Source of the DNA: Achromobacter spanius
Lineage (GTDB): Bacteria > Pseudomonadota > Gammaproteobacteria > Burkholderiales > Burkholderiaceae_B
Reading direction: 5' to 3'
Length of the DNA stretch: 64,000 nucleotides
Assembly: GCF_002812705.1 (NCBI RefSeq)
Contig: NZ_CP025030.1
Location: 2,480,001 to 2,544,000 of the forward strand
Below the pieces are notes generated by a model. It was not told the DNA's origin, did not search any database, and saw only the letters and a program-made list of their open reading frames with translations. The position numbers were made by a program, and so were the translations under genes. Position 1 is the stretch's first letter, and each line of letters starts with the position of its first letter. This document shows positions 1 to 64,000 of the stretch, piece by piece.

Positions 1-45
1 CGCGGCGGATGCGGCAACGATAAGCGCGCGCGAATGGCGTTTCAT
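1..45 (-). CDS. Exported protein, N-terminal fragment (cut by window edge)
   Basis: Only the first 15 codons are inside the window, reading MKRHSRALIVAASAA from an ATG whose complement is at 43-45. A purine-rich Shine-Dalgarno (AGGGAG) sits about 6 bases upstream. Two basic residues followed by a hydrophobic alanine-rich run look like the start of a Sec signal peptide, so the product is probably periplasmic or outer-membrane. The body lies outside the window and no function can be given. The upstream region carries a dyad element that also occurs upstream of the PAS regulator at 389-1123. Confidence 0.6.
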   Translation of the reverse strand, partial: MKRHSRALIVAASAA

Positions 46-388
46 GATGACTCCCTTGTTGGTCGGCAGAAGGTGTGCGGCGAAATTACGTTGTGGCGTC
101 GGTCGGACGGGGCGAGGATACCGTAGATTTTTTAATCAATTCCACCGTCCAAGGAAGTGTCGACTTCACGCTGACCGATGGTGGCGCATCTTCGTATCCG
201 GGACTTGGTTTTCATGCGCAGCATTTTTGTGTCGATGCTGCGATGGCGCGTATCCGTGAAAAATTGGCCACAAAGCTGGCCGATCATGATGCAGCGCCCG
301 CTACGCCGCGCAGTCGAGACCGTTAATAGCCGGTATCGCAACAGGACTACCTACGAAGTCCGAGCCGACCACATCGAGCTCATAGCCG
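46..388. other. Intergenic region upstream of the leftward exported protein
   Basis: This 343-base stretch lies between the start of the partial gene at 45 and the stop of the PAS regulator at 389. Short open frames here have no recognisable domains, so I call none of them a gene. It holds AT-richer patches around 127-140 and 221-232 and one strong feature, the dyad-containing element at 202-242. I see no obvious terminator for the PAS regulator. Confidence 0.5.
202..242. promoter_or_regulatory. Conserved dyad element, copy A
   Basis: The block starts GACTTGGTTTTC, then a 3-base variable spot, CGCAGC, a T-rich spacer and GATGCTGCG. Inside it is an inverted repeat CGCAGCAT / ATGCTGCG with exact 8-base arms at 217-224 and 235-242 and a 10-base spacer. 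A near copy is at 1198-1239. It lies about 157 bases upstream of the start at 45, in the same orientation relative to that leftward gene as copy B has to the PAS regulator. It is probably an operator for a common regulator; that function is inferred. Confidence 0.55.
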
Positions 389-1123
389 TTATGCACGCCC
401 GTCAGGAATACCCATAGCCGCCACCTCGCCCCGCCGCCGGCATTCGATCGGGTCGTAGAACCGATACCCCATTCCCCGCACCGTCGCGACCGGTAGCTCG
501 CGGTCGCAGGCTTGTTCTACCTTTCGGCGCAGGCGGCGCATCTGCGTATCCAGGCTGCGCCGGTCGTAGGTCCAGTAGTCCTTCCCAAGCGCTTCCACGA
601 TGGCTTTGCGGCTGGCGCCTTGGTCGTGCGCGGCAAGCGTGGCCAGGACGGTGTAGTCCTGGTGGGACAAGGGGATGGGCGACGCGCCGGGAGGCACCAG
701 GCTGGGCGGCGAATCGCAGAGTTGCCAGGGCAAGGGTTGCGGGGGCGCCGGCTTATCTTCCAAAGCGCTGCGCTGGATATGCCGCTCGGTGACGTCCCGG
801 GCGACCGCAACGCGGATCTGCTTGTCTGGATACCAGCGCGCCGACCACATGATGTGGACGACGCGTCCGTCCTTGCGCATGTAACGGTTCTCGAAATCGT
901 ATTGCAGCTTGCCGCTCATCAGCCGGCCGACCGCGGCCAGCGTTGCGGGCCGGTCGGCTTTATGGATCAGGTCCATCATCGGGCGCCCCACCATCTCTTC
1001 TGGCGTGTAGCCGAAGATCTGTTCGCAAGCGCCGGTCACGTTGAGAAATATGCCCGACTCGTCCACGACGCACACGGCGTCCAAAAGCATGGGCATCAGG
1101 TCGGCAGGCGGCGAAGCGGGCAT
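389..1123 (-). CDS. PAS-domain winged-helix one-component transcriptional regulator
   Basis: A 244-residue protein. A PAS domain covers about residues 9-115 (signatures CVVDESGIFLNV and RDVTERH). A proline-rich linker (about 123-150) follows, then an OmpR/PhoB-type winged helix (about 150-225) with MRRLRRKVEQ and VRGMGYRF. There is no receiver or kinase domain, so a PAS sensor is wired directly to a response-regulator-type DNA-binding head. An upstream in-frame ATG at 1243 would add 40 residues of unstructured, repeat-overlapping sequence. I prefer the ATG at 1123, just before the PAS fold, although its Shine-Dalgarno (GGAT) is weak. It is divergent from the autotransporter at 1386 and is a good candidate regulator of it. 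The ligand is unknown. Confidence 0.8.
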   Translation of the reverse strand: MPASPPADLMPMLLDAVCVVDESGIFLNVTGACEQIFGYTPEEMVGRPMMDLIHKADRPATLAAVGRLMSGKLQYDFENRYMRKDGRVVHIMWSARWYPDKQIRVAVARDVTERHIQRSALEDKPAPPQPLPWQLCDSPPSLVPPGASPIPLSHQDYTVLATLAAHDQGASRKAIVEALGKDYWTYDRRSLDTQMRRLRRKVEQACDRELPVATVRGMGYRFYDPIECRRRGEVAAMGIPDGRA

Positions 1124-1197
1124 GAGGATCCGTGGTTGGTATCGAAGCACCGGTAGACGCGCACCCGGGTGGGGTCGCGCGGCGCCAAGTTTAACCA

Positions 1198-1239
1198 GAC
1201 TTGGTTTTCGTTCGCAGCGTATTTTTTTTTGATGCCGCG
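1198..1239. promoter_or_regulatory. Conserved dyad element, copy B
   Basis: The near copy of the element at 202-242: the first 21 bases match at 19 positions and the last 9 at 8. An imperfect dyad CGCAGCGT / ATGCCGCG (1213-1220, 1232-1239) surrounds a run of nine T. A 14-base perfect palindrome GATGCCGCGGCATC overlaps its right end (1231-1244). It lies 75-116 bases upstream of the PAS regulator start and about 150 bases upstream of the autotransporter, in their shared control region. Confidence 0.55.
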
Positions 1240-1260
1240 GCATCGGAAAATCCAGCGCGT

Positions 1261-1300
1261 GCGCTCAGCTTTTCTCATTAATCGCGCTCAGTTTTGCTCA
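1261..1300. promoter_or_regulatory. Pair of direct repeats upstream of the autotransporter
   Basis: GCGCTCAGCTTTTCTCA (1261-1277) is repeated as GCGCTCAGTTTTGCTCA (1284-1300), offset by 23 bases, about two helical turns. OmpR-type winged-helix regulators usually bind tandem direct repeats, and such a regulator is encoded next door. The site is 86-125 bases upstream of the autotransporter start. Operator function is inferred. Confidence 0.4.
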
Positions 1301-1385
1301 GCTTCAGACGCGCGCAAATTTTTATACTCCTCGTCGCCGCGCCGGGATGCGAACGCCCCGGCTGCCCCAAACCTGGAAGCCAAGA

Positions 1386-4300
1386 ATGAAGCTCGTGCGC
1401 CTGTCACCCATGATTTCCCATATGCCTTTGCGTCCGCTTTCAGCGGGGATCGCCATGGCGGTTGCGGCCCTTGGCGTGCCATCCGCCGGTGCGGCGCCCA
1501 TCACCTGGGTCGGTGGTGGAGGCGGAGGGTTCTGGAGCGTCCCCGCGAACTGGGGCGGCACGCTGCCCAGCATGGCGGACGATGTCTATGTCGCAGCCAG
1601 CACGGTTCAGCTCGACGGCATGAGCGAAGCGGGCTCGCTGCTGGTAGGCGACACCGCCGCCGGCGCACTGGTGTTTCGGACGGGCGGAAGCCTGACTACC
1701 GGCAGCTTCGTGCTGGGCAATGGTGGTGGCTCAAGCGGGTCAGCCGTATTGGGGGGAGTTGGCGCCGGCAACGTCTGGAACTCCATGAACGGCACGATCG
1801 CCAAGGGCGTCAACAGCACGGGGTTCGTGACGGTGACGGATCCGGGGAGTCGGCTCGAAGTAGTGGCTAACTTGTTTGTGGGTGAGCTTGGAACCGCTGC
1901 GCTGGCCATCAACAATGGGGGCGTGGTGCAGGTAGGCGTTTTGGCAGCGGGGCGTGGCGGGGACGCCTGGGGGGACATCCAGGTGGCGGACGCAGGCTCC
2001 ACGTTGCAAGCCGGCACCTTGCTGGTTGGCGGCGATGAGTTCGGCCCGGCCAGCACGAGCGCTCGGGGCTCGGTGAGCGTAAAGGCGGGCGCGTCGCTTA
2101 TCGCCACCGAGATCAGCATTGCGGACTCGGCGCTTTCCACGGGTTCTGTCCAAGTGAGCGGCGCGGGATCGTCGCTGGATTCGGCACTGGCCGTAAAGGT
2201 GGGGCATCTTGGCGGCGGCGTGTTTGAACTCAGCGATGCGGGGCGCGTAACCAGCGGCGGTCTGGTCGCCGCCAATAAGGTGGGATCGACAGGCAGCGTC
2301 TCGCTGACGGGCGCCGGTTCGTCCTGGACCAGTTCCGGGCCTGTGGAAATCGGCAAAGAGGGCAGCGGCACGCTGCTGATAGGCGACGGCGCGACACTCA
2401 GCGGCACATCCGGCTTCGTCGGCATCGGTGCGGGCAGCGTCAGCACGGCCTCGATTGGCGGGGCGGGGGCTTCGTGGATCAACAGCGGGATTTTTGTTGT
2501 TGGCGACGCTAACGGCGCGCGGGGCGGCGTGGGTATTTCCAACGGCGGGCAACTCAGCAGCCTGAACGGCACCTTGGGCAGGCGCGCCGGGTCCTATGGC
2601 AACGTGACGATTTCGGGCGATGGGGCGAACTGGACGTCGACCGGCCCGGTGACCGTGGGGGATGCAGGCGAAGGACGCCTGCTGCTGATGTTTGGGGGCG
2701 CGCTGAACGCGAGTGAGGTCGTGATCGCGAACGCCGCTGGTTCCAAGGGCACGCTGGTCATGGGCACGCCGGCGGATTTTGGCGCGGCGCCAGTCGGTGT
2801 GCTGAACGCGCCGGTGCTGCGCTTTGGCGCGGGGGATGGCGAATTGCTGTTCAACTTCGTCGGCCCGGCCCTGACGTATGGCGGCAGCATTCAAGGCAAT
2901 GGCCGGGTCAACATTCTGTCGGGCGACGTAATCCTGACTGGCACCAGCAGCAACACCGGCTTGACGACGGTGTCGGCAAGCTCGCTGACGGTCAATGGCG
3001 CGCTGGCGGGGCCGGTCAGCGTGGGCGCGGGCGCCACGTTGCGTGGGTCGGGTTCGGTGGGGTCGACCACATTGGCCGCCGGGTCGGTGTTGAGCCCCGG
3101 CAATTCGATCGGCACATTGACGGTCAATGGCGACCTGACCTTCGCGCCTGGCGCAACCTACCGCGTCGAAGCGGCGCCGGCATCGGCCAACAGCGATCGG
3201 GTGGTGGTGAACGGCATTGCGCGCCTGGCCGGTTCGGTGCTGCACGTCGGGCCGGACGGCAACTTTACGCCCAACCTGAGCTACACCATTCTTAGCGCCA
3301 ATTCGGTGCAGGGCAAGTTCGAGAGTGTGTCGTCGAACTATGCCTTCCTGGATCCCCAGCTTTCCTACAGCGCGACGGACGTGAAGCTGGGCTTGCTGCA
3401 GACGCGCACCTTTCCTACGGGCGCCAATACGCCCAACCAGCGCGCCGTGGCCGGCGCCCTGGAAAGCATGGGCGCCGACAGCGCGTTGCGCCAGTACGCG
3501 GCGACGTTGGCGGTGGGCCAGACCGAAGACGCCTTCGACAGCCTGTCGGGTGAAGTACACGCCAGCGTGTCCAGCACGCTGCTTCAGGGCGCGGCGCAGG
3601 TGCGCGAGACACCCTTGGCCAAGCTGCGCGCGAACCTTCAGGCGACTGCGCGGGCAGGGACGCCCACCGCCGCCGTGGGCGTATCGGATGCCCCGGCTTC
3701 AACCGGCGCAATGCCCGTGTCCGGCGCCTTGCCGGCCTGGGCCGAGGTCGTGGGCAATTGGCAGACCATTGATGCAGACGGCAACGCCGCGCAAATCCGC
3801 CAGCACGTCGGCGGACTCTTCGTGGGCGCCGATCGTGCCGTGGGCGCGGGCTGGCGCGTTGGCGGCGCACTGGGCTACACCGACAGCAAGGCCCGTGTCG
3901 ACGAACGGTCTTCACAGGCGGACGTGTCCAGTTACAGCGCGCTGGTCTATGGCGGAAAGTCCTTTGCCGCCGGGCCCGGCGCCTGGCAGTTCCTGGCGGG
4001 CGCGGGCTACACGTGGCACGACATCTCCACGCGGCGCTATGCCAACAGTCAAACCGCCGCGTTGACGGCGGACTATGGCGCCAGCACCAGCCAGGTGTTC
4101 ACGGAATTGGCGTATGCAAGGCAAGTGGGGGAACGCACCACGCTGGAGCCGTTCGTCGGCCTGGCCTGGAGCGACCTGCGCACGCGTGGCTTTGCCGAAA
4201 GCGGCGGCGACGCCCCGCTGTCGGGCGAGTCCGGCAGCACGCAGCAAACCTATACAACGTTAGGTCTGCGCGCGGCGCAAGGCTTCGAGGCCGCCGGCCG

Positions 4301-4556
4301 TCAGGGCAGGGTGTTCGGCACCGTGGGCTGGCGCCACGTGTTCGGCGACGTGAAGCCGGAATCGGTACTGGCGTTTGATGCGGGGCAGCCGTTCACCGTC
4401 GCGGGCACGCCCATCGGGCGCGACGCGGCGCTGGTGGAGTTAGGGGCCGAAATGGAGATTGCGCGCACGGCGTCGGTGCGGCTAGGGTATGCCGGACAAT
4501 ATGCCGGCGACAGCCGCGAGCATACGCTCACCGCGAATGTGCGCTGGCAGTTTTAA
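1386..4556 (+). CDS. Type Va autotransporter adhesin with T5SS/PEP-CTERM-type repeats
   Basis: 1,056 residues from the ATG at 1386, which has GGAAG about 6 bases upstream; an in-frame codon at 1347 is also possible. A long signal peptide ends near AGAA before PITW. The glycine/serine-rich passenger (to about residue 780) has recurring units of about 50 residues with VGxxGxGxLxIxxGxxL and GSxGxVxxxGxGxxW, the pattern of T5SS/PEP-CTERM-associated beta-helix repeats. The last 270 or so residues form an autotransporter beta-barrel (AWAEVVGNW, FVGLAWSDLRT) ending in VRWQF with the terminal aromatic expected for BAM insertion. The product should be a surface-displayed beta-helix; its ligand is unknown. 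It is divergent from the PAS regulator and converges on the LysR gene with an 8-base gap. Confidence 0.88.
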   Translation: MKLVRLSPMISHMPLRPLSAGIAMAVAALGVPSAGAAPITWVGGGGGGFWSVPANWGGTLPSMADDVYVAASTVQLDGMSEAGSLLVGDTAAGALVFRTGGSLTTGSFVLGNGGGSSGSAVLGGVGAGNVWNSMNGTIAKGVNSTGFVTVTDPGSRLEVVANLFVGELGTAALAINNGGVVQVGVLAAGRGGDAWGDIQVADAGSTLQAGTLLVGGDEFGPASTSARGSVSVKAGASLIATEISIADSALSTGSVQVSGAGSSLDSALAVKVGHLGGGVFELSDAGRVTSGGLVAANKVGSTGSVSLTGAGSSWTSSGPVEIGKEGSGTLLIGDGATLSGTSGFVGIGAGSVSTASIGGAGASWINSGIFVVGDANGARGGVGISNGGQLSSLNGTLGRRAGSYGNVTISGDGANWTSTGPVTVGDAGEGRLLLMFGGALNASEVVIANAAGSKGTLVMGTPADFGAAPVGVLNAPVLRFGAGDGELLFNFVGPALTYGGSIQGNGRVNILSGDVILTGTSSNTGLTTVSASSLTVNGALAGPVSVGAGATLRGSGSVGSTTLAAGSVLSPGNSIGTLTVNGDLTFAPGATYRVEAAPASANSDRVVVNGIARLAGSVLHVGPDGNFTPNLSYTILSANSVQGKFESVSSNYAFLDPQLSYSATDVKLGLLQTRTFPTGANTPNQRAVAGALESMGADSALRQYAATLAVGQTEDAFDSLSGEVHASVSSTLLQGAAQVRETPLAKLRANLQATARAGTPTAAVGVSDAPASTGAMPVSGALPAWAEVVGNWQTIDADGNAAQIRQHVGGLFVGADRAVGAGWRVGGALGYTDSKARVDERSSQADVSSYSALVYGGKSFAAGPGAWQFLAGAGYTWHDISTRRYANSQTAALTADYGASTSQVFTELAYARQVGERTTLEPFVGLAWSDLRTRGFAESGGDAPLSGESGSTQQTYTTLGLRAAQGFEAAGRQGRVFGTVGWRHVFGDVKPESVLAFDAGQPFTVAGTPIGRDAALVELGAEMEIARTASVRLGYAGQYAGDSREHTLTANVRWQF

Positions 4557-4564
4557 CTGCGCCT

Positions 4565-5518
4565 TCACGCCGGCTTGCGCGCGGGACGCTGCCTTTCCCA
4601 ATCCTGCATATGCCGCTCAATATGCTCGCGAATGAAGTCGGCAAGCACGCGGGTCGCCATCGACGGAAAGCGGTTGGGCGCAGTAAGCAGGTAGATGGCG
4701 TCGCCGACGCCTTCGGGTTCAAACTCGGGCAGCACTTCAAGCAGTTCCCGGTCGCGCAACTGTTTCCATACCGCGTAGCGGGGCAGCAAGGCCACGCCCA
4801 GCCCCGCCAGGACCGCGTCCCGCAGGAACGGATAGTCGCCCGATTGCAGCCTGGGCGTCACGCGCAGGATCAGCGGGTCTCCGTGCTCCTGCTTCAAGCG
4901 CAGGTCAAAGCGGCGGCCCAGGGACTGCGGGGCAATCAGATCGCATCGCCCCAAGTGCTCCATCTTCTGCACCGGCTCGGCGTCCGCCAGGAATGCCGGC
5001 GACGCGCACAGGCACCATTGGATGCCGCACACACGACGCGCAACATGGTCCTCGGGCGGCGATGAGGTGATCTTCAGCGCCATGTCGACTTCGGCGGAGA
5101 TCAGGTCTCCGATGCCGTCGTTGATATGCACGCGCAGCGAAATGTCGGGATGCGCGCGCGCGAATTCAAGCAGCACAGGCGCCAGATACAGATGCCCCAG
5201 GCCCGTCGGCAGCCGGATGCGCACGTCTCCCCTGACGGCGCCATCCAGGCTATCGATGGCGGCTTGCACCGCGCGCATCTCGTCCAACAGGCGGATGCCG
5301 TGCTGATACAGCAACTGGCCGGCCTGCGTCAGCTCGACATGCCGCGTGGTGCGCCGGAAAAGCTGCGCGCCCAGGTCCAGCTCAAGCCGCTTGAGCCGAT
5401 GCGACATGTTCGATCGCGTCATGCCGCAGCGCACGGCGGCGGCGCTCAGATTGCGCGATTCCACCATTGCCACGAAGAGTCTGACCAGGTTCAGGTCCGG
5501 CATATTGTCAATCATCAT
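4565..5518 (-). CDS. LysR-family transcriptional regulator
   Basis: 317 residues with an N-terminal winged HTH at about 7-65 (LNLVRLFVAMVESRNLSAAA, then the recognition helix around RSNMSHRLKRLE) and a periplasmic-binding-like effector domain after about residue 92 (DVRIRLPTGLGHLY). The start is uncertain: ATG occurs at 5518, 5515 and 5503, and LysR proteins of this subfamily often begin MPDLN, which would be 5503. It is divergent from the CoA-transferase operon at 5606, the classic LysR arrangement, and probably controls it. ATTGTC-type motifs lie in the shared interval. Confidence 0.9.
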   Translation of the reverse strand: MMIDNMPDLNLVRLFVAMVESRNLSAAAVRCGMTRSNMSHRLKRLELDLGAQLFRRTTRHVELTQAGQLLYQHGIRLLDEMRAVQAAIDSLDGAVRGDVRIRLPTGLGHLYLAPVLLEFARAHPDISLRVHINDGIGDLISAEVDMALKITSSPPEDHVARRVCGIQWCLCASPAFLADAEPVQKMEHLGRCDLIAPQSLGRRFDLRLKQEHGDPLILRVTPRLQSGDYPFLRDAVLAGLGVALLPRYAVWKQLRDRELLEVLPEFEPEGVGDAIYLLTAPNRFPSMATRVLADFIREHIERHMQDWERQRPARKPA

Positions 5519-5554
5519 TCACCATTCAAGGCACAAACAGGTGGATTGTCCAAT
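5504..5554. promoter_or_regulatory. Candidate LysR operator pair
   Basis: Two short dyads, ATTGTCAAT (5504-5512) and ATTGTCCAAT (5545-5554), are 41 bases apart. A half-like copy CATTGTCC begins at 5581. They lie at the LysR 5' end and in the 87-base divergent interval, as expected for autoregulatory and activating sites. The motif is short, so confidence is limited. Confidence 0.3.
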
Positions 5555-5605
5555 GATGTCGGCGAGTCTAGCATCGACCGCATTGTCCTAGCCGCTATCG
5601 CACCC

Positions 5606-6853
5606 ATGCCGACCACGCCGATCGACCCTACATCCGGCCCGTATTCAGGCCCGCATTCAGGCCCGCATTCAGGCCCATATTCAGGCCTGCGCGTACTGGA
5701 CCTGAGTCAGGGAATCGCGGGCCCTTACTGCGCCCAGATTCTCTGGGAGCAAGGCGCGGATGTCGTGAAAGTGGAGCCTCCGGACGGTGATTGGGGCCGC
5801 CATGTCGGCGTCGTGCGCGACGGTGAAAGCGCGCTGTCGATCGCCTACAACGTGGGCAAGCGCGGCGTATGCGTGGATGCCCGCCAGCCTCGGGGCAAAG
5901 CCTTGCTGGCGCAAATGGCGCAACGTGCCGATGTCTTGATCCAGAATTTCCGTCCCGGCGTCGCCGAGCGCATGGGCGTGGGCTACGACAGTCTGGCGGA
6001 GCGCTGCCCGGGCCTGGTGTACGTGTCCATCAGCGGCTACGGGCCGGATGGCCCTTGCGCGAACGCGCCGGCGTCGGACTCGGTGATGCAGGCCGACAGC
6101 GGGCTGATGTTCGCGAACCAGACGCCCGAGGGCGAGCCGCGCCGGATCGGCCTGCTGATGGCCGACATCGCCACGGCGCTGTATGCCGTCCAAGCCACCA
6201 GTGCCGCGCTGTATCAGCAGGCGCGTGGGGGCCGAGGCCAGCACGTGCAGTTGAGCCTGTTCCAGGCCTGCGCCGCATTGCAGGTCAACGACATCCTGGC
6301 GTTCGGCATGGCGGGCGCACGCGCGACGGGCGCGGTCAGCGCGCCCAACGGCGTGTTCAGTACGGCGGACGCAAGCCTGTCGGTCCTGGCGCTGAACAAC
6401 GACCAGTTCGCGCGGCTTTGCCGTGCGCTGGAGCGTACCGACTGGCTGACCGACCCGGCGCTATCCAGCAACGAAGGTCGCATGGCGCAGCGCGAGCGTC
6501 TGCATCGCGAACTGGCCGCTCAGCTTGCGGCGCAACCTGCCGCGCACTGGGTCGAGCGCTTCGCGCGCGAAGATGTGTTGCATGCGCGGGTCAGGGACTA
6601 CGACAGCTTGGCCACGCACCCGCAGGCCGCGCATATCGGCCTGCTGGATTCCCTGGCGCAGCCCGGTGGCGAGCCACTGCCGTTCGCGCGCGTGCCAGGC
6701 GCGGCTGCGCGCCGGCCATTGCAAGCCGCGCCCGCGATCGGCCAGCATACGGTTGCCGTGCTGACGGAGTGGGGGGTGCCGCCGTCGGACATTCAGTCCA
6801 TGCTGGACATGGGCGTGCTGCGCCAAGCGTCATCTGCTCAAGGGGAGTACTGA
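5606..6853 (+). CDS. CaiB/BaiF-type (family III) CoA-transferase
   Basis: 415 residues. Family III CoA-transferases move CoA between acids and acyl-CoA esters. The fold begins with GLRVLDLSQGIAGPYCAQIL and GADVVKVEPPDGDWGR, includes VLIQNFRPGVAERMGVGYD, and has the conserved catalytic-aspartate region near SDSVMQADSGLM. The protein is complete at a normal length. The ATG at 5606 is the first in-frame start after the divergent LysR promoter. Its first 28 residues include four copies of P-Y/H-S-G encoded by a 12-base tandem repeat. It overlaps the next gene as TGATG, so translation is coupled. The substrate is unknown. Confidence 0.88.
   Translation: MPTTPIDPTSGPYSGPHSGPHSGPYSGLRVLDLSQGIAGPYCAQILWEQGADVVKVEPPDGDWGRHVGVVRDGESALSIAYNVGKRGVCVDARQPRGKALLAQMAQRADVLIQNFRPGVAERMGVGYDSLAERCPGLVYVSISGYGPDGPCANAPASDSVMQADSGLMFANQTPEGEPRRIGLLMADIATALYAVQATSAALYQQARGGRGQHVQLSLFQACAALQVNDILAFGMAGARATGAVSAPNGVFSTADASLSVLALNNDQFARLCRALERTDWLTDPALSSNEGRMAQRERLHRELAAQLAAQPAAHWVERFAREDVLHARVRDYDSLATHPQAAHIGLLDSLAQPGGEPLPFARVPGAAARRPLQAAPAIGQHTVAVLTEWGVPPSDIQSMLDMGVLRQASSAQGEY
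5636..5683 (+). repeat. 12-base tandem repeat, four copies, inside the CoA-transferase N-terminus
   Basis: Units GGCCCGTATTCA, GGCCCGCATTCA (twice) and GGCCCATATTCA follow without a gap. Each encodes G-P-(Y/H)-S, so copy-number change would lengthen or shorten a flexible N-terminal tail without shifting the frame. The tract sits just before the conserved start of the CoA-transferase fold. Confidence 0.9.
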
Positions 6854-7917
6854 TGCGCGCGCTGATCTGCCATCGCCATGGTCCGGTTGAAGACGTCTTG
6901 CCGGGCGACATGCCGGACGCCCCGGCCCCTGGCGCCCACGACGTCACGGTTGCCGTGGAGGTCGCAAGCGTCAGCCACGCAACCAAGCTGCTGATCGAAG
7001 GGCGCTATCAAAGCCGGCCGCCCCTGCCATTCGTGCCTGGCACCGAAGCGGCCGGGCGCGTGATTGCTTGCGGGGCGGAAGTCACGCGTCTGAAGCCGGG
7101 CGACAAGGTGGTGGCGCTGTCGCGCTGGGGTTGCTACGCGGAACAACTGACCTTGCCCGAGCACACCGTCTATCCCGTGCCGGACGACTTGCCGCTGCTG
7201 TCCGCGCTGCCCATTCCCATTTCCTACGGGACGGCCTGGTGCGCCTTGCTGTGGCGCGCCGCCATGCAGCCGGGCGACACGGTGCTGGTGCTGGGGGCCG
7301 GGTCTGGCGTCGGCTTGGCGGCGGTGGAGATCGCTTCGTCGTTGGGCGCCTCGGTGCTGGCCTGCGCCAGCACCGAGGCCAAACGCCAGGCCGCGCTGGC
7401 GGCGGGCGCCGCGCATGCGTTTGCCGCCGACGAAAATATGGTGCAGGCGGTCAAGGCGGCAAGTGGCGGGCGCGGCGCCGACGTGGTGCTGGATGCCGTG
7501 GGGGGTGACGCCTTCGAGCGCAGCGTGCGGGCGGCGGCGGCCAATGCGCGGATGGTCTCGGTGGGCTTCGCCAGTGGCCGCGTGCCCGACGTGCCCCTGA
7601 ACCTGCTGCTTGTGAAGAACATTGCCCTGCATGGGTTTTTCTTTGGCCGCTACATCGGTTGGACGCCTGCTGACGAACGCATCGTCCACGCGCCCGCCAT
7701 GCAGCGCACGATGTCCACTTTGTTTGACTGGGCCCGCAGCAAGCGGATCCGGCCAGCTGTAACGGCGGTCTATCCGATCACCGGTCTTGCCGCAGCACTC
7801 GCCGCCCTGGAAAGCCGACAAGTCGTCGGCAAGGTGGCGATCACAATAACGACGGAGACAAACCCATGCATGCCATCACCGCCCGACTCGCCCGCAGGGC
7901 GAGCCGCTCCCGCGTAG
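6853..7917 (+). CDS. NAD(P)H:quinone oxidoreductase-like medium-chain dehydrogenase
   Basis: 354 residues of the zinc-independent MDR/quinone oxidoreductase family. A GroES-like domain (about 1-120, with PFVPGTEAAGRV and GDKVVALSRWGCYAEQ) precedes a Rossmann domain with GAGSGVGLAAVEIA. The catalytic zinc ligands of true alcohol dehydrogenases are not evident. The ATG overlaps the CoA-transferase stop (TGATG) and has GGGGAG upstream. The normal family C-terminus would fall near VVGKVAITI. Here the frame runs on for about 20 further residues into the start of the next gene, a 52-base overlap in a different frame. It probably reduces an enoyl or unsaturated carbonyl intermediate made with the CoA-transferase. 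Confidence 0.85.
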   Translation: MRALICHRHGPVEDVLPGDMPDAPAPGAHDVTVAVEVASVSHATKLLIEGRYQSRPPLPFVPGTEAAGRVIACGAEVTRLKPGDKVVALSRWGCYAEQLTLPEHTVYPVPDDLPLLSALPIPISYGTAWCALLWRAAMQPGDTVLVLGAGSGVGLAAVEIASSLGASVLACASTEAKRQAALAAGAAHAFAADENMVQAVKAASGGRGADVVLDAVGGDAFERSVRAAAANARMVSVGFASGRVPDVPLNLLLVKNIALHGFFFGRYIGWTPADERIVHAPAMQRTMSTLFDWARSKRIRPAVTAVYPITGLAAALAALESRQVVGKVAITITTETNPCMPSPPDSPAGRAAPA

Positions 7918-8891
7918 CACTATCCACCCGCAAACTGGCCGCTGCCGCGCTGGCCTCGGGCCTTGCCACCGGCCCATTGACCGCGTTGGCGGCGGACACC
8001 GCGTTTCCCACCAAGCCGATCACCATGGTCGTCCCGTACCCGCCGGGCGGCCCGACGGATATCGTGGCGCGCCTGGTGGCTGCGGAAATGTCCAAGACCA
8101 TCGGACAGAACATCATCGTTGACAACAAGCCGGGCGCAAGCGGCATGATCGGCGCGGATCTCGTGGCGCGCGCCGCGCCGGATGGCTATACCTTTCTGGC
8201 CAACGCATCGTTGCACGTGATCAATCCGTATATCTACAAGTCCATGCGCTACGACGCCTTCAAGGATTTCGCGCCCATCACTCAGTTGGCCGACGTGCCC
8301 TTGGTGCTGGTGGTGCCGCAGACGGGCAAGGTTCGTACCGTTAAGGAATTAATCGCGCAGGGCAAGACGCAGCCGCTTAATTTCGGATCGGCCGGCTCTG
8401 CATCGGCGCAGCAGCTTGCAGGAGAGTCCTTCAAGGTGCGCTCCGGTCTGACAATGCAGCACGTGCCCTACAAGGGCAGCGCGCCGGCATTGACGGATCT
8501 GGTGGGCGGACAGATCCAGCTGATGTTTGATTCGATGCCTTCGGCCATGCCGTTCATCAAGTCCGGCAAGCTGCGCGCGGTGGCGGTCACGACCGCGCGG
8601 CGGGTGGATGAGCTTCCCGACGTGCCGACCATGGCGGAATCCGGCTTTCCGGGCTTTGATATCAGCACCTGGTATGGCCTGTGGGCGCCCAAGGGTACGC
8701 CGCCCGAGATCGTGGCCAAGCTGGCCGACCATGCCGCGCGAGCACTCAAGCAGCCCAACGTCGTGACGCAGTACACGGCGCTTGGCGCCAAGCCGGTGGG
8801 TTCGGACCCCGCCACGTTCACGCGCTTCAATGTCTCCGAGGGACAAAAGTGGCGCGACATCGTGACGGCGGCGCAGATAACACCGCAATAG
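7866..8891 (+). CDS. Bug/TctC-family periplasmic solute receptor
   Basis: 341 residues. A long signal sequence with several arginines (about residues 1-42) precedes the mature start AADTAFPTKPITMVVPYPPGG, followed by NKPGASGMIGADLVARAAPDGYT and HVPYKG, all typical of the Bug family that captures carboxylates or other small organic solutes in the periplasm. GGAGA lies 8 bases upstream of the ATG. It overlaps the dehydrogenase gene by 52 bases and is the third gene of the operon. It is probably the uptake receptor for this pathway; no TctA/TctB membrane subunits are nearby. Confidence 0.92.
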   Translation: MHAITARLARRASRSRVALSTRKLAAAALASGLATGPLTALAADTAFPTKPITMVVPYPPGGPTDIVARLVAAEMSKTIGQNIIVDNKPGASGMIGADLVARAAPDGYTFLANASLHVINPYIYKSMRYDAFKDFAPITQLADVPLVLVVPQTGKVRTVKELIAQGKTQPLNFGSAGSASAQQLAGESFKVRSGLTMQHVPYKGSAPALTDLVGGQIQLMFDSMPSAMPFIKSGKLRAVAVTTARRVDELPDVPTMAESGFPGFDISTWYGLWAPKGTPPEIVAKLADHAARALKQPNVVTQYTALGAKPVGSDPATFTRFNVSEGQKWRDIVTAAQITPQ

Positions 8892-8938
8892 TTGAGACCT
8901 TTGATAGCCGTCGAGAATGATGGCTTTTCTTGGGGGCG

Positions 8939-8976
8939 CTCGCCGCGCGCAGGCCTTCAAGCCTGCGCGCGGCGAG
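8939..8976. terminator. Strong hairpin between convergent genes
   Basis: A perfect 16-base inverted repeat (CTCGCCGCGCGCAGGC, six-base loop CTTCAA, GCCTGCGCGCGGCGAG) lies 47 bases past the Bug stop and overlaps the last codons of the convergent MFS gene. It has no clear T-run on either strand, so it may be a Rho-independent-like block or a dispersed REP-type palindrome. Confidence 0.5.
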
Positions 8977-10138
8977 GCAGCCAGCGCCAGAACACGCCCG
9001 CCGCCACCAGGCCCAGCGTGCCCACGCCGAATGATGCGCCGCCCAGCGACACCAGGGCGGTCAGCGCCGACAGCGCCACCGGGCCGCCGCTTGCGCCCAG
9101 GTCGGCCATGAAGCGCCAGATGCCGAGGAACTGGGTGCGTGCGCCCGGGGGCGCGGCGTCGGCGCCCAGCGTCATTACGATGCCTGACCCGATGCCGTTG
9201 CCGAAGCCCAGCAGCGCCGACACCAGGATGAAGCTCGCCACGCCGCCGGTGAGCGGAATCGCCATCAGGCTCAGCCCCATCAGCAGCGTGCACGGCAGCG
9301 CCACCCACAGGCGGCCGCGCTGGTCCATGACCTTGCCCGCCGGATAGAACACCGACATGTCGACCGCGGCCACCAGCCCGTACACGAGTGACGTGGTGGT
9401 AGCGTCCAGGCCCAGGTGATCTGCCCACAGCGGAATCACCACCTGGCGCGAGGCGCGCAGTGCGCTGATCAGCATCACGCCCACGCCCAGCGTGGCGTAC
9501 ACACCGCGATGGTCGCGCGCGACCTCGCCGATGCGAGCACGGGGCGCACCCGCCTTCTTGCCACCCGAGGGCTCGATGTCGGGCGCCTTGATGGCGATGA
9601 AGCCCGCGCCGAACATGGCGCAGATGGCAATCCAGTATGCGCCTTCCAGCCCCACGAAATGAATGAGCGCCGCGCCCGCGAAGGGGCCGATGAAGGTGCC
9701 GATGCGCGTCGTGCCGCCCAGCGTGGACAGGGCGCGTGCCCGGTACGTTATTGGTACGACCTCGATCATGTAGCTCTGGCGCGCCAACTGAAACACCGAC
9801 TGGGCGCACCCCTGCATCAGCATGGCCAGCGCCAGCACCCAGAGATTGGGGACGGTGATGACGAGCAGCAGGCCGATCATGCTCAGCAGGGCGGCGCCGG
9901 CCATGGCGCGCTTCTCGCCGAAGCGCTCGGTGATCAGTGCGGATGGAATGTTGGAGAGCAGCGAGCCGACCCCGATCAGGGCGGCGATCAGCCCGGCGGT
10001 GGCCAGCGATGCGCCCTGGTCGCGCGCGGTGAGCGCGATGACGGGAAGAATGGCGCCGTTGCTGATGCCGTACAGCAGCGACGGGCCGAACGCCGGCACG
10101 GCGATCTGCCTGAGATTGAACGAATTGGGTTGCGACAT
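8957..10138 (-). CDS. Major facilitator superfamily transporter
   Basis: 393 residues with about 12 hydrophobic segments. The start is the ATG at 10138 (MSQPNSFNLRQIAVPAFGPS), where the hydrophobic pattern begins; upstream in-frame sequence is basic and implausible as a leader. The N-half has GxxxALITERFGEKRAM, resembling MFS motif A, and IGTFIGPFAGAALIHF resembles the motif C region of drug-efflux members. The stop lies within the stem of the hairpin at 8939-8976. The MarR regulator at 10346-10897 is directly upstream on the same strand, a pairing typical of efflux systems. Substrate unknown. Confidence 0.85.
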   Translation of the reverse strand: MSQPNSFNLRQIAVPAFGPSLLYGISNGAILPVIALTARDQGASLATAGLIAALIGVGSLLSNIPSALITERFGEKRAMAGAALLSMIGLLLVITVPNLWVLALAMLMQGCAQSVFQLARQSYMIEVVPITYRARALSTLGGTTRIGTFIGPFAGAALIHFVGLEGAYWIAICAMFGAGFIAIKAPDIEPSGGKKAGAPRARIGEVARDHRGVYATLGVGVMLISALRASRQVVIPLWADHLGLDATTTSLVYGLVAAVDMSVFYPAGKVMDQRGRLWVALPCTLLMGLSLMAIPLTGGVASFILVSALLGFGNGIGSGIVMTLGADAAPPGARTQFLGIWRFMADLGASGGPVALSALTALVSLGGASFGVGTLGLVAAGVFWRWLPRRAQA

Positions 10139-10345
10139 GACGGGACTATGAGAGCAAGGCTGCCTGCCGGCCGCCATGCCTGTGCGCGTGGGGCCGGTCC
10201 GGCGGCCATCGGCGCGGGATCCCAAGAGTGTAGCGGGAGCGCCTCGCGCGCGGCTGTCAGCCGGCTGAAAACGATGCGCCGCTTGCCGACCGTTCGGCGG
10301 GGCGCGTCAAGGCAGACAGGCGGGCGGACGCCCGACGTTTATTCG

Positions 10346-10897
10346 TCAATCAGCTTGGAGATCCGGTTTTGGCGCGTCCGCCTCATTGCCGTACTCGGCG
10401 ATCAGGCGCAGACATTTGACGAACAGGCCGCGGTATTCCTCGGGCAGGCGAGCAAGCAGTTGGTCTTCCACCACCACATCGCGCGGCATCACTCTGCATA
10501 GCAGGTCCAGCCCGGCCGGCGCCACGTAAAGCTGGTAGGCGCGGGCATCCGTCGGCGACGGCCTGCGCTCTATCAGCCCGCCGCCATGCATGCGTCTTAC
10601 CATCTCGGCGACCGTGTTGCGGTCCATCGCCAAGCGTTCCGCCAAGGAGTTCTGGCTAAGCCCCGGCTCTTGATAAAGCAGGACCAAGGCGGCTTTCTGC
10701 CTGGGCGTTACGCCTTCGCCCGCAAACGTCGTGGCGAAGATCTCTTCGGCCTTGAAGTGAGCGCGTCGCAAGAGATGCGACGGTACATCTTCAAGCCGGA
10801 AATTCCGCAGCAATGCGTCGACTTCCGCCACGGCGGGTGAGGGCGAAGTCGGGGCGGACTTGGATGTGGTGGGCTTGGAGGAAGGTGAACGGGCCAT
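10346..10897 (-). CDS. MarR-family transcriptional regulator
   Basis: 183 residues. A low-complexity Ser/Pro/Lys N-terminus (about 1-22) precedes a winged helix-turn-helix: VTPRQKAALVLLYQEPGLSQ, then SLAERLAMDRNTVAEMVRRM and the wing GLIERRPSPTDARAY. It is divergent from the aminophenol cluster starting at 11152, and two related palindromic motifs lie in the 254-base gap. It also precedes the MFS gene on the same strand with a 207-base gap. Either could be its target; the divergent position favours the aromatic operon. MarR proteins often respond to phenolic ligands. Confidence 0.9.
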   Translation of the reverse strand: MARSPSSKPTTSKSAPTSPSPAVAEVDALLRNFRLEDVPSHLLRRAHFKAEEIFATTFAGEGVTPRQKAALVLLYQEPGLSQNSLAERLAMDRNTVAEMVRRMHGGGLIERRPSPTDARAYQLYVAPAGLDLLCRVMPRDVVVEDQLLARLPEEYRGLFVKCLRLIAEYGNEADAPKPDLQAD

Positions 10898-10961
10898 TGT
10901 GATCGGAGTGTTTTACGGTAGATGGAGATATTAAGATGGGTCCCCGCGTAGTTACAATAGC

Positions 10962-11081
10962 ATGTATACGTACAAGATAAGAGCTTGGGTCGTAAGGGCT
11001 CGTACCGTTTTAAGCAAATATTTATAGGGTTATTACTCGTTTCATGGCTTGGTGCTCCGCCCTAATATAGTACGCATACGT
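10962..11081. promoter_or_regulatory. Divergent control region with two related motifs
   Basis: CATGTATACGTAC (10962-10974) and, in the opposite orientation, GTACGCATACGT (11070-11081) match at 10 of 12 positions when one is reversed. They flank an AT-rich stretch and lie between the MarR start (10897) and the ring-cleavage operon (11152). They are 77 bases from the first gene's start and 65 from MarR, fitting sites for MarR autoregulation and operon repression. Function inferred. Confidence 0.45.
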
Positions 11082-11088
11082 CTCATAA

Positions 11089-12075
<987 letters not shown>

Positions 12076-12113
12076 TAGCGCCGTTTGGAAATAAAAAGGA
12101 AAGGGGAAAGCCC

Positions 12114-12926
12114 ATGAGCATCGTATCCGCGTTTCTTGTACCTGGCAGCCCGCTGCCGCAACTGCGTCCCGACGTAGCGCCGTGGGGCCGCCTTCGAGAC
12201 GCCCTGGCGCAGGCCGGGAAATCGCTGGCCGAGTCCAAACCTGATTGCGTGCTGGTCTATTCCACGCAATGGTTTGCCGTGCTGGACCAGTTGTGGATCA
12301 CGCGGGCGCGCAGTACCGGACTGCATGTGGATGAAAACTGGCATGAGTTCGGCGAGCAGCCGTTCGACATCTATTCGGACTCAGCCCTGGCGCAACGCTG
12401 TGTGCAGGCGTGCAACGAAGCGGGCATCAAGACGCGAGGTGTCGACTATGACCAGTTCCCGATCGACACCGGCACCATTACCGCGACCACCCTGATGAGC
12501 TTCGGCTCATCGGCGCTGCCGGTCGTCATCGCCGCAAACAATCTTTATCACAGCGCCGAGCAGACCGAGCAACTGGGGGCCATCGCCGCGGCTGCCTTGC
12601 AGGACAAGCGTGTGGCGGTGGTGGGCATTGGCGGCCTGTCCAACAGCATGTTCCGCGACAACATCAACCTTCAGGAAGACCACATTCTTTCGGAAGCCGA
12701 CGACACGTGGAACCGGCGTGTGCTGGCCCTGATGGAAAGCGGGGATGTGCAAGCGCTGCGCGCAAGCCTGCCCGACTATGCCAAGGAAGCGCATCCGGAT
12801 ATGGGCCTCAAGCAGTTCCATTGGCTGCTTGGCGCGATGGGTGGGAATTTCAAGCAGGCCATCGTGCACGAGTACGCACCGCTGTACGGCAGCGGCGGCG
12901 CTGTCGTGGAGTTCAAGCTCCAGTAG
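12114..12926 (+). CDS. amnA: 2-Aminophenol 1,6-dioxygenase-type alpha subunit
   Basis: 270 residues, also of the LigB fold and close to the length of known AmnA/CnbCa subunits. The start is the ATG at 12114 after AAAGGAAAGGGG. It keeps the fold (LVYSTQWFAVLDQLW, FPIDTGTITATTLM, GIGGLSNSMFRDN) but lacks the paired histidine motifs of the catalytic subunit: the position of HSPHW reads YSTQW. It is therefore non-catalytic and structural, forming an alpha2beta2 complex with the preceding gene product. The beta-alpha gene order is the same as in known aminophenol clusters. Confidence 0.83.
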   Translation: MSIVSAFLVPGSPLPQLRPDVAPWGRLRDALAQAGKSLAESKPDCVLVYSTQWFAVLDQLWITRARSTGLHVDENWHEFGEQPFDIYSDSALAQRCVQACNEAGIKTRGVDYDQFPIDTGTITATTLMSFGSSALPVVIAANNLYHSAEQTEQLGAIAAAALQDKRVAVVGIGGLSNSMFRDNINLQEDHILSEADDTWNRRVLALMESGDVQALRASLPDYAKEAHPDMGLKQFHWLLGAMGGNFKQAIVHEYAPLYGSGGAVVEFKLQ

Positions 12927-12977
12927 CGCCAATCAATAGGGCCTACCAAGCGGGCCCGACCTTGCCAAGGAGCAGTC

Positions 12978-14456
12978 GTGTTGAAGCAGTACAGAAATTT
13001 CATCAATGGCCGGTTCGTCGATAGCGAAAAGCGCTTCGCCGGCATCAACCCGGCAACGGGCGTGCGCTTTGCAGACGTGCACGAGGCCACCCAAGCCATG
13101 GTCGACGAGGCCATCGCGGCGGGCCATCAGGCGGTACGCGGCTGGGGCGCGACATCGGTTGCCGACCGGGCCGACATGCTCTACCGCATCGCCGACGAGA
13201 TCGATCGGCGCGCGGATGACTTCCTGGATGCAGAGGTCAGTGATACGGGCAAGCCGGTGTCGCTGGCGTCGAAGCTGGATATCCCGCGCGGCGCGGCTAA
13301 TTTCCGAATCTTTGCGGACATTCTGAAGACGGCCCCACTGGAAACGTTTCGCACCGAGCTGGCCGGTGGCGCCCATGCCATCAACTACGCCGTCAGAAAG
13401 CCCTTGGGCGTGGTCGGCATCATTTCGCCGTGGAACCTGCCCCTGCTTCTGTTCAGTTGGAAAGTCGCACCCGCGCTGGCGTGCGGCAATGCGGTGGTGG
13501 CCAAGCCATCGGAAGAAACGCCAGGCACTGCCACCCTGCTTGCCGAGGTGATGCAGTCCGTTGGGCTGCCTGAAGGCGTGTTCAACCTGGTGCACGGCTT
13601 TGGCCCGAATTCGGCCGGGGAATTCATTACCAAGCATCCGGACATCAGCGCCATCACCTTTACCGGTGAATCAAAGACCGGCACGGCCATCATGCACGCG
13701 GCCGCCGATGGTGTGAAACCGGTGTCGTTCGAGCTGGGCGGCAAGAACGCGGCCATTATCTTTGCCGACTGCGATTTCGAGAAAACCGTGGAAGGGATGA
13801 CGCGGGCGGCGTTCCTGAATAGTGGTCAGGTGTGCCTGTGCTCCGAAAGAATTTTTGTTGAACGGCCCCTCTACGACCGCTTCGTGGCCGCGCTGGCCGA
13901 TCGCGCCAAACGCATCAAACTCGGCAACCCCACCGACGCGGCGACGGACATGGGGCCGGTGATTTCAGCGGCTCATCGCGACAAGGTGCTTAGCTACTAC
14001 GCGCTGGCGCGGGAAGAAGGGGCGCAGTTCATCGTGGGCGGCGGCACGCCACGCTTCGGCAATGCGCTGGATGGCGGCTTCTGGGTTGAACCCACGTTGA
14101 TCGCCGGCCTGGCCGATGACGCGCGCTGCGTGTCGGAAGAGATCTTCGGCCCCATCGGCCACATCACGCCTTTTGACACCGAAGCGGAAGTCATCCGCCG
14201 CGCCAATGCCACGCCGTATGGCCTGGCGGCGACGATCTGGACAAGCAACGTGAACAAGGCCCACCGCGTTGCGCAGTCCATGAACGTTGGCATTGCCTGG
14301 GTCAATGCCTGGTTCCTGCGCGACTTGCGCACACCGTTTGGCGGTAGCGGCCTGTCCGGCATCGGCCGCGAGGGTGGGCTGCACTCGTTGAATTTCTATT
14401 CCGAACTCACCAACGTTTGCATCCACGTGGATGCACCGGAGGCCGTCAATGACTGA
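12978..14456 (+). CDS. amnC: 2-Aminomuconate 6-semialdehyde dehydrogenase (NAD-dependent)
   Basis: 492-residue aldehyde dehydrogenase. It starts with GTG at 12978, six bases after AAGGAG. Key sites are SPWNLPLLL (about 150-158), Glu252 in FELGGK as general base, and Cys286 in GQVCLCSER as nucleophile. It belongs to the hydroxymuconic/aminomuconic semialdehyde dehydrogenase type. In context it oxidises the unstable ring-cleavage aldehyde to 2-aminomuconate before it cyclises to picolinate. Its last eight bases overlap the deaminase gene, so the two are translationally coupled. Confidence 0.87.
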
Positions 14457-14895
14457 GAAAACCATGAGCAAAAACAATGTGTCGTCGGCCGTCGTCGAAG
14501 GGCGCGCGCAGCCGCGCGGCAAGTTCCCTCACGTAAAACGTGCCGGTGATTTTTTGTTCGTTTCGGGCACCAGCTCCCGGCGCGCCGACAACAGCTTCAT
14601 GGGCGCCGAGGTCGACGCCATGGGGGTGCTGGATGCCGATATCCGCGCGCAGACTCGCGCCGTCATCGAGAACATCAAGGCGATTCTGGAAAGCGCGGGC
14701 GCCGGCCTGAAAGACTTGGTCGAACTCTCCACGTACTTGGTCGATATGGGTGACTTCAAGGGCTACAACGAGGTCTACGCCGAATATTTCGACTACGACG
14801 GCCCCGCCCGAACCACCGTGGCGGTGCACCAACTGCCGCATCCGATGCTGCGCATCGAAATCAAGGCGGTGGCCTACAAGCCGCTATCGCTTTAG
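14449..14895 (+). CDS. amnD: RidA-family 2-aminomuconate deaminase
   Basis: 148 residues of the YjgF/YER057c/UK114 (RidA) fold. The ATG at 14449 has GGAGG eight bases upstream, and a second in-frame ATG at 14464 is possible. Conserved features are FLFVSGTSS, the helix [20 protein letters not shown] and [13 protein letters not shown], with Arg121 at the position of the substrate-carboxylate arginine of RidA. Known 2-aminomuconate deaminases belong to this family, and its place directly after the semialdehyde dehydrogenase supports that call over generic imine deamination. Its product would be 4-oxalocrotonate. The later meta-pathway genes (decarboxylase, hydratase, aldolase, acylating acetaldehyde dehydrogenase) are not in this window. 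Confidence 0.82.
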
Positions 14896-14927
14896 CACAA
14901 CCGAAATCACTTCAGCGCGGTCCAGAC

Positions 14928-15788
14928 ATGAGCTTTCCCAATCTTGCCCCACAGCCCCCGCTATATCCCTCAGAGGCCGAGGACTATGCGCAAGCGGCAC
15001 TCGCGCTGTCGGCTGCCGCCATACAGCGATGCGAACGTGTCGCCGATATTCAATACGGCGACACCGCCGCGCACCGGCTTGACCTGTACCCCAGCCAAAA
15101 CGCACAGGGGCGAGCCGGCCCGGTGCTGGTCTTCGCGCATGGCGGCGCGTGGACGAACGGCTACAAGGAGTGGGTGGCGTTGATGGCCCCGGCATTGGTC
15201 GCCGCCGGCATTACGTTTGTCTCGGTCTCGTATCGGCTTGCGCCTGGCTTCAAGTGGCAGGCGCTTCTGGACGATTGTCTGTCAGCAATCTCGTGGGTGC
15301 ATCGGAACATTCACGAGTATGGCGGCGACCCCAGTCGCATTGCGCTTGGCGGTCATTCCGCGGGCGGCCATTTGATGACGCTTGCGGCGTTGAGCGCCGA
15401 CGGTCTGGCCCGCCACGGCATCCCGGCATCGTCGATCGTCGCGTGCTTTCCGCTGTGTGCGCCGCTTGATATCCGGTATCCCGATCGGCTTCCAGATAGC
15501 GGGGAAGAACGTACGCATCAAATTCTTCTACATGACGCTTCCGAAGCGGCGTTGGCAAGTCCGGTTTGTCTATTGAATGAAGACGCGCCCTTGATGTTGC
15601 TGGCTTATGCCAAGGAAGACTTGCCAAGGATCGTCAAGGGCAATCACACGATGGAAGCCGAGCTGCGCCGGCTGCAACGCCCCTGCGAAACCATGGTGCT
15701 GCCGGGGGATCATTTTTCTCCAGCGCTTGCGGCGGGGGAACCGGGGTCGCCCTGGATGAATCGCCTGATTCAAATTCTGCGCGCATGA
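14928..15788 (+). CDS. Alpha/beta-hydrolase, esterase or kynurenine-formamidase-like
   Basis: 286 residues with the HGGAW oxyanion-hole motif (71-75), nucleophile Ser144 in GGHSAGG, and His262 in GDHFSP as the likely catalytic histidine; an acid near Asp231 fits. This is the hormone-sensitive-lipase/kynurenine-formamidase type and has no signal peptide, so it is cytoplasmic. It lies 32 bases after the deaminase in the same operon. A plausible role is release of the aminophenol from an ester, carbamate or amide precursor. That is inferred from context, and the sequence does not fix the substrate. Confidence 0.8.
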   Translation: MSFPNLAPQPPLYPSEAEDYAQAALALSAAAIQRCERVADIQYGDTAAHRLDLYPSQNAQGRAGPVLVFAHGGAWTNGYKEWVALMAPALVAAGITFVSVSYRLAPGFKWQALLDDCLSAISWVHRNIHEYGGDPSRIALGGHSAGGHLMTLAALSADGLARHGIPASSIVACFPLCAPLDIRYPDRLPDSGEERTHQILLHDASEAALASPVCLLNEDAPLMLLAYAKEDLPRIVKGNHTMEAELRRLQRPCETMVLPGDHFSPALAAGEPGSPWMNRLIQILRA

Positions 15789-15820
15789 CGTGCATTCATA
15801 AAAGTAGCTTGGAGAATCCG

Positions 15821-16786
15821 ATGAAAATTTCCCGATGGATCGCACTTGTGGCGATCACGTTTTCTACAGCCGTGCATGCGCAATCCTGGCCGACCAAACC
15901 CATCAAGCTCATCATTCCCTATGCGGCGGGGTCTGGGCCTGACGTGGCGACGCGGCCCGTCGCCGAACAGATTGGAAGAATCCTCAAGCAGCCCGTCATC
16001 GTGGAAAACCTGTCTAGCGCTGGCGGGATCGTGGGCACCCGCACCGTTGCCAAGGCGGCGCCGGATGGCTACACGTTCGGCTTTGGCAACAACATCACCC
16101 TGGCGGTCAACGCAAGCTTCTACCGAAGCCTGCCTTATGACCCGGTCAAAGATTTTGCGCCGGTCGGTTTGCTGTTCGACAACCCTTACATCCTTGTTGC
16201 GGGCAAGAACTTCAAGCCGAACTCCATTTCGGAGCTGACGGCGTATATCAAGCAGAACCCTGGCAAGGTGAACTTCGCGTCGGGAACCGGGGTAGGGTCG
16301 GGTAGCCATCTGACCGGCGAAATGATGAAGGCGGTTGGCGCGTTGGACATCACCCACGTGCCGTATCGCAGCGGGTCCATGGCGCTGTCGGACGTGGTCA
16401 GCGGCCGGGTCGACGTCATGTTCGATAACGTGAACGGCGTCCAGCAGTTCATTAACGACGGCACGCTGAAAGCGTTCGCGGTCACCAGTTCGAAGCGCCT
16501 GGCGACCATGCCGGATGTTCCAACGATGGCTGAATCCGGTTTCCCGAACTTCCAGGCGGTGGCTTGGGGCGGCATTGTGGCGCCCAAGGGAACGCCGGAT
16601 GCCATCATCAAGCGCATGAACGAAGCGATCGGGCTTGCCCTCAAGACGCCTGAGGTCGAACGGGCCAATGCCACGATGTCGCTCAACCCGCTCGCCTCAA
16701 GCCCTGAAGCATTCACGGCGTTCATTGCCACGGAAACCAAACGATGGGCCGAGATCGTCAAGGTGTCCGGGGCCCGGGCAGAATAG
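15821..16786 (+). CDS. Bug/TctC-family periplasmic solute receptor
   Basis: 321 residues. The ATG at 15821 is preceded by GGAGA; an in-frame upstream ATG at 15785 overlaps the hydrolase gene and would spoil the signal peptide. MKISRWIALVAITFSTAVHA is a clean signal sequence followed by QSWPTKPIKLIIPYAAG, then VENLSSAGGIVGTRTVAKAAPDGYT and HVPYRSGSMALSDVVSGRVD. It is the last gene of the aminophenol operon and so probably binds the aromatic precursor or a derivative. It converges on the enoyl-CoA hydratase gene with a 6-base gap. Confidence 0.92.
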   Translation: MKISRWIALVAITFSTAVHAQSWPTKPIKLIIPYAAGSGPDVATRPVAEQIGRILKQPVIVENLSSAGGIVGTRTVAKAAPDGYTFGFGNNITLAVNASFYRSLPYDPVKDFAPVGLLFDNPYILVAGKNFKPNSISELTAYIKQNPGKVNFASGTGVGSGSHLTGEMMKAVGALDITHVPYRSGSMALSDVVSGRVDVMFDNVNGVQQFINDGTLKAFAVTSSKRLATMPDVPTMAESGFPNFQAVAWGGIVAPKGTPDAIIKRMNEAIGLALKTPEVERANATMSLNPLASSPEAFTAFIATETKRWAEIVKVSGARAE

Positions 16787-16792
16787 CGTCGT

Positions 16793-17575
16793 TTAGCGCC
16801 CGACGAACACCGGTTGCCGTTTCTCGGCGAAGGCGGTCGCGGCGTTGCGGTAGTCCTCGCTTTGGTTGGCCTGGTCTGACAATGCCTGGATGCGCGCCGC
16901 ATCCTCGATCAATGTGCCCGCCGAGATCGCGTTGAGCTGGAGTTTGCTGCCGGCGATGGACAGCGGCGCGTTGTCCATCATGCCTGCCCCGAATGCCAGC
17001 GCGCCGGCGACTGGGTCGTCGTGGATGGCGTCGATGAAGCCCGCCTGGCGTGCCGAATCAGCACCCACGAATTCACCGGTGTAGAGCCAGCGCCGCGTCT
17101 GGCTCACCCCGATCAGCTGAGACAGGCGCTGCAACTGGATGGTGGGATAGACCAGGCCCAGGCGCGCCACGGGCACGCTGACCCGTGCGCTGGCGTCGCC
17201 CACCCGGAAGTCGCAGCACAACGCCAGGCTTGCGCCACCGCCAACGCACACGCCGCTCATCGCGGCGATCACGGGCACCGGCGCGGCCTGCACGGCCGCG
17301 AAGCATTCCTGGATCACGGCGCGATAGGCGTCGGCGCGCACCGGGTCCGACAGCGCCTCGCGAAACGCAAGAATGTCGTCGCCCGCGCAGAAGTGGCCTT
17401 GCGCGCCGGTCAGCACCGCCAGCCGCAGCGCGCGGTCTTCGGCAAAACCACGAAAGACGTCGCGCATGTCGCGCCAGGCCGCCAGGTCGCAGGCATTGCG
17501 CCGATGCGGCCGGTTGATGGTGACGACGGCCACGCGGCCCCCGTCACGGCGTTCCACAAGAATTTCAGATGCCAA
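16793..17575 (-). CDS. Enoyl-CoA hydratase/isomerase family protein
   Basis: 260 residues of the crotonase fold: ITINRP-like start (VVTINRPHRRNACDLAAW), oxyanion-hole sequence GHFCAGDDILAF (about 64-75) and MSGVCVGGGASLALCCDFRV (about 105-124). The two usual catalytic glutamates of hydratases are not obvious; the region after the GGGASL helix reads VSVPVARLGLVY with no Glu, so it may be an isomerase, hydrolase or decarboxylase of this superfamily. It is the last gene of the leftward IclR-linked operon, 30 bases after the Bug gene. Confidence 0.82.
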   Translation of the reverse strand: MASEILVERRDGGRVAVVTINRPHRRNACDLAAWRDMRDVFRGFAEDRALRLAVLTGAQGHFCAGDDILAFREALSDPVRADAYRAVIQECFAAVQAAPVPVIAAMSGVCVGGGASLALCCDFRVGDASARVSVPVARLGLVYPTIQLQRLSQLIGVSQTRRWLYTGEFVGADSARQAGFIDAIHDDPVAGALAFGAGMMDNAPLSIAGSKLQLNAISAGTLIEDAARIQALSDQANQSEDYRNAATAFAEKRQPVFVGR

Positions 17576-17605
17576 GGCAATCTCCCGTGCCGTTTGCGCG
17601 GCGGT

Positions 17606-18598
17606 TCAGTTCAGTTTGATGTGCGTGGCATCCACCACGCTGTTCCATTTCTCGACCTCGGCCCGCAGTGCCGCGTCGGCCTGCTTGGTGTCGGTGTAGA
17701 CCGGTTCCACGCCTTGCAGCCGCAGCTTCTCGGCCAGTGCCGGGCCCTTGTTGATCTGCTTGAGCGCGCTGTTCAACGCTTGCACCACCGGCTCCGGCGT
17801 GTCGCGCGACACCAGGATGGCGTAGACCGACGACGCGGTGAAGTCCGACAGCCCCTGTTCTATCAGCGTGGGCGTGTCGGGCAGCGATGCCAGCCGGGTG
17901 CGCGCGGCCACGCCCACCGGCACGATGCGGCCGCCGGGCAGGTTGGCCAGCGCCGTGGGGGCCGTGGCGAACATCATCTGCACCTGGCCCGCCAGCAGGT
18001 CGACCATGGCGGGCGCGGCGCCGCGATACGGCACGTGCAGCAGCTCCAGTTTTTCGCGCAGGCGGAACATCTCGGCGATGGCATGCTCAAGCGTGCCGGG
18101 GCCGGAAGAGCCGTAGGCGTAGTCGTCCGGCGCCGCGCGCACCTTGGCAACCAATTCGGGCAGGGTCTTGACGCCCATGCCCTGGTTCACGACCAGCACG
18201 ACGGGCAGCTCGCCCACCACGCCCACCGAGCGGAAATCCTTCAGCAGGTCAAAGCCCACGACCTCTTTGCCCATCAGCCGGCTGTTCAGCACATACGACG
18301 TGGTGGGCGCCATCAGCAGCGTGTAGCCGTCGGCCTTGGCCCGCCGCACCTGCTGCGCGCCGATGTTGCCGCTGGCGCCGGCCTTGTTCTCGACCACGAC
18401 GGTCTGGCCTAGCTGTTCGCCCAGGGCCGTGCCGAAAATGCGGCCGACCACGTCGACCGCGCCACCGGCGGCAAACGGCACGACCAGCGTGATCGGGCGA
18501 TCCGGATACTGAGCCTGCGCCGGCAATGCCGCCAGGCTCAATGCGCCTGCGGCGAACCAGGTGGCGCAACGCGACTTCCAATTGAAAATGATGTTCAT
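17606..18598 (-). CDS. Bug/TctC-family periplasmic solute receptor
   Basis: 330 residues. The signal peptide ends at LPAQAQ before YPDRPITLVVPFAAGGAVDVV, then VVENKAGASGNIGAQQVRRAKADGYT and HVPYRGAAPAMVDLLAGQVQ. The ATG at 18598 follows AAGGGGAAG. It is the third gene of the leftward ech-ligase-bug-ech operon, so the substrate is probably an acid that the ligase at 18692-20272 activates to a CoA thioester. Confidence 0.92.
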   Translation of the reverse strand: MNIIFNWKSRCATWFAAGALSLAALPAQAQYPDRPITLVVPFAAGGAVDVVGRIFGTALGEQLGQTVVVENKAGASGNIGAQQVRRAKADGYTLLMAPTTSYVLNSRLMGKEVVGFDLLKDFRSVGVVGELPVVLVVNQGMGVKTLPELVAKVRAAPDDYAYGSSGPGTLEHAIAEMFRLREKLELLHVPYRGAAPAMVDLLAGQVQMMFATAPTALANLPGGRIVPVGVAARTRLASLPDTPTLIEQGLSDFTASSVYAILVSRDTPEPVVQALNSALKQINKGPALAEKLRLQGVEPVYTDTKQADAALRAEVEKWNSVVDATHIKLN

Positions 18599-18650
18599 CG
18601 ACTTCCCCTTGATGCGGTGCGCTGACGCGCCCGCGGATTCTGATGTGTCC

Positions 18651-18678
18651 GTTGAACTGCGGGTGTTGTACTGCGGGT
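18651..18678. repeat. 14-base tandem duplication
   Basis: GTTGAACTGCGGGT is followed at once by GTTGTACTGCGGGT (13 of 14 identical), in the 93-base gap between the ligase stop and the Bug start. It could be a recent slippage duplication; no function is apparent. Confidence 0.7.
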
Positions 18679-18691
18679 TGATAACCGTGCG

Positions 18692-20272
18692 CTACTTGCC
18701 GACCCGGTAGCCCGAGGCCTGCAAATCCCACACGCCGTCGGTCTGGCGCGACAGCTCTTTCTTCTGAATGCGTTGCGTCGGCGTCTTGGGAAATTCGTCA
18801 ACAAAGGCCACGAAGCGAGGGATCTGGTAGTACGGCAGCTTCGGCTCGCTCCAGCGGATCAGGTCCAGCGGCGCCAGCTCGCGGCCCTCGCGCAAGCGCA
18901 CGAAGAGCTTGAGCTCGTCTTCGCCCAGGTCGCTGGGCACGCCCACCAGCGCGGTCTCCTCGATATCGGGATGCTCGGCAATCACGCGCTCGACCTCCCA
19001 GGCCGAGATGTTGATGCCGCGCCGCCGCAGCATGTCTTTCTTGCGGCCGGCGTAATACAGAAAGCCCTGTTCATCCTGGCGCGCCAGGTCGCCGGTGCAG
19101 AACCAGTCGCCACGGCGCGCTTCGCGCTCGGCCTCGGGATTGCGGAAGTAGCCCAGGAACTCCAGACCGGGCACGCGTGCGCGCACCGTGATTTCGCCGG
19201 TCTGGCCCACCGGCACCGGTTCACCGTCGTCGTCGGCGAGCCGCACGTCGTAGTAATCCAGCGGCTTGCCCACGGAACCGGCCGGCCCGTCGGGGTTCAC
19301 GGTGACGAAGGTGATCAGCTCCGACAGCCCGTAGCCTTCGCGCATTTCCACGCCGAAGCGTTGCGAGAAGGTCTGCCAGAGATCGGGCGGGCAGCCGCCG
19401 CCCCACGCAATCTGTACGCCGTGGTCGCGATCGTCGGCGCGCGGGGGCTGCTTGAGCAACATCGGAATCACGGTGCCCAGATAGTGGATGTGCGTCACGC
19501 CGTAGCGGCGGGCGTCGTCCCAGAAGCGCGACGCGCTGAAGCGCTCCACCATCGCCAGCCGGGTGCCGCCCAGCAGCGCCGAAATGATCACCGCAACGCC
19601 GGCGCCGTGGTGCAGCGATTCCCACAACAGGAATACGCTGCCGGGCTCGGCGCCGGTCAGCCGCAAGATCGCAAGCGGCCCCGCGCGCAGGGTGCGGTCG
19701 GACTTCAGCACACCCTTGGGCGCGCCCGTGGTGCCCGAGCTTGGCGTGAGCGCCAGGATGTCGTCGGGGCCGGGTGCCACCGGCAGCGGGTCGGCCGGCG
19801 TGTCCAGATAGCGCTCGAAGGCGTGGCTGGCGTCGGCATCCGGCCCTTGCCCGCCGCGCCACAACACCTTGTCCAGTCGGTGGAGCTCGGGCGCCAGCGC
19901 GTCGGCGTGTTCCGCGTCGGCGATCAGGGCGCGCGGCGCCAGGTGTTCGAACAGATGCGTGAGCGACGCCCCTTTCAGGTGGACGTTCACAGGCACCCGC
20001 ACCAGGCCCAGCGTGGCCAGCGCGAAGATGGCGACGATGTGGTCGGGGTGGCTGGGCAGCATCAGCGCCACGCGGTCGCCGGGGCGCAGGCCCTCGCGCC
20101 ACAGCAGGTTGGCCAGGCGCAGCACGCGCTCGTGCAGCATGGCCAGCGTGAGCGGCGTGTCATTGAAGAGGCAATACACCTCGTCGGGCGCCTCGGCGGC
20201 GCGGCGCGCGATGAGCTGCGCCAGGGTTTCGTCGGAGGCCGACGGGATGTCGATGTGAGTGTCTGCGTTCAT
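18692..20272 (-). CDS. AMP-dependent acyl-CoA synthetase (adenylate-forming ligase)
   Basis: 526 residues of the ANL superfamily. The adenylate-binding P-loop is SSGTTGAPKG, the A5 region is EGYGLSE, A7 is WFCTGDLARQDEQG, and A8 includes GRKKDMLRRRGINIS. The C-terminal lysine region ends with FVDEFPKTPTQRIQKKEL, where the lysine after RIQ is the expected catalytic residue. It activates a carboxylic acid with ATP to acyl-AMP and then acyl-CoA. The start at 20272 avoids overlap with the upstream gene 40 bases away. It resembles crotonobetaine/carnitine-CoA ligase-like members; the substrate is unknown. Confidence 0.88.
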   Translation of the reverse strand: MNADTHIDIPSASDETLAQLIARRAAEAPDEVYCLFNDTPLTLAMLHERVLRLANLLWREGLRPGDRVALMLPSHPDHIVAIFALATLGLVRVPVNVHLKGASLTHLFEHLAPRALIADAEHADALAPELHRLDKVLWRGGQGPDADASHAFERYLDTPADPLPVAPGPDDILALTPSSGTTGAPKGVLKSDRTLRAGPLAILRLTGAEPGSVFLLWESLHHGAGVAVIISALLGGTRLAMVERFSASRFWDDARRYGVTHIHYLGTVIPMLLKQPPRADDRDHGVQIAWGGGCPPDLWQTFSQRFGVEMREGYGLSELITFVTVNPDGPAGSVGKPLDYYDVRLADDDGEPVPVGQTGEITVRARVPGLEFLGYFRNPEAEREARRGDWFCTGDLARQDEQGFLYYAGRKKDMLRRRGINISAWEVERVIAEHPDIEETALVGVPSDLGEDELKLFVRLREGRELAPLDLIRWSEPKLPYYQIPRFVAFVDEFPKTPTQRIQKKELSRQTDGVWDLQASGYRVGK

Positions 20273-20312
20273 GATGCGTGAAGCGATCGGGGAGTCGAGT
20301 GAGGCGCCCACG

Positions 20313-21089
20313 TCAGTTAGCGGCTTGGCGGCGCCGATCGCGCTCGGCGAAGAAGGCTTGCATCATGCGGGCGGGCTCGCCGCTTTCGTACGATTCGTGA
20401 TGCAGGCGCGCGGCGGCCTTCATTGCGTCGCGGAAGCCCGCTTCGGTCATTTCCTGGAAGCGTTGCTTGTCCAGGCGCAGCGCCACGGGCGGCTTGGCCG
20501 CGAGTTCGGTGGCGATCTCCAGCGCGCGTGCAAGCACCTGGTCCGCCGGAACCAGGTGATGGATCAAACCAAGCTGGTGGCATTCGCGCGCATCCATCAT
20601 GCGGCCGGTCAGCGTGAGCTCGATGGTGCGCGACAGGCCGAGCATTTCGCGCATGATCCACGGCCCCGTCACGCTGGCGATGCCGGCGTTGATCTCGGGC
20701 TGCCCCATTTTCACGCCGTCGTGGGCCACACGGATGTCACCCAGCAGGCTCACCTGGAAAGCCGAACCGGCGGCCGTGCCGTTAAGCGCCATGACCAAGG
20801 GCTTCGGGAAGCTGCGCAGCAGGTGGTAGTAGGTTTCCCACTCGCCGATCCACGTTTCGGCGCGGGCGCCGTCGAAGTCACGCGCCTCATTCAGGTCTTG
20901 GCCCGCGCAGAAGGCGCGGTCGCCGGCGCCGGTCATCACCAGCGCGCCGACGGTCTTATCCGTGGCGGCCTCGCGCAGCACCTGCATGATCTCGGCGCGC
21001 ATCGCCGTGTGCCAGGCATTGAGGCAGTCTGGCCGATTCAGTGTCAGCACCGTTACGTTGCCAACCCGTTCCAATTTGATGAAGTCCAT
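20313..21089 (-). CDS. Enoyl-CoA hydratase/isomerase family protein
   Basis: 258 residues from the ATG at 21089 (MDFIKLERVGNVTVLTLNRP), which has AAAGGA upstream; the ATG at 21107 has none. Crotonase features: DRAFCAGQDLNE for oxyanion hole and CoA binding, NGTAAGSAFQVSLLGDIRVA for the second oxyanion half, and QPEINAGI, where the Glu matches the position of a catalytic acid. It is the first gene of the leftward operon and lies behind a promoter region with two palindromic operator-like sites. Confidence 0.86.
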   Translation of the reverse strand: MDFIKLERVGNVTVLTLNRPDCLNAWHTAMRAEIMQVLREAATDKTVGALVMTGAGDRAFCAGQDLNEARDFDGARAETWIGEWETYYHLLRSFPKPLVMALNGTAAGSAFQVSLLGDIRVAHDGVKMGQPEINAGIASVTGPWIMREMLGLSRTIELTLTGRMMDARECHQLGLIHHLVPADQVLARALEIATELAAKPPVALRLDKQRFQEMTEAGFRDAMKAAARLHHESYESGEPARMMQAFFAERDRRRQAAN

Positions 21090-21132
21090 GGTGTTCGTCC
21101 TTTGCATAAGCGTCCGCCGCCGTCGGGGACAA

Positions 21133-21264
21133 TAAAATTACATAGCAATTTACGTAATTACTATTTAATTTTTATGGATCATACGGCGGATTTTTGCGCG
21201 GAAAAACCGAGGGGTTTCCCGAAGACGAGCGAAGGTCATGGCAATAAAATTGCCATGCAATTTT
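21133..21264. promoter_or_regulatory. Operon promoter region with two matching palindromes (candidate IclR operators)
   Basis: An AT-rich 191-base gap separates the IclR stop (21281) from the first operon gene (21089). It contains a perfect dyad AAAATTGC-CAT-GCAATTTT (21246-21264) and a second, imperfect site AAATTACATAGCAATTT (21135-21151). The two 17-base cores agree at 13 positions. The near site is 46 bases from the gene start, the far one about 157. The AT-rich character stands out sharply from the surrounding GC-rich DNA. Confidence 0.6.
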
Positions 21265-21280
21265 TAATGAGGGGGGGTTG

Positions 21281-22135
21281 TTATGCCGCGATGAGGTCGC
21301 GCGCGGCCTGCATCACCAGCGGCAGCAGGCGGGTACTTACGGCGTTGGCGTCGTGGCGCGCGGCCAGCGTGGACAGATTGATGGCGGCGATGGTCTGACC
21401 ACGGCTGTCGACCACCGGCACGGAGATCGACACGCTGCCTTGACCCAGGTTCTTCTCGGTCATCGAGTAACCCTGGGCGCGGGCCTTGATGAAGAAGCTG
21501 AGGATTTCGTCGTCGTCGCGGTCGCCAAAGCGGGCACGCACGCTGGCCGGCATGGCCACGATCCGCGCGCGCAGCGCTTCGTCGGGAAGATGCGCCAGCA
21601 AGGCCTGTCCCGATGACGCCGGCAGGGCCGCGAAACGGCTGCCCACCGGCAGGTTCACCGACACCGGATGCACGCTGGGGATGTTGCCCAGGACGATGAT
21701 CTCGTCGCCGTCGAGCTCCACCCACGACACCGATTCGCCGGTTTCTCGCGCCAGTTCCACCAGGTGCGGCCAGGCATGTTGCAAGGGCGCGTTTCCGCCC
21801 AGCATGGCGCCAGCCAGGCCCACCAGCCGCGCCGACAAGCGATAGCTTTTCGCGCCCGCCAGCCGTTGCAGATAGCCAAGCCGGTGCAGCGTGTAGACAA
21901 AACGCTGGGTCGCGCTGCGGCCCAGTCCGGTGCGTTCATTCAGCTCCAGAATCGACAGCGCCTGGTTGTCGCGATCGAAACTTTCCAGCACGCGCATCGC
22001 CTTTTCCACCGACGCCACGAACAGGCGTTCGTCCACGTCGTCCTCGCGGGCGATGTCGTTAACGGGTGCGGCGGTGGAGGTAAGCGGGGGGGTGGACACG
22101 GTCGGGCAGGTTGCGCTCTGGGCCAGGGAGCGCAC
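21281..22135 (-). CDS. IclR-family transcriptional regulator
   Basis: 284 residues. After an unstructured, Thr/Pro-rich first 35 residues comes a winged HTH (ASVEKAMRVLESFDRDNQALSILELNERTGLGRSATQRFVYTLH by position about 42-86), then the IclR ligand-binding domain from about residue 105 to the end. It lies directly upstream of, and on the same strand as, the ech-ligase-bug-ech operon and is probably its regulator. A later start (e.g. in the 35-residue tail) cannot be excluded. Confidence 0.88.
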   Translation of the reverse strand: MRSLAQSATCPTVSTPPLTSTAAPVNDIAREDDVDERLFVASVEKAMRVLESFDRDNQALSILELNERTGLGRSATQRFVYTLHRLGYLQRLAGAKSYRLSARLVGLAGAMLGGNAPLQHAWPHLVELARETGESVSWVELDGDEIIVLGNIPSVHPVSVNLPVGSRFAALPASSGQALLAHLPDEALRARIVAMPASVRARFGDRDDDEILSFFIKARAQGYSMTEKNLGQGSVSISVPVVDSRGQTIAAINLSTLAARHDANAVSTRLLPLVMQAARDLIAA

Positions 22136-22230
22136 AGTGTACCGCCCTGCAACGCGCCGGGAATCGGCTGCCGCGCGACCCGAATCCCAGGCAAAATCCC
22201 CATTCTTTCGGTGTATGCTTGCCGCGCAAA

Positions 22231-22247
22231 TGCACCGTGACGGTGCA
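22231..22247. promoter_or_regulatory. Palindrome upstream of rstA-like gene
   Basis: TGCACCG-TGA-CGGTGCA, exact 7-base arms with a 3-base spacer, ends 20 bases before the response regulator start. It could be an operator for autoregulation or a small hairpin in the mRNA leader. Confidence 0.4.
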
Positions 22248-22267
22248 AGAACTTTAGTCTGGACACC

Positions 22268-22969
22268 ATGACCAAGGCCTTGTTAGTCGAAGACGATCCG
22301 AAGCTCTCGCGCTTGATTGCGCAGTTTCTGGAACAACACGGTTTCAATGTCGCCCAGGCCTATCGCGGTGACCATGCCGTGGAGGCGTTTCGTCGCCACG
22401 ATCCGGCCATTACCATCCTGGACTTGATGCTGCCGGGCCGCGACGGCTTGCAGGTTTGCCGTGACCTGCGCGCATTTTCTAGCGCGCCCATCCTGATGCT
22501 GACCGCCCGCGAAGATGACCTGGACCAGATTCTGGGGCTGGAATCCGGCGCGGACGATTACGTCATCAAGCCGGTTGAACCGCGCGTGCTGTTGGCGCGG
22601 ATTCGTGCCCTGATGCGCCGCCACAACCAGACTGACGCGCAGCCGGATCACCTGGAGTTCGGTCCGCTGTCCATCAGCCGCCAGACGCGCGCGGTGCGGT
22701 TGGCGGGGGTCGAGGTTGACCTGACCACCATGGAATTCGAAATGCTGTGGGCCTTGGCCAGCCAGGCCGGTCAGGTATTGACGCGCGACGATCTGCTTAA
22801 CGCCGTGCGCGGCATCGAATTCAATGGCCTGGATCGCAGTGTGGATGTGTGCGTCAGCAAGCTGCGCCGCAAACTGGAAGATGATCCGCGCGACCCCACC
22901 CGCATCAAGACCATTTGGGGCAAGGGCTACCTGTTCTCGCCCAAGGCGCACGAGCTGGGCGATGCTTAA
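22268..22969 (+). CDS. rstA: RstA-like OmpR-family response regulator
   Basis: 233 residues. The receiver domain (1-117) has acidic pocket Glu8-Asp9-Asp10, phospho-acceptor Asp52 in TILDLMLPG, and the switch Thr and Lys in LMLTARE and YVIKPVEP. A winged-helix output (about 130-227) includes GLDRSVDVCVSKLRRKLEDD and GKGYLFSP, very close to E. coli RstA as I recall it. The stop overlaps the kinase start by eight bases (ATGCTTAA), so the pair is co-translated. Confidence 0.88.
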   Translation: MTKALLVEDDPKLSRLIAQFLEQHGFNVAQAYRGDHAVEAFRRHDPAITILDLMLPGRDGLQVCRDLRAFSSAPILMLTAREDDLDQILGLESGADDYVIKPVEPRVLLARIRALMRRHNQTDAQPDHLEFGPLSISRQTRAVRLAGVEVDLTTMEFEMLWALASQAGQVLTRDDLLNAVRGIEFNGLDRSVDVCVSKLRRKLEDDPRDPTRIKTIWGKGYLFSPKAHELGDA

Positions 22970-24269
22970 GTTCGTCCTGCGCATCTTCGTGGTGCTGGCG
23001 ATTGGCTTTGTGCTGTCAAACGAAGTGGTGGACCGGGCCGCGAACTACTTGTTTGAGCCCGAGACGGCGAACTACACGCGCGAAGCGGTGCGCGGCCAGT
23101 TGCACAGCCTGAAGCAGGAACTGGCCAACGTACCGCCCGAGGCGCGCCGTGATTATGTGCGCGACACGCTGGCGCCCCATTACGGATTGGCCTTGCAGGT
23201 GCTGGACCCCGCCGACTACCACGCGGCGGATTTCGCGCTGACGGATGAGGAGTGGCGCACTATCGATGCGGGCGGGTTCTTCCTGCGTGACAATCTGATG
23301 AGCTTCGTTGCCGCCATTCCGGGGCCGGGCGCGCAATGGTTGCTGGTCAAGATGCCGCCCGAACCGCTTGTCGGCACCTGGGTGATTGTTGGCGTTTATG
23401 CCGCGTTGGGCTTGCTGCTGTGCGGCTTCATGCTGCTGTGGGCGCTGCCGATCTGGCGTGACCTGGAAGCGCTGAAGACCGCCGCGCAGCACATGGGCCA
23501 GGGCGACTTGCAAGCGCGCGTGCGGCTGTCGCGGTTCTCCAGCATCCGTGGGCTGGGCGACACGTTCAACCAGATGTCCGATCGCATCAGCGCGCTGATC
23601 AGCAATCAGCGCGACCTGACCAACGCGGTGTCGCACGAACTGCGCACGCCCATTGCCCGGCTGTCGTTTGAGCTGGACATGATCGACCGTGAACCCGACC
23701 CCGAGGCGCGCAGCCGCCTGGTTGAGGAAATGAAAAGCGATGTGGCCGAGCTGGACAGCATGGCGTCGGAATTGCTGATGTATGCCCGCCTGGAACACAA
23801 GAGCGACAACGTTCCGCTGCAGGCGCTGGATGCGCGTGGTTGGCTGGATGCCGTCGTGCAGCACGCGGCATTCGAGGCCGGGCTGCTGGGCGTGCAGTGC
23901 ACCGTGACGCAATGCGAGGTGGACGAGATTCGGCTGCACTCGCGCTACATGACGCGCGCCTTGCTCAACCTGCTGCAGAACGCGATCCGGCACGCGGGCG
24001 AGCGGGTGCAGGTTGGCTTGACCAGTCCGGCGCCGCATAACTATGCGCTGACGGTTGATGACGACGGGCCAGGCGTGCCGCCCGCCGATCGCGAACGAAT
24101 TTTCGAGCCCTTCATCCGCCTGGATGAAAGCCGTGCGCGCGGCACCGGCGGCACGGGCCTGGGGCTGGCCATCGTCAGCCGCGTGGCGCGGTGGCATAAC
24201 GGCACGGCGTTCGTGGCCGAGAGCCCGCTGGGCGGCGCCCGCTTTGTGATCAGTTGGAACGCGGCCTGA
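22962..24269 (+). CDS. rstB: RstB-like sensor histidine kinase
   Basis: 435 residues. Membrane segment 1 covers about residues 3-19, a small periplasmic sensor about 20-138 (the RstB_N type), and membrane segment 2 about 139-163. A HAMP-like linker follows, then HisKA with His225 in NAVSHELRTPIARL and an HATPase domain with NLLQNAIRH (N box), DDDGPGVP (G1) and GTGGTGLGLAIV (G2). It autophosphorylates and passes the phosphate to the preceding response regulator. The periplasmic signal is unknown. Confidence 0.9.
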   Translation: MLKFVLRIFVVLAIGFVLSNEVVDRAANYLFEPETANYTREAVRGQLHSLKQELANVPPEARRDYVRDTLAPHYGLALQVLDPADYHAADFALTDEEWRTIDAGGFFLRDNLMSFVAAIPGPGAQWLLVKMPPEPLVGTWVIVGVYAALGLLLCGFMLLWALPIWRDLEALKTAAQHMGQGDLQARVRLSRFSSIRGLGDTFNQMSDRISALISNQRDLTNAVSHELRTPIARLSFELDMIDREPDPEARSRLVEEMKSDVAELDSMASELLMYARLEHKSDNVPLQALDARGWLDAVVQHAAFEAGLLGVQCTVTQCEVDEIRLHSRYMTRALLNLLQNAIRHAGERVQVGLTSPAPHNYALTVDDDGPGVPPADRERIFEPFIRLDESRARGTGGTGLGLAIVSRVARWHNGTAFVAESPLGGARFVISWNAA

Positions 24270-24338
24270 CCGAACCGCCAGGCATGGCGACACCCGGCAA
24301 CCCACGGCCACGCGTGGCGGCTCCCGCGTAAAGATCTT

Positions 24339-24355
24339 CACAAACTCCCTACAAA
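24339..24355 (+). promoter_or_regulatory. CACAAA/TACAAA direct repeat, candidate OmpR-type site
   Basis: CACAAACTCCCTACAAA holds two six-base near-identical repeats offset by 11 bases, the spacing favoured by OmpR-family regulators. It is 71-88 bases upstream of the lipoprotein gene at 24427 and just downstream of the RstA/RstB-like pair. A 12-base palindrome GCCACGCGTGGC lies at 24307-24318. Confidence 0.3.
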
Positions 24356-24426
24356 GCGGGAAAGATCCCGCGCGGGCGCATCGATAGCATCACGGCATTC
24401 CTCATTGACAGGGTTTGCCGACCGCC

Positions 24427-25530
24427 ATGTTCTCGCTAAGTCGCTTGGTTGCCATCGGATCGTTGCTGCTTGCCGCGGGCGGTTGCCAGAGCCTGCCCCC
24501 CGCCGCGCCGGCAACCATCGCCAAGGGCGATTACGCGGCGGTGGTGGATTACCTGGCAGCGCGTATTCCCTACGACATGGGCGCAGCCAAGGTGCCCGGC
24601 GTGTCGATCGCCATCGTGGATGATCAGCGCATTGTCTGGAGCACGGGCTTTGGAGTCGCGGATGCGTCGCGGCATCGCCGCGCCACCCGCGACACGCTGT
24701 ATCGCGTGGGCGCCATCAGCAAGGTGGTGACGGCGGCGGCCGTGCTGCGCGCCGCCGACGATGGCCGGCTACCGCTGGACGCGCCGGCCGGAGACGCCTT
24801 GCCGGACTGGCACGTGGAACCCCGTCGCAACGCCATGCAGTGGATGGGCACCGAACCCTATACCGCCCGCAATCTGCTGAGCCTGCATCCAGCCACGCTG
24901 GAAGACACGATGGGCCGCGCCCGCGCCGACATGGCCTACGCGCTGCTGGGCGACATGGTGGCGCATGTGGCGCGGGAACCCTTCGATACTTATGTGCGCC
25001 ACACGATTCTTCAGCCCTTGAATATGCCGCGCGCGGGGTTCCAGCCCCACGCGCGCATGCTGGAGCAGCGCGCGTCCGGGTACCGGCGCGGGCAGCCATG
25101 GACCGAAGCGCCGCAGCCCAACGAGGCGGCGGACGGGCTGTGGATGAGCGCGTCCGAGATGGCGCGCTTTTCCAGCATGTTGTTTGCCGGTGGCAAATAC
25201 AGCGGCAAAGACAACAGCAAGCGAGTACTGACGGAAAAATCCGCGCAGATGCTGCTCGGCCTGGAAACCGTGGCGGGTGGCGGCCTGGACCTGGATTGCC
25301 GCTTCGCCTTGTCATGGCTGGCCGCGCCCTGTGGCGATACGGTGGTAAGCGGCGCGGCGTTCGTTGAACATAGCGGGGCGACGGAGGCGTTCCACGCCCG
25401 ATGGGTGCTAGCCCCCCAGGACAAGCTTGCCGTGCTGGTCATGAGCAACGCTGATTCAAGCGAGTCGCTGGTCGCATCGGTGTCGACGACGGCGATGCGC
25501 ATGATGCGCCAGGCCAAGCTGGGCAGGTAG
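24427..25530 (+). CDS. Beta-lactamase-fold lipoprotein lacking the catalytic serine (likely pseudoenzyme)
   Basis: 367 residues. The N-terminus MFSLSRLVAIGSLLLAAGGC is a lipoprotein signal with Cys20 as the lipidation site, so it is an envelope lipoprotein. The rest is the class C beta-lactamase/penicillin-binding-like fold (VPGVSIAIVDDQRIVWSTGF, MAYALLGDMVAHVA, GLWMSASEMARFSSML, HSGATEAF). The SxxK motif reads GAISK (95-99), with alanine at the nucleophile position, and the usual YxN is replaced by RAD (166-168) in a shortened loop. HSG (315-317) is kept. Hydrolysis is therefore unlikely, and a binding or scaffold role on peptidoglycan or another serine-hydrolase ligand is more plausible. 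An upstream TTG at 24415 is an alternative start. It follows the rstAB-like pair. Confidence 0.8.
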   Translation: MFSLSRLVAIGSLLLAAGGCQSLPPAAPATIAKGDYAAVVDYLAARIPYDMGAAKVPGVSIAIVDDQRIVWSTGFGVADASRHRRATRDTLYRVGAISKVVTAAAVLRAADDGRLPLDAPAGDALPDWHVEPRRNAMQWMGTEPYTARNLLSLHPATLEDTMGRARADMAYALLGDMVAHVAREPFDTYVRHTILQPLNMPRAGFQPHARMLEQRASGYRRGQPWTEAPQPNEAADGLWMSASEMARFSSMLFAGGKYSGKDNSKRVLTEKSAQMLLGLETVAGGGLDLDCRFALSWLAAPCGDTVVSGAAFVEHSGATEAFHARWVLAPQDKLAVLVMSNADSSESLVASVSTTAMRMMRQAKLGR

Positions 25531-25696
25531 CCGTTCGGCGGCGATCGCGGGTGCTGCCGTAAATTGTGTAGTTGTATGAAGTGCGCCTGCATGTTTCTTC
25601 ACAATCGTTAAAGGGAACCCGGAAATTTACCCGGTGCTTCCCGATACATTGCCCGCCAGCGGCCACTTGGCTGCGCTGGCGGGCGGGAGGTCGAAA

Positions 25697-26653
25697 TTGT
25701 CGGAAATCGTTGTATATGTCAGAAGCCAGTCCAAGCTCGGCGACCAGATCGTCGCCATGCCGACGCTGTATCAACTGAAGACTTGGTGGCCGTCGCAGGG
25801 CATCAGCGTGGTTGCGCGTGATGATGTGGGCGGCTTTTATCGGGCGCTGCCCTGGGTGGATGAGTTTGTGCGCGCGTCGACATTCGGCGATTACCTGCGC
25901 AGCTTGAATAAAGACACGCGCCTCTCCGTCAGCCTGCATCACAGCAGCGAGCGTTTCGGTCTGGTCAACCTGCTGCGTCGGCCGCCGATCCGCCTGGGGT
26001 TTCGTAATGCACGCCTTAGCGACATGGCGTGGACACATTCCCACCGCAAGAGCCTCGCCGAATACATTGGCCAGGCCAATCTGAGCCTGCTGGCCGCGTA
26101 CCGTCCGTTCGATCTTGCGCACGCAGCGCGTGCGTGTTTCCAGACGCTGGCGCGTCCGCATCTGCGCACCGTCCAGAGCGCCGATGTGGTGATGATTCCT
26201 GGTGGCGGCTCTGGCGCGTTCAAGCGCTGGAGCCTGGCGAACTACCTGCTGTTGGTCGACAAGCTCAAGCGGCAGTTGGGCGACGACACCCGCTTTCTGT
26301 TCGTGTTGGGCCGGCAAGAGGACGCGGAACGCGACACCTTGCAGGCCATGCAGCGGCCCGACTTCGCCATTGCCTATTGCCAGCCGATTCCCGAGCTAAG
26401 CGCCATCATGCTGCGCGCGCGCCTGGTGGTGGCCAATGACTGCGGCCCCTCGCATATTGCGCAAGGCGCCTGTGTGCCCTATGTCGGAATTTTCAACGAA
26501 CCGAATCCGGAATGGTTCTGGAATCGGCCAGGCTCGGCCGCTGTCGTTCCGCGCCATCCGGGCGACAGAATCAACGCCGTCACGCCCGATGATGTGCTGG
26601 CCGCCTGCCTTAATGTATTGGAGCATCATGCGCATACTGCATACCCTGGCTGA
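25697..26653 (+). CDS. Glycosyltransferase family 9 (heptosyltransferase-like)
   Basis: About 318 residues from a probable TTG start at 25697, six bases after GGGAGG; a GTG at 25634 is in frame but lacks a well-placed ribosome site. The GT9 nucleotide-sugar features are VVMIPGGGSGAFKRWSLANY (diphosphate-binding region) and ARLVVANDCGPSHIAQGA (the conserved D-G-P-x-H). The N-terminal SKLGDQIVAMPTLYQLKTWWP is the normal GT9 acceptor-side start. It probably adds heptose or a related sugar to lipopolysaccharide core. The last 26 bases overlap the next glycosyltransferase. Confidence 0.8.
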   Translation: MSEIVVYVRSQSKLGDQIVAMPTLYQLKTWWPSQGISVVARDDVGGFYRALPWVDEFVRASTFGDYLRSLNKDTRLSVSLHHSSERFGLVNLLRRPPIRLGFRNARLSDMAWTHSHRKSLAEYIGQANLSLLAAYRPFDLAHAARACFQTLARPHLRTVQSADVVMIPGGGSGAFKRWSLANYLLLVDKLKRQLGDDTRFLFVLGRQEDAERDTLQAMQRPDFAIAYCQPIPELSAIMLRARLVVANDCGPSHIAQGACVPYVGIFNEPNPEWFWNRPGSAAVVPRHPGDRINAVTPDDVLAACLNVLEHHAHTAYPG

Positions 26654-27785
26654 GCCCAGCCTGGGTGGATTGGAATTTCGTACCCTGGAACAGGCAAGCT
26701 GGCTGCAAGACCACGGCTACGATGTGGCCATCGCCTCGCCCTCGGGCAGCGCCGTCAGCCACGCAGCGCGCGAGCGCCACCTGACGACCGTGGACATCGA
26801 CTTCAAGCCGGCGTATTCGCCGTTGACCGTCCTGGCGCTGCGCCGCGCCATCAAGGCCTTGCACATCCAGATCATCGACAGCCATAGCCGCGCCGACGGC
26901 AAAACCGCCGCCCTCTGCCGCGACCTGTGCGCGGTTGTTCGAACCCGTCATTTCGCCAAGCCGATGCGCACCTCGCCGCGCCGTCGGCTGGAATGGCACA
27001 TCGGCTGCGACCACGTCATCGCGACCAGCAACGTCGGCAAGCAGGAACTGCTGGCCGCGCGGCTGATGCGTGAAGATCGGATCAGCGTCGTGGGCGAGTG
27101 GGCCGGCGACGAGTTCTTCCGGCCGGCCGGCGAACCGGAAGCGGCCTTGCACATCCGGCGCGACCTGCAAATTCCTGCCGCCAACGAGGCTTACGTCATC
27201 GCCACCATCGCGATGCTGCGCCCGGAAAAAGGCCAGGCCGACCTGCTGCGCGCGGTGCAACGCCTGCGTGTCCAAGGGGTGCCCGCCGTGGCCCTGGTCG
27301 TGGGCATGGCCACCCCGTCCACTCAGCCCTATGCGTACGAGCTGTACCGCCTGGCGGTGGATCTGGGCATTGCGGAACATGTGGTGTTCGCCGGCCACCG
27401 GACCGATGTGCCCGACATGATCCGGGCGGCTGACGTGGTGCTGGTGCCATCGGCCACGGAAGCCTGGTCGCGCATCGTGCCCGAAGCCTTTGCTACGGGC
27501 CGGCCTGTCGTGGCCAGCAATGTGGGCGGCTTGCCCGAGATCGTCACGCCCGGCAAGACCGGCTGGCTGGCCGCGCCGAGTGACGTCGCGGGGTATGTCG
27601 ATTGCATCATGCAAGTGCGAAACCGACCGTGGCATACGCAAGCCATCGTGAGCAACGCCCGTGCATTTGCGGACACGCATTTCCGCTTGGGCGAAAAGAT
27701 GTTCCGTACGCTTGAGGCATACCGCCGCGCGATGGATCCGAGTCTGCCCGCTGAAGCCTGCCAGGGTGAGGGGGCGTCGGCGTGA
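26628..27785 (+). CDS. Glycosyltransferase family 4
   Basis: 385 residues, GT-B fold. MRILHTLAEPSLGGLEFRTLEQASWL is the standard GT4 start, with GGLE for the acceptor loop. The donor domain has IATIAMLRPEKGQADLLRAV, VVFAGHRTDVPDMIRAADVVLVPS and EAWSRIVPEAFATGRPVVAS; the E-x7-E region contains Glu residues in EAWSRIVPEAF. It starts inside the GT9 gene (TTGGAG upstream of the ATG), so the two are coupled. It probably extends a cell-surface glycan such as lipopolysaccharide core. Confidence 0.87.
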   Translation: MRILHTLAEPSLGGLEFRTLEQASWLQDHGYDVAIASPSGSAVSHAARERHLTTVDIDFKPAYSPLTVLALRRAIKALHIQIIDSHSRADGKTAALCRDLCAVVRTRHFAKPMRTSPRRRLEWHIGCDHVIATSNVGKQELLAARLMREDRISVVGEWAGDEFFRPAGEPEAALHIRRDLQIPAANEAYVIATIAMLRPEKGQADLLRAVQRLRVQGVPAVALVVGMATPSTQPYAYELYRLAVDLGIAEHVVFAGHRTDVPDMIRAADVVLVPSATEAWSRIVPEAFATGRPVVASNVGGLPEIVTPGKTGWLAAPSDVAGYVDCIMQVRNRPWHTQAIVSNARAFADTHFRLGEKMFRTLEAYRRAMDPSLPAEACQGEGASA

Positions 27786-28573
27786 ATGTTCCCCACGACA
27801 ATTTACGAGCCGGAAACGGGAAGCGTGGCCGCACGGGGATCCTGCTGGTGCACAGCCTGAGCGGCAGCCCCAAGGAAATGCGCCTGCTGGCGCGCAGCCT
27901 GAACCTTCAGGGTTACACGGTGCTGACGGTGACGCTGGCGGGCCATGGCGGCACGCGGGAACACCTGGTGAATACAAGCTGGCTGGATTGGCTGGCCAGC
28001 GTGCGGCGTGGGGCAGATCTGCTGGCAAGCCTGGTCGATCGCCTGGTGGTTGGCGGATTCTCGACAGGAGCGGTGCTGGCGCTGGCCCTGGCGCAGGAAC
28101 GCCCGCTGCACGTGGCGGGTGTGCTGGCCTTGTCGCCCGCTTTCCGACATGACGGCAGGGACATGCCGCGCTATGCCCGGCTGGCCTTCCTGATGCCCGT
28201 GCTGCGGGCGCTGGGCATCGGCCAACGCCGCGTGTTTGCAGAACGATCGCTCCAAATGGATCAGCCCGGTACCCCCTGGTGGGCGCTTCCCCAGATGCGA
28301 AAGCTGACGGCGTCGGTGTTGCGTCGCATGAACCTGCTGCGGGCGCCTTGCCTGGTCATGCATGCCCGGCACGATGACATCGCGTCCGTGTCGAACGCCT
28401 TAGAAATCGTGCATCGGGCATGCAACACGAACGTGTCCTTGCAGTTGCTGGCAGACAGCCCCCACCTGATCACGATGGGTCGCGAGCGCCGCGAAGTGAT
28501 CGCGCGGGTGGCGGCGTTCGTCAACGGGATTGCCGAGGCGCCGGCGCTTCAGGGGGAGGCGCTCAGGGCTTGA
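27782..28573 (+). CDS. Alpha/beta-hydrolase, carboxylesterase/monoacylglycerol-lipase-like
   Basis: 263 residues. GTG start at 27782 overlaps the GT4 stop as GTGA. The oxyanion region is LLVHSLSGSPKEM, the nucleophile elbow is GGFSTG (Ser94), the acid is near ARHDD (about 199), and the histidine lies in ADSPHLIT (about 227). No signal peptide. It forms the third gene of the glycosyltransferase operon, so a role in lipid or glycan acyl trimming is possible; this is inferred from position only. Its last 11 bases overlap the convergent NIPSNAP gene. Confidence 0.82.
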   Translation: MNVPHDNLRAGNGKRGRTGILLVHSLSGSPKEMRLLARSLNLQGYTVLTVTLAGHGGTREHLVNTSWLDWLASVRRGADLLASLVDRLVVGGFSTGAVLALALAQERPLHVAGVLALSPAFRHDGRDMPRYARLAFLMPVLRALGIGQRRVFAERSLQMDQPGTPWWALPQMRKLTASVLRRMNLLRAPCLVMHARHDDIASVSNALEIVHRACNTNVSLQLLADSPHLITMGRERREVIARVAAFVNGIAEAPALQGEALRA

Positions 28574-28880
28574 AAAACGCCGTGGGCGTCATGAGCCGGT
28601 TGACCTGGCTGATCAGATAGCCGGCGTCGGCGCTCTTGGTCAGGTAGCCGGCCCAGGCGGGATCTTTCTGCAACGCCTGGCGTTTCGCTTCGCGGTCGGC
28701 GGCGCTGTCATAGACCCAGATGTGCATGTAGCTGTTCACGTCACCCGTCTCGGTCTGCATGTAGGCCAGGGGCTTGCCCAGGTGGCGGCTTTGCACTTCA
28801 TAGCCGTGCTCGGCATACAGCGCCAGATGCTTCTTGATGGTGCCGGCGCGGCAGGTGTAGGTACGTACGTCGTAAAGCAT
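28563..28880 (-). CDS. NIPSNAP-family protein
   Basis: 105 residues with the NIPSNAP dimeric alpha-beta barrel pattern: MLYDVRTYTCRAGTIKKHLALY, then MHIWVYDSAADREAKRQAL. These small cytoplasmic proteins often sit in catabolic operons, and their biochemical role is poorly defined. It is the last gene of a leftward operon behind the Bug receptor and ThDP enzyme. The 3' end overlaps the convergent esterase gene by 11 bases. Confidence 0.85.
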   Translation of the reverse strand: MLYDVRTYTCRAGTIKKHLALYAEHGYEVQSRHLGKPLAYMQTETGDVNSYMHIWVYDSAADREAKRQALQKDPAWAGYLTKSADAGYLISQVNRLMTPTAFFKP

Positions 28881-28916
28881 GGGGTGTCCTCGATTGGTGT
28901 TGCGAAAAATTGATCG

Positions 28917-29909
28917 TCAGTCGACCGTGGCGCCGGACTGTTTCACCAGCACGCTCCAGCGCTCGACTTCCTGGTTCACGTACTTTTGAAAGGCGGCATG
29001 GCCGTCGCCGACGGGGTCGGCGCCCAGCCCTTTCAGCTTGTCCTGCACGGCGGGGTCGGCCACGCCTTGGGTGATGGCGTGCGACAGCTTTTCCACCACG
29101 GGTGCGGGTGTGGCCGCGGGCACGAAGAGGCCGAACCAGGAACGGGCGTTCATGGCCGGGTAGGCCGTCTCGGAGAACGCCGGCACGTTGGGCAGCGCGG
29201 CGTGGCGCTGCTGGCCCGTCACGGCGATGGGCGTCAGGCGGCCGGCCTGCACCTGCGACAGCACTTCCGGCAGGTTCGCGAACATGATCTGCACCTGGCC
29301 ACCCATCAGGTCATTGAGCGCTTGCGCGCCGCCTTTGTAGGGCACATGCGTCATCTGCGCGCCAGCCAGCGAATTGAACTGGGCGCCCGCCAGGTGCGAT
29401 GCCGTGCCGGTGCCGCCCGAGGCGTAGTTCACGCGGTTGCCGTTGGCCTTGGCATAGGCGGCCAGCTCTGCGGGCGTCTTGGCCGGTACCGACGGGTTCA
29501 CCACCAGCAGCAAGGGCACCGACGCCAGGTTCGACAGGCCAGCGAAGTCGCCCGTCAGGCTGTAGTCTAGCTTGTGATAAAGCGTGGAATTGATGGCGTG
29601 GCTGGACGTGGCCATCAGCAGGGTGTAGCCGTCGGGTTCGGCGCGCGCCGCCATGACGGCGCCGATGTTGCCGTTGGCGCCGGCCTTGTTCTCCACCACC
29701 ACCGGCTGGCCCAGGCGCGTGGACATGGACTGCGCCACGGTGCGCGCGATCACGTCGGTGGCGCCGCCCGCGGCAAAGGGCACGATGATGCGCAGGGGGC
29801 GTTCGGGATAATCGGCGGCCGATGCCGCGAACGATGTGGCGACTAGGGTCGCGGCAGCCAGCATCGCGGTCATGGCCAGTCGCCGCGGGGTGCGCAGGGG
29901 GGTATTCAT
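28917..29909 (-). CDS. Bug/TctC-family periplasmic solute receptor
   Basis: 330 residues with signal peptide ending SFAASAA before DYPERPLRIIVPFAAGG, then VVENKAGANGNIGAVMAARAEPDGYT and HVPYKGGAQALNDLMGGQVQIMF. It lies 84 bases after the ThDP enzyme and 36 before the NIPSNAP gene on the same strand. It probably delivers the acid used by this operon. Confidence 0.92.
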   Translation of the reverse strand: MNTPLRTPRRLAMTAMLAAATLVATSFAASAADYPERPLRIIVPFAAGGATDVIARTVAQSMSTRLGQPVVVENKAGANGNIGAVMAARAEPDGYTLLMATSSHAINSTLYHKLDYSLTGDFAGLSNLASVPLLLVVNPSVPAKTPAELAAYAKANGNRVNYASGGTGTASHLAGAQFNSLAGAQMTHVPYKGGAQALNDLMGGQVQIMFANLPEVLSQVQAGRLTPIAVTGQQRHAALPNVPAFSETAYPAMNARSWFGLFVPAATPAPVVEKLSHAITQGVADPAVQDKLKGLGADPVGDGHAAFQKYVNQEVERWSVLVKQSGATVD

Positions 29910-29993
29910 AGTCTCTCTCCAGGTGTGGATATTTTTTATGTGTGCGCCGCGCGCCGTGCTTGCGGCCGGCGCGCGGCAATCCGATCCTGAACG

Positions 29994-31679
29994 TCAGGAT
30001 GCGGCAAGCCGCGCCTTTTCGCGCAAGCTGGTCAGGGTGGCCCGAGGCGTGATCACCTCGGGGTCCAGACTGAGTTCGATCAAATACGGCGACCCGCTAT
30101 CCAGCGCGCGCGCCAAGGCGGGCGCGAAGCCTTCGTGGCTGTCCACTCGCTCGGCGGGCACGCCGAACGATTCCGCGTAGGCCACGAAGTCGGGGTTGCA
30201 GAGGTCCGTGCCGATGGTCCGGCCCGGGTAGTGCACTTCCTGGTGCATGCGGATCGTGCCGTACATGCCGTTGTTGAACACAATGAAGACGATGGCCAGA
30301 CGGTGCTGCTTGGCGGTGGCCAGCTCCTGCGAGGTCATCAGAAAGCAGCCGTCGCCGGCCAGGCACACTACCTGCCGTTCGGGGTGGCGCAGCTTGGCCG
30401 CAATGGCGGCGGGCACGCCGTAGCCCATGGCGCCGCTGGTGGGCGCAAGCTGGGTGCGGGGATGGCTGAAACGGTAGTAGCGATGCGCCCAGGCGCTGTA
30501 GTTGCCCGCGCCGTTGGTGAGGATGGCGCGCGCATCCAAGCCTTCGCGCAGGGCGACGATGACACGTGCCGGGTCCATGCGCAGCGCGGTGGCGGGCGGT
30601 TCGGTGTAGCGCAGGTAGCTCTGCCGCAGTTCGTCGAGCCAGCCGCGCCACGGGGCCGCGTCCAGCGGGTCCAGTGCGGCGGCCGCGTCCGCGAAGGCGT
30701 CCAGGCCCGACGGTATTTTCACGGTGGGCTGATACACCCGGCCCAGCTCTTCCGGGCTGGCCAGCACATGAATCAGCGTCTGCTTGGGCACGGGAGATTG
30801 CAGCAGCGTATAGCCGCCCGTCACCATTTCGCCCAGGCGCGCGCCCACCGCCAGGATCACGTCGGCGCGGCGCACGGCCTCGGCCAGTTCCGGATTGACG
30901 CCGATGCCCACTTCGCCCACGTATTGCGGATGGTGGTTGTCGTACAGGTCTTGCCGGCGGAACGAGCACGCCACGGGCAGTCCGTTCCGGCTGGCAAAGC
31001 GGGCCAGGCTGTCCAGGCCCGCGCTGCTCCAGCCCGAACCACCCACGATCATCAGCGGCCGCCGTGCGCCGGCCAGCAGGGCGCGCATGTCGGCCATCGC
31101 ATCGGGCGCCGGGTGCGCCTGCGGAAACTGAATCGTCCCGCAGTCCTGGGGCGCGGCCAACTCGGTCAGCATGTCCTCGGGCAGCGCCAGCACCACGGGG
31201 CCAGGCCGGCCCGACATCGCCACCGAGAACGCGCGGTTCATGTATTCGGTGACGCGCGCGGCGCTGTCGATCTGCGCCACCCATTTGCTGAACTGCCCGA
31301 ACATGCGCCGGTAGTCGATTTCCTGAAACGCCTCGCGCTCCACCATGTCGTTACCCACCTGGCCCACCAGCACGATAAGCGGCGTGGAATCCTGAAACGC
31401 CGTCTGCACGCCGATGCTGGCATTGGTGGCGCCGGGCCCGCGCGTGACCATGCAGATGCCCGGCCGGCCCGTCAGCTTGCCGTGCGCTTCGGCCATGAAT
31501 GAGGCCGCGCCTTCGTGGCGGCAGGACACCAGGCGGATGCGCTCGCGTTCCGTGTACAGCGCGTTCAGCACGTCCAGATAGCTTTCGCCGGGCACGCCGA
31601 ATACCGTGTCCACGCCGTGTTCCAGCAGCGCGCGCACCACATGCTGGCCGCCCGTCATCAATTGGGGAGTGTCGTTCAT
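29994..31679 (-). CDS. Thiamine-diphosphate-dependent enzyme, acetolactate-synthase-like
   Basis: 561 residues with the three-domain ThDP enzyme layout. The N-terminal PYR domain has VFGVPGESYLDVLNAL and the catalytic-Glu motif RHEGAASFMAEAHGKLTG. The middle domain spans about 190-330. The C-terminal PP domain has the cofactor motif GDGCFLMTSQELATA leading to VFIVFNNGMYG. It could be a decarboxylase, carboligase or lyase on a 2-oxo acid. The pairing with a Bug receptor and AraC regulator, with no IlvH small subunit nearby, argues for a catabolic role over branched-chain synthesis. Confidence 0.85.
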   Translation of the reverse strand: MNDTPQLMTGGQHVVRALLEHGVDTVFGVPGESYLDVLNALYTERERIRLVSCRHEGAASFMAEAHGKLTGRPGICMVTRGPGATNASIGVQTAFQDSTPLIVLVGQVGNDMVEREAFQEIDYRRMFGQFSKWVAQIDSAARVTEYMNRAFSVAMSGRPGPVVLALPEDMLTELAAPQDCGTIQFPQAHPAPDAMADMRALLAGARRPLMIVGGSGWSSAGLDSLARFASRNGLPVACSFRRQDLYDNHHPQYVGEVGIGVNPELAEAVRRADVILAVGARLGEMVTGGYTLLQSPVPKQTLIHVLASPEELGRVYQPTVKIPSGLDAFADAAAALDPLDAAPWRGWLDELRQSYLRYTEPPATALRMDPARVIVALREGLDARAILTNGAGNYSAWAHRYYRFSHPRTQLAPTSGAMGYGVPAAIAAKLRHPERQVVCLAGDGCFLMTSQELATAKQHRLAIVFIVFNNGMYGTIRMHQEVHYPGRTIGTDLCNPDFVAYAESFGVPAERVDSHEGFAPALARALDSGSPYLIELSLDPEVITPRATLTSLREKARLAAS

Positions 31680-31807
31680 CGCAGTTTCAATCAGGCCGCT
31701 AGGCGGCGGGTTGGGTCTGGATGAACTGTACGCAGCCCGGCGCCGGGCGCGTTAGGACAGATCAGAGCTTGTATTGCACTTTTTCGCGGATCCGTCCTGC
31801 GCGGTCG

Positions 31808-32758
31808 TCAGCCGATGGGGCGGTCGTACTTCTTGCGGAAATCACCGGCGGTGCTGCCGGTGTGCTTCTTGAAGAAGCGTGCGAAGTAGGAGGGGTCTTC
31901 GAAGTTAAGCTGGAACGCGATTTCGTTGATGCTCAAGCCCGTGTTGCTGAGCAGGCGCTTGGCCTCAAGCGCAATGCGCTCCTGCACCAGTTGGCTGGCG
32001 GTGCGCCCCACGCTGCGCTTGACGGCCTCGTTGAGCTGGCGTTCGCTGACGCACAGCGCGTCCGCGTATTGGCGGATGGCGCTGAATTCCAGATAGTGTT
32101 CCTCGATCAGCATGGTGAAGCGCTTGGTCAGCGAATAGCTGGGGCCGGCGGCCGTCTCGCGTTCGTCGGCCGGGTAGAGGCGGCGCAACTGCGTCAGCAG
32201 GATCAGCAGGTAAGAGCGCACCACGTCGAAGCGCCCGGTCTGGCGGTCGCGCGTTTCGCGTTCGATTTCGTTCAGCAGCGGCAGCATGCCGTCGTGCTGC
32301 TCGCGCGACAGATAAATGGCGGGCGAGCCGCCCGCCAGATGGAAGAAGGGAAACTTGGCGATGTCGTCCGCGCGCGGGAACATGTGCGCGAAGAAGTCCG
32401 TACTGATGTTCAGCACGTAGCCGCGCGGCTTCACGGAAGAGGTCCAGGCGTGGATCTGGCCGGGCGACAGGAAAAATACCGAGTGGTCGCGCACCTCGTG
32501 CTGCTCGAAGTCCAGCATGTGGGTGCCGCTGGCCTCGCTCATCCAGAGCAGATGGTAGTAGTTGTGCCGGTGCAGGAAGCCGCGCGGAATATCGTCGCGG
32601 TCCTGCAGGCGCACCAGATCGAAATAGAACGACCCCTCGCCCGAGAAATCGGAGGTTTCAAAGGTGGGAAACGGTGCCGGGAAGGGCGTGGGTGTGCCTG
32701 CGGACAAGCGGGAGTCTCCTGGATGGCGCGCGGGGGGGCGGCTCTGTTTTTTTGCCAT
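31808..32758 (-). CDS. AraC-family transcriptional regulator
   Basis: 316 residues. An N-terminal cupin-like sensor (about 40-150: FLHRHNYYHLLWMSEASGTH, VFFLSPGQIHAW) is followed by a C-terminal double HTH with SERQLNEAVKRSVGRTASQ and INEIAFQLNFEDPSYFARFFKKHTGSTAGDFRK. It lies 128 bases upstream of the ThDP enzyme on the same strand, so it is the likely activator of that leftward operon. It is divergent from the toxin-antitoxin pair. Confidence 0.9.
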   Translation of the reverse strand: MAKKQSRPPARHPGDSRLSAGTPTPFPAPFPTFETSDFSGEGSFYFDLVRLQDRDDIPRGFLHRHNYYHLLWMSEASGTHMLDFEQHEVRDHSVFFLSPGQIHAWTSSVKPRGYVLNISTDFFAHMFPRADDIAKFPFFHLAGGSPAIYLSREQHDGMLPLLNEIERETRDRQTGRFDVVRSYLLILLTQLRRLYPADERETAAGPSYSLTKRFTMLIEEHYLEFSAIRQYADALCVSERQLNEAVKRSVGRTASQLVQERIALEAKRLLSNTGLSINEIAFQLNFEDPSYFARFFKKHTGSTAGDFRKKYDRPIG

Positions 32759-32801
32759 GATAAAGGCAAAAAGCGTACAGTCTGCCTATTCGATTCAAAT
32801 C

Positions 32802-32816
32802 TAATCATCACGATTA
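32802..32816. promoter_or_regulatory. Inverted repeat upstream of the toxin-antitoxin pair
   Basis: TAATC-ATCAC-GATTA, exact 5-base arms with a 5-base spacer, lies 48 bases before the antitoxin start in an AT-rich stretch. Ribbon-helix-helix antitoxins usually repress their own promoters through such short dyads. Confidence 0.4.
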
Positions 32817-32864
32817 AAGTTAAATCGGATCCTATCCGCATGGCCGTACTCAAGGAGGTAGAAG

Positions 32865-33131
32865 ATGCCCGTAGCCACCAAGGTGCTGACCGCACACGTG
32901 CCGCTCCCGCTGGCCGAGAAGGTAGATCAGATGGCTGCTCGTCTTGAACGCTCGCGCGGCTGGATCATGAAGCAGGCGCTTTCCGCTTGGATCGCACAAG
33001 AGGAAGAACGCGATCGACTTACCCAGGAAGCGCTGGCTGATGTCGAGGCCGGTCGCGTGGTTGACCACCAGGCCGTGCAAGCGTGGGCAGAAAGTCTGGG
33101 TACCGACAAGCCGTTGCCGGTACCCCGCTGA
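32865..33131 (+). CDS. Ribbon-helix-helix (CopG-type) antitoxin
   Basis: 88 residues. The N-terminal strand KVLTAHVPLPLAEKVDQMAARLERSRGWIMKQAL is the RHH dimer and DNA-binding fold (about 5-45); an acidic C-terminal tail with VEAGRVVDHQAVQAW is typical of the toxin-wrapping segment. A strong AAGGAGGT is placed upstream of the ATG. Its stop overlaps the toxin start (TGATG). It neutralises the toxin and probably represses the operon. Confidence 0.88.
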   Translation: MPVATKVLTAHVPLPLAEKVDQMAARLERSRGWIMKQALSAWIAQEEERDRLTQEALADVEAGRVVDHQAVQAWAESLGTDKPLPVPR

Positions 33132-33406
33132 TGGAACTGAAATGGACCAGCAAGGCGCTTTCCGATCTGGCGCCCTTGTATGAATTCCTGGCCCCGGCGA
33201 ATGCGCCCGCAGCCGCGCGCGCGGTCCAGGCGCTGGTAAAAGCGCCCGGCATATTGCTGACCCATCCCCGTATTGGCGAACAGCTATTCCAGTTCGAACC
33301 GCGAGAGGTTCGAAAAATACTCGTCGGGCAGTTTGAGGTGCGCTACGAAATTCAGGGTTCGATCATCTACGTGTTGCGGCTGTGGCACAGCCGAGAGGAA
33401 CGCTGA
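33131..33406 (+). CDS. RelE/ParE-family toxin
   Basis: 91 residues. MELKWTSKALSDLAPLYEFL, then PGILLTHPRIGEQL, and EVRKILVGQFEVRYEIQGSIIYVLRLWHSRE at the end, which is the ParE/RelE core with the C-terminal aromatic/basic strand. ParE members poison gyrase and RelE members cut mRNA; the sequence alone does not decide, but the RHH partner favours ParE. Translationally coupled to the antitoxin. Confidence 0.88.
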   Translation: MELKWTSKALSDLAPLYEFLAPANAPAAARAVQALVKAPGILLTHPRIGEQLFQFEPREVRKILVGQFEVRYEIQGSIIYVLRLWHSREER

Positions 33407-33521
33407 CACGTCAGAAGCGATTGACGGCTGTGTTCACCGCAGCGCGAACCAATCGCCATACAGGCTGCACGTGAGACGGGTGATCAACGCCGGGCCAAGA
33501 AACGGCCCGGCGCCCGTCACA

Positions 33522-34571
33522 TCAGCGTCCCGCCACCTGAAGCACGGCCTCCGCAAACGCCTGCGGCGCCTCTTGCGGCAGGTTGTGGCCGATGCCGCCG
33601 GTGATGGTGCGGTGCTGGTATTTGCCGGTGAACTGCTTGGCGTAGGCGGCAGGGGGCGGATGCGGCGCGCCGTTGGCGTCGCCTTCCAGGGTGATCGTCG
33701 GCACGCTGATCTTCGGTGCCGCCGCCAGGCGCTTTTCCAGCTCGTCGTACTGCGCTTCGCCTTCGGCCAATGCCAGGCGCCAGCGGTAGTTATGGATGAC
33801 GACCGCCACATGATCCGGGTTGTCGAATGACCGGGCCGAACGCTGATAGGTGGCGTCGTCGAACTTCCATTGGGGCGACGCCAGTTGCCAGATCAGCTTG
33901 TTGAAGCCGTCGCGGTTGGCGGCGTAGCCCGCCGCGCCGCGTTCGGTGGCGAAGTAGAACTGATACCACCACTGGAATTCCGCCTGCGGGGGCAGCGGCT
34001 TGCGGTTGCCCTCCTGGCTGCCGATCAGGTAGCCGCTGACCGAGACCAGCGCCTGGCAGCGTTCGGGCCACAGCGCGGCCATGATGTCGGCGGTGCGCGC
34101 ACCCCAATCGAATCCGGCGATGACCGCGCGTTCGATCTTCAACGCATCCATCAGTGCAATGACGTCGACGGCAATGGCCGCCTGTTGGCCATTGCGGGGC
34201 GTGTCCGACGACAGGAAGCGGGTGGACCCATAGCCGCGCAGATAGGGAATGATCACGCGGTAGCCGGCGGTGGTAAGCCGGGGCGCCACGTCGGCGAAGG
34301 CGTGAATATCGTAGGGCCAGCCGTGCAGCAGGACGGCGACGGGGCCGTTGGCCGGGCCTACGTCTACATAGCCCACATCAAGCGTGCCGGCGCGGATCTG
34401 GCGGATATCGCTGAATGGCGTGGCGCTGCCGCCGCCTGCGGTGTTCGAGGATGGGGATGTTGCCTTGGCCAAAGCGCTGCCGCTTGCGGCAAGGTTCAGC
34501 AGACTGGCGGCAGCCAGCGTCGAGGTCGTGGCTAGCAGGCGGCGGCGCTGCGGGTCGATGGGGTTCGTCAT
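33522..34571 (-). CDS. Tat-exported epoxide-hydrolase-like alpha/beta-hydrolase
   Basis: 349 residues. An N-terminal twin-arginine-type leader, QRRRLLATTSTLAAASLLN, with SGSALA as a cleavage region, points to Tat export. The hydrolase core has HGWPYD (83-88, oxyanion), the nucleophile elbow GFDWGAR with Asp155, and GIGHNLPQEAP with the catalytic His. An aspartate nucleophile after HGWP is typical of soluble epoxide hydrolases. A periplasmic location is unusual for the family. It is divergent from the glutathione transferase at 34867, which suggests a shared detoxification role. Confidence 0.83.
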   Translation of the reverse strand: MTNPIDPQRRRLLATTSTLAAASLLNLAASGSALAKATSPSSNTAGGGSATPFSDIRQIRAGTLDVGYVDVGPANGPVAVLLHGWPYDIHAFADVAPRLTTAGYRVIIPYLRGYGSTRFLSSDTPRNGQQAAIAVDVIALMDALKIERAVIAGFDWGARTADIMAALWPERCQALVSVSGYLIGSQEGNRKPLPPQAEFQWWYQFYFATERGAAGYAANRDGFNKLIWQLASPQWKFDDATYQRSARSFDNPDHVAVVIHNYRWRLALAEGEAQYDELEKRLAAAPKISVPTITLEGDANGAPHPPPAAYAKQFTGKYQHRTITGGIGHNLPQEAPQAFAEAVLQVAGR

Positions 34572-34866
34572 CGTGAAAGCTCCATAAAAGTTCGCGGGGT
34601 TGGGCTTGCTGCGAACGATTTATAGGGGCTGCGCGATGGCGTTGGGTGTCGGAATGTATTGTCCCTGGGGGTGGATACAGTGCCATGCAAAACGGGGGGA
34701 TCCGCTCCTCGGCGCACCGGGTGACGAAGCCGCAGCCTGTCGCTTCTGGTCAATCCCCGTGCGCGTGCCGTCAATTCAGCCCGAGCGGGCGCCCCTAACA
34801 TTCCCTGCATCCTTCCCCGCATGCTTCCCGTGCAGGTTACCGACCAGGCGCCACGCCCCGCTCCCC

Positions 34867-35493
34867 ATGATCACGCTCTACGACCATCCTCGATCCGGCA
34901 ACTGCTACAAGGTGCGCCTCTTTCTGTCCCTGATCAATTTGCCCTATCGGCGGGAATTCATCGATGTGCTGGCGCGCAAGAACCAGACCGACGCGTTTGA
35001 ACGCATTAGCGCGTGGCGGCAAGTGCCGGCGATCGACGACGACGGCCTGGCGGTTTGGGACAGCCACGCGATTCTGCTTTACCTGGCGCAGAAGCACGCC
35101 CCGCAATGGCTGGCGCCGCTTCCTCATAGCGCGCAGATGGTCTCATGGATATCGGTGTCGGCAAACGAGATTGCCAACAGCTTGCAGCCGCTGCGCCTGA
35201 CCAAGGTGGTGAGCCTTGCCGAGGCCGCCCATCACCTGGGCGTGAGCGAAGCCATGCTTGATTTGAACGGGCTGCAACAGCGGACCGATCGGTTGCTGAA
35301 GCTGATCGAAAAGCGCCTTGACGCAAGCCCTTGGCTGGCGACTGTACCCAGCGTCGCGGATATCGCCTGCTATGGCTATCTGGCGTTGGCCGAAGAGGCC
35401 GAGATTGATGTGAACGCCTATCCCGCGATATCGGCCTGGCGTCGTCGTATCGAAGCACTGCCGGGCTATGTCGCGCCCGGGCAGGTGACGTAA
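34867..35493 (+). CDS. Glutathione S-transferase
   Basis: 208 residues from the ATG at 34867. The thioredoxin-like N-domain (1-78) begins MITLYDHPRSGNCYKVRLFL with Ser10 as a candidate activating residue, and has the glutathione-binding QVPAIDDDG and WDSHAILLYLA. The all-helical C-domain (about 88-205) has PSVADIACYGYLALAEEA. It conjugates or exchanges glutathione on electrophiles; the substrate is unknown. The 295-base divergent gap to the hydrolase shows no clear operator. Confidence 0.88.
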   Translation: MITLYDHPRSGNCYKVRLFLSLINLPYRREFIDVLARKNQTDAFERISAWRQVPAIDDDGLAVWDSHAILLYLAQKHAPQWLAPLPHSAQMVSWISVSANEIANSLQPLRLTKVVSLAEAAHHLGVSEAMLDLNGLQQRTDRLLKLIEKRLDASPWLATVPSVADIACYGYLALAEEAEIDVNAYPAISAWRRRIEALPGYVAPGQVT

Positions 35494-35513
35494 GCAGAGT
35501 AGGCAGTGGAAAG

Positions 35514-35552
35514 CCGAAGCGGCACACCGAAGCGGCACAACTAAGCGGCACA
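35514..35552 (+). repeat. Three 13-base tandem repeats in the MHS transporter leader
   Basis: CCGAAGCGGCACA appears twice exactly and then as ACTAAGCGGCACA, in phase at 13-base steps. The array lies 51-89 bases upstream of the transporter ATG at 35603. It could be a repeated binding site or a product of slippage. Confidence 0.75.
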
Positions 35553-35602
35553 CATAAACGCAATACGCCGCGCCACAACAAACAACACACTGGGGAAAAA
35601 AC

Positions 35603-36913
35603 ATGGAAGCGATCTCTCGACCGGACGTGAATGTGGGGGCTGGAAAAAAGCCGAACCTGCTTCGAATATCCGTGGCGACCGTGGTGGGTACGGCCGTCGA
35701 AGCGTTTGATTTTCTAGCCTATGGCACGGCCGCGGCGCTGGTTTTCAATAAGCTGTTCTTTCCGCAGTTCGACCCCTTGACCGGCACGCTGGCCGCGTTT
35801 GCCGCCTTTGCCAGCGGCATGCTTGCGCGCCCCGTCGGCGGGATCCTGTTCGGGCACTTTGGGGATCGCATCGGGCGCAAGTCCATGTTGACGCTGAGCC
35901 TGCTGATGATGGGCATCTGTACGGTGCTGATCGGCTTGCTACCCACGTATGAACAAATTGGCGTGTGGGCGCCGATCTTGCTGGTGGCGCTACGCATCGG
36001 GCAAGGTTTGTCGTTTGGCGGCGAGCTGGGTGGCGCCATGCTGATGGCGGTGGAACACGCGCCGCCACGCTGGCGGGGGTTCTTTGGCAGCCTGCCGTTG
36101 GTCGGGTCGCCGCTGGGCATTTTGCTGTCGGTGGGCGCGTTTGCCTTGGTCACGCGGCTGCCTGAAGAAGACTTCCTGTCCTGGGGCTGGCGCCTGCCGT
36201 TCCTTGCCAGCGCGGTGCTGATCGTGGTCGGCATATTGATACGCCGAGGCATCGATGAATCGCCCGATTTTGCTCGCGTCAAATCCGAGCAAACCCAGGT
36301 CAAGCTGCCCGTGGCGGAATTGCTCAGCAAGCATGGCAAGGCGCTCTTGCTGTGTGTGGGTTGCAAGCTGGCCGAAGTGACGCTGATCTACACCTTCCTG
36401 GTCTTCTCCGTGTCGTACGCGGTGTCCACGCTGGGCTTTAACCGGTCGGACGCGCTGCAAGCGCTGCTGTACGGCGCGGCGGTGATGACGTTCACCATTC
36501 CCTTGTTCGGCATATTGGGCGACCGCTATGGCGCCCGGCGCGTGTGCGGCTGGGGCGGGCTGTTGCTGGGCGTGATGGCCATCCCCATCTTCATGGCCGT
36601 GGGCAGTGGCTCGCTGCTGGCCTACAGCGTGGCGGCGTTTGTGGCCATGGCCTTGAATTACGCGATGATGATTGCACCGCAATCCAGCTTGTATGCCGCG
36701 CAGTTTCCGCCGGAGTTACGGTACTCGGGCTTGTCGATCGGCGTACAGTTTTCCGCGGCAATCGGCGGTGGATTGGCGCCGATGGTGTCGGCGATGTTGG
36801 TGGCGCGCTTTGACAGCATTGTGCCCGTGGGCGGATACCTGGCCGTGCTGGGCGTTATTGCGGGCACGTCGGCATTCTTGATGAAGCCCACCCCGGCACG
36901 GCGCGCTTCTTGA
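35603..36913 (+). CDS. MFS transporter, metabolite:H+ symporter (MHS) family
   Basis: 436 residues with 12 predicted membrane segments. The N-half has the MHS signature: VGTAVEAFDFLAYGTAAALVFNKLFFP, then RPVGGILFGHFGDRIGRKSML (motif A) and LRIGQGLSFGGELGGAMLMAVEHAP. These transporters (ShiA, KgtP, ProP relatives) import organic acids with protons. The ATG follows GGGGAAAAAAC. Substrate unknown. It ends 19 bases from the convergent AraC gene. Confidence 0.9.
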   Translation: MEAISRPDVNVGAGKKPNLLRISVATVVGTAVEAFDFLAYGTAAALVFNKLFFPQFDPLTGTLAAFAAFASGMLARPVGGILFGHFGDRIGRKSMLTLSLLMMGICTVLIGLLPTYEQIGVWAPILLVALRIGQGLSFGGELGGAMLMAVEHAPPRWRGFFGSLPLVGSPLGILLSVGAFALVTRLPEEDFLSWGWRLPFLASAVLIVVGILIRRGIDESPDFARVKSEQTQVKLPVAELLSKHGKALLLCVGCKLAEVTLIYTFLVFSVSYAVSTLGFNRSDALQALLYGAAVMTFTIPLFGILGDRYGARRVCGWGGLLLGVMAIPIFMAVGSGSLLAYSVAAFVAMALNYAMMIAPQSSLYAAQFPPELRYSGLSIGVQFSAAIGGGLAPMVSAMLVARFDSIVPVGGYLAVLGVIAGTSAFLMKPTPARRAS

Positions 36914-36932
36914 GCCGCTCTCGGCCCGCCCG

Positions 36933-37946
36933 CTACTTTTGCGCCAGCACCGACGCGCGATATTTGTTGGGCGGGCTGCCGAAGCGTTGCTGAAAGCAGC
37001 GGCTGAAATGGCTGGCATCTTGAAAGCCACAGGACAGCGCAATGTCCTTGACCGCCACATGGGCCTTGCACGGATCAACCAGCGCCGTGCGGGCCAGTTC
37101 CAACCGGCGCTCGCGCACGTACTGGCCGTACTGAATGCCGCGTATCTGGAACAGGCGATGCACCCAGCGGCTGGACGCCCGTAACGCCCGCGCTACCGCC
37201 GCAACGGACAAGTCACTATCGACAATGTGCGTGTCCACGTAGCTGGTGATTGCCTGCCAGCTTTCGATGGGGCCACGTTCGGTGGAGGGCAGTTGCTCCA
37301 GCGCCTGGCTGGTGTAGATGGCCGCAAGCAAAGAGATCAGCGCCTGCTCGGCAAACATGCTGGACGTGGGGCTGACCGTGTCGGCTTGCTCGAAAAAAAC
37401 ATGGCCCAAACACTGATGCGCAGTGCGCACCATCGGCAGCGTCGATGCCGCGCGCTGGGCGGTGAACTGCGAGATGTCCTGCAAGTGCATGCCCAGCAGA
37501 TTCAGCAACGAACCCTTGATCACGACCAGCCTGGAATCCGTCAGCATGCGCACTTCAGAAGGCAGTGCAGTCGTACGAAAAATGATGTCACCGGTTTCCA
37601 CGGGCAGGCTCGCGCCGTTCTGGCTGATGGTGCCGTGTCCTTCGATGATGAAGCTGGCCAGGAACTCCGCCCGCATCGCGTCGGCAGCGTGTTCGGCGCG
37701 GTGCTGGACCCGCATGGGGGTGGACTCCAGGTTCACGGCCAAGCCGCCCGCGCGCAAGCGGCAAGCCTGCAAATGCAGGCGCGGTTGCAGGGTAAGCGGC
37801 AGGAAATCACCCGGCAGCACCAGCTTGTCCAACTGGGCTTGATAGCCGGACAGTTCGGTCTCATAAAAGGGACGAAAACGGGGGGCGAAGTTCAGGTCCG
37901 GTTCCTGCTGGGAGGCAGCAGGCGGAAGCGATTGGGCAACGTGCAT
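36933..37946 (-). CDS. AraC-family transcriptional regulator
   Basis: 337 residues from the ATG at 37946; a GTG at 38051 would add 35 residues. The N-terminal part is an AraC-binding-like cupin domain (VNLESTPMRVQHRAEH, FLASFIIEGHGTISQNG, VETGDIIFRTTALPSE). The C-terminal HTH pair includes LSVAAVARALRASSRWVHRLF and KDIALSCGFQDASHFSRCFQQRFGSPPNKYR. It is divergent from the aldolase at 38146 and convergent with the MHS transporter, and may control either. Confidence 0.88.
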   Translation of the reverse strand: MHVAQSLPPAASQQEPDLNFAPRFRPFYETELSGYQAQLDKLVLPGDFLPLTLQPRLHLQACRLRAGGLAVNLESTPMRVQHRAEHAADAMRAEFLASFIIEGHGTISQNGASLPVETGDIIFRTTALPSEVRMLTDSRLVVIKGSLLNLLGMHLQDISQFTAQRAASTLPMVRTAHQCLGHVFFEQADTVSPTSSMFAEQALISLLAAIYTSQALEQLPSTERGPIESWQAITSYVDTHIVDSDLSVAAVARALRASSRWVHRLFQIRGIQYGQYVRERRLELARTALVDPCKAHVAVKDIALSCGFQDASHFSRCFQQRFGSPPNKYRASVLAQK

Positions 37947-38145
37947 ATGGATGGACCCGACTTTCAGCGCGAGCCCAGTGCCCGCAAAATCAAAATCATT
38001 GTATCGACGCGGATCGCCCGCGTACCTGCCGTTTACCCTAGGCCGTGTCACTCTCGGACAAGCGCTGTGCGGTTGGGGTCAATGGCGTGGAAGCCGCCGC
38101 AAGATGTAATGGCAGTGTTGTGCCACGAGGCATTAGGAGATGGGT

Positions 38146-38910
38146 GTGGATGACAAGAAACTACAGTCCGATGCGTTCTTCAAGCGGTCGGCTGACAAGC
38201 TGGATTTCGGCAACTGGAATGTGCGGGAGAAGATCGCGCTAAGTTGCCGGATCCTGGCCAGGGAAGGGCACTCCGAGACCCTGGCGGGGCAGATCACGGT
38301 GAAGAACGATGACGGCTCCTTCTACACCACGGCGCTGGCCCAGGCGTTTGATGAGATCCGGCCCGACACGGTCATCCGTATCAACGACAACATGGACGTG
38401 CTGGAAGGAGAGGGCACGCCCAATCCCGCCGTGCGCTTTCATTTCTGGGTCTATCGCAACCGGCCGGACGTGCGCTGCATCGTGCACACGCATCCGCCTT
38501 ATGTATCGACGCTGGCCATGACCGGCCGCCCGCTGGTGGTGTCGCACATGGACGCCACGCCGTTTCATAACGACTGTGCGCATCTGAAGGAATGGCCGGG
38601 CTTGCCGATTGCCGATCAGGAAGGCGAAATCATTTCCGCCGCCTTGGGGGAAAAGCGATGTGTGCTGCTGGCCAACCATGGCTTTCTGGCGGCGACCAGC
38701 TCGGTGGAAGAAACTTTGTATCTGTCGGTACTGATCGAGCGCGCCGCGCGGAATCAGTTGCTGGCGGCTGCCGCGTACGGTGAAGTGAAGCCGGTGGATG
38801 ATGCGCTGGCGGCGGAGTCGCACGACTTTCTGCTCAAGCCCAGCATCGTGCGCGCCAGCTTTGCGATGTTTGCGCGCCGGATTGAACGGCAAGACCCCGC
38901 ACAGGCATAA
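38146..38910 (+). CDS. Class II aldolase/adducin-family protein
   Basis: About 254 residues. GTG at 38146 lies six bases after AGGAG and is preferred; an ATG at 38140 directly abuts that site. Zinc-binding histidines are in VHTHPPYVSTLAM (about 111-123) and ANHGFLAA. Members cleave or epimerise sugar phosphates or other hydroxy-carbonyl compounds; the acidic catalytic site is not resolved here. It ends before a bidirectional terminator. Confidence 0.85.
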   Translation: MDDKKLQSDAFFKRSADKLDFGNWNVREKIALSCRILAREGHSETLAGQITVKNDDGSFYTTALAQAFDEIRPDTVIRINDNMDVLEGEGTPNPAVRFHFWVYRNRPDVRCIVHTHPPYVSTLAMTGRPLVVSHMDATPFHNDCAHLKEWPGLPIADQEGEIISAALGEKRCVLLANHGFLAATSSVEETLYLSVLIERAARNQLLAAAAYGEVKPVDDALAAESHDFLLKPSIVRASFAMFARRIERQDPAQA

Positions 38911-38944
38911 GCACGGGCACAACCTAAGACCCGCCACAAAACAA

Positions 38945-38975
38945 AAAGGCCGGCTCCCCAAAAGGGCCGGCCTTT
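38945..38975. terminator. Bidirectional Rho-independent terminator
   Basis: AAAGGCCGGC (38945-38954) pairs with GCCGGCCTTT (38966-38975) across an 11-base loop. The stem is flanked by A residues on the left and T residues on the right. It lies between the stops of the aldolase (38910) and the convergent SapC gene (38993), so it serves both strands. Confidence 0.85.
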
Positions 38976-38992
38976 CTCATCCGCGTCGCAAA

Positions 38993-39751
38993 TTACGCTT
39001 CGGCGGACGTTTCCTCAACCGCAGCCACCGCCTGCACCTGATTGATCAGGGCGGGCCAGGTATTGATCGACAGCAGATGGCAGTACACCAGCGGCAGCCA
39101 GCCGTTGGCGCGCCAGCGCAGGAACTCTTCGTCCGACAGCTTGTTGAACTTGGCTTCGTCGATCACCTTGAAGCCGGACATGGCCAGGCGCTGGCCGTCG
39201 GGCAGGGTGATGTCGGCGCGGTTCTCAACCAGCAGGTCGGCGGCGGCCAGGGCCTGCGCGAACTCCATCGTGTAGGCGTGCTGGTTCTGGTAGTCGCGGC
39301 AGAATTCCAGCGCGCTGCGGGCCAGGTCGGTGGGCTCGCCGGCCTCGTCGAAGAACGGGTTGTCGCGGCCTTCGACCACCGATGCGGCCTTCTCGTCGAC
39401 GCACAGCGTGAACTGGCTGCGGTCTTCGTTTTCCATGAATATGAAGGGATAGCGGCGGATGTAGGCCGGGATGTAGGTGCCGGCGCGCCATTGGCCGTCG
39501 GCGTCGACGAACAGGTTTTCCTGGCCGCGCACACCCAGCACTGCGACGGGCGTGGGCTGCTCACCGTCGGTGAAGACGATGGGGAAATGGCGGCACGCGG
39601 TGGGCAGCTCGGTGGCAACCAGCGGCACCGCGTTGGTGTTGGCGGCATAGGCAAAGCCCGTGTTGCCGGCCAGCGACAGGTTGGCGTGCACGCCGGCCGC
39701 CAGGGGGCGGGGTTGTTCGTAGAACAGGGGAAGCGAAGTCTGCGTAGTCAT
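38993..39751 (-). CDS. SapC-family protein
   Basis: 252 residues matching the SapC pattern: LPLFYEQPRPL near the start, FPIVFTDGEQPTPVAVLGVRG, YIPAYIRRYPFIF (a hallmark) and FCRDYQNQHAYTMEF. SapC was named from an S-layer-linked locus in Campylobacter; its biochemical role is unclear. There is no clear signal peptide. It lies 9 bases after the tpsA stop on the same strand, so it is probably co-transcribed as the third gene of a tpsB-tpsA-sapC operon and may act in surface assembly or anchoring (inferred). It ends at the bidirectional terminator. Confidence 0.85.
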   Translation of the reverse strand: MTTQTSLPLFYEQPRPLAAGVHANLSLAGNTGFAYAANTNAVPLVATELPTACRHFPIVFTDGEQPTPVAVLGVRGQENLFVDADGQWRAGTYIPAYIRRYPFIFMENEDRSQFTLCVDEKAASVVEGRDNPFFDEAGEPTDLARSALEFCRDYQNQHAYTMEFAQALAAADLLVENRADITLPDGQRLAMSGFKVIDEAKFNKLSDEEFLRWRANGWLPLVYCHLLSINTWPALINQVQAVAAVEETSAEA

Positions 39752-39760
39752 GGTGTCGAA

Positions 39761-42700
39761 TCAAAGAGTGCGGGATTGCGCGTCGTTGGCGCGACGCTCG
39801 TCGTCGGAAGACGGGTTGCCTTCGGCGACGGGTTGTTGGGGGGTGCTGCCAGGGGTCTGCAGTACCGCGTTGTTGCCGGCCGGTGTGCTCAGCATGGCGT
39901 TGTCGCCGGAAGGCAGTTGCCAGTTATAGGTGGCGGTGGCCACCTGCAGCACCTGCGGATCGGCGTACGCGCCCAGCGCATCCGGGCCGAAGCCATCTGA
40001 CGGGACCGTACCACGGAACAAAGCGTCGGCGGTAGGCGTGGTCGGAATGATCGGCTGCGGCACGGTGATGGAGGACAGGCGGTCGATGATGCCCGTCGGA
40101 CCCCACGTGACGCCGTTCAGGTAGTACGGTGCGCCCACCAGCGAGCTCTTGATGGAAGCGGCCGCCACGGCGTCCGTCTTGCCACCGATCGTGCCCCACA
40201 CATCGGCCGAGCCAGCGGTGGGAACGGTCAGCGAGGCCACGTTCAGCTTATGGCTCAGGTTGGCGTCGTTCAGGCCGATGCGCAGCGCACCCAGCGGGCC
40301 GGCAGCCAGCGTCAACTCCGTTTGCGGGCCCATCAGGCCGACGGCGGTAATGTCGCCGTTGGTGCTGATGGTGGCATTCGCGCCTTGCAGCGTGGCGGGC
40401 GCGCCCAGATTAATGGGGCCTCGCGTTACCAAGAGTTGCGCGGGCAGCGTCAGGCCTGCGCCGCCCGTCTGGGTGAAGCCCGTGGCGGCCTTGACGGTGG
40501 AGCCGGCGCCGAAGCTCGTCGTGCCGGTCGGGTCGGTGTTGGCGATGCGGATGGAGCCCGTGTCGGCGGTAACGTCCTTGCCGAACGACACCTTGCCGCC
40601 CGAGATATCGATGCCGTCCGGGCCCGAGGCGCGCACCGCGCCGTTGTAGCTGGCGGACTTGGCTTCCAACTGCTGCACGCGGTAGGCGCTGACGTCGCCG
40701 TTGAACACGATGGTGTCCACGGCGCGCAGGGTCAGCGAACCCAGGCCGGTGGCGTCGCCCGCCACCTGCACATGCTTGCCGGCGTTGATGGCCAGGTTGT
40801 TGCCATTGCCGCCGTCCAGCTTGCTGCCCAGCACGACCGAACCGGTGTTGCTGGTCAGTTCGCGGTCGCCCGTCAACGTGACCGCGCCGGTGTAGACCTG
40901 GTCGCCGGTGGTGACCACCTTGCCCGTACCCATCGTGGTGGTGCCCTGGACGGCCAGGCCACGCAGCGGCGTGGTGGCGCCCACGTCGCCTTGGATGTCG
41001 GCGTTGCCGGCGATGATCAGGCCTTGCTGGCCCGACACGGTGCCGTCCACCCCGGCCTTGAGCTGCACATTGGTGCCGGTCAGGGTGGTGTCCACGCCGG
41101 AAAGGATCACGTGCTGGCCATACTGCTGCGAGCCCGTGGTGTTGACCGAGCCGCCATTGATCAGCACGTCGCCATTACCCCGGGTTTGCAGCGAGGCGGC
41201 GCGAACCGGACCGTCCAGGACGATGTCGCCCGCGGCGGCCACCGTCAGGTTGCCCAGGCGCGAACCCTGGCCGATCGGGGCGGTGAAGTCGACGTTCCCC
41301 TTGCCCGCGGACACGGTCAGGTCGTGGCCGCCGTCAAGCGCGTCATTGAAGCGGATGTCGCCGTCGCGGCTGGCCACCGAGACGTTGCCGCCCAGCGTGA
41401 CCGCGCCGCTGTACGACTGGTCGCCCGTGGTGGCGATGCTGCCCGCGCCCAGCGTGGACTTGCCGTTCACCGTCAGGCTGGCCAGTGCGTTCTGCGCACC
41501 AAGCGGGCCCTTCAACACGGCGTCGCCGTCGATCGTCAGGTCGTGCGCACCGTCGCCGCCGCCCAGCAGGCTGACGGTGCTGCCCTTCAATACGGTGTCG
41601 CCGCTGAAGATGGCCCGTTCGCCGTAGGACTGCGTGCCGGTCGTGTCGACGAGCCCTCCGTTGATGCCGATGGTGCCGCCGACGTCCGACGTAATCGATG
41701 CCGCGTAGACCACGTCGTTGAGCGTGGTGGCGCCTTTGCTGGCGATGGTGATGTCGCCCAGGCGGCCACCCGTGTTGTCGCCGATGGTGTTCGTGAAAGT
41801 GACGTTGCCCGCGCCGGCGGACAGCGACAGATCGTGGCCGTCGCCCTGGCTGCTGGCGACCTTGTCGTTGAACGTGATGTTGCCGCCTTGCGTGGCCAGC
41901 GCGACATCGCCGTCCAGGGAGACCGCGCCGTTGTACGACTGTTCACCCGTGGTGCCGATGCTGCCGTCCAGGCTGGACGTGCCGTTGATCGTCAGGCTGG
42001 CCAGCGCTTCTTGCGCGCCGAACGCGCCCTTCAGCACGGTCTCGCCGTCGATGGTCAGGCCGTGTTCGCCGTCGCCGCCGCCCAAGAGGCTGATGATGCT
42101 GCCCTTGAGTACGGTGTCCGCGCCCAGCGTAACCAGCTCGCGGAAGGTCTGCGCACCCGTCGTGTCGACCAGGCCGCCGTTGATGGCCACCGTGCCCGGG
42201 GCATCCGTCTGTGCCGACGCGGCATACACCGCGCCGTTGAAGGTGGTTGCGCCGGCGGTATTGGCGGTCAGGTTGCCCAGGCGCTGCCCGGCGCTGCCCA
42301 CGGCGTTCAAGCTGATGTCGCCGCCTGCCGTCGAGTCAATGACAACGTTGCGGGTGCCGATCAGCGCGCCGTCGAACGTGACGTTGCCGGTGGTGGTGGA
42401 CAGCGACTGGTCGCTGCCCAGCGTGACGGCGTCCTGGTAGTGCTGGTTGCCGGTGGTGGCGATGCTGCTGGTGGTCAGCGTGGCGGGGCCGGTTATGGTC
42501 AGGCTGGCCAGCTTGGTGTTGGCGCCGATGGCGCCCGCAAGCGATGCGGCGCCATCGATGTCCAGCGCGTGCGCGCCATCCGCGCCGTCGGCCAGGGTGA
42601 TGGTGCTGCCGGTCAGTGCCGTATCGTCGCCCAGCACCACGCGGCCGGCGTAGTACTGCGCGCCCGTCGTGGTGACGCTGCCGCCGTCAAGGGCGGTGAT

Positions 42701-45700
42701 GCCCGTGCCCAGCTGGCTCAGCGATGCCGTGCTGACGGCGCCGCCGTAGGTCGTGGTGCCCGTGGTGGTAACGGTCAGCGCGTTGGCGCCCGAGACGTCG
42801 CCCGTGAACGCGACCGCGCCGTTGCCGGTGACCACGTTCACGCCACTGCCCAGCACGGTGTCGCCATCGACGCCGAAGGCGCCGTTGGCCGTGGTGTACA
42901 GGCCACGCAGCGTCGTGTCGCCGTTGTACTGCTGGGCGCCCGTCGTGCTGACGCCTTGCAGGTCAATGGTGGCGCCGTCGATGTTGAGGCTGGCCAGGTT
43001 GCTGGCGTTGCCGCCCAGCGTGACGTCGCCGTCATTGGCGTTGATCACGGCTTGCTGGTTGCCGCCGTTCAGCGAGCCCCAGACGTTGACGCCACCGCCT
43101 ACGCCGTTGGCGGTCAGCGTGCGCTTGCCGCCTGCCAGCGTGGCGTTGCCCGTGATGTCGATGGCCGTGCCGGTCAGGTCGCCATTCAGCGTGACGTCGC
43201 CGTCGTAGCTCTGGGATCCCGCCGTGTGGACGGCGGCCAAACCGATCTGCGCACCGATCACCGCAAGGTTGTTGGCCTCGTTGCTGGCGATGGCGTGGTT
43301 GACGCCGACATTGCCCGAGACCGAGCCCAGGAAGATGTCGCCGTGATTGCCGGCGGACAGCCCGACGGTGCTGATCAGATCGTCGACCGAGGCGATCTGG
43401 ATGTGGCCATCCGCGGTGGCGATGCGCCCCAGCGTCAAGGCGCCGGTGCCGTCCACGATGATGTCGCCCGCGCCCACAACGTTGGCCGTGAGATAGCGCG
43501 CCGACGTGTTGAAGGAGGCGCTGGCGTCGCCAATGCCGGTCTTGCTGGTCAGGTCCAGGCTGTTGGTCGTGATGTTGATGCCCGCACCCAACAGCGACCC
43601 CTCGGCGGCGGCCAGGATGACGCTGCCGTTGGCGTCGCCCGCATCGATCAGCCCAAATGCCACGTCGCCGTGCTGCGAGCTCAGGTCGATGATGCGGTTG
43701 CTGCCGCTGGCCGTGGCCGACGCATCCAGCGTGCCGGTGGCGTTGGCGGTGATGTTGCCGTTGGCGGTGGACAAGGCGGCGGTCAGCGCGCCGGTGTTGT
43801 TCAGCGTAAGGTTCGCGGGCGCGGTGATTCCGGTGAGGCTGACGTTGGCGTTGGCCGCTTCCGTCGTCAATGCCGTGTTGCCGCCCGCTGCGCCGCTCGT
43901 GAAGTTCAACGTGTCGCCCGTGACCGCGATGGTGCGCGGCGTGGCGCCTGCCGCGACCACGTCGCGCGTGCCCACCAGGGTAACGGTGTCGTTGGCCTGG
44001 ACGCCCGCGCCGGCAATGGTCAGGGTGCCGGCCGAGGACAGCAGCAGGTTGTCGGCGGTGTTGGACAGGCCCGAACGCGCGTCCAGGTCGCCGGAAGAGC
44101 GGATATAGACCGAGCTGTTGTCTCCCGCCTGGGTCACGTCGCCGTTGAGCGTCAGTGCACGCGTGCCCACGTTGTTAAGGACGATGACCGCGCCGTCGGC
44201 GCCGGTCGTCAGGTCACCCAGCGACGCGAGGTTGGTGCGCAGCGCAATGCCGCCCGTGCCGTTGGCCAGGTTGGTGGCCGTGCCGATGCTGCCGCCGGCG
44301 GTGGCCGTCAGGCTGTTGCCGTAGACCAGGTTGCTCGCCAATGCGCCCAGGATGGAACCGGCCGCCTTCAGCGTGACGTCGCCCGAGGCCATGGCGTCGA
44401 TCGTGTTGATCGACAGGTCGCCCTTGGACGTGGCGATCGAGATGTCGTTGTCCGCCGAGTTGGTCTTGGTGATGGCGCTGGTGACCAGCGTGGGGCCGGC
44501 CGTGGTGATGCCGATGGCGCCGTTCTGCGTGATGATGGAATTCAGCGTCGTGCCGGCCGCGCGGTTGTCGTCCAGGAAAATCGAGCCGTTGCCGGTGACT
44601 TCCGCCGTGATGCTGGCGGCGGTCGTTTGCAGATTGTCGGCCGAGCCTTCGGCGCCGCCGATGCCCGCGCCCGCCTTCAGCGTGACCGAATTGCCGATGA
44701 TGCGCGTGGATTCCTCGCGATCGTCGACGATGGTGCTGCCGGCCTTGCTGTAGTCGATGTTGACCGTGCCCGTGCCCGCGTCGATGTTGCCCGCCACCAG
44801 TTGGCTATTGGTGCCGTTGCCCACGATCTTGATCGTGCCGCTGCCGTTGCTGGCGATGGCGTTGGCGATCTGCAAATTGCCGGCCGCCGCGATGTCGATG
44901 GTATTGCCCGACAGGTACGAGTAGACGGAGTTGTTGTCCGCCGCCAGGTACATCGCGCCATTGGTGGTGGCTTCAACGCGCTGGCCGGTTGCGTTGATGC
45001 GGCCAGTCGAGGTGTTCGCGCCGATGCCGTAGCGGGCGTTCAGCGCCACGCCGTACGCCTTGATGGTGGCGCCGGCCGCGTCGGCCAGCACGTAGCCGTT
45101 TTCGGCGTTCAGCGTGATCTGGCCTTGCGTGCTGCCAGCCTGCACGTTCTTGACGGTGATGTTGCCCGACGTGGTGTTCACCGAGATGCCGTTGCCGGCC
45201 GCGTCGGTGGCGGACGTCATGCTGTTCAGCACCAGATTGCCCGTCGACGTGACGCGCGTTTCGCCGTTGGCGACCGAGGTCGTCAGGCCGCCCAGCAGGT
45301 TGCCGGTGCTGTCCAGGTACAGCGAGCCGTCGCCGGTGACGGTCGCCGACACAGGGTTGTACGGCGCCGCGATCTTGACGGCCGCGTCGTTCGTGCCGAT
45401 GCCGTTCTTCGCGGTCAGCGTGATGGCGCCGGTGCCCGACCCCGAGATGGCGCCGCCGCCGTCCAGGATGCTGCCGTTCTGGGCGTTCAAGGTCAGCGTC
45501 TTGTCGGTGCCGTAGCTGACCGTGCCGACCAGGATGTCGCCGGTGGTGGTGGTGACCGACAGGTCTTCGCCCGCGCGCAGGTTGCCCAGGTTGATCGAGC
45601 CCGCCTGGCTCAGCCAGATGCCGCCCGAGGCGGTCGCCGAGATGTTGTTGACCTGCGTGTTCAGGGCGCGGCTGGACGAGCCGATCGAGTTGGTGGTGTT

Positions 45701-48700
45701 GCCCGACGCGGTGGACAGCGTCAGGTCGCCCGCCGTGATCTTCGACGTGTTGACCATGCCCTGGATGGAGCCGCCCGTGTAGTAGTACGGATTGGTCGAC
45801 AGGTTTACCGAGCCATTGGCCGTCACGTCGATCTCGTTCAGCGTGATCGAACCGATCGCCTGGTACGTGAAGTTCAGGCCGGTGGTGTCACGAACGATGG
45901 TCAGCGCGGTGTTGTTGCTGGTGTCGGCGCCGCTGAAGGTCAGGTTCTGGGCGTCGATGGTCAGGAAACCGGAACTGCCGTTCTGGTTGCCCATGGCGTT
46001 GTTGCGGTTGATGGACAGGTCGGTCAGGTCGGCCAGGTTATCGACATAGATGCTGCCCGGGGTGTTCAGCGTCAGCGACGGCGTGTCCAGATGGATGCGG
46101 TTGGTGTTGCCCGAGCCGATGCTGCGTGACGAGCCGTAGTCGGCCGTCAGGGTGACGCTCTTGCCGGTGATGCGGTTGCTGTTGTCCGCGCCGACGATGT
46201 TGCCGCGGTTGGTCGTCAACGCGACCGCGCCGCCGCTGGTGCTGATGGTGCCCACCACCAGATCACGGCCGGTGCTGGCGGTGTCGGCGGTCAGCGTGAT
46301 GTTGCCATCGCCGGTGACCGAGGCCGCGCGCAGCCCGTAGGTTTCAGTCAGTGCGATGCTGCCGTCCGCCGTGTCCGTCTTCTTGGCGCTCAGGTTGACG
46401 GTTGTCGTGCCGCCGCTGAGATTCGTGGTGCGGATGGCGCTCTTGTTGCCGATCGAGCCATTGGCCGTCAGGTTGACGGTGGTGGCGTTGGCGATCGTGC
46501 CGCTGAGGATCGAGCCGCCGGTGTTGTGGACGGTGAAGTCGTTGCCGTTGGTGTTGACCGAGCCCAGCTCGATGTCGCCGACGGTATTGCTGACCGCGCT
46601 GGCGCCCACCGACGTCAGGCTGGGCAGGCTGGTATTGCCTTCCACCGTGATGAACGCGCCACCGCCGACGGCGCTGCCGGACAGCGTGCTGACGCGGGTG
46701 TCGATGGCGTTGCCGGCGCCGGTGGCGCCGATGGCGTTCCTGGCGTAGAGCGTCAGCGACGCGGCGTCGATCTTGGTGTTGGCATCGCCATCGCCCAGCA
46801 ACGAGCCAAAGTTCGATGTCAGCGCAACGTTGTCGTAGCCGACGTTGATGGTACCGACGGTGATGCCGCGGTCGCTGCTGACGTTCAGGTTCAGGCCGCC
46901 CGCGTCCGTGACGTTGCCCAGCACCAGGCCGGCCGTGCTGCCGCTGCCGCCGTCGGTGGCGGTAAAGCCGATGGCGCCCTGGCCGTCGCGCGTCGGCGAA
47001 GTGATGCTGTAGGAACGCGCGTCGTTGCCCCTCGAGTACAGTGACAGCGCATCGATGTGCGTGTCGGAATCGATGTAGACGTCGCCGGTGTTCTGGATGT
47101 TCAGCACCGGGGCGGAGAGATTGATTTCGCGGCCTGCGTCGCCGATGCCGCCCGTGCCTTGGGTGGTCAGCGACACCTGGCCGGCGGTGATGCGCTTGCT
47201 GTCGTCGGCGCTGCCCAGGATGCTGTTGTTGCTGGACAGGCGCACCGTGCCGGTGGTCTGTGTATCGATGATGCCGATGTCCTGGCCCACGCTGCTCGCC
47301 AGCGACAGATTCAGGCCGGTGTTATCACGGACTTCGTTGACTTGCAGACGGCCGTCGTGGACCACGTTGAACTGCAGCTCGTTCGAGGTGATGTCGTAGG
47401 TGGCGGGCGATCCTCCGGTCGCGTACAGCGACAGGCTGGCCAGGTCTTGGTCGTTGTTCACGTAGACGTGGCTGCCGCCCGTCAGGTAGAGCTCGCTGGT
47501 TGTCGTGTTGATCTTGTCGGCCGGACTCGCGCCGATCTGGCCGGTGGCGAACAGCGATACCGAATCGCCTGTGACGTGCGAGGTGGGCGACAGGTTGACG
47601 AGGGTGCTGCCGGCGCCCGTGGCGGCCAGGCTGACGCTGTGGGCGGGGCCCGTGTCGATGGTGCCGATGTTCAGCGTGCGGTCGCCCGAGAACGAGAAGT
47701 TCAGGCCGGTGGAGTCGCGCACGTCGAACAGCTTGTAGCCGTCGTTGGTATCCGTGACGTTGAACGTCAAGCCCTGGGCCGCAACCTGGACGGTGTTGTT
47801 CACGCCCTGATCCGCGTGGTTGGCGGTGACGTTCAGGCTGAACAGGTTCGACGCGTTGTTCAGGTACAGGTTGCCGCTGGTCTGCGTGGTCAGTTGACGG
47901 GTATCGGTTTGCACCACGTTGCCGGAGGTGCCGATGGACCCCGTGGCGGTCAGCGTCAAGGAAGGGGCGACGAAGTTGCTGCCCGCGCCTTGAATGATCG
48001 ACCCATTGCTGACGTTGACTTGCGCGGAGCTGGCGACGTTGTTGTTGCCCAGCGTCAAGTTCTTGTTGTTCGAGATCCACAGGCTGCCGCGCAGGTTCGA
48101 CGACAGCTTGTCGACGCTGACATACAGCGCTTGGTTGGTGTTGTAGGTGCCCGTGACCGAGCCGGCGTTCAACGTCAGCTCGCCCGTGCTGATGTTGGGG
48201 TTGCTGGCGCTATTGCTGTTGCCGTAGATGTTGCTGCTGCTGCCCAGCGTGACGGAGCCGCCCGCGCCGGTCGCGACGTTATTGACCGTCAGCGTGCGGT
48301 CAGACGACAGGGACAGCGCCAGGTTGCTCGCGGTGGAGACGTTGTTGAGCGTCAGGCCCGAGGTGCCGGTCGAATCCGTCAGCGAGAAGGTCAGGCCGGT
48401 GGCGGAGATGCTGTACGAATGGGTCTGCGCGCCGCTGGTGTTGTGGTTCGCGGTCAGCGCCAGCGACGTCAGTTGCTTGTTGTTCGAGACAGAGACGTTG
48501 CCCGCTGACCCGATCGACAGGTTGTTGGCGCTGGTCGATGCCGTGACGCTGCCGTTCGTGTTCAGGGCATTCAGGTTGACGTTGTTGCCGGTGATCAGGC
48601 CGGATCCACCGATGGTGGGGTTGAACGTGTTGTTCGCGTAGCGCGTGGTCAGCGTCACCGAGCCCGTCGTGCCGGTATTGATCGTGCCGGCGGTGATGGC

Positions 48701-51700
48701 GGTGTCGGTGTTGACGGCCAGCGCGGCGCCGTTCATGTTGGCGGCGATCGTCAGGTTCGTGCCACCGGTGATCGACAGCGATTGGCTGCCCAGCCCGCCG
48801 AAGGAATAGGCGTTGGTGTCGAAGTTGGCGGTGCTGGACGCATCGCGGCGCGTCAGGTTCAGATCAATGCTGTCGAGCGCCCGACCGCCATTGTGCAGGG
48901 TGATGTCGCCGTTGTTGGCGATCACCAGATTGTCGGTCAGGGTGCGCAGCGCGCGGCCGCTGCTGCCGATGGCGCCGGTGTTCGCGTCGCGCGCGGTGTA
49001 GCTGTCGCTACCGATGGCCGACAGTTTGACCGTGCCGGCCGTGATGCGGCCGCTGCCGGCATCGCTGGTGATGCTGGAATTGACGCCGCCGTTGGCCGTG
49101 GCCAGGCTGACCGCGTTGCTGGCGGTGATGGCGCCCACCTGGATGTTCTTGCGGCCGGTGAAGCTGAAGTCCGTCAGCCCGCCCGTGATCTGTTCCAGGT
49201 ACTGGGTGGTGCCATCGTCGGTGATGCGGATGGTCTGGCCCGCGCCGCCGCCGATGGCGATGGTGCTGGTGCTACCCGCCGCGCGCAGGCTGTTGATGGC
49301 CAGCTTGTTCAGAACGGTGTCGCTGCCCACATAGAAATTGTTGCCCGTCAGGCTCAGCGCCGACGTGCCATTCAGGGCCAGCGTGCCGCCGGTGGCCGAC
49401 GAGCCGATCGAACCGCTTGATCCCGCCGTCAGCGAGACCGTGGCCGCGCGGATCGCGCCGGGGTTGGCCAGATCGTCGTTGGCGATGTTGCCGGCCGACA
49501 CCAGGCTGACCTTGCCGGCCGCGCCGGCATCAACATTACCGACCAGCAGGTGCTTGCCGTTGGCCGAGAATGCGAAGTCCAGATCGCTCGAGCTGGCGAT
49601 GTCTTTCAGATGAATGCCGTTGGCGTCGTCCGTCAGCGTGAAGGCCGACAGATTGTGCGCGGTGATAGCGTACGAGCCGTAGGCCGAGCCGTTGCGCGTG
49701 ATGGCCAGGCGCGTCAGGCCGGTCTCGTTGTTGACGGTGATGTCGCCGCCGCTGATCAGGCTGACGTCGGGGGCCCGCAGGGTCAGCGCGGCGCCTGCCG
49801 TGCCCAGCGTGCCAGCGGCCGACAGCGCGATGCTGCTGGCCTGGATCTTCGTGGCGGCGTCGCCGTCGTCAAGGATCGAACCGGCGCTGTTGGCCAGCGC
49901 TGCGGGGCCAGCGGCCTGCACGCTGCCGACCGTGGTCGTGCCGGAATACTGGGTGTAGCCAAGCTGGCCACCTGCCGCAAGCGACGCCAGCTTGATGTCG
50001 CCGGTGGTGCCGTTCAGGTAAAGGTCGCCGCCGGCGTTGGCCTGTACGTTGACCTGGCCTGCGCCGCCCACGCCCACATAGCGCACGCTGCCCGCGTACA
50101 TGCCGCCGATAGCGCCCGTGGCCGTCAGCGAGATGTCGCCGCCGCCCGCGTAGACGTTGCCCGAGCCGGTGCCCAGGATGGAGCCGTTGGCCGCGTTCAG
50201 CGTGACGTCGTCGTTCCAGCTTCGCACCGTGCCGGTCAGCAGCAGGTCGCCCTGGCGCGCGTCGATCTGCACCACGTCGCTTGCCGTGATGTTGCCCAGT
50301 GTGATGATGCCGGTGGTGTTGCCGGAGCCGGTGGGCTTGGGCAGCTGAGCGTAGAAGCCGCCACTGTTGGCGGAACCGGACAGGTTGCTGGTGAGGATGT
50401 CCAGATAGCCCGTGCCGGTGGCGCCGATGGCACGGCCGGCATACAGGTACACCGAGTTGGCCAGCAGCAGGGTGTTCTTGTTGCCGTCGTCGCTGATCGC
50501 GCCGGCGGAGTTCAGCGTGATGGAGCCGCCATAACCCGCATCGATACTGCCGACCGTGACGTCGCGGTCGCTGAGGAAGCTGAAGTTCACCGAGTTGCTG
50601 TCGCGCACCTCGTGAATGGTGTGACCGGTCACATCGTCGGTGATGTTGAACAGCAGCGACGGCGCGCGCACGTCCAGCACGTAGCGGTCGTCCTCGCCCT
50701 TGTGGCGAGCGGCCACCGTCAGGGAATTGAGATCCGCGATGTTGGTGGCGTACAGGTTGCCGCGCGTGTCCAGCGACAGGTTCGGGGCGTTGACCGAGAC
50801 GAAGTCGGTGCTGGTGCCGATGTCCTGGTTGGCGACAAGGCTGACGGAGCTGGCCGTGACACGCGTATTCGCAAGGCCATCGTCCAGGATGCTGCCTTGC
50901 GTGGACGTCAGCGTAACGCTGCTGCCCGCGCGGATGTTGCCCAGTTTCAGGGTCTGGTCGCCGCTGAAGATGAACTGGTTCAGCAACGAGCTGTAGACCT
51001 GCTTCAGGTCGTAGGCGTTGCCCAGGTCGTCGTTGACGTCGAACGCCAGGAAGGGCGCGGACACCAGCAGGGCGTTCTTTCTGAGCGGGTCGGAGTGTGA
51101 ATTGCTGACCGACAGGTACGTCAGCGTCTTGCCGGGGTTGTCGACGTAGATGTCGCCGCCACTACCCAAGGTCAGGCTGGTCGTGGAAGTCTTGATGTGA
51201 TCGCCGGCCGTGCCGATGTGCTGCTGTGCTTGCAGGTTGACGGCGTTACCCAGCAGTTCGCTGTTGGCATTGGCGCGCAGGATGTTGCCGCCCTGGGCGT
51301 TCAGCCACAAGGTGCCGGTGCCGGCGTCCAGCTTGTTGGCGGTCAGGTCGGCCACGCCGATGACCGAAATGCCGTTGTAGGCTTTCAGGTCATCCAGCAG
51401 CACCGAGCCCTGGGCCTGGTTGAGGTAGATGCTGCCGCCCGTGGCGCGCAGTTCACCGGCCGCCGTGCGCAGGTAGGTGCCCGACGTGCCCACGGTGTAG
51501 TTGCTGTTGGAGGCCGGGGCCAGCAGGGTGACGACGTTGCCGGTGATCAGCGATGCCGACGATCCCGTGATGCTGCCCGCGCGCGCGGTCAGCGTGACGT
51601 TGCCCGAACCCGCGTTGACCTGGCCGGCGAAGATGCTGTTGCCGGTCAGGTTGACCGCGCCGCCCGAAGAACTGACGTTATTGGCCGACACCGAGCCCGC

Positions 51701-54427
51701 GCCGTTGATCACGACCGCGGCGTTGTTGGCCTGCGCCTGGGTGATGGTCAGGCCGTTGCTGGTGCTGTCCAGGTACACGCCGCCCGCGCCCGATGTGGCG
51801 GACACGGTGCTGGCGTTGGTCTTCAAGGCGCGCGACGCGGCGCCGATGCCGCCGTTCTGCGCCGACAGCGTGAGCGCGCTGGTGGCGATCGAGGTGGCGT
51901 CATCACCGTCGTCGAGGATGTTGCCCGAGCCCGACGTCAGCGACGCGGACGCGCCCGCCTTGATGGCGCCCAGGGTCAAGTGGCCGCCCGCCCAGACGGA
52001 CAGCGCGCCGGTGGTGTCGATCGAACGCAGGGCCAGGTCGCCCAGGTTGTTCACATACACGCCGCCTGAGCCGCTTGCGGCTGTCAGCGCGCCCGTGTTT
52101 GTGGTCAACGCCAGGCCCGAGGAGCCGATGGCGCCGTTGTTGCCGGTGCTGCCCGTGGCCTTCAGCGCGATGCTGCCGGCAGTGATGCTGCCGAGGCTGT
52201 TGCGCGCCTGGATGTCACCGGCCGTGGACGTCAGCGCCAGCGCGCCCGTGCCCAGCGCAATGTTGCCGACGTTGATCGTGCGGTCGCCGGTGAACGAGAA
52301 GTTCAGGCCGGCCTGGTTGACCGTGTTCAGTTGGTAGCTGCCGTTGTCCGTCAGCGAGAAATTCAATCCGCTGGATGCCAGTTCGTAGGTGTTGTTGACG
52401 CCGGGTTGCGCGTGGCGGCTGGTGATGTCCAGCGTGTTCAGCACCGAGCGGTTGGCCACGGCCAGGTTGCCGCCGGTGGCGAGCGCCAGCCGCGTGGTCT
52501 GGGTGTTGACCGCGTTGCCGGCTTCACCGATGCTGCCGCCGCTGGCGTCCAGCGTGACGGTGTTGCCCGTCACCACCTGGTTGGCGCCACCCACGTTGCG
52601 GATGGTGCCCGCGCTGGTGCGGACCAGCGCCGCGCCGCTGCCGGCATCAATGACGTTGGCCAGGTTGATGTCGCCGGTGGCGTTCAGCGTGATCGTGCCG
52701 CCCCGGCTGGTCAGCTTGCCGATGTTGTTCAGCGTGCTGCCCACGCCCAGCGCTTCCAGCGTGATGGCGCCGCCCTGGGTGCTGATTTCCGTATTCGAAT
52801 TCTCGAAGCGGATGCCGCCCGTTTGCGTCGAGCGCAGCGTGAAGCTGTTGCCCGAGGTGGTTTGCAGATTGATCGCGGCCATGTCCGCGATGGTGATCTG
52901 GCCGGTGGCTTCCAGCTTGATGTTGGTGGTGCCGGCCAGGCTTTCCAACAGGCCGCGCGACACGGTGTTGTTGGCCGCGTTGGCGTCGCCGCCGTTGACG
53001 GTGCCGTCACCGGCGCTGCCGTCCAGCGCGCCCGATCCGCTGCCGGAATCGACGATGCGCAGATCGGTCGGGTCGATCAGCAGCAGGCCCGTCTTGCCCT
53101 TGGGCGCGCGCATGTCCACCGAACCGGTCAGGCCGATGTTCTTCTTGCTGGAGACTTCGGCAAAGCCGCCGTCACCGCCTTGTTCACCGCCACGCGCCGA
53201 CAGGCTGCCGGCAAACGCCGTGGCGTCGTTGGACCACATCGTGACGTTGCCGCCGTTGCCCTTCACAAGCGCATCGGCCTTGAGCGTGGCGCCCGCCGCC
53301 ACCTTGACGGTGGACGACTTGCCGCTGAACGCGGCCGAGCCATTGTCCGGGGCCACGCCCAGGCTGCCCAATGCAATCTCGCCGCCGCCCGCGGCGCCCG
53401 AGACGTCGATGGCCGCGCTGCGTGTCACGTCCACGTGTTCGCCGGTGACGACGACCTTGCCGCCTTGCCGGCCCGCGCCCACGCCCGTGGCGTCCACCTT
53501 GCCGGCGATCTTCACGGTGCCGGCATCGCCGCCGGACAGCACGATCTTGCCGTTCTGCATGCCCACCGATTGGGCGCTGATGATGCCGTCGGTGTTGACC
53601 ACGTTGTCGATCACGCCCTTGACGGCGCGTGCCGTCAGCAGCACCGTGCCGCCGTCGGCGCGGATGACGCCGCTGTTGGTCACCAGCGCCGATACCGGTT
53701 TGCCGTTGGCGTCCTTGGGCAGTTCGTTGACGGTGGAGGTGGCGTCGAAGCTGAGCAGCCCGTCGCCCTGGAAGTCGACGGTGACGGTGTTGGCGCCGGC
53801 CAGGGCCACGCGGCCCAGCTTGGCCTGGATCACGCCCGAGTTGCGTACCGACGGCGCCACCAGCGCGGCCAGGCCGCTGTCCTTGATGCTGATCGTGCCT
53901 TCGTTCACGATCATGGCATTGGCCTTGGACGAGGCCTGGTTGAACTTGTAGTTGCCGGCCAGGAAGTCCTTGTCGCTGATGTTCGCCGTGGTGGCGACGA
54001 GGCCGCCCACGTCGATGCGCGCACCCTTGCCGAACACCACGCCGTTCGGGTTCACCAGCATTACCGTGCCGTTGGCGTTCAATCTGCCGAAGATCGCCGA
54101 GGGGTCATTGCCGACCACGCGGTTCAGCGTGACGCTCTTGCCGCCGGGCTGACGGAAGTTGACCGTCTCGTTGGCGCCGATGTTGAAGTCTTTCCAGTTG
54201 ATGATGGCCTTGCCGGTCGACTGGTTGATGTCCAGCGTGCCGTTGCCACGGTCGACGATGGTGGCCGAGCCCCCAACCACGTTGCCGCCGGTGGGGTTGG
54301 CGTGCGCGCCGCTTGAGGCAAGCGAGCCGATCAGCACGGCCAGCGTGCTGAGGGCGGGCAGGGCGGCGTCTTTCTTCGAGCGCGAGCGGCGAGCGGATGG
54401 GGCGAGGCTGCGGGAATTGCGATTCAT
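39761..54427 (-). CDS. Giant two-partner-secretion adhesin (TpsA, filamentous-haemagglutinin/HMW-type)
   Basis: 4,888 residues, among the largest bacterial proteins and longer than B. pertussis FhaB. Residues 1-44 are a long basic signal sequence ending AHA before NPTGGN. The TPS domain (about 45-300) has LDINQSTGKAIINWKDFNIG and VNPNGVVFGKGARIDVGG, the NPNG-type motif recognised by the TpsB partner. Next come hundreds of degenerate beta-helix rungs. Residues about 600-3,700 have recurring modules with LNFSFTGDRTINVGNI, SILDDGDDAT and SVSLxAxxxIG. Residues about 3,736-4,519 form a distinct repeat block. I see no cysteine, as expected for a protein threaded unfolded through TpsB. There is no evident membrane anchor, toxin or FhaB-like processing domain; the end is polar (DDERRANDAQSRTL). 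Long open frames on the other strand are codon-bias shadows. Confidence 0.92.
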   Translation of the reverse strand: MNRNSRSLAPSARRSRSKKDAALPALSTLAVLIGSLASSGAHANPTGGNVVGGSATIVDRGNGTLDINQSTGKAIINWKDFNIGANETVNFRQPGGKSVTLNRVVGNDPSAIFGRLNANGTVMLVNPNGVVFGKGARIDVGGLVATTANISDKDFLAGNYKFNQASSKANAMIVNEGTISIKDSGLAALVAPSVRNSGVIQAKLGRVALAGANTVTVDFQGDGLLSFDATSTVNELPKDANGKPVSALVTNSGVIRADGGTVLLTARAVKGVIDNVVNTDGIISAQSVGMQNGKIVLSGGDAGTVKIAGKVDATGVGAGRQGGKVVVTGEHVDVTRSAAIDVSGAAGGGEIALGSLGVAPDNGSAAFSGKSSTVKVAAGATLKADALVKGNGGNVTMWSNDATAFAGSLSARGGEQGGDGGFAEVSSKKNIGLTGSVDMRAPKGKTGLLLIDPTDLRIVDSGSGSGALDGSAGDGTVNGGDANAANNTVSRGLLESLAGTTNIKLEATGQITIADMAAINLQTTSGNSFTLRSTQTGGIRFENSNTEISTQGGAITLEALGVGSTLNNIGKLTSRGGTITLNATGDINLANVIDAGSGAALVRTSAGTIRNVGGANQVVTGNTVTLDASGGSIGEAGNAVNTQTTRLALATGGNLAVANRSVLNTLDITSRHAQPGVNNTYELASSGLNFSLTDNGSYQLNTVNQAGLNFSFTGDRTINVGNIALGTGALALTSTAGDIQARNSLGSITAGSIALKATGSTGNNGAIGSSGLALTTNTGALTAASGSGGVYVNNLGDLALRSIDTTGALSVWAGGHLTLGAIKAGASASLTSGSGNILDDGDDATSIATSALTLSAQNGGIGAASRALKTNASTVSATSGAGGVYLDSTSNGLTITQAQANNAAVVINGAGSVSANNVSSSGGAVNLTGNSIFAGQVNAGSGNVTLTARAGSITGSSASLITGNVVTLLAPASNSNYTVGTSGTYLRTAAGELRATGGSIYLNQAQGSVLLDDLKAYNGISVIGVADLTANKLDAGTGTLWLNAQGGNILRANANSELLGNAVNLQAQQHIGTAGDHIKTSTTSLTLGSGGDIYVDNPGKTLTYLSVSNSHSDPLRKNALLVSAPFLAFDVNDDLGNAYDLKQVYSSLLNQFIFSGDQTLKLGNIRAGSSVTLTSTQGSILDDGLANTRVTASSVSLVANQDIGTSTDFVSVNAPNLSLDTRGNLYATNIADLNSLTVAARHKGEDDRYVLDVRAPSLLFNITDDVTGHTIHEVRDSNSVNFSFLSDRDVTVGSIDAGYGGSITLNSAGAISDDGNKNTLLLANSVYLYAGRAIGATGTGYLDILTSNLSGSANSGGFYAQLPKPTGSGNTTGIITLGNITASDVVQIDARQGDLLLTGTVRSWNDDVTLNAANGSILGTGSGNVYAGGGDISLTATGAIGGMYAGSVRYVGVGGAGQVNVQANAGGDLYLNGTTGDIKLASLAAGGQLGYTQYSGTTTVGSVQAAGPAALANSAGSILDDGDAATKIQASSIALSAAGTLGTAGAALTLRAPDVSLISGGDITVNNETGLTRLAITRNGSAYGSYAITAHNLSAFTLTDDANGIHLKDIASSSDLDFAFSANGKHLLVGNVDAGAAGKVSLVSAGNIANDDLANPGAIRAATVSLTAGSSGSIGSSATGGTLALNGTSALSLTGNNFYVGSDTVLNKLAINSLRAAGSTSTIAIGGGAGQTIRITDDGTTQYLEQITGGLTDFSFTGRKNIQVGAITASNAVSLATANGGVNSSITSDAGSGRITAGTVKLSAIGSDSYTARDANTGAIGSSGRALRTLTDNLVIANNGDITLHNGGRALDSIDLNLTRRDASSTANFDTNAYSFGGLGSQSLSITGGTNLTIAANMNGAALAVNTDTAITAGTINTGTTGSVTLTTRYANNTFNPTIGGSGLITGNNVNLNALNTNGSVTASTSANNLSIGSAGNVSVSNNKQLTSLALTANHNTSGAQTHSYSISATGLTFSLTDSTGTSGLTLNNVSTASNLALSLSSDRTLTVNNVATGAGGSVTLGSSSNIYGNSNSASNPNISTGELTLNAGSVTGTYNTNQALYVSVDKLSSNLRGSLWISNNKNLTLGNNNVASSAQVNVSNGSIIQGAGSNFVAPSLTLTATGSIGTSGNVVQTDTRQLTTQTSGNLYLNNASNLFSLNVTANHADQGVNNTVQVAAQGLTFNVTDTNDGYKLFDVRDSTGLNFSFSGDRTLNIGTIDTGPAHSVSLAATGAGSTLVNLSPTSHVTGDSVSLFATGQIGASPADKINTTTSELYLTGGSHVYVNNDQDLASLSLYATGGSPATYDITSNELQFNVVHDGRLQVNEVRDNTGLNLSLASSVGQDIGIIDTQTTGTVRLSSNNSILGSADDSKRITAGQVSLTTQGTGGIGDAGREINLSAPVLNIQNTGDVYIDSDTHIDALSLYSRGNDARSYSITSPTRDGQGAIGFTATDGGSGSTAGLVLGNVTDAGGLNLNVSSDRGITVGTINVGYDNVALTSNFGSLLGDGDANTKIDAASLTLYARNAIGATGAGNAIDTRVSTLSGSAVGGGAFITVEGNTSLPSLTSVGASAVSNTVGDIELGSVNTNGNDFTVHNTGGSILSGTIANATTVNLTANGSIGNKSAIRTTNLSGGTTTVNLSAKKTDTADGSIALTETYGLRAASVTGDGNITLTADTASTGRDLVVGTISTSGGAVALTTNRGNIVGADNSNRITGKSVTLTADYGSSRSIGSGNTNRIHLDTPSLTLNTPGSIYVDNLADLTDLSINRNNAMGNQNGSSGFLTIDAQNLTFSGADTSNNTALTIVRDTTGLNFTYQAIGSITLNEIDVTANGSVNLSTNPYYYTGGSIQGMVNTSKITAGDLTLSTASGNTTNSIGSSSRALNTQVNNISATASGGIWLSQAGSINLGNLRAGEDLSVTTTTGDILVGTVSYGTDKTLTLNAQNGSILDGGGAISGSGTGAITLTAKNGIGTNDAAVKIAAPYNPVSATVTGDGSLYLDSTGNLLGGLTTSVANGETRVTSTGNLVLNSMTSATDAAGNGISVNTTSGNITVKNVQAGSTQGQITLNAENGYVLADAAGATIKAYGVALNARYGIGANTSTGRINATGQRVEATTNGAMYLAADNNSVYSYLSGNTIDIAAAGNLQIANAIASNGSGTIKIVGNGTNSQLVAGNIDAGTGTVNIDYSKAGSTIVDDREESTRIIGNSVTLKAGAGIGGAEGSADNLQTTAASITAEVTGNGSIFLDDNRAAGTTLNSIITQNGAIGITTAGPTLVTSAITKTNSADNDISIATSKGDLSINTIDAMASGDVTLKAAGSILGALASNLVYGNSLTATAGGSIGTATNLANGTGGIALRTNLASLGDLTTGADGAVIVLNNVGTRALTLNGDVTQAGDNSSVYIRSSGDLDARSGLSNTADNLLLSSAGTLTIAGAGVQANDTVTLVGTRDVVAAGATPRTIAVTGDTLNFTSGAAGGNTALTTEAANANVSLTGITAPANLTLNNTGALTAALSTANGNITANATGTLDASATASGSNRIIDLSSQHGDVAFGLIDAGDANGSVILAAAEGSLLGAGINITTNSLDLTSKTGIGDASASFNTSARYLTANVVGAGDIIVDGTGALTLGRIATADGHIQIASVDDLISTVGLSAGNHGDIFLGSVSGNVGVNHAIASNEANNLAVIGAQIGLAAVHTAGSQSYDGDVTLNGDLTGTAIDITGNATLAGGKRTLTANGVGGGVNVWGSLNGGNQQAVINANDGDVTLGGNASNLASLNIDGATIDLQGVSTTGAQQYNGDTTLRGLYTTANGAFGVDGDTVLGSGVNVVTGNGAVAFTGDVSGANALTVTTTGTTTYGGAVSTASLSQLGTGITALDGGSVTTTGAQYYAGRVVLGDDTALTGSTITLADGADGAHALDIDGAASLAGAIGANTKLASLTITGPATLTTSSIATTGNQHYQDAVTLGSDQSLSTTTGNVTFDGALIGTRNVVIDSTAGGDISLNAVGSAGQRLGNLTANTAGATTFNGAVYAASAQTDAPGTVAINGGLVDTTGAQTFRELVTLGADTVLKGSIISLLGGGDGEHGLTIDGETVLKGAFGAQEALASLTINGTSSLDGSIGTTGEQSYNGAVSLDGDVALATQGGNITFNDKVASSQGDGHDLSLSAGAGNVTFTNTIGDNTGGRLGDITIASKGATTLNDVVYAASITSDVGGTIGINGGLVDTTGTQSYGERAIFSGDTVLKGSTVSLLGGGDGAHDLTIDGDAVLKGPLGAQNALASLTVNGKSTLGAGSIATTGDQSYSGAVTLGGNVSVASRDGDIRFNDALDGGHDLTVSAGKGNVDFTAPIGQGSRLGNLTVAAAGDIVLDGPVRAASLQTRGNGDVLINGGSVNTTGSQQYGQHVILSGVDTTLTGTNVQLKAGVDGTVSGQQGLIIAGNADIQGDVGATTPLRGLAVQGTTTMGTGKVVTTGDQVYTGAVTLTGDRELTSNTGSVVLGSKLDGGNGNNLAINAGKHVQVAGDATGLGSLTLRAVDTIVFNGDVSAYRVQQLEAKSASYNGAVRASGPDGIDISGGKVSFGKDVTADTGSIRIANTDPTGTTSFGAGSTVKAATGFTQTGGAGLTLPAQLLVTRGPINLGAPATLQGANATISTNGDITAVGLMGPQTELTLAAGPLGALRIGLNDANLSHKLNVASLTVPTAGSADVWGTIGGKTDAVAAASIKSSLVGAPYYLNGVTWGPTGIIDRLSSITVPQPIIPTTPTADALFRGTVPSDGFGPDALGAYADPQVLQVATATYNWQLPSGDNAMLSTPAGNNAVLQTPGSTPQQPVAEGNPSSDDERRANDAQSRTL
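40870..43220 (-). repeat. C-terminal repeat block of the giant adhesin
   Basis: In translation (about residues 3,736-4,519) a module of roughly 170 residues recurs about four times, plus partial copies. It follows the pattern TTGxQxYxxxVxLxxDTxLxGSxxxL, GxDGxHxLxIDGxxxLxGxxGAxxxLASL, xxxxxIxTTGxQxYxGAVTLxxDxxL. TTG-x-Q occurs at least ten times. On the + strand the motif shows as CCCGT(G/C)GT-type triplets near 40,905, 41,125, 41,420, 41,635, 41,945, 42,150, 42,450, 42,665 and 42,940. Confidence 0.8.
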
Positions 54428-54451
54428 GGTCGGTCTCTTGTCGTTCGCTGC

Positions 54452-56185
54452 TTAGTACTGCGCCGAAATGCTGAAGAACACGCGGGGATTCTTGTTGCCC
54501 TGGGTCAGCACGTCCGTGCTGGTGGGCTTGGCCACTTCAAGCGTGGCGTACAGGCTCTTGCTGAGGTTGGCGCGCATGCCCGCCCCGATGGAGGACACGT
54601 TGGCGCGCGTCAAGGGCGCGCTTTCGCTGCGCGACCAGATGCGGCCGCCATCAATGAACGAATAGACGTGCGCGCCGTGCGGCAGGAAGTTGTCGGTGGA
54701 CACCGCATAGCGCAGTTCCAGCGAGCCGGCCAGGCCGGAGTCGGCGGACATTTCGCCGTCGTCGTAACCGCGGCCGAAGTTGGGGCCGCCCAGCGCGAAT
54801 TCCTCGCTGGCCAAAAGCGGGCTGGCGCTGTATTGGCCGGCGAAGGTGGCCACGAACGACAGGCGTTCGGTGAGCTGTTGCAGACGGGTCAGTTCGGCGG
54901 TGAGCTTCAGGAAATCCGAACGGCCCTTGGCGCGCGAGGCCAGTTCGGAGCCTTCTTGCGTGGCGCCCATTGCGTCCAGGCCCTGGTGCACGGTGCCGCG
55001 GATGGCGGTGATGCCGTTCCAGCTGTCGGTGCGGTCATAGCTCAGGCCCGCGCGCAGCACACGCAGGCGGTCGCGCGTGAAGGGGGTTTCGGTGATGTCG
55101 GTGGCCACGTTGCGCACGTCGAACATGCCGAAGGCGCGCAGGTTTTCCAGGCGCGAGCGGATCAGCGGATAGGTCAGTGTGGCGGTGTAGGCCTGCACGT
55201 CGCTGGCGACGTTCAGCGGGGCCAGGTCGCGGCCCGGCTCGCTCTTGGCATAGCTGGCGGCCAGGCCGAAAGTCATGCCGCTGTCGGAAACCAGCATGTC
55301 GTAATTGCCGGCCACGGCCTGGCTGCGGTAGGCCGGAAAGCCCAGACGCCCGCTCAGCGTGAAGGTGTCGGCGCGCGCGCCGAACGAATTCAGCGTGACC
55401 TGACCGGTCATTTCGCTCCAGCCCAGGTAGGGCGAGCCACGGTTGTCGAAGCCCAGGCGCGCATCGACGGGCTTGCGTTCGCTATGCACCACCAGCACCG
55501 AGCCGCCTACTTCCTTGGGCGAGGCTTCCAGCGAGGCGCGCACGACCATGCCGCTCAGATCATTGGCCAACAGCAGTTGGCGTTCGACCTCGGCCACATT
55601 GATCGGGCGCACGCCGCGCAGGCGCTGCACCAGCTTTTCAACCGCCGCTTGCGCGGGGCCGATATCGCCGTCGTACTTCACGTCCGATACATAGCCTTCG
55701 ACCACCACGATGCGGAAGACCCCGCCGTCGACCGTCTGCTCCGGCACGATGACGCGCGTGGTCACGTAGCCGTCGTTGCGGTAGAGCAGTTCGATGTCGT
55801 TGGCCACCTTGAAGGCGTCGGCCACCGTGATCGTCTTGCCCACCAGCCCCTGATAGAACGCGCTGATCTTTTCGGGGGAATAGTGGGTCACGCCGTCCAC
55901 GCGCATGTTGCTCAGCGTGAAGTTCAGCTTGTCGGCGCCGGCCGGCGCCTCGGACGCGCTGCCTTGCTGCACCGTCACCTGGGGCGCGCCGGTCGTGCTT
56001 TCGGGCATGGCCGGTTGCGGCAGGGCGCGGCCCGGCTCGGCGGCCGACGGCAATTGCGGACGCACGCTTTGCGCCATGACCGGTCCGGCGGCCAGCGCCA
56101 GGGCCGTAGTCGCAAGGCCGATATGCAAGGAAATGGGGGTCAGACAGAGGACAACGGGACGGCAGAATCGAGATAGGCGGCGCAT
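54452..56185 (-). CDS. TpsB outer-membrane transporter (FhaC/ShlB family)
   Basis: 577 residues. A signal peptide ends at PVMAQ (about residue 39), followed by a Pro-rich linker (40-85). Two POTRA domains (about 86-165, 166-236) include FTLSNMRVDGVTHYSPEKI and GGVFRIVVVEGYVSDV. The 16-strand barrel includes DNRGSPYLGWSE and the loop-6 motif FGRGYDDGE (near residue 472), and ends RVFFSISAQY with a terminal aromatic. It binds the TPS domain of the giant adhesin and threads it across the outer membrane. The tpsB stop is 24 bases before the tpsA ATG. The start has a poor Shine-Dalgarno, so initiation may be regulated or weak. Confidence 0.92.
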   Translation of the reverse strand: MRRLSRFCRPVVLCLTPISLHIGLATTALALAAGPVMAQSVRPQLPSAAEPGRALPQPAMPESTTGAPQVTVQQGSASEAPAGADKLNFTLSNMRVDGVTHYSPEKISAFYQGLVGKTITVADAFKVANDIELLYRNDGYVTTRVIVPEQTVDGGVFRIVVVEGYVSDVKYDGDIGPAQAAVEKLVQRLRGVRPINVAEVERQLLLANDLSGMVVRASLEASPKEVGGSVLVVHSERKPVDARLGFDNRGSPYLGWSEMTGQVTLNSFGARADTFTLSGRLGFPAYRSQAVAGNYDMLVSDSGMTFGLAASYAKSEPGRDLAPLNVASDVQAYTATLTYPLIRSRLENLRAFGMFDVRNVATDITETPFTRDRLRVLRAGLSYDRTDSWNGITAIRGTVHQGLDAMGATQEGSELASRAKGRSDFLKLTAELTRLQQLTERLSFVATFAGQYSASPLLASEEFALGGPNFGRGYDDGEMSADSGLAGSLELRYAVSTDNFLPHGAHVYSFIDGGRIWSRSESAPLTRANVSSIGAGMRANLSKSLYATLEVAKPTSTDVLTQGNKNPRVFFSISAQY

Positions 56186-56573
56186 GGGGGAATCGAACGG
56201 CGGCTTGTTACATTTGGAATTGATAGATGCTATTTGACATATAACTCACGCTTGGGTACACAACATTTTTGCAACCGCCAAGCGCTCAGATATGCCTTCG
56301 CTCGTGACGCCGTCATTGGGTAGATACCGGAAAACAAAGGGAAATTCAGATTCCATCAGCCTGTGGCGGCGACACCACAAAGCGCCGGAATCTCGGGTGA
56401 TCTGACCAGTTTCGCGCTGTAACAAACATTATCGTAAGTACGCAAATATTCCATTACCGAGGTTTGCTGGAATGTCAGGTAGGTTTGCCGCAAGGAAAAT
56501 TATTCGAACCGGGGCCTCGGTTTTGTCTCTTGTTACCAACGTCAACGTCGGCCGGCATGAAAGAATGCGCGGC
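56186..56573. other. Divergent control region between tpsB and the response regulator
   Basis: This 388-base gap is AT-richer than its surroundings, especially 56215-56275 and 56420-56510. It must hold promoters for the adhesin operon and for the regulatory pair. The clearest structure is the direct repeat at 56460-56488. I see no gene here; a short open extension of the response regulator upstream of 56574 lacks a ribosome site. Confidence 0.55.
56460..56488 (+). promoter_or_regulatory. AGGTTTGC direct repeats, 21-base spacing
   Basis: AGGTTTGC at 56460-56467 and again at 56481-56488, offset by exactly 21 bases (two helical turns). Proteins with AraC-type HTH domains typically contact direct half-sites at about this spacing, and the gene 85 bases downstream encodes one. 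Confidence 0.4.
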
Positions 56574-57404
56574 ATGAACGATGCCTTCTTTCCGCTGGCT
56601 CCGGGCCAGCTCGCCGGTTTGCGCGTATTGGTGGTCGAGGATCGCCCCGAAGACCGCATGCTGCTCGTGGATTTCCTGACCAGTCAGGACTGCCGGGTCT
56701 ATGTGGCCGAGGACGGCAACGACGGCTACCGCAAGGCGCAACTGGTGCAGCCGGACATCATCCTGATGGACGTGAACATGCCGGTCTGCGACGGCCTTGC
56801 CGCCTGCCGCCTGCTGAAAGCCGACCAGGCCACGCGCGCCATTCCCCTCATCTTCCTGACCGCGGCTTGCCTGCCCGGCGAACGGGTGGCGGGGCTGTCG
56901 GCGGGCGCCGTCGATTACGTGGCCAAGCCGTTTGATTTCGAGGAAGTGCGCCTGCGCCTGCTGATTCATCTGCGGGTGGCTGCAACGCCCATGCCGGTGC
57001 CCGCATCGTCGCCGGCCGTGGCCGAGGCCAGCGCGGAAGACGGCACATCCGCTGCCGCCGCCGGGGCCACGCTGGACGGCGTGTTGTTTCGCGCGGCGCG
57101 CAAGCTGCTGCGCGAACGGCTGGATCACACGCCCGAACTGATGGCGCTGGCCCAGGCGCTGAATACCAACGCGCGGCGGCTGAACCAGGCGTTCCGGCGC
57201 TGCGCGGGCACGACCGTGTTCGAGTTCCTGCGCGAAGAGCGCATGCGCGAGGCGCGCCGCCTGCTGTGCGAAACCAGCCTGGATATCCAGGCCATTTCGC
57301 AGGCGGTGGGGTATGGCAACCGTGGCAATTTCTCTACGGCTTTTCGCGAACGCTTCGGCATGCCGCCCACGGCCTTGCGCCAGGAACTGGATCCCCATGC
57401 GTGA
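56574..57404 (+). CDS. Response regulator with AraC-type DNA-binding output
   Basis: 276 residues from the ATG at 56574; an ATG at 56565 is also possible. The receiver (about 15-130) has VVEDRPEDR acidic pocket, phospho-acceptor Asp66 in IILMDVNMP, Thr in IFLTAA and Lys118 in YVAKPFD. An Ala/Ser-rich linker (about 135-170) leads to an AraC-type HTH pair (about 185-272: LMALAQALNTNARRLNQAF, IQAISQAVGYGNRGNFSTAFRERFGMPPTALRQ). Its stop overlaps the hybrid kinase start by eight bases, so they are coupled. It is divergent from the tpsB-tpsA-sapC operon and is the best candidate for its regulator. Confidence 0.9.
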   Translation: MNDAFFPLAPGQLAGLRVLVVEDRPEDRMLLVDFLTSQDCRVYVAEDGNDGYRKAQLVQPDIILMDVNMPVCDGLAACRLLKADQATRAIPLIFLTAACLPGERVAGLSAGAVDYVAKPFDFEEVRLRLLIHLRVAATPMPVPASSPAVAEASAEDGTSAAAAGATLDGVLFRAARKLLRERLDHTPELMALAQALNTNARRLNQAFRRCAGTTVFEFLREERMREARRLLCETSLDIQAISQAVGYGNRGNFSTAFRERFGMPPTALRQELDPHA

Positions 57405-60117
57405 GCGCCGCCTGGGCTTGCCGGGTTGGCTGCCGTTGTTGTCGTTGTTGTTGTCGACGTTGTTGGCCATGGCTTGCCTGCTGCTGCCCGTGCAAGCGCA
57501 GGCCGCGCCGCCGCCGGTGGACCTGAGCGCCGTCACCGGCAAATTGCCGCTGAACCACGAACTGCTGGGCGTGGAAGACTCGGCCGGCACGCTGGAACCC
57601 AGCCAGATCCTGGACGGCCCCTGGCAGCCCGTCACGCCCGCCTGGTTGAACCGGGGCTTTTCGCCATCCGTGTACTGGCTGAAGCTGGACGTGCACAACC
57701 CCACCTATCGCTTCCTGGAACGCTGGTTGTCCTTTGGCGTACCCAGGCTGGAAGACGTGCGCTTCTACCTGTATCACGACGGTGAGCGAGAACCCTTCAA
57801 AGTGGTGCTGGCGGGCAACCGCGAGCCGCTCGCCTCGCGCGAAGTGCCGTCTTCCGTGTCGGTGGCCTCGCTGCTGCTGATGCCGGGTGAACGCGTGACG
57901 GTGCTGGTCAGGGTGCAGAGCCGCTCGGCCATCAGCATGGAACCCACCTTGTGGACGCCGGCGGCATTCGTGGACGCGGCGCAGCGCGGCACGGTGGTCC
58001 TGGCGCTGCTGATCGGCGCGCTGCTGATGGTGGCGATCTACACCGGCGTGCTGGGCGTGGCCCAGCGCGATCAGGTGTTCCTGTTTCTGGCCGCCGCCAT
58101 CATCATCGAAATTCTCTACAGCCTGTCGTTTCAGGGTTTGCTGTACCGCTACGTACTGACGGGCGGCGGTGAAACGGTGTTGCGCGCGCCCAGTGTGCTG
58201 GGGACGCTGGCGGCCACGGTGTTCGGCTATACCGTGATGCGGTTCGCGGACTTGCATCGTGTGCGGCTCTGGCGCTGGGTGTATGGCGTGCTGATCGCCC
58301 TGGGCCTGGCGGGCTCGGTCTGGGCGGCGCTGGGCGAGTATCGCGCCAGCGCGCAGGCCGTGGTCGGACTGGTCTTCCTGTGGGGGCTGGTATGGCCGGT
58401 TTCCATGGCCGATGGCTGGCGGCGCGGGCACGCCAATGCGCGGATCTTCCTGCTGTCCTTCGCGGTGTATTGCGCCTTGCTCTTCTTGCGGCTGGCCTTC
58501 ATCAACGGGCTGCTGCCCGGCCGGTGGGAAGGTGGGCCCGAGGTGGCTTGGGACCTGTTGTCGGTGTCGCTGATGCTGGCCGTGCTGGTGCATGGCCGCA
58601 CGCGCCAGCATCGTCAGGAAAAACTGGCGGTCCAGCAGGAACTGACGCAAGCGCGCGAACGCGAACATCTGCGGCTGGACCAGGCCGTCAAGGCGCGCAC
58701 GCGGGCGTTGCAGGCGGCGTTGATTCGGGCTGACGAAGCCGGCCGCGTGCGCCAGGACTTCCTGGCCCGAATCAGCCATGACCTGCGCACGCCGCTGACG
58801 TCCATCATCGGCTTCGCGGACCTGATCCAGGCGGGCGGCCGCGACGACGCGCCGCGCGGGGCGATCATTCGTCGCAGCGCCGATCACATGCTGAGCATGG
58901 TGAATGACCTGATCGATTACGCCGCCGGCGCGGGCGGCCAGGCGCTGCGCGTGTCTCCTGAATACGTGCACGCCTTGCTGGACGCCGTCGCCAAGGAATC
59001 CGCGCCGATCGCCGCCCGGCAGAACAACCAATTCGTGTTGCGGGTGTCGGAGTCGGTACCTGCCGTGTTGGAAATGGATGGCAAGCGCGTGCGGCAGGTG
59101 CTGTCCAACCTGATCGACAACGCCGCCAAGTTCACGCGCGGCGGCGTCCTGACCTTGACCGCCGACTACATCGCGCCCGATTCGGGCGACGCGATCGAGG
59201 GTGCGGGACGGCTCGCACTGTCGGTGCGCGACACCGGCTGCGGCATTGCGCCGGAAGACCGGCAGCGCATCTTCGAACCCTTCCAGCGGCTGGCTTCCGC
59301 CGAGAACCAGCCGGGGGTGGGACTGGGCCTGCCCATCGTGCAGCAATGGGTGCAGCGCATGAAAGGCGCGATCAGCATCGACAGCGAGGTGGGGCAGGGG
59401 ACGCGGGTCAGCGTCACGCTGCCGGTCAGGAAGATGGACGAGTCCCGCATCTCGCATCACTACATTGCCGCCGCGCCGCATGTGCTGCCGATGCTGGACG
59501 GATCCGGCAAGCACCTGTGGCTGGCCGAGGACACGCCGGAGATTCGGGAGTTCCTGGTCGAGGAACTGGCCAGCATGGGCTTTCAGGTGGATAGCGAGGC
59601 CGGTGGCCAGGGCATGGTGGCGCGCATCCAGGCAGACGACGCCCGCCGTCCCGACCTGATCCTGACGGACCACCGCATGGACGGCGTCGACGGCTCGGCC
59701 GTGCTGGCAGCCGCCCGCGCGCGCTGGCCGGACCTGCCCGTCGTCGCGGTGTCGGCAACGCCCCACGACACGCAGGCCTTGGGCGGCGCGGGCTACGACG
59801 CCAGCTTGCTCAAGCCCATCAACCTGGTTGAGCTTCGCCATGTGCTGGGCAGGCTGTTGAATCTGTCGATCAAACCCTCAAGCAACGAGATGGACTCGGC
59901 CCCACCGCAGACGGCGCATCTGTCCGACGCCGAGCTGGCGCAGGTGCAATTGCTGCTGGAAAGCGGCGCCATCTCGGACCTGATCGATTGGGCGCAGGCA
60001 TTGCAGGCGCGCGATGCGGCGTTCAAGGATTTCAGCGAACAACTGCGGCGCATGGCCAGGCAAGGCGACATCGCGGCGATCCGCAAGCTGTGCGAGACCA
60101 TGCGGGAACACACCTGA
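57397..60117 (+). CDS. 7TM-DISM hybrid sensor histidine kinase
   Basis: 906 residues. A signal or anchor segment (about 10-36) precedes an extracytoplasmic 7TMR-DISM2-type domain (about 40-190: WLNRGFSPSVYWLKLDVHNP, RWLSFGVPRLEDVRFYL). Seven membrane helices follow (about 197-400), a coiled-coil (405-450), then HisKA with His461 in ARISHDLRTPLTSI, HATPase with NLIDNAAKFT, DTGCGIAP and GVGLGLPIV, and a C-terminal receiver (about 717-825) with the phospho-acceptor Asp in LILTDHRMDG. An 80-residue helical tail follows, without an evident HPt histidine. Phosphate probably passes from kinase or receiver to the coupled regulator at 56574. The DISM domain may sense a carbohydrate or other envelope ligand. 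Confidence 0.9.
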   Translation: MRERRLGLPGWLPLLSLLLSTLLAMACLLLPVQAQAAPPPVDLSAVTGKLPLNHELLGVEDSAGTLEPSQILDGPWQPVTPAWLNRGFSPSVYWLKLDVHNPTYRFLERWLSFGVPRLEDVRFYLYHDGEREPFKVVLAGNREPLASREVPSSVSVASLLLMPGERVTVLVRVQSRSAISMEPTLWTPAAFVDAAQRGTVVLALLIGALLMVAIYTGVLGVAQRDQVFLFLAAAIIIEILYSLSFQGLLYRYVLTGGGETVLRAPSVLGTLAATVFGYTVMRFADLHRVRLWRWVYGVLIALGLAGSVWAALGEYRASAQAVVGLVFLWGLVWPVSMADGWRRGHANARIFLLSFAVYCALLFLRLAFINGLLPGRWEGGPEVAWDLLSVSLMLAVLVHGRTRQHRQEKLAVQQELTQAREREHLRLDQAVKARTRALQAALIRADEAGRVRQDFLARISHDLRTPLTSIIGFADLIQAGGRDDAPRGAIIRRSADHMLSMVNDLIDYAAGAGGQALRVSPEYVHALLDAVAKESAPIAARQNNQFVLRVSESVPAVLEMDGKRVRQVLSNLIDNAAKFTRGGVLTLTADYIAPDSGDAIEGAGRLALSVRDTGCGIAPEDRQRIFEPFQRLASAENQPGVGLGLPIVQQWVQRMKGAISIDSEVGQGTRVSVTLPVRKMDESRISHHYIAAAPHVLPMLDGSGKHLWLAEDTPEIREFLVEELASMGFQVDSEAGGQGMVARIQADDARRPDLILTDHRMDGVDGSAVLAAARARWPDLPVVAVSATPHDTQALGGAGYDASLLKPINLVELRHVLGRLLNLSIKPSSNEMDSAPPQTAHLSDAELAQVQLLLESGAISDLIDWAQALQARDAAFKDFSEQLRRMARQGDIAAIRKLCETMREHT

Positions 60118-60178
60118 CCGCGAACGATCCCGGCACCGTAAACTGCCGTTGATTGGCGATATGAAAAGGGAGATCACT

Positions 60179-60997
60179 GTGCTGCATTTGCCGAACACAT
60201 CGATCATCGAAGGAAACGCCGTCAGGTGGGGAACGTGCGGCGAAGGGCCGCCGTTGGTGGCTATCCATGGCACGCCGTTTTCCTCGCAGGTATGGCGCAG
60301 GATCGTGCCGGCGTTCGCGGATCGCAGAACGGTTTATGTCTTTGACCTGGTGGGTTACGGGCAGTCTGAAATGCGCGATGGGCAAGACGTGTCGCTGGCG
60401 GTGCAGAACAAGGTGCTGGCGGCCTTGTTCAAGGAATGGGAGCTTGATCGCCCGGACGTCCTGGCGCATGACTTTGGCGGAGCCACCGCGTTGCGTGCCT
60501 ACTATCTGGACGGCTTGCGCTACGGCTCCTTGACGATCTTTGACGCCGTGGCGCTGGCCCCGTGGGGCTCGCCTTTCGTGCAGCACGTGCGCAAGCACGA
60601 AGGCGCGTTCGCGGGAATGCCCGACTATATGCATCGCGCGCTGCTGCACGCATATCTACAGACGGCGGCCAGCCAACCGCTCTCGGATGAAGCGCTGGAT
60701 GTGTATAGCCGGCCGTGGCTGGGCGAGATCGGCCAACCCGCCTTTTACCGGCAAATTGCGCAGATGGATCAGAAGTACACCGACGAGGTCCAGGGCATGT
60801 ATGGGCGGATGGACTGCCCCGTGCAGGTGCTATGGGGCGAGAACGACAACTGGATTCCGCACGCGAAAGGCGAAGCCTTGGCGGCGCTGATTTCGGGCGC
60901 GCCGTGTATGCCGATTGCGCATGCCGGCCATCTTGTTCAGGAAGATCGGCCCGAAGCGATTGTGGCGGCGGTGCTGAAGCAGATTGCGGGGACTTGA
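60179..60997 (+). CDS. Alpha/beta-hydrolase with Asp nucleophile (haloalkane-dehalogenase/epoxide-hydrolase-like)
   Basis: 272 residues from a GTG at 60179, six bases after AAGGGAG; the in-frame ATG at 60161 has no ribosome site. Oxyanion motif HGTP (30-33), nucleophile elbow AHDFGG with Asp98, a cap domain about 125-205, and catalytic His in GHLVQEDRPE near the end. Asp in place of Ser suggests an alkyl-enzyme mechanism, as in epoxide hydrolases and haloalkane dehalogenases. The halide-stabilising Trp after the nucleophile is Phe here, so dehalogenation is not assured. No signal peptide. It follows the kinase by 61 bases and may be a separate unit. Confidence 0.8.
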   Translation: MLHLPNTSIIEGNAVRWGTCGEGPPLVAIHGTPFSSQVWRRIVPAFADRRTVYVFDLVGYGQSEMRDGQDVSLAVQNKVLAALFKEWELDRPDVLAHDFGGATALRAYYLDGLRYGSLTIFDAVALAPWGSPFVQHVRKHEGAFAGMPDYMHRALLHAYLQTAASQPLSDEALDVYSRPWLGEIGQPAFYRQIAQMDQKYTDEVQGMYGRMDCPVQVLWGENDNWIPHAKGEALAALISGAPCMPIAHAGHLVQEDRPEAIVAAVLKQIAGT

Positions 60998-61058
60998 GCA
61001 CCGCTCGTCACGCGTTCACAGAGGGTAGGCCGCCACATAACGTCGCGGCGTGTGAGCG

Positions 61059-62390
61059 TCAATCGACGATGCGGCCCGGGTTCAACGTGTCGTTGGGATC
61101 CAGCGCGCGCTTCAACCGCTTGAGCAGCGCGATTTCACCGTCGCTGCGCGTGTAGCCCAAGAATGGCTTCTTCAGGAAACCGATGCCGTGTTCGGCGCTG
61201 ATCGTGCCTTGCCGGCCACGCAATGCGCTGTACACAATCTCTTCCACGCCCAGCCATTCGCTTTGCGCGTGGGGGCCGGTCAGGATGTGGATGTTGTTGT
61301 CGCCCAGATGCCCCATGAACAAATGCGTCGCGTCGGGGTATTTCTGTTTCAGCGTGGCCTCGACTTCGGCCACATACGTCGGCATTTCAGCCCAAGGCAG
61401 GCCGCAGTCGAAGTTCACCGTGGGTTTCAACGCGGTCAGCAACTCAGGGATGCACTCCCGCAAGCGCCAGAACTTCTGGGCGTCCGACAGGCTGGACGCC
61501 ACCGCGCAGTCACTGATCAACTCCGCTTCCAGCGCGCCCTCCAGCGCGTTCTCCAGGGCTGCCTGGGGGGCCATGCCAGCCAGGCCGCTGGCCTGGATCA
61601 GTACGCTCCAGGGCGCGTTGCCCGGCAATGGCAAGGGCACGCCCGCCAGCTCGCTGGCACGTTGCAGGAACTGCGCCGACATGAATTCATAAGCGCTCAG
61701 TTGCGGGCCCAGGGTTTTTTTAAGATGGCGCAGCAGCAAGGCCATGGATTGCGTGTCCGGCACCTGCACCAGCGCCGTGGCGGGCGCGCCGGGATCGGGC
61801 TGCAAGCGCAAGGTCAGGCGGGTGATCACGCCCAGCGTGCCTTCGGACCCGATGAACAGAAACCGCAAATCCAGGCCAGCGCTGTTCTTGACCAGGCGCG
61901 TCAACGATGTCACCACAGACCCATCGGGCATGACCGCTTCCAGCCCCAGCACCGAGTCGCGCATGGTGCCGTAGCGCACCACCTGCGTGCCGCCGGCATT
62001 CGTGGCGGCATTGCCGCCAACCTGGCAACTGCCGCGCGCGCCCATGTCCACCGGGAAGAACCAACCGGCTTCAAGCGCGGCTTCCTGCACCTGTTGCAAG
62101 GTTGCGCCCGCCTGCACCTGCATGACGCCTTCGACCGCATCGATGGATTCGATGCGGTTCATGCGTTCCATATTGATGACCACATCGCCGTCGGCGGGCA
62201 CCGCGCCACCCGCCAGCCCGGTCAAGCCGCCCTGGATGGTGATCTTGCGGCCATGCCGATCCGCATCGCGTACCAGGGCCGCCACCTCGTCGGTGGTAGT
62301 AGGCCGGTGCACGACGCTGGGCACGCCCCGCGTCAGGCCGCTCCAGTCGTGCAGGTATCGCTCATCCACAGGCCGTTCATCTCCATTCAT
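61059..62390 (-). CDS. FAD-binding oxidase, GlcD/D-lactate dehydrogenase-like
   Basis: 443 residues of the VAO/PCMH family. The N-terminal FAD domain has RPTTTDEVAALVRDADRHG, IQGGLTGLAGGAVP and GGNAATNAGGTQVVRYGTMR. The C-terminal FAD-oxidase domain ends with FMGHLGDNNIHI, ISAEHGIGFLK and ALDPNDTLNPGRI, typical of D-2-hydroxyacid dehydrogenases such as GlcD and D-lactate/D-2-hydroxyglutarate dehydrogenases. It probably oxidises a 2-hydroxy acid released in this operon. Its ATG overlaps the sulfatase stop (ATGA). Confidence 0.87.
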   Translation of the reverse strand: MNGDERPVDERYLHDWSGLTRGVPSVVHRPTTTDEVAALVRDADRHGRKITIQGGLTGLAGGAVPADGDVVINMERMNRIESIDAVEGVMQVQAGATLQQVQEAALEAGWFFPVDMGARGSCQVGGNAATNAGGTQVVRYGTMRDSVLGLEAVMPDGSVVTSLTRLVKNSAGLDLRFLFIGSEGTLGVITRLTLRLQPDPGAPATALVQVPDTQSMALLLRHLKKTLGPQLSAYEFMSAQFLQRASELAGVPLPLPGNAPWSVLIQASGLAGMAPQAALENALEGALEAELISDCAVASSLSDAQKFWRLRECIPELLTALKPTVNFDCGLPWAEMPTYVAEVEATLKQKYPDATHLFMGHLGDNNIHILTGPHAQSEWLGVEEIVYSALRGRQGTISAEHGIGFLKKPFLGYTRSDGEIALLKRLKRALDPNDTLNPGRIVD

Positions 62391-63835
62391 GCCGCTTGCT
62401 CCACCTTGGGGGCGGGCGTTGCGCCGCTTGAGCCCATCGTCGAGGCGGCTTCCGGTCCACCCATGCGTTCAATCAACGCGGCCTGGTCGGCCTTGGCCTG
62501 CCGGTCCACCTCTTCCGGATTGCAGATCGCGTACAGCGCGGCCTTCATTCCCGCCAGCACGGCGGCATAAGCGGGTTCGCCTGCCAGGTCGTGCAGTTCG
62601 CCGGGGTCCGACTCCAGGTTGAACAGTTCCGGCTGACAGCGCACGTAGTGGTGATACTTCCAAGGCCCCTTGCGCAGCATGAAACCCGCGGTGTTGCTGC
62701 CGGCCGCATGATATTCGCTGAGGATGGCGCGGTCGTCGTCGACGGGTTGCCGCGCAATATCGAATAGCGATTGCCCCGCCCGCGTGCCCATGTGCGGCGT
62801 CGGGTCCACACCTACTGCCTGCAAGATCGTCGGATACAGGTCCAGCAGGTCCACCGCGGTATCGCAGACGGAAGGCGAGACGTCGGGGCCGGCCAGGATC
62901 ATCGGGATGCCGACGCTTTCCTGGTAGAGCGTGGATTTTCCCCATAGCCCACGGGCGCCCACGTTGTCGCCGTGGTCCGACGTATAGACCACGTGCGTGG
63001 AATCAGCCAGGCCGAGCGCGCCCAGTGCGTCCACGATGCGGCCCACGTTGCTGTCCAGAAAGCTGCATAGCCCGTAGTACGCCAGGAACGCATTGACGCG
63101 CTCGTCTTCGCTTTCGAAGGTGTCTTCGCTGCGCTCGAATTCCGCGTAGGCCTGCACCCAGGGATGGCGTTCGTAGCCGTCTTTGGGATGCAGCTTGGCG
63201 TCGGGGATCTGCCGGGCGTCGTACAGGTCAAAGAACTCCCGAGGCGCGATCAGCGGGAAGTGCGGCGCCACCAGGCCCACGTACAACACGAATGGTTCAC
63301 CGCGATCGGCCGCCGCGCGCAGCCACTCCAGGGTGCGGTCGGTAACGGACCTGTCATAGGACGTATAAGGCGATTCGCCCATGCCGATGCGATCGCCCAA
63401 CATGCGCTTGCGTCCTGCCACCGGCAAGTAAGGGTCCCGGATGGATGCCCACACCATGCCGTGCCCGCCCACCACGTGCATGGGGATATGTTCCGCATCG
63501 AAGCCGACCGGGTCTTCTTCATTGCGATAGTGCAGCTTGCCGATGCTTTCAACGTTGATGCCCTGCTGCTGCAACACATGGCCCCAGCCTTGCGGATCAC
63601 CCACGTACGGCATGGCGTTATCCCAATGCCGGGTCTGGTGCACGCGATAGCCGGTGGCGAACGCCGCGCGCGCCGGCACGCAGATCGGGCTGGGCGTGTA
63701 GGCGTTCGGAAAGCGTGCGCCACGCGCGGCAAGCGCGTCCAGGTTTGGCGTCTTGATGAACGGATGTCCGGAACAACCCATGAACGCGGGATTGTGTTCA
63801 TCGGACATGATGACGACGATGTTTTTGCCTTTCAT
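62387..63835 (-). CDS. Type I sulfatase-family hydrolase
   Basis: 482 residues from the ATG at 63835 (AGGAAG upstream). Metal-binding Asp12 is in IVVIMSDEHNP, and the formylglycine signature C52-V-P-A-R56 in SPICVPARAAF marks the Cys to be oxidised to formylglycine. A second metal site is TSDHGDNVG, and a helix-rich middle includes FVLYVGLVAPHFPLIAP. There is no signal peptide, so it acts in the cytoplasm. It may hydrolyse a sulfate ester or phosphonate monoester; choline-sulfatase-like members are cytoplasmic too. It is the middle gene of a bug-sulfatase-oxidase operon. Confidence 0.87.
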   Translation of the reverse strand: MKGKNIVVIMSDEHNPAFMGCSGHPFIKTPNLDALAARGARFPNAYTPSPICVPARAAFATGYRVHQTRHWDNAMPYVGDPQGWGHVLQQQGINVESIGKLHYRNEEDPVGFDAEHIPMHVVGGHGMVWASIRDPYLPVAGRKRMLGDRIGMGESPYTSYDRSVTDRTLEWLRAAADRGEPFVLYVGLVAPHFPLIAPREFFDLYDARQIPDAKLHPKDGYERHPWVQAYAEFERSEDTFESEDERVNAFLAYYGLCSFLDSNVGRIVDALGALGLADSTHVVYTSDHGDNVGARGLWGKSTLYQESVGIPMILAGPDVSPSVCDTAVDLLDLYPTILQAVGVDPTPHMGTRAGQSLFDIARQPVDDDRAILSEYHAAGSNTAGFMLRKGPWKYHHYVRCQPELFNLESDPGELHDLAGEPAYAAVLAGMKAALYAICNPEEVDRQAKADQAALIERMGGPEAASTMGSSGATPAPKVEQAA

Positions 63836-63874
63836 AGTGCTTCCTGGATATAGCCAGGCCACGCGCGCGGCGCG

Positions 63875-64000
63875 TCAGGCCTCGGGGGTGTAGCCGCTGT
63901 CCTTGACGACCCGGGCCCAGAACGCATCTTCGCGTTCCATCTGTCGTTTCAAGGCGGCGGGCGCGGTGACTTTGGGGTCGAAGAATTGCTGCTGCATGAC
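63875..64000 (-). CDS. Bug/TctC-family solute receptor, C-terminal fragment (cut by window edge)
   Basis: The last 41 codons before TGA (complement at 63875-63877) read through APAALKRQMEREDAFWARVV and end KDSGYTPEA. This matches the usual Bug C-terminus (residues that follow the 'sPeeFaafi' segment and end with 'WakVVkdaGi'). It lies 39 bases upstream of the sulfatase start and probably imports the sulfated substrate. The start lies beyond 64000. Confidence 0.65.
   Translation of the reverse strand, partial: VMQQQFFDPKVTAPAALKRQMEREDAFWARVVKDSGYTPEA

Follow-up and report, generated by a model that had tools for sequence, protein, structure and literature searches.

The window, a stretch of 64,000 nucleotides of the Achromobacter spanius genome (GCF_002812705.1, NZ_CP025030.1, positions 2,480,001-2,544,000, forward strand) whose own numbering is used throughout, contains the genes of a response regulator and of a hybrid histidine kinase placed back to back with, and divergent from, those of a two-partner secretion system:

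56565..57404, + strand: REC-AraC response regulator (Response_reg and HTH_18/HTH_AraC in Pfam)
57397..60117, + strand: 7TMR-DISM hybrid histidine kinase (DISMED2, 7TM, HisKA, HATPase and REC, followed by a C-terminal tail)
54452..56185, - strand: tpsB, two-partner secretion transporter (POTRA_2 and ShlB in Pfam)
39761..54427, - strand: tpsA, 4888-aa exoprotein with an N-terminal TPS domain
38993..39751, - strand: sapC, third gene of the operon (PF07277)

Pfam and the coordinates confirm the initial annotation in that a divergent AraC-type regulator and a 7TM-DISM hybrid kinase face a filamentous adhesin operon; the operon is real, but its third gene, sapC, had been missed. The start codons of regulator and tpsB are 379 bp apart. 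Judging from their common strand and 24-bp spacing, tpsB and tpsA presumably form one operon; sapC starts 9 bp past the end of tpsA and lies beyond tpsA also at all nine other tpsA loci checked. A POTRA/ShlB transporter and an exoprotein with a TPS secretion domain near its N-terminus (PF05860, 9e-39) are the two components of type Vb (two-partner) secretion. Outside this domain no Pfam domain was recognized in tpsA when scanned in pieces, and a scan at whole length gave no match at all. As to a CdiA-type C-terminal toxin with its immunity gene, the last 888 residues hold no Pfam domain (undescribed toxin domains would escape Pfam) and the next gene is sapC.

The best start of the regulator is ATG 56565, with in-frame alternatives at 56574 and 56472, and its Response_reg domain spans residues 52-161 of the longest ORF. 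The kinase most likely starts at ATG 57397, overlapping the regulator stop by 8 nt, and would therefore be 906 aa long instead of the 934 of the longest ORF. Its Pfam domains are 7TMR-DISMED2, 7TMR-DISM_7TM, HisKA, HATPase_c and Response_reg, with the His, N, G1 and G2 box motifs and the receiver Asp and Lys motifs all present. Pfam recognized in it neither PAS nor Venus-flytrap domains, the place of the latter being taken by DISMED2 and 7TM, and no HPt either in the kinase or in its 86-residue tail (E 0.1); likewise, the regulator has HTH_18/HTH_AraC and no LuxR-type (GerE) output. The AraC output and the DISM sensor lacking Venus-flytrap and HPt domains are thus borne out as initially described. 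Compared with solved structures, the kinase profile matches the RetS type at about 1e-6, and sequence matches are confined to three chains that closely resemble one another (3jyb, 9jpe and 2xbz), one of them named RetS.

Distribution of the pair and the shared intergenic DNA

Of 43 Achromobacter genomes, 13 carry the regulator; the same 13 carry the kinase, and in all of them the pair is divergent from tpsB, which argues for more than chance. tpsB itself is found in 14 of the 43; at the thresholds used, 29 of the 30 genomes devoid of the pair are also devoid of tpsB. Among 268 genomes of the family, kinase sensor and tpsB orthologue occur together in 16, the sensor alone in two, tpsB alone in five (lacking the pair at the thresholds used) and neither in 245, counts that were submitted to a Fisher test ignoring relatedness; one genome (G159) has kept tpsBA-sapC and has no pair. 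The whole block, whose conservation across the family had been put forward as a check, is confined to these 13 of 43 Achromobacter genomes and is absent from all 225 genomes of the rest of the family.

Furthermore, the pair exists with no adjoining tpsB in five genomes (G068, G198, G203, G077 and the distant G135), three of which (G068, G198 and G077) carry an orthologous tpsB elsewhere. This is one of the two findings that had been named at the outset as together refuting a switch dedicated to the adhesin. The first four, which hold the closest pairs outside the genus, have Clostridium_P47/TULIP genes next to it, whereas the neighbors in G135 are GGDEF-EAL and ParA-like genes and no adhesin. 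Since the Achromobacter regulators cluster with the P47-linked regulator of G203 (support 99/98), the adjacency to tpsB looks derived.

These data lend weight to the alternative that the pair governs mainly itself and a dispersed regulon (e.g., biofilm or surface genes), its vicinity to tpsB being a largely passive result of where pair or operon was inserted. We consider this unlikely, albeit deserving serious attention: the adjacency has been kept in 13 of 13 cases although the pair is missing from 30 of the 43 genomes. The intergenic DNA bears on the same question through three conserved elements:

56418..56434, + strand: conserved block TGTAACAAACATTATCG before the regulator, similar in G203 and with a TGTTACA form in G068 and G198
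56460..56509, + strand: conserved block of the leader containing GTTTGC twice, a candidate for an AraC-type operator or leader element
56206..56270, - strand: conserved tpsB promoter region, TTGTnTAC..TATrTCAAATA..TGTAAC

The GTTTGC repeats are spaced by exactly 21 bp in 16 of 16 genomes. In this genome the repeat occurs with zero mismatches only at the regulator's own leader; allowing up to two there are 19 matches, as against 11 for the reversed control, and none of the 19 is at tpsB. The likely operator is therefore found at the regulator only, and the core of the tpsB promoter does not depend on the pair, being present also in the tpsB orthologues of pair-less G159, G204, G100, G120 and, most weakly, G061; both points favor the dispersed regulon. 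On the other hand, TGTAAC stands at the aligned position in 13 of 13 adjacent and in none of eight non-adjacent tpsB promoters, the 13 representing one lineage; it is seen once, at a different position, in the non-adjacent G061 promoter.

Comparison with known systems

In Bordetella, BvgAS adjoins fhaB, its two-component genes being divergent from a giant two-partner-secretion exoprotein. The Achromobacter locus shares this order, which speaks for reading it as a master virulence switch of the BvgAS type; initially it was described as echoing bvgAS and as perhaps a virulence- or biofilm-type switch serving a single giant adhesin. Yet the kinase has a DISM sensor in lieu of Venus-flytrap domains and no recognized PAS or HPt, the output is AraC instead of LuxR-type and the facing operon includes tpsB and sapC; moreover, the pair has other partners elsewhere (P47 genes next to the pair itself, further surface systems next to its relatives) and its host species are a minority of Achromobacter, so that the evidence does not support dedication to a single giant adhesin and the BvgAS-type explanation is very improbable.

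In its succession of DISMED2, 7TM, HisKA, HATPase and REC the kinase resembles the RetS/LadS-type DISM hybrid kinases of Pseudomonas. Unlike RetS, which acts through GacS, the Achromobacter kinase has a single REC and a dedicated REC-AraC partner whose gene overlaps that of the kinase. A precedent for two-component genes beside giant adhesins is the Burkholderia cenocepacia TAA cluster BCAM0218-BCAM0228, in which histidine kinases and response regulators are interspersed with giant trimeric adhesin genes and a signaling cascade controlling the adhesins is proposed (PMC3404963); the Achromobacter locus differs in adhesin class and gene order. In a limited literature search no paper came to light on an AraC regulator with a DISM kinase facing the operon of a filamentous adhesin, in keeping with the suggestion that the arrangement is possibly undescribed.

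Relatives of the regulator across the order

A search of 389 genomes of the order located relatives of the regulator in 20 places, corresponding to 19 loci including the one analyzed here. An adhesin-type neighbor is present at 10 of the 19, as opposed to none of 10 loci of unpaired DISM kinases (Fisher p 0.005); a giant secreted protein is encoded divergently at seven of 19 versus none of 10 (p 0.03). The regulator loci, five of them on contigs or stretches of at most 10 kb, were classed by eye after inspection, and the controls were assessed on the basis of ORF lists, Pfam scans covering just two of their long ORFs. The seven giants are one TPS protein, two YadA adhesins, two PATR-repeat proteins, one RTX protein and one contig-cut ESPR protein. 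At one of the two PATR-repeat loci a transposase-like ORF lies in between. Adhesin-type or giant secreted neighbors are spread over five families, and the regulator family adjoins, at about half of the loci examined, unrelated surface systems (autotransporter-type, YadA-type or RTX proteins, usher fimbriae). Seven of the 19 loci have no recognized surface gene nearby, one is associated with an exopolysaccharide operon and one with a type III secretion locus, and some regulators of the lineage have no adjoining kinase. The seven loci speak for the dispersed regulon, the adhesin neighbors in other families against it.

The same regulator family is met in plasmid-borne pairs of Burkholderia, Paraburkholderia and Variovorax, whose partner is instead YadA-type or BapA-type; of the eight regions examined in these plasmid records, three have an adjoining adhesin. 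YadA is divergent from the regulator relative in Paraburkholderia aromaticivorans and in B. cenocepacia, the latter with a confirmed DISM kinase. In Variovorax paradoxus 2u118 a BapA-like protein adjoins two regulator ORFs, being divergent from the second; a confirmed DISM kinase lies nearby, as does an efflux-type outer-membrane gene. No adhesin adjoins the pair on the B. glumae plasmid, and in B. cenocepacia, V. paradoxus and G544 the kinase has no recognized C-terminal REC. At the Achromobacter locus all three traits of the grouping proposed here are found, namely a related regulator, a DISM kinase and a neighboring surface adhesin.

That adjacency means little because surface-protein genes abound (type V secretion genes are common in the order, this genome has eight TPS-domain genes and the control consists of only 10 loci) is likewise very improbable, in view of the 0 of 10 control loci and of a rough binomial estimate (6e-12 to 7e-10 for at least 7 of 20, with the background set at 0.5 to 1 percent) that overstates the case since the background is assumed, the loci are 19 and the families only 10.

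Proposed mechanism and implications

Insofar as relatives of the pair lie, in other bacteria, next to surface proteins of quite another kind, a movable attachment switch is suggested, and the reading that we favor as reasonably probable is a portable two-component surface-attachment switch that here controls tpsB-tpsA-sapC, presumably directly. The periplasmic DISMED2, related in sequence to that of RetS, would bind a ligand from outside, probably some glycan or another cell-surface compound, and the seven-helix domain would relay the ligand state to the kinase/phosphatase balance. Because no HPt is present, the HisKA histidine might transfer its phosphate directly to the partner regulator, a transfer that the C-terminal REC of the kinase, to judge from the domains, would tune. 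The phosphorylated regulator would then bind the AraC-type repeats of its own leader, resulting in autoregulation, and, through putative binding at tpsB, act within the shared 379-bp region on tpsB-tpsA-sapC, so that display of the 4888-aa exoprotein may go up or down.

A broader hypothesis, offered tentatively and with some doubt, is that one old lineage of REC-AraC regulator and DISM kinase serves as a general adhesin switch in the order. Its sensor and autoregulatory leader would persist, and the adhesin on the far side of the common promoter would be replaced by one of another, unrelated class of secretion (two-partner, classical or trimeric autotransporter, RTX/BapA, perhaps also fimbriae or P47 proteins); with each replacement the new target would acquire a short element such as TGTAAC. 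If this is right, one regulator family would flag loci of adhesin control in many Burkholderiales-type bacteria, even where the class of the adhesin is unknown, these loci would offer a natural series for studying how regulators gain targets on the other side of a promoter region common to both, and the widespread, little-understood DISM sensor would acquire a concrete output, attachment, for ligand assays.

Architecture and inheritance of the locus

The genome that contains the window (6.43 Mb, a single contig, genus Achromobacter) carries the regulator–kinase pair facing genes for two-partner secretion (TPS), arranged as follows.

38993–39751, minus strand: sapC (SapC family, PF07277), third operon gene, 9 bp after tpsA
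39761–54427, minus strand: tpsA, exoprotein of 4888 aa, 24 bp after tpsB
54452–56185, minus strand: tpsB, POTRA/ShlB transporter, first gene of the likely operon
56565–57404, divergent from the tpsB operon: REC-AraC response regulator
57397–60117: 7TMR-DISM hybrid histidine kinase of 906 residues, overlapping the regulator by 8 nt

The genes tpsB-tpsA-sapC likely constitute one operon, and 379 bp separate the start of tpsB from that of the regulator. A terminator scan downstream of sapC found none; direct reading reveals GGCCGGC..GCCGGCC followed by a T run, the loop of which is probably too long for the scan. Beyond the kinase lie genes for an alpha/beta hydrolase, an FAD-linked oxidase and a sulfatase that look unrelated; as annotated, the hydrolase ORF (60014–60997) overlaps the kinase end, its likely start being at ~60158.

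The kinase consists of DISMED2, the seven-helix DISM, HisKA, HATPase and REC domains and a C-terminal tail in which no HPt domain was recognized, and catalytic motifs are present in both proteins. By sequence, the only relatives of the sensor with solved structures are RetS-type DISMED2 chains. The sensor would presumably respond to a ligand, and the phosphotransfer path would presumably lead from the kinase to the regulator. The initial annotation had seen in the arrangement an echo of bvgAS and suggested a switch dedicated to one giant adhesin; membership in BvgAS is rejected, the domains being different.

With E cut-offs of 1e-100, 1e-40 and 1e-60 for kinase, regulator and tpsB, respectively, the kinase was found in 13 of 43 Achromobacter genomes, the regulator in the identical 13 and tpsB in 14. 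The pair is divergent from tpsB at each of these 13 loci, the window plus 12 others that were retrieved (in G178 tpsB is cut by the contig end), and A. kerstersii LMG 3441 and A. pulmonis LMG 26696 are among the relatives carrying the same locus. The sole exception in the genus is G159, which has tpsB-tpsA-sapC without the pair and whose tpsB is preceded by a glycosyltransferase region (L043:6169–17000) that we take to resemble N4-receptor genes. Among 268 genomes of the family the sensor domain occurs in 18 (weakly in G135), a tpsB orthologue in 21 and both in 16. Since sapC is kept beyond tpsA in 9/9 further tpsA loci checked, including those of G159, G100 and G061, all lacking the pair, tpsB-tpsA-sapC forms a separate unit; in each of the nine, sapC is better conserved than the tpsA C-terminus. 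The window's genome holds 8 TPS-domain genes in total, and outside the window four such genes of ~930–960 aa stand in tandem within 10 kb (G000:C1:1497303–1507085).

Conserved DNA between the divergent genes

Two blocks upstream of the regulator are conserved in 16 genomes, namely 13 Achromobacter and three from outside the genus (G203, G068 and G198). The first is TGTAACAAAC..TATC, with the variant TGTTACAGAC.. in G068 and G198; the second is a leader containing, in 16/16 genomes, two GTTTGC repeats spaced by exactly 21 bp, as is typical of AraC-type direct repeats. Invariant columns amount to 33/50 in the leader block vs 3/46 upstream, where the three are those with which the TGTAACA block begins. 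A second copy of this candidate operator at tpsB is rejected, none having been found: the window's genome has no second perfect copy, and the one-mismatch match lies elsewhere. A sigma-70 scan of the regulator–tpsB intergenic region found no promoter.

The frame beginning at ATG 56472 is open and of the same length (93 nt) in 16/16 genomes, and its differences number 981, 1260 and 991 at codon positions 1, 2 and 3. Because third positions show no excess of differences, this stretch is provisionally taken as leader DNA/RNA rather than coding, and translation of an additional 31 residues at the regulator's N-terminus is disfavored.

At tpsB, a promoter core (TTGTnTAC..TATrTCAAATA) is common, with variation, to the tpsB orthologues and is weakest in G061; being present also in genomes without the pair, it is not regulator-specific and therefore offers no evidence for the regulator. 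TGTAAC occurs at the aligned place in 13/13 promoters of tpsB genes facing the pair vs 0/8 of the others (G061, among the latter, has one unaligned copy), and is the nearest thing to evidence for regulator action at tpsB, where direct binding, with whatever sign of regulation, would be presumptive.

Neighbors of related pairs and regulators

The closest pairs outside Achromobacter (regulator identity 87% in G203, 71% in G068 and G198, 52% in G077) stand beside tpsB in 0/4 cases and beside Clostridium_P47/TULIP genes in 4/4, these being divergent from the pair in the first three and convergent in G077. The three P47/TULIP-type genes of G077, two Pfam-confirmed and the third related to them by tblastn, form a run with an autotransporter gene encoding Ig-like domains at its head (L191:322–7819 with L045:13353–14720). 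P47 genes occur in 6/268 family genomes, one (G248) below the curated cut-off, and in G068, G198 and G077 a tpsB orthologue lies at another site in the genome. Near a distant pair of the family (G135, identity 42% and 32%) lie genes for GGDEF-EAL and ParA-like proteins, and no adhesin. In a regulator tree of 34 rows Achromobacter groups with G203 (support 99/98), and the remaining own-family rows of the clade that holds both are all P47-linked; the simplest history is that adjacency to tpsB is derived.

An order-wide regulator search (389 genomes) gave 20 places in 17 genomes, corresponding to 19 loci including the window, all of which were opened, five on stretches ≤10 kb. An adhesin-type neighbor is present at 10/19.

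Neighbors at individual regulator loci
Window: TPS
G544, two loci: YadA adhesins
G293: PATR-repeat protein, autotransporter type
G513: PATR-repeat protein, autotransporter type, with a transposase-like ORF in between
G571: ESPR protein, truncated where the contig ends
G359, contig C84: RTX
G013 and G610: fimbrial ushers
G467: OmpA and SdrD/DUF11 surface proteins, convergent
G596: exopolysaccharide operon, faced by the regulator
G005: YscD-type type III secretion gene beside two tandem REC-AraC-type regulators (L169:8087–14424)

Such neighbors were not found at 7/19 loci (G440, G359 contig C20, G313, G356, G517, G574 and G449), a sulfotransferase facing the regulator at G517 and G574. No kinase of the window's type was seen beside the regulator at G467, the second locus of G544, G313, G356, G013 and G610. 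A chaperone-usher fimbrial operon is flanked by two REC-AraC-type regulators (L167:9621–17329).

The order-wide sensor search (399 genomes) matched 64 places in 49 genomes; at the best 18 after the window, which were opened, a regulator stands beside the kinase at 8 and not at the other 10. No adhesin was seen at these ten, the ORF lists being judged by eye and two long ORFs scanned, of which one is a NACHT-WD40 protein and one has no family. One unpaired kinase lies in G467, ~83 kb from that genome's regulator; a 1740-aa NACHT-WD40 protein is convergent with an unpaired DISM kinase there (L127:11843–17065). Regulator and unpaired-kinase loci differ by Fisher tests (p 0.005 for any adhesin-type neighbor, p 0.03 for a divergent giant protein), with classes set after inspection and related genomes that are not independent.

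Plasmid records matched the G544 regulator in 91 cases and the window's in 63. A search of phage records gave no match. Eight plasmid regions were opened. A divergent YadA gene is present in two (Paraburkholderia aromaticivorans and Burkholderia cenocepacia); in Variovorax paradoxus 2u118 a BapA-like gene adjoins two regulator ORFs and is divergent from the second; in B. multivorans a YadA gene lies ~5.6 kb off with other regulators between; two Pandoraea regions have an autotransporter heptosyltransferase gene downstream; no adhesin neighbor was found in B. glumae, and the V. paradoxus SPNA7 region is cut by the record end.

A probable movable module

In the open-access literature, judged from search listings, no paper was recognized for the pair or for REC-AraC/DISM regulators beside adhesins, nor one joining SapC with two-partner secretion or its operon. 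Two-component control has been proposed for a trimeric-adhesin cluster of B. cenocepacia (PMC3404963).

Genes, domains, gene order, co-inheritance, DNA blocks and neighbors are direct observations. As to their meaning, it appears fairly probable that the pair is a movable sensor-regulator module controlling adhesin display.
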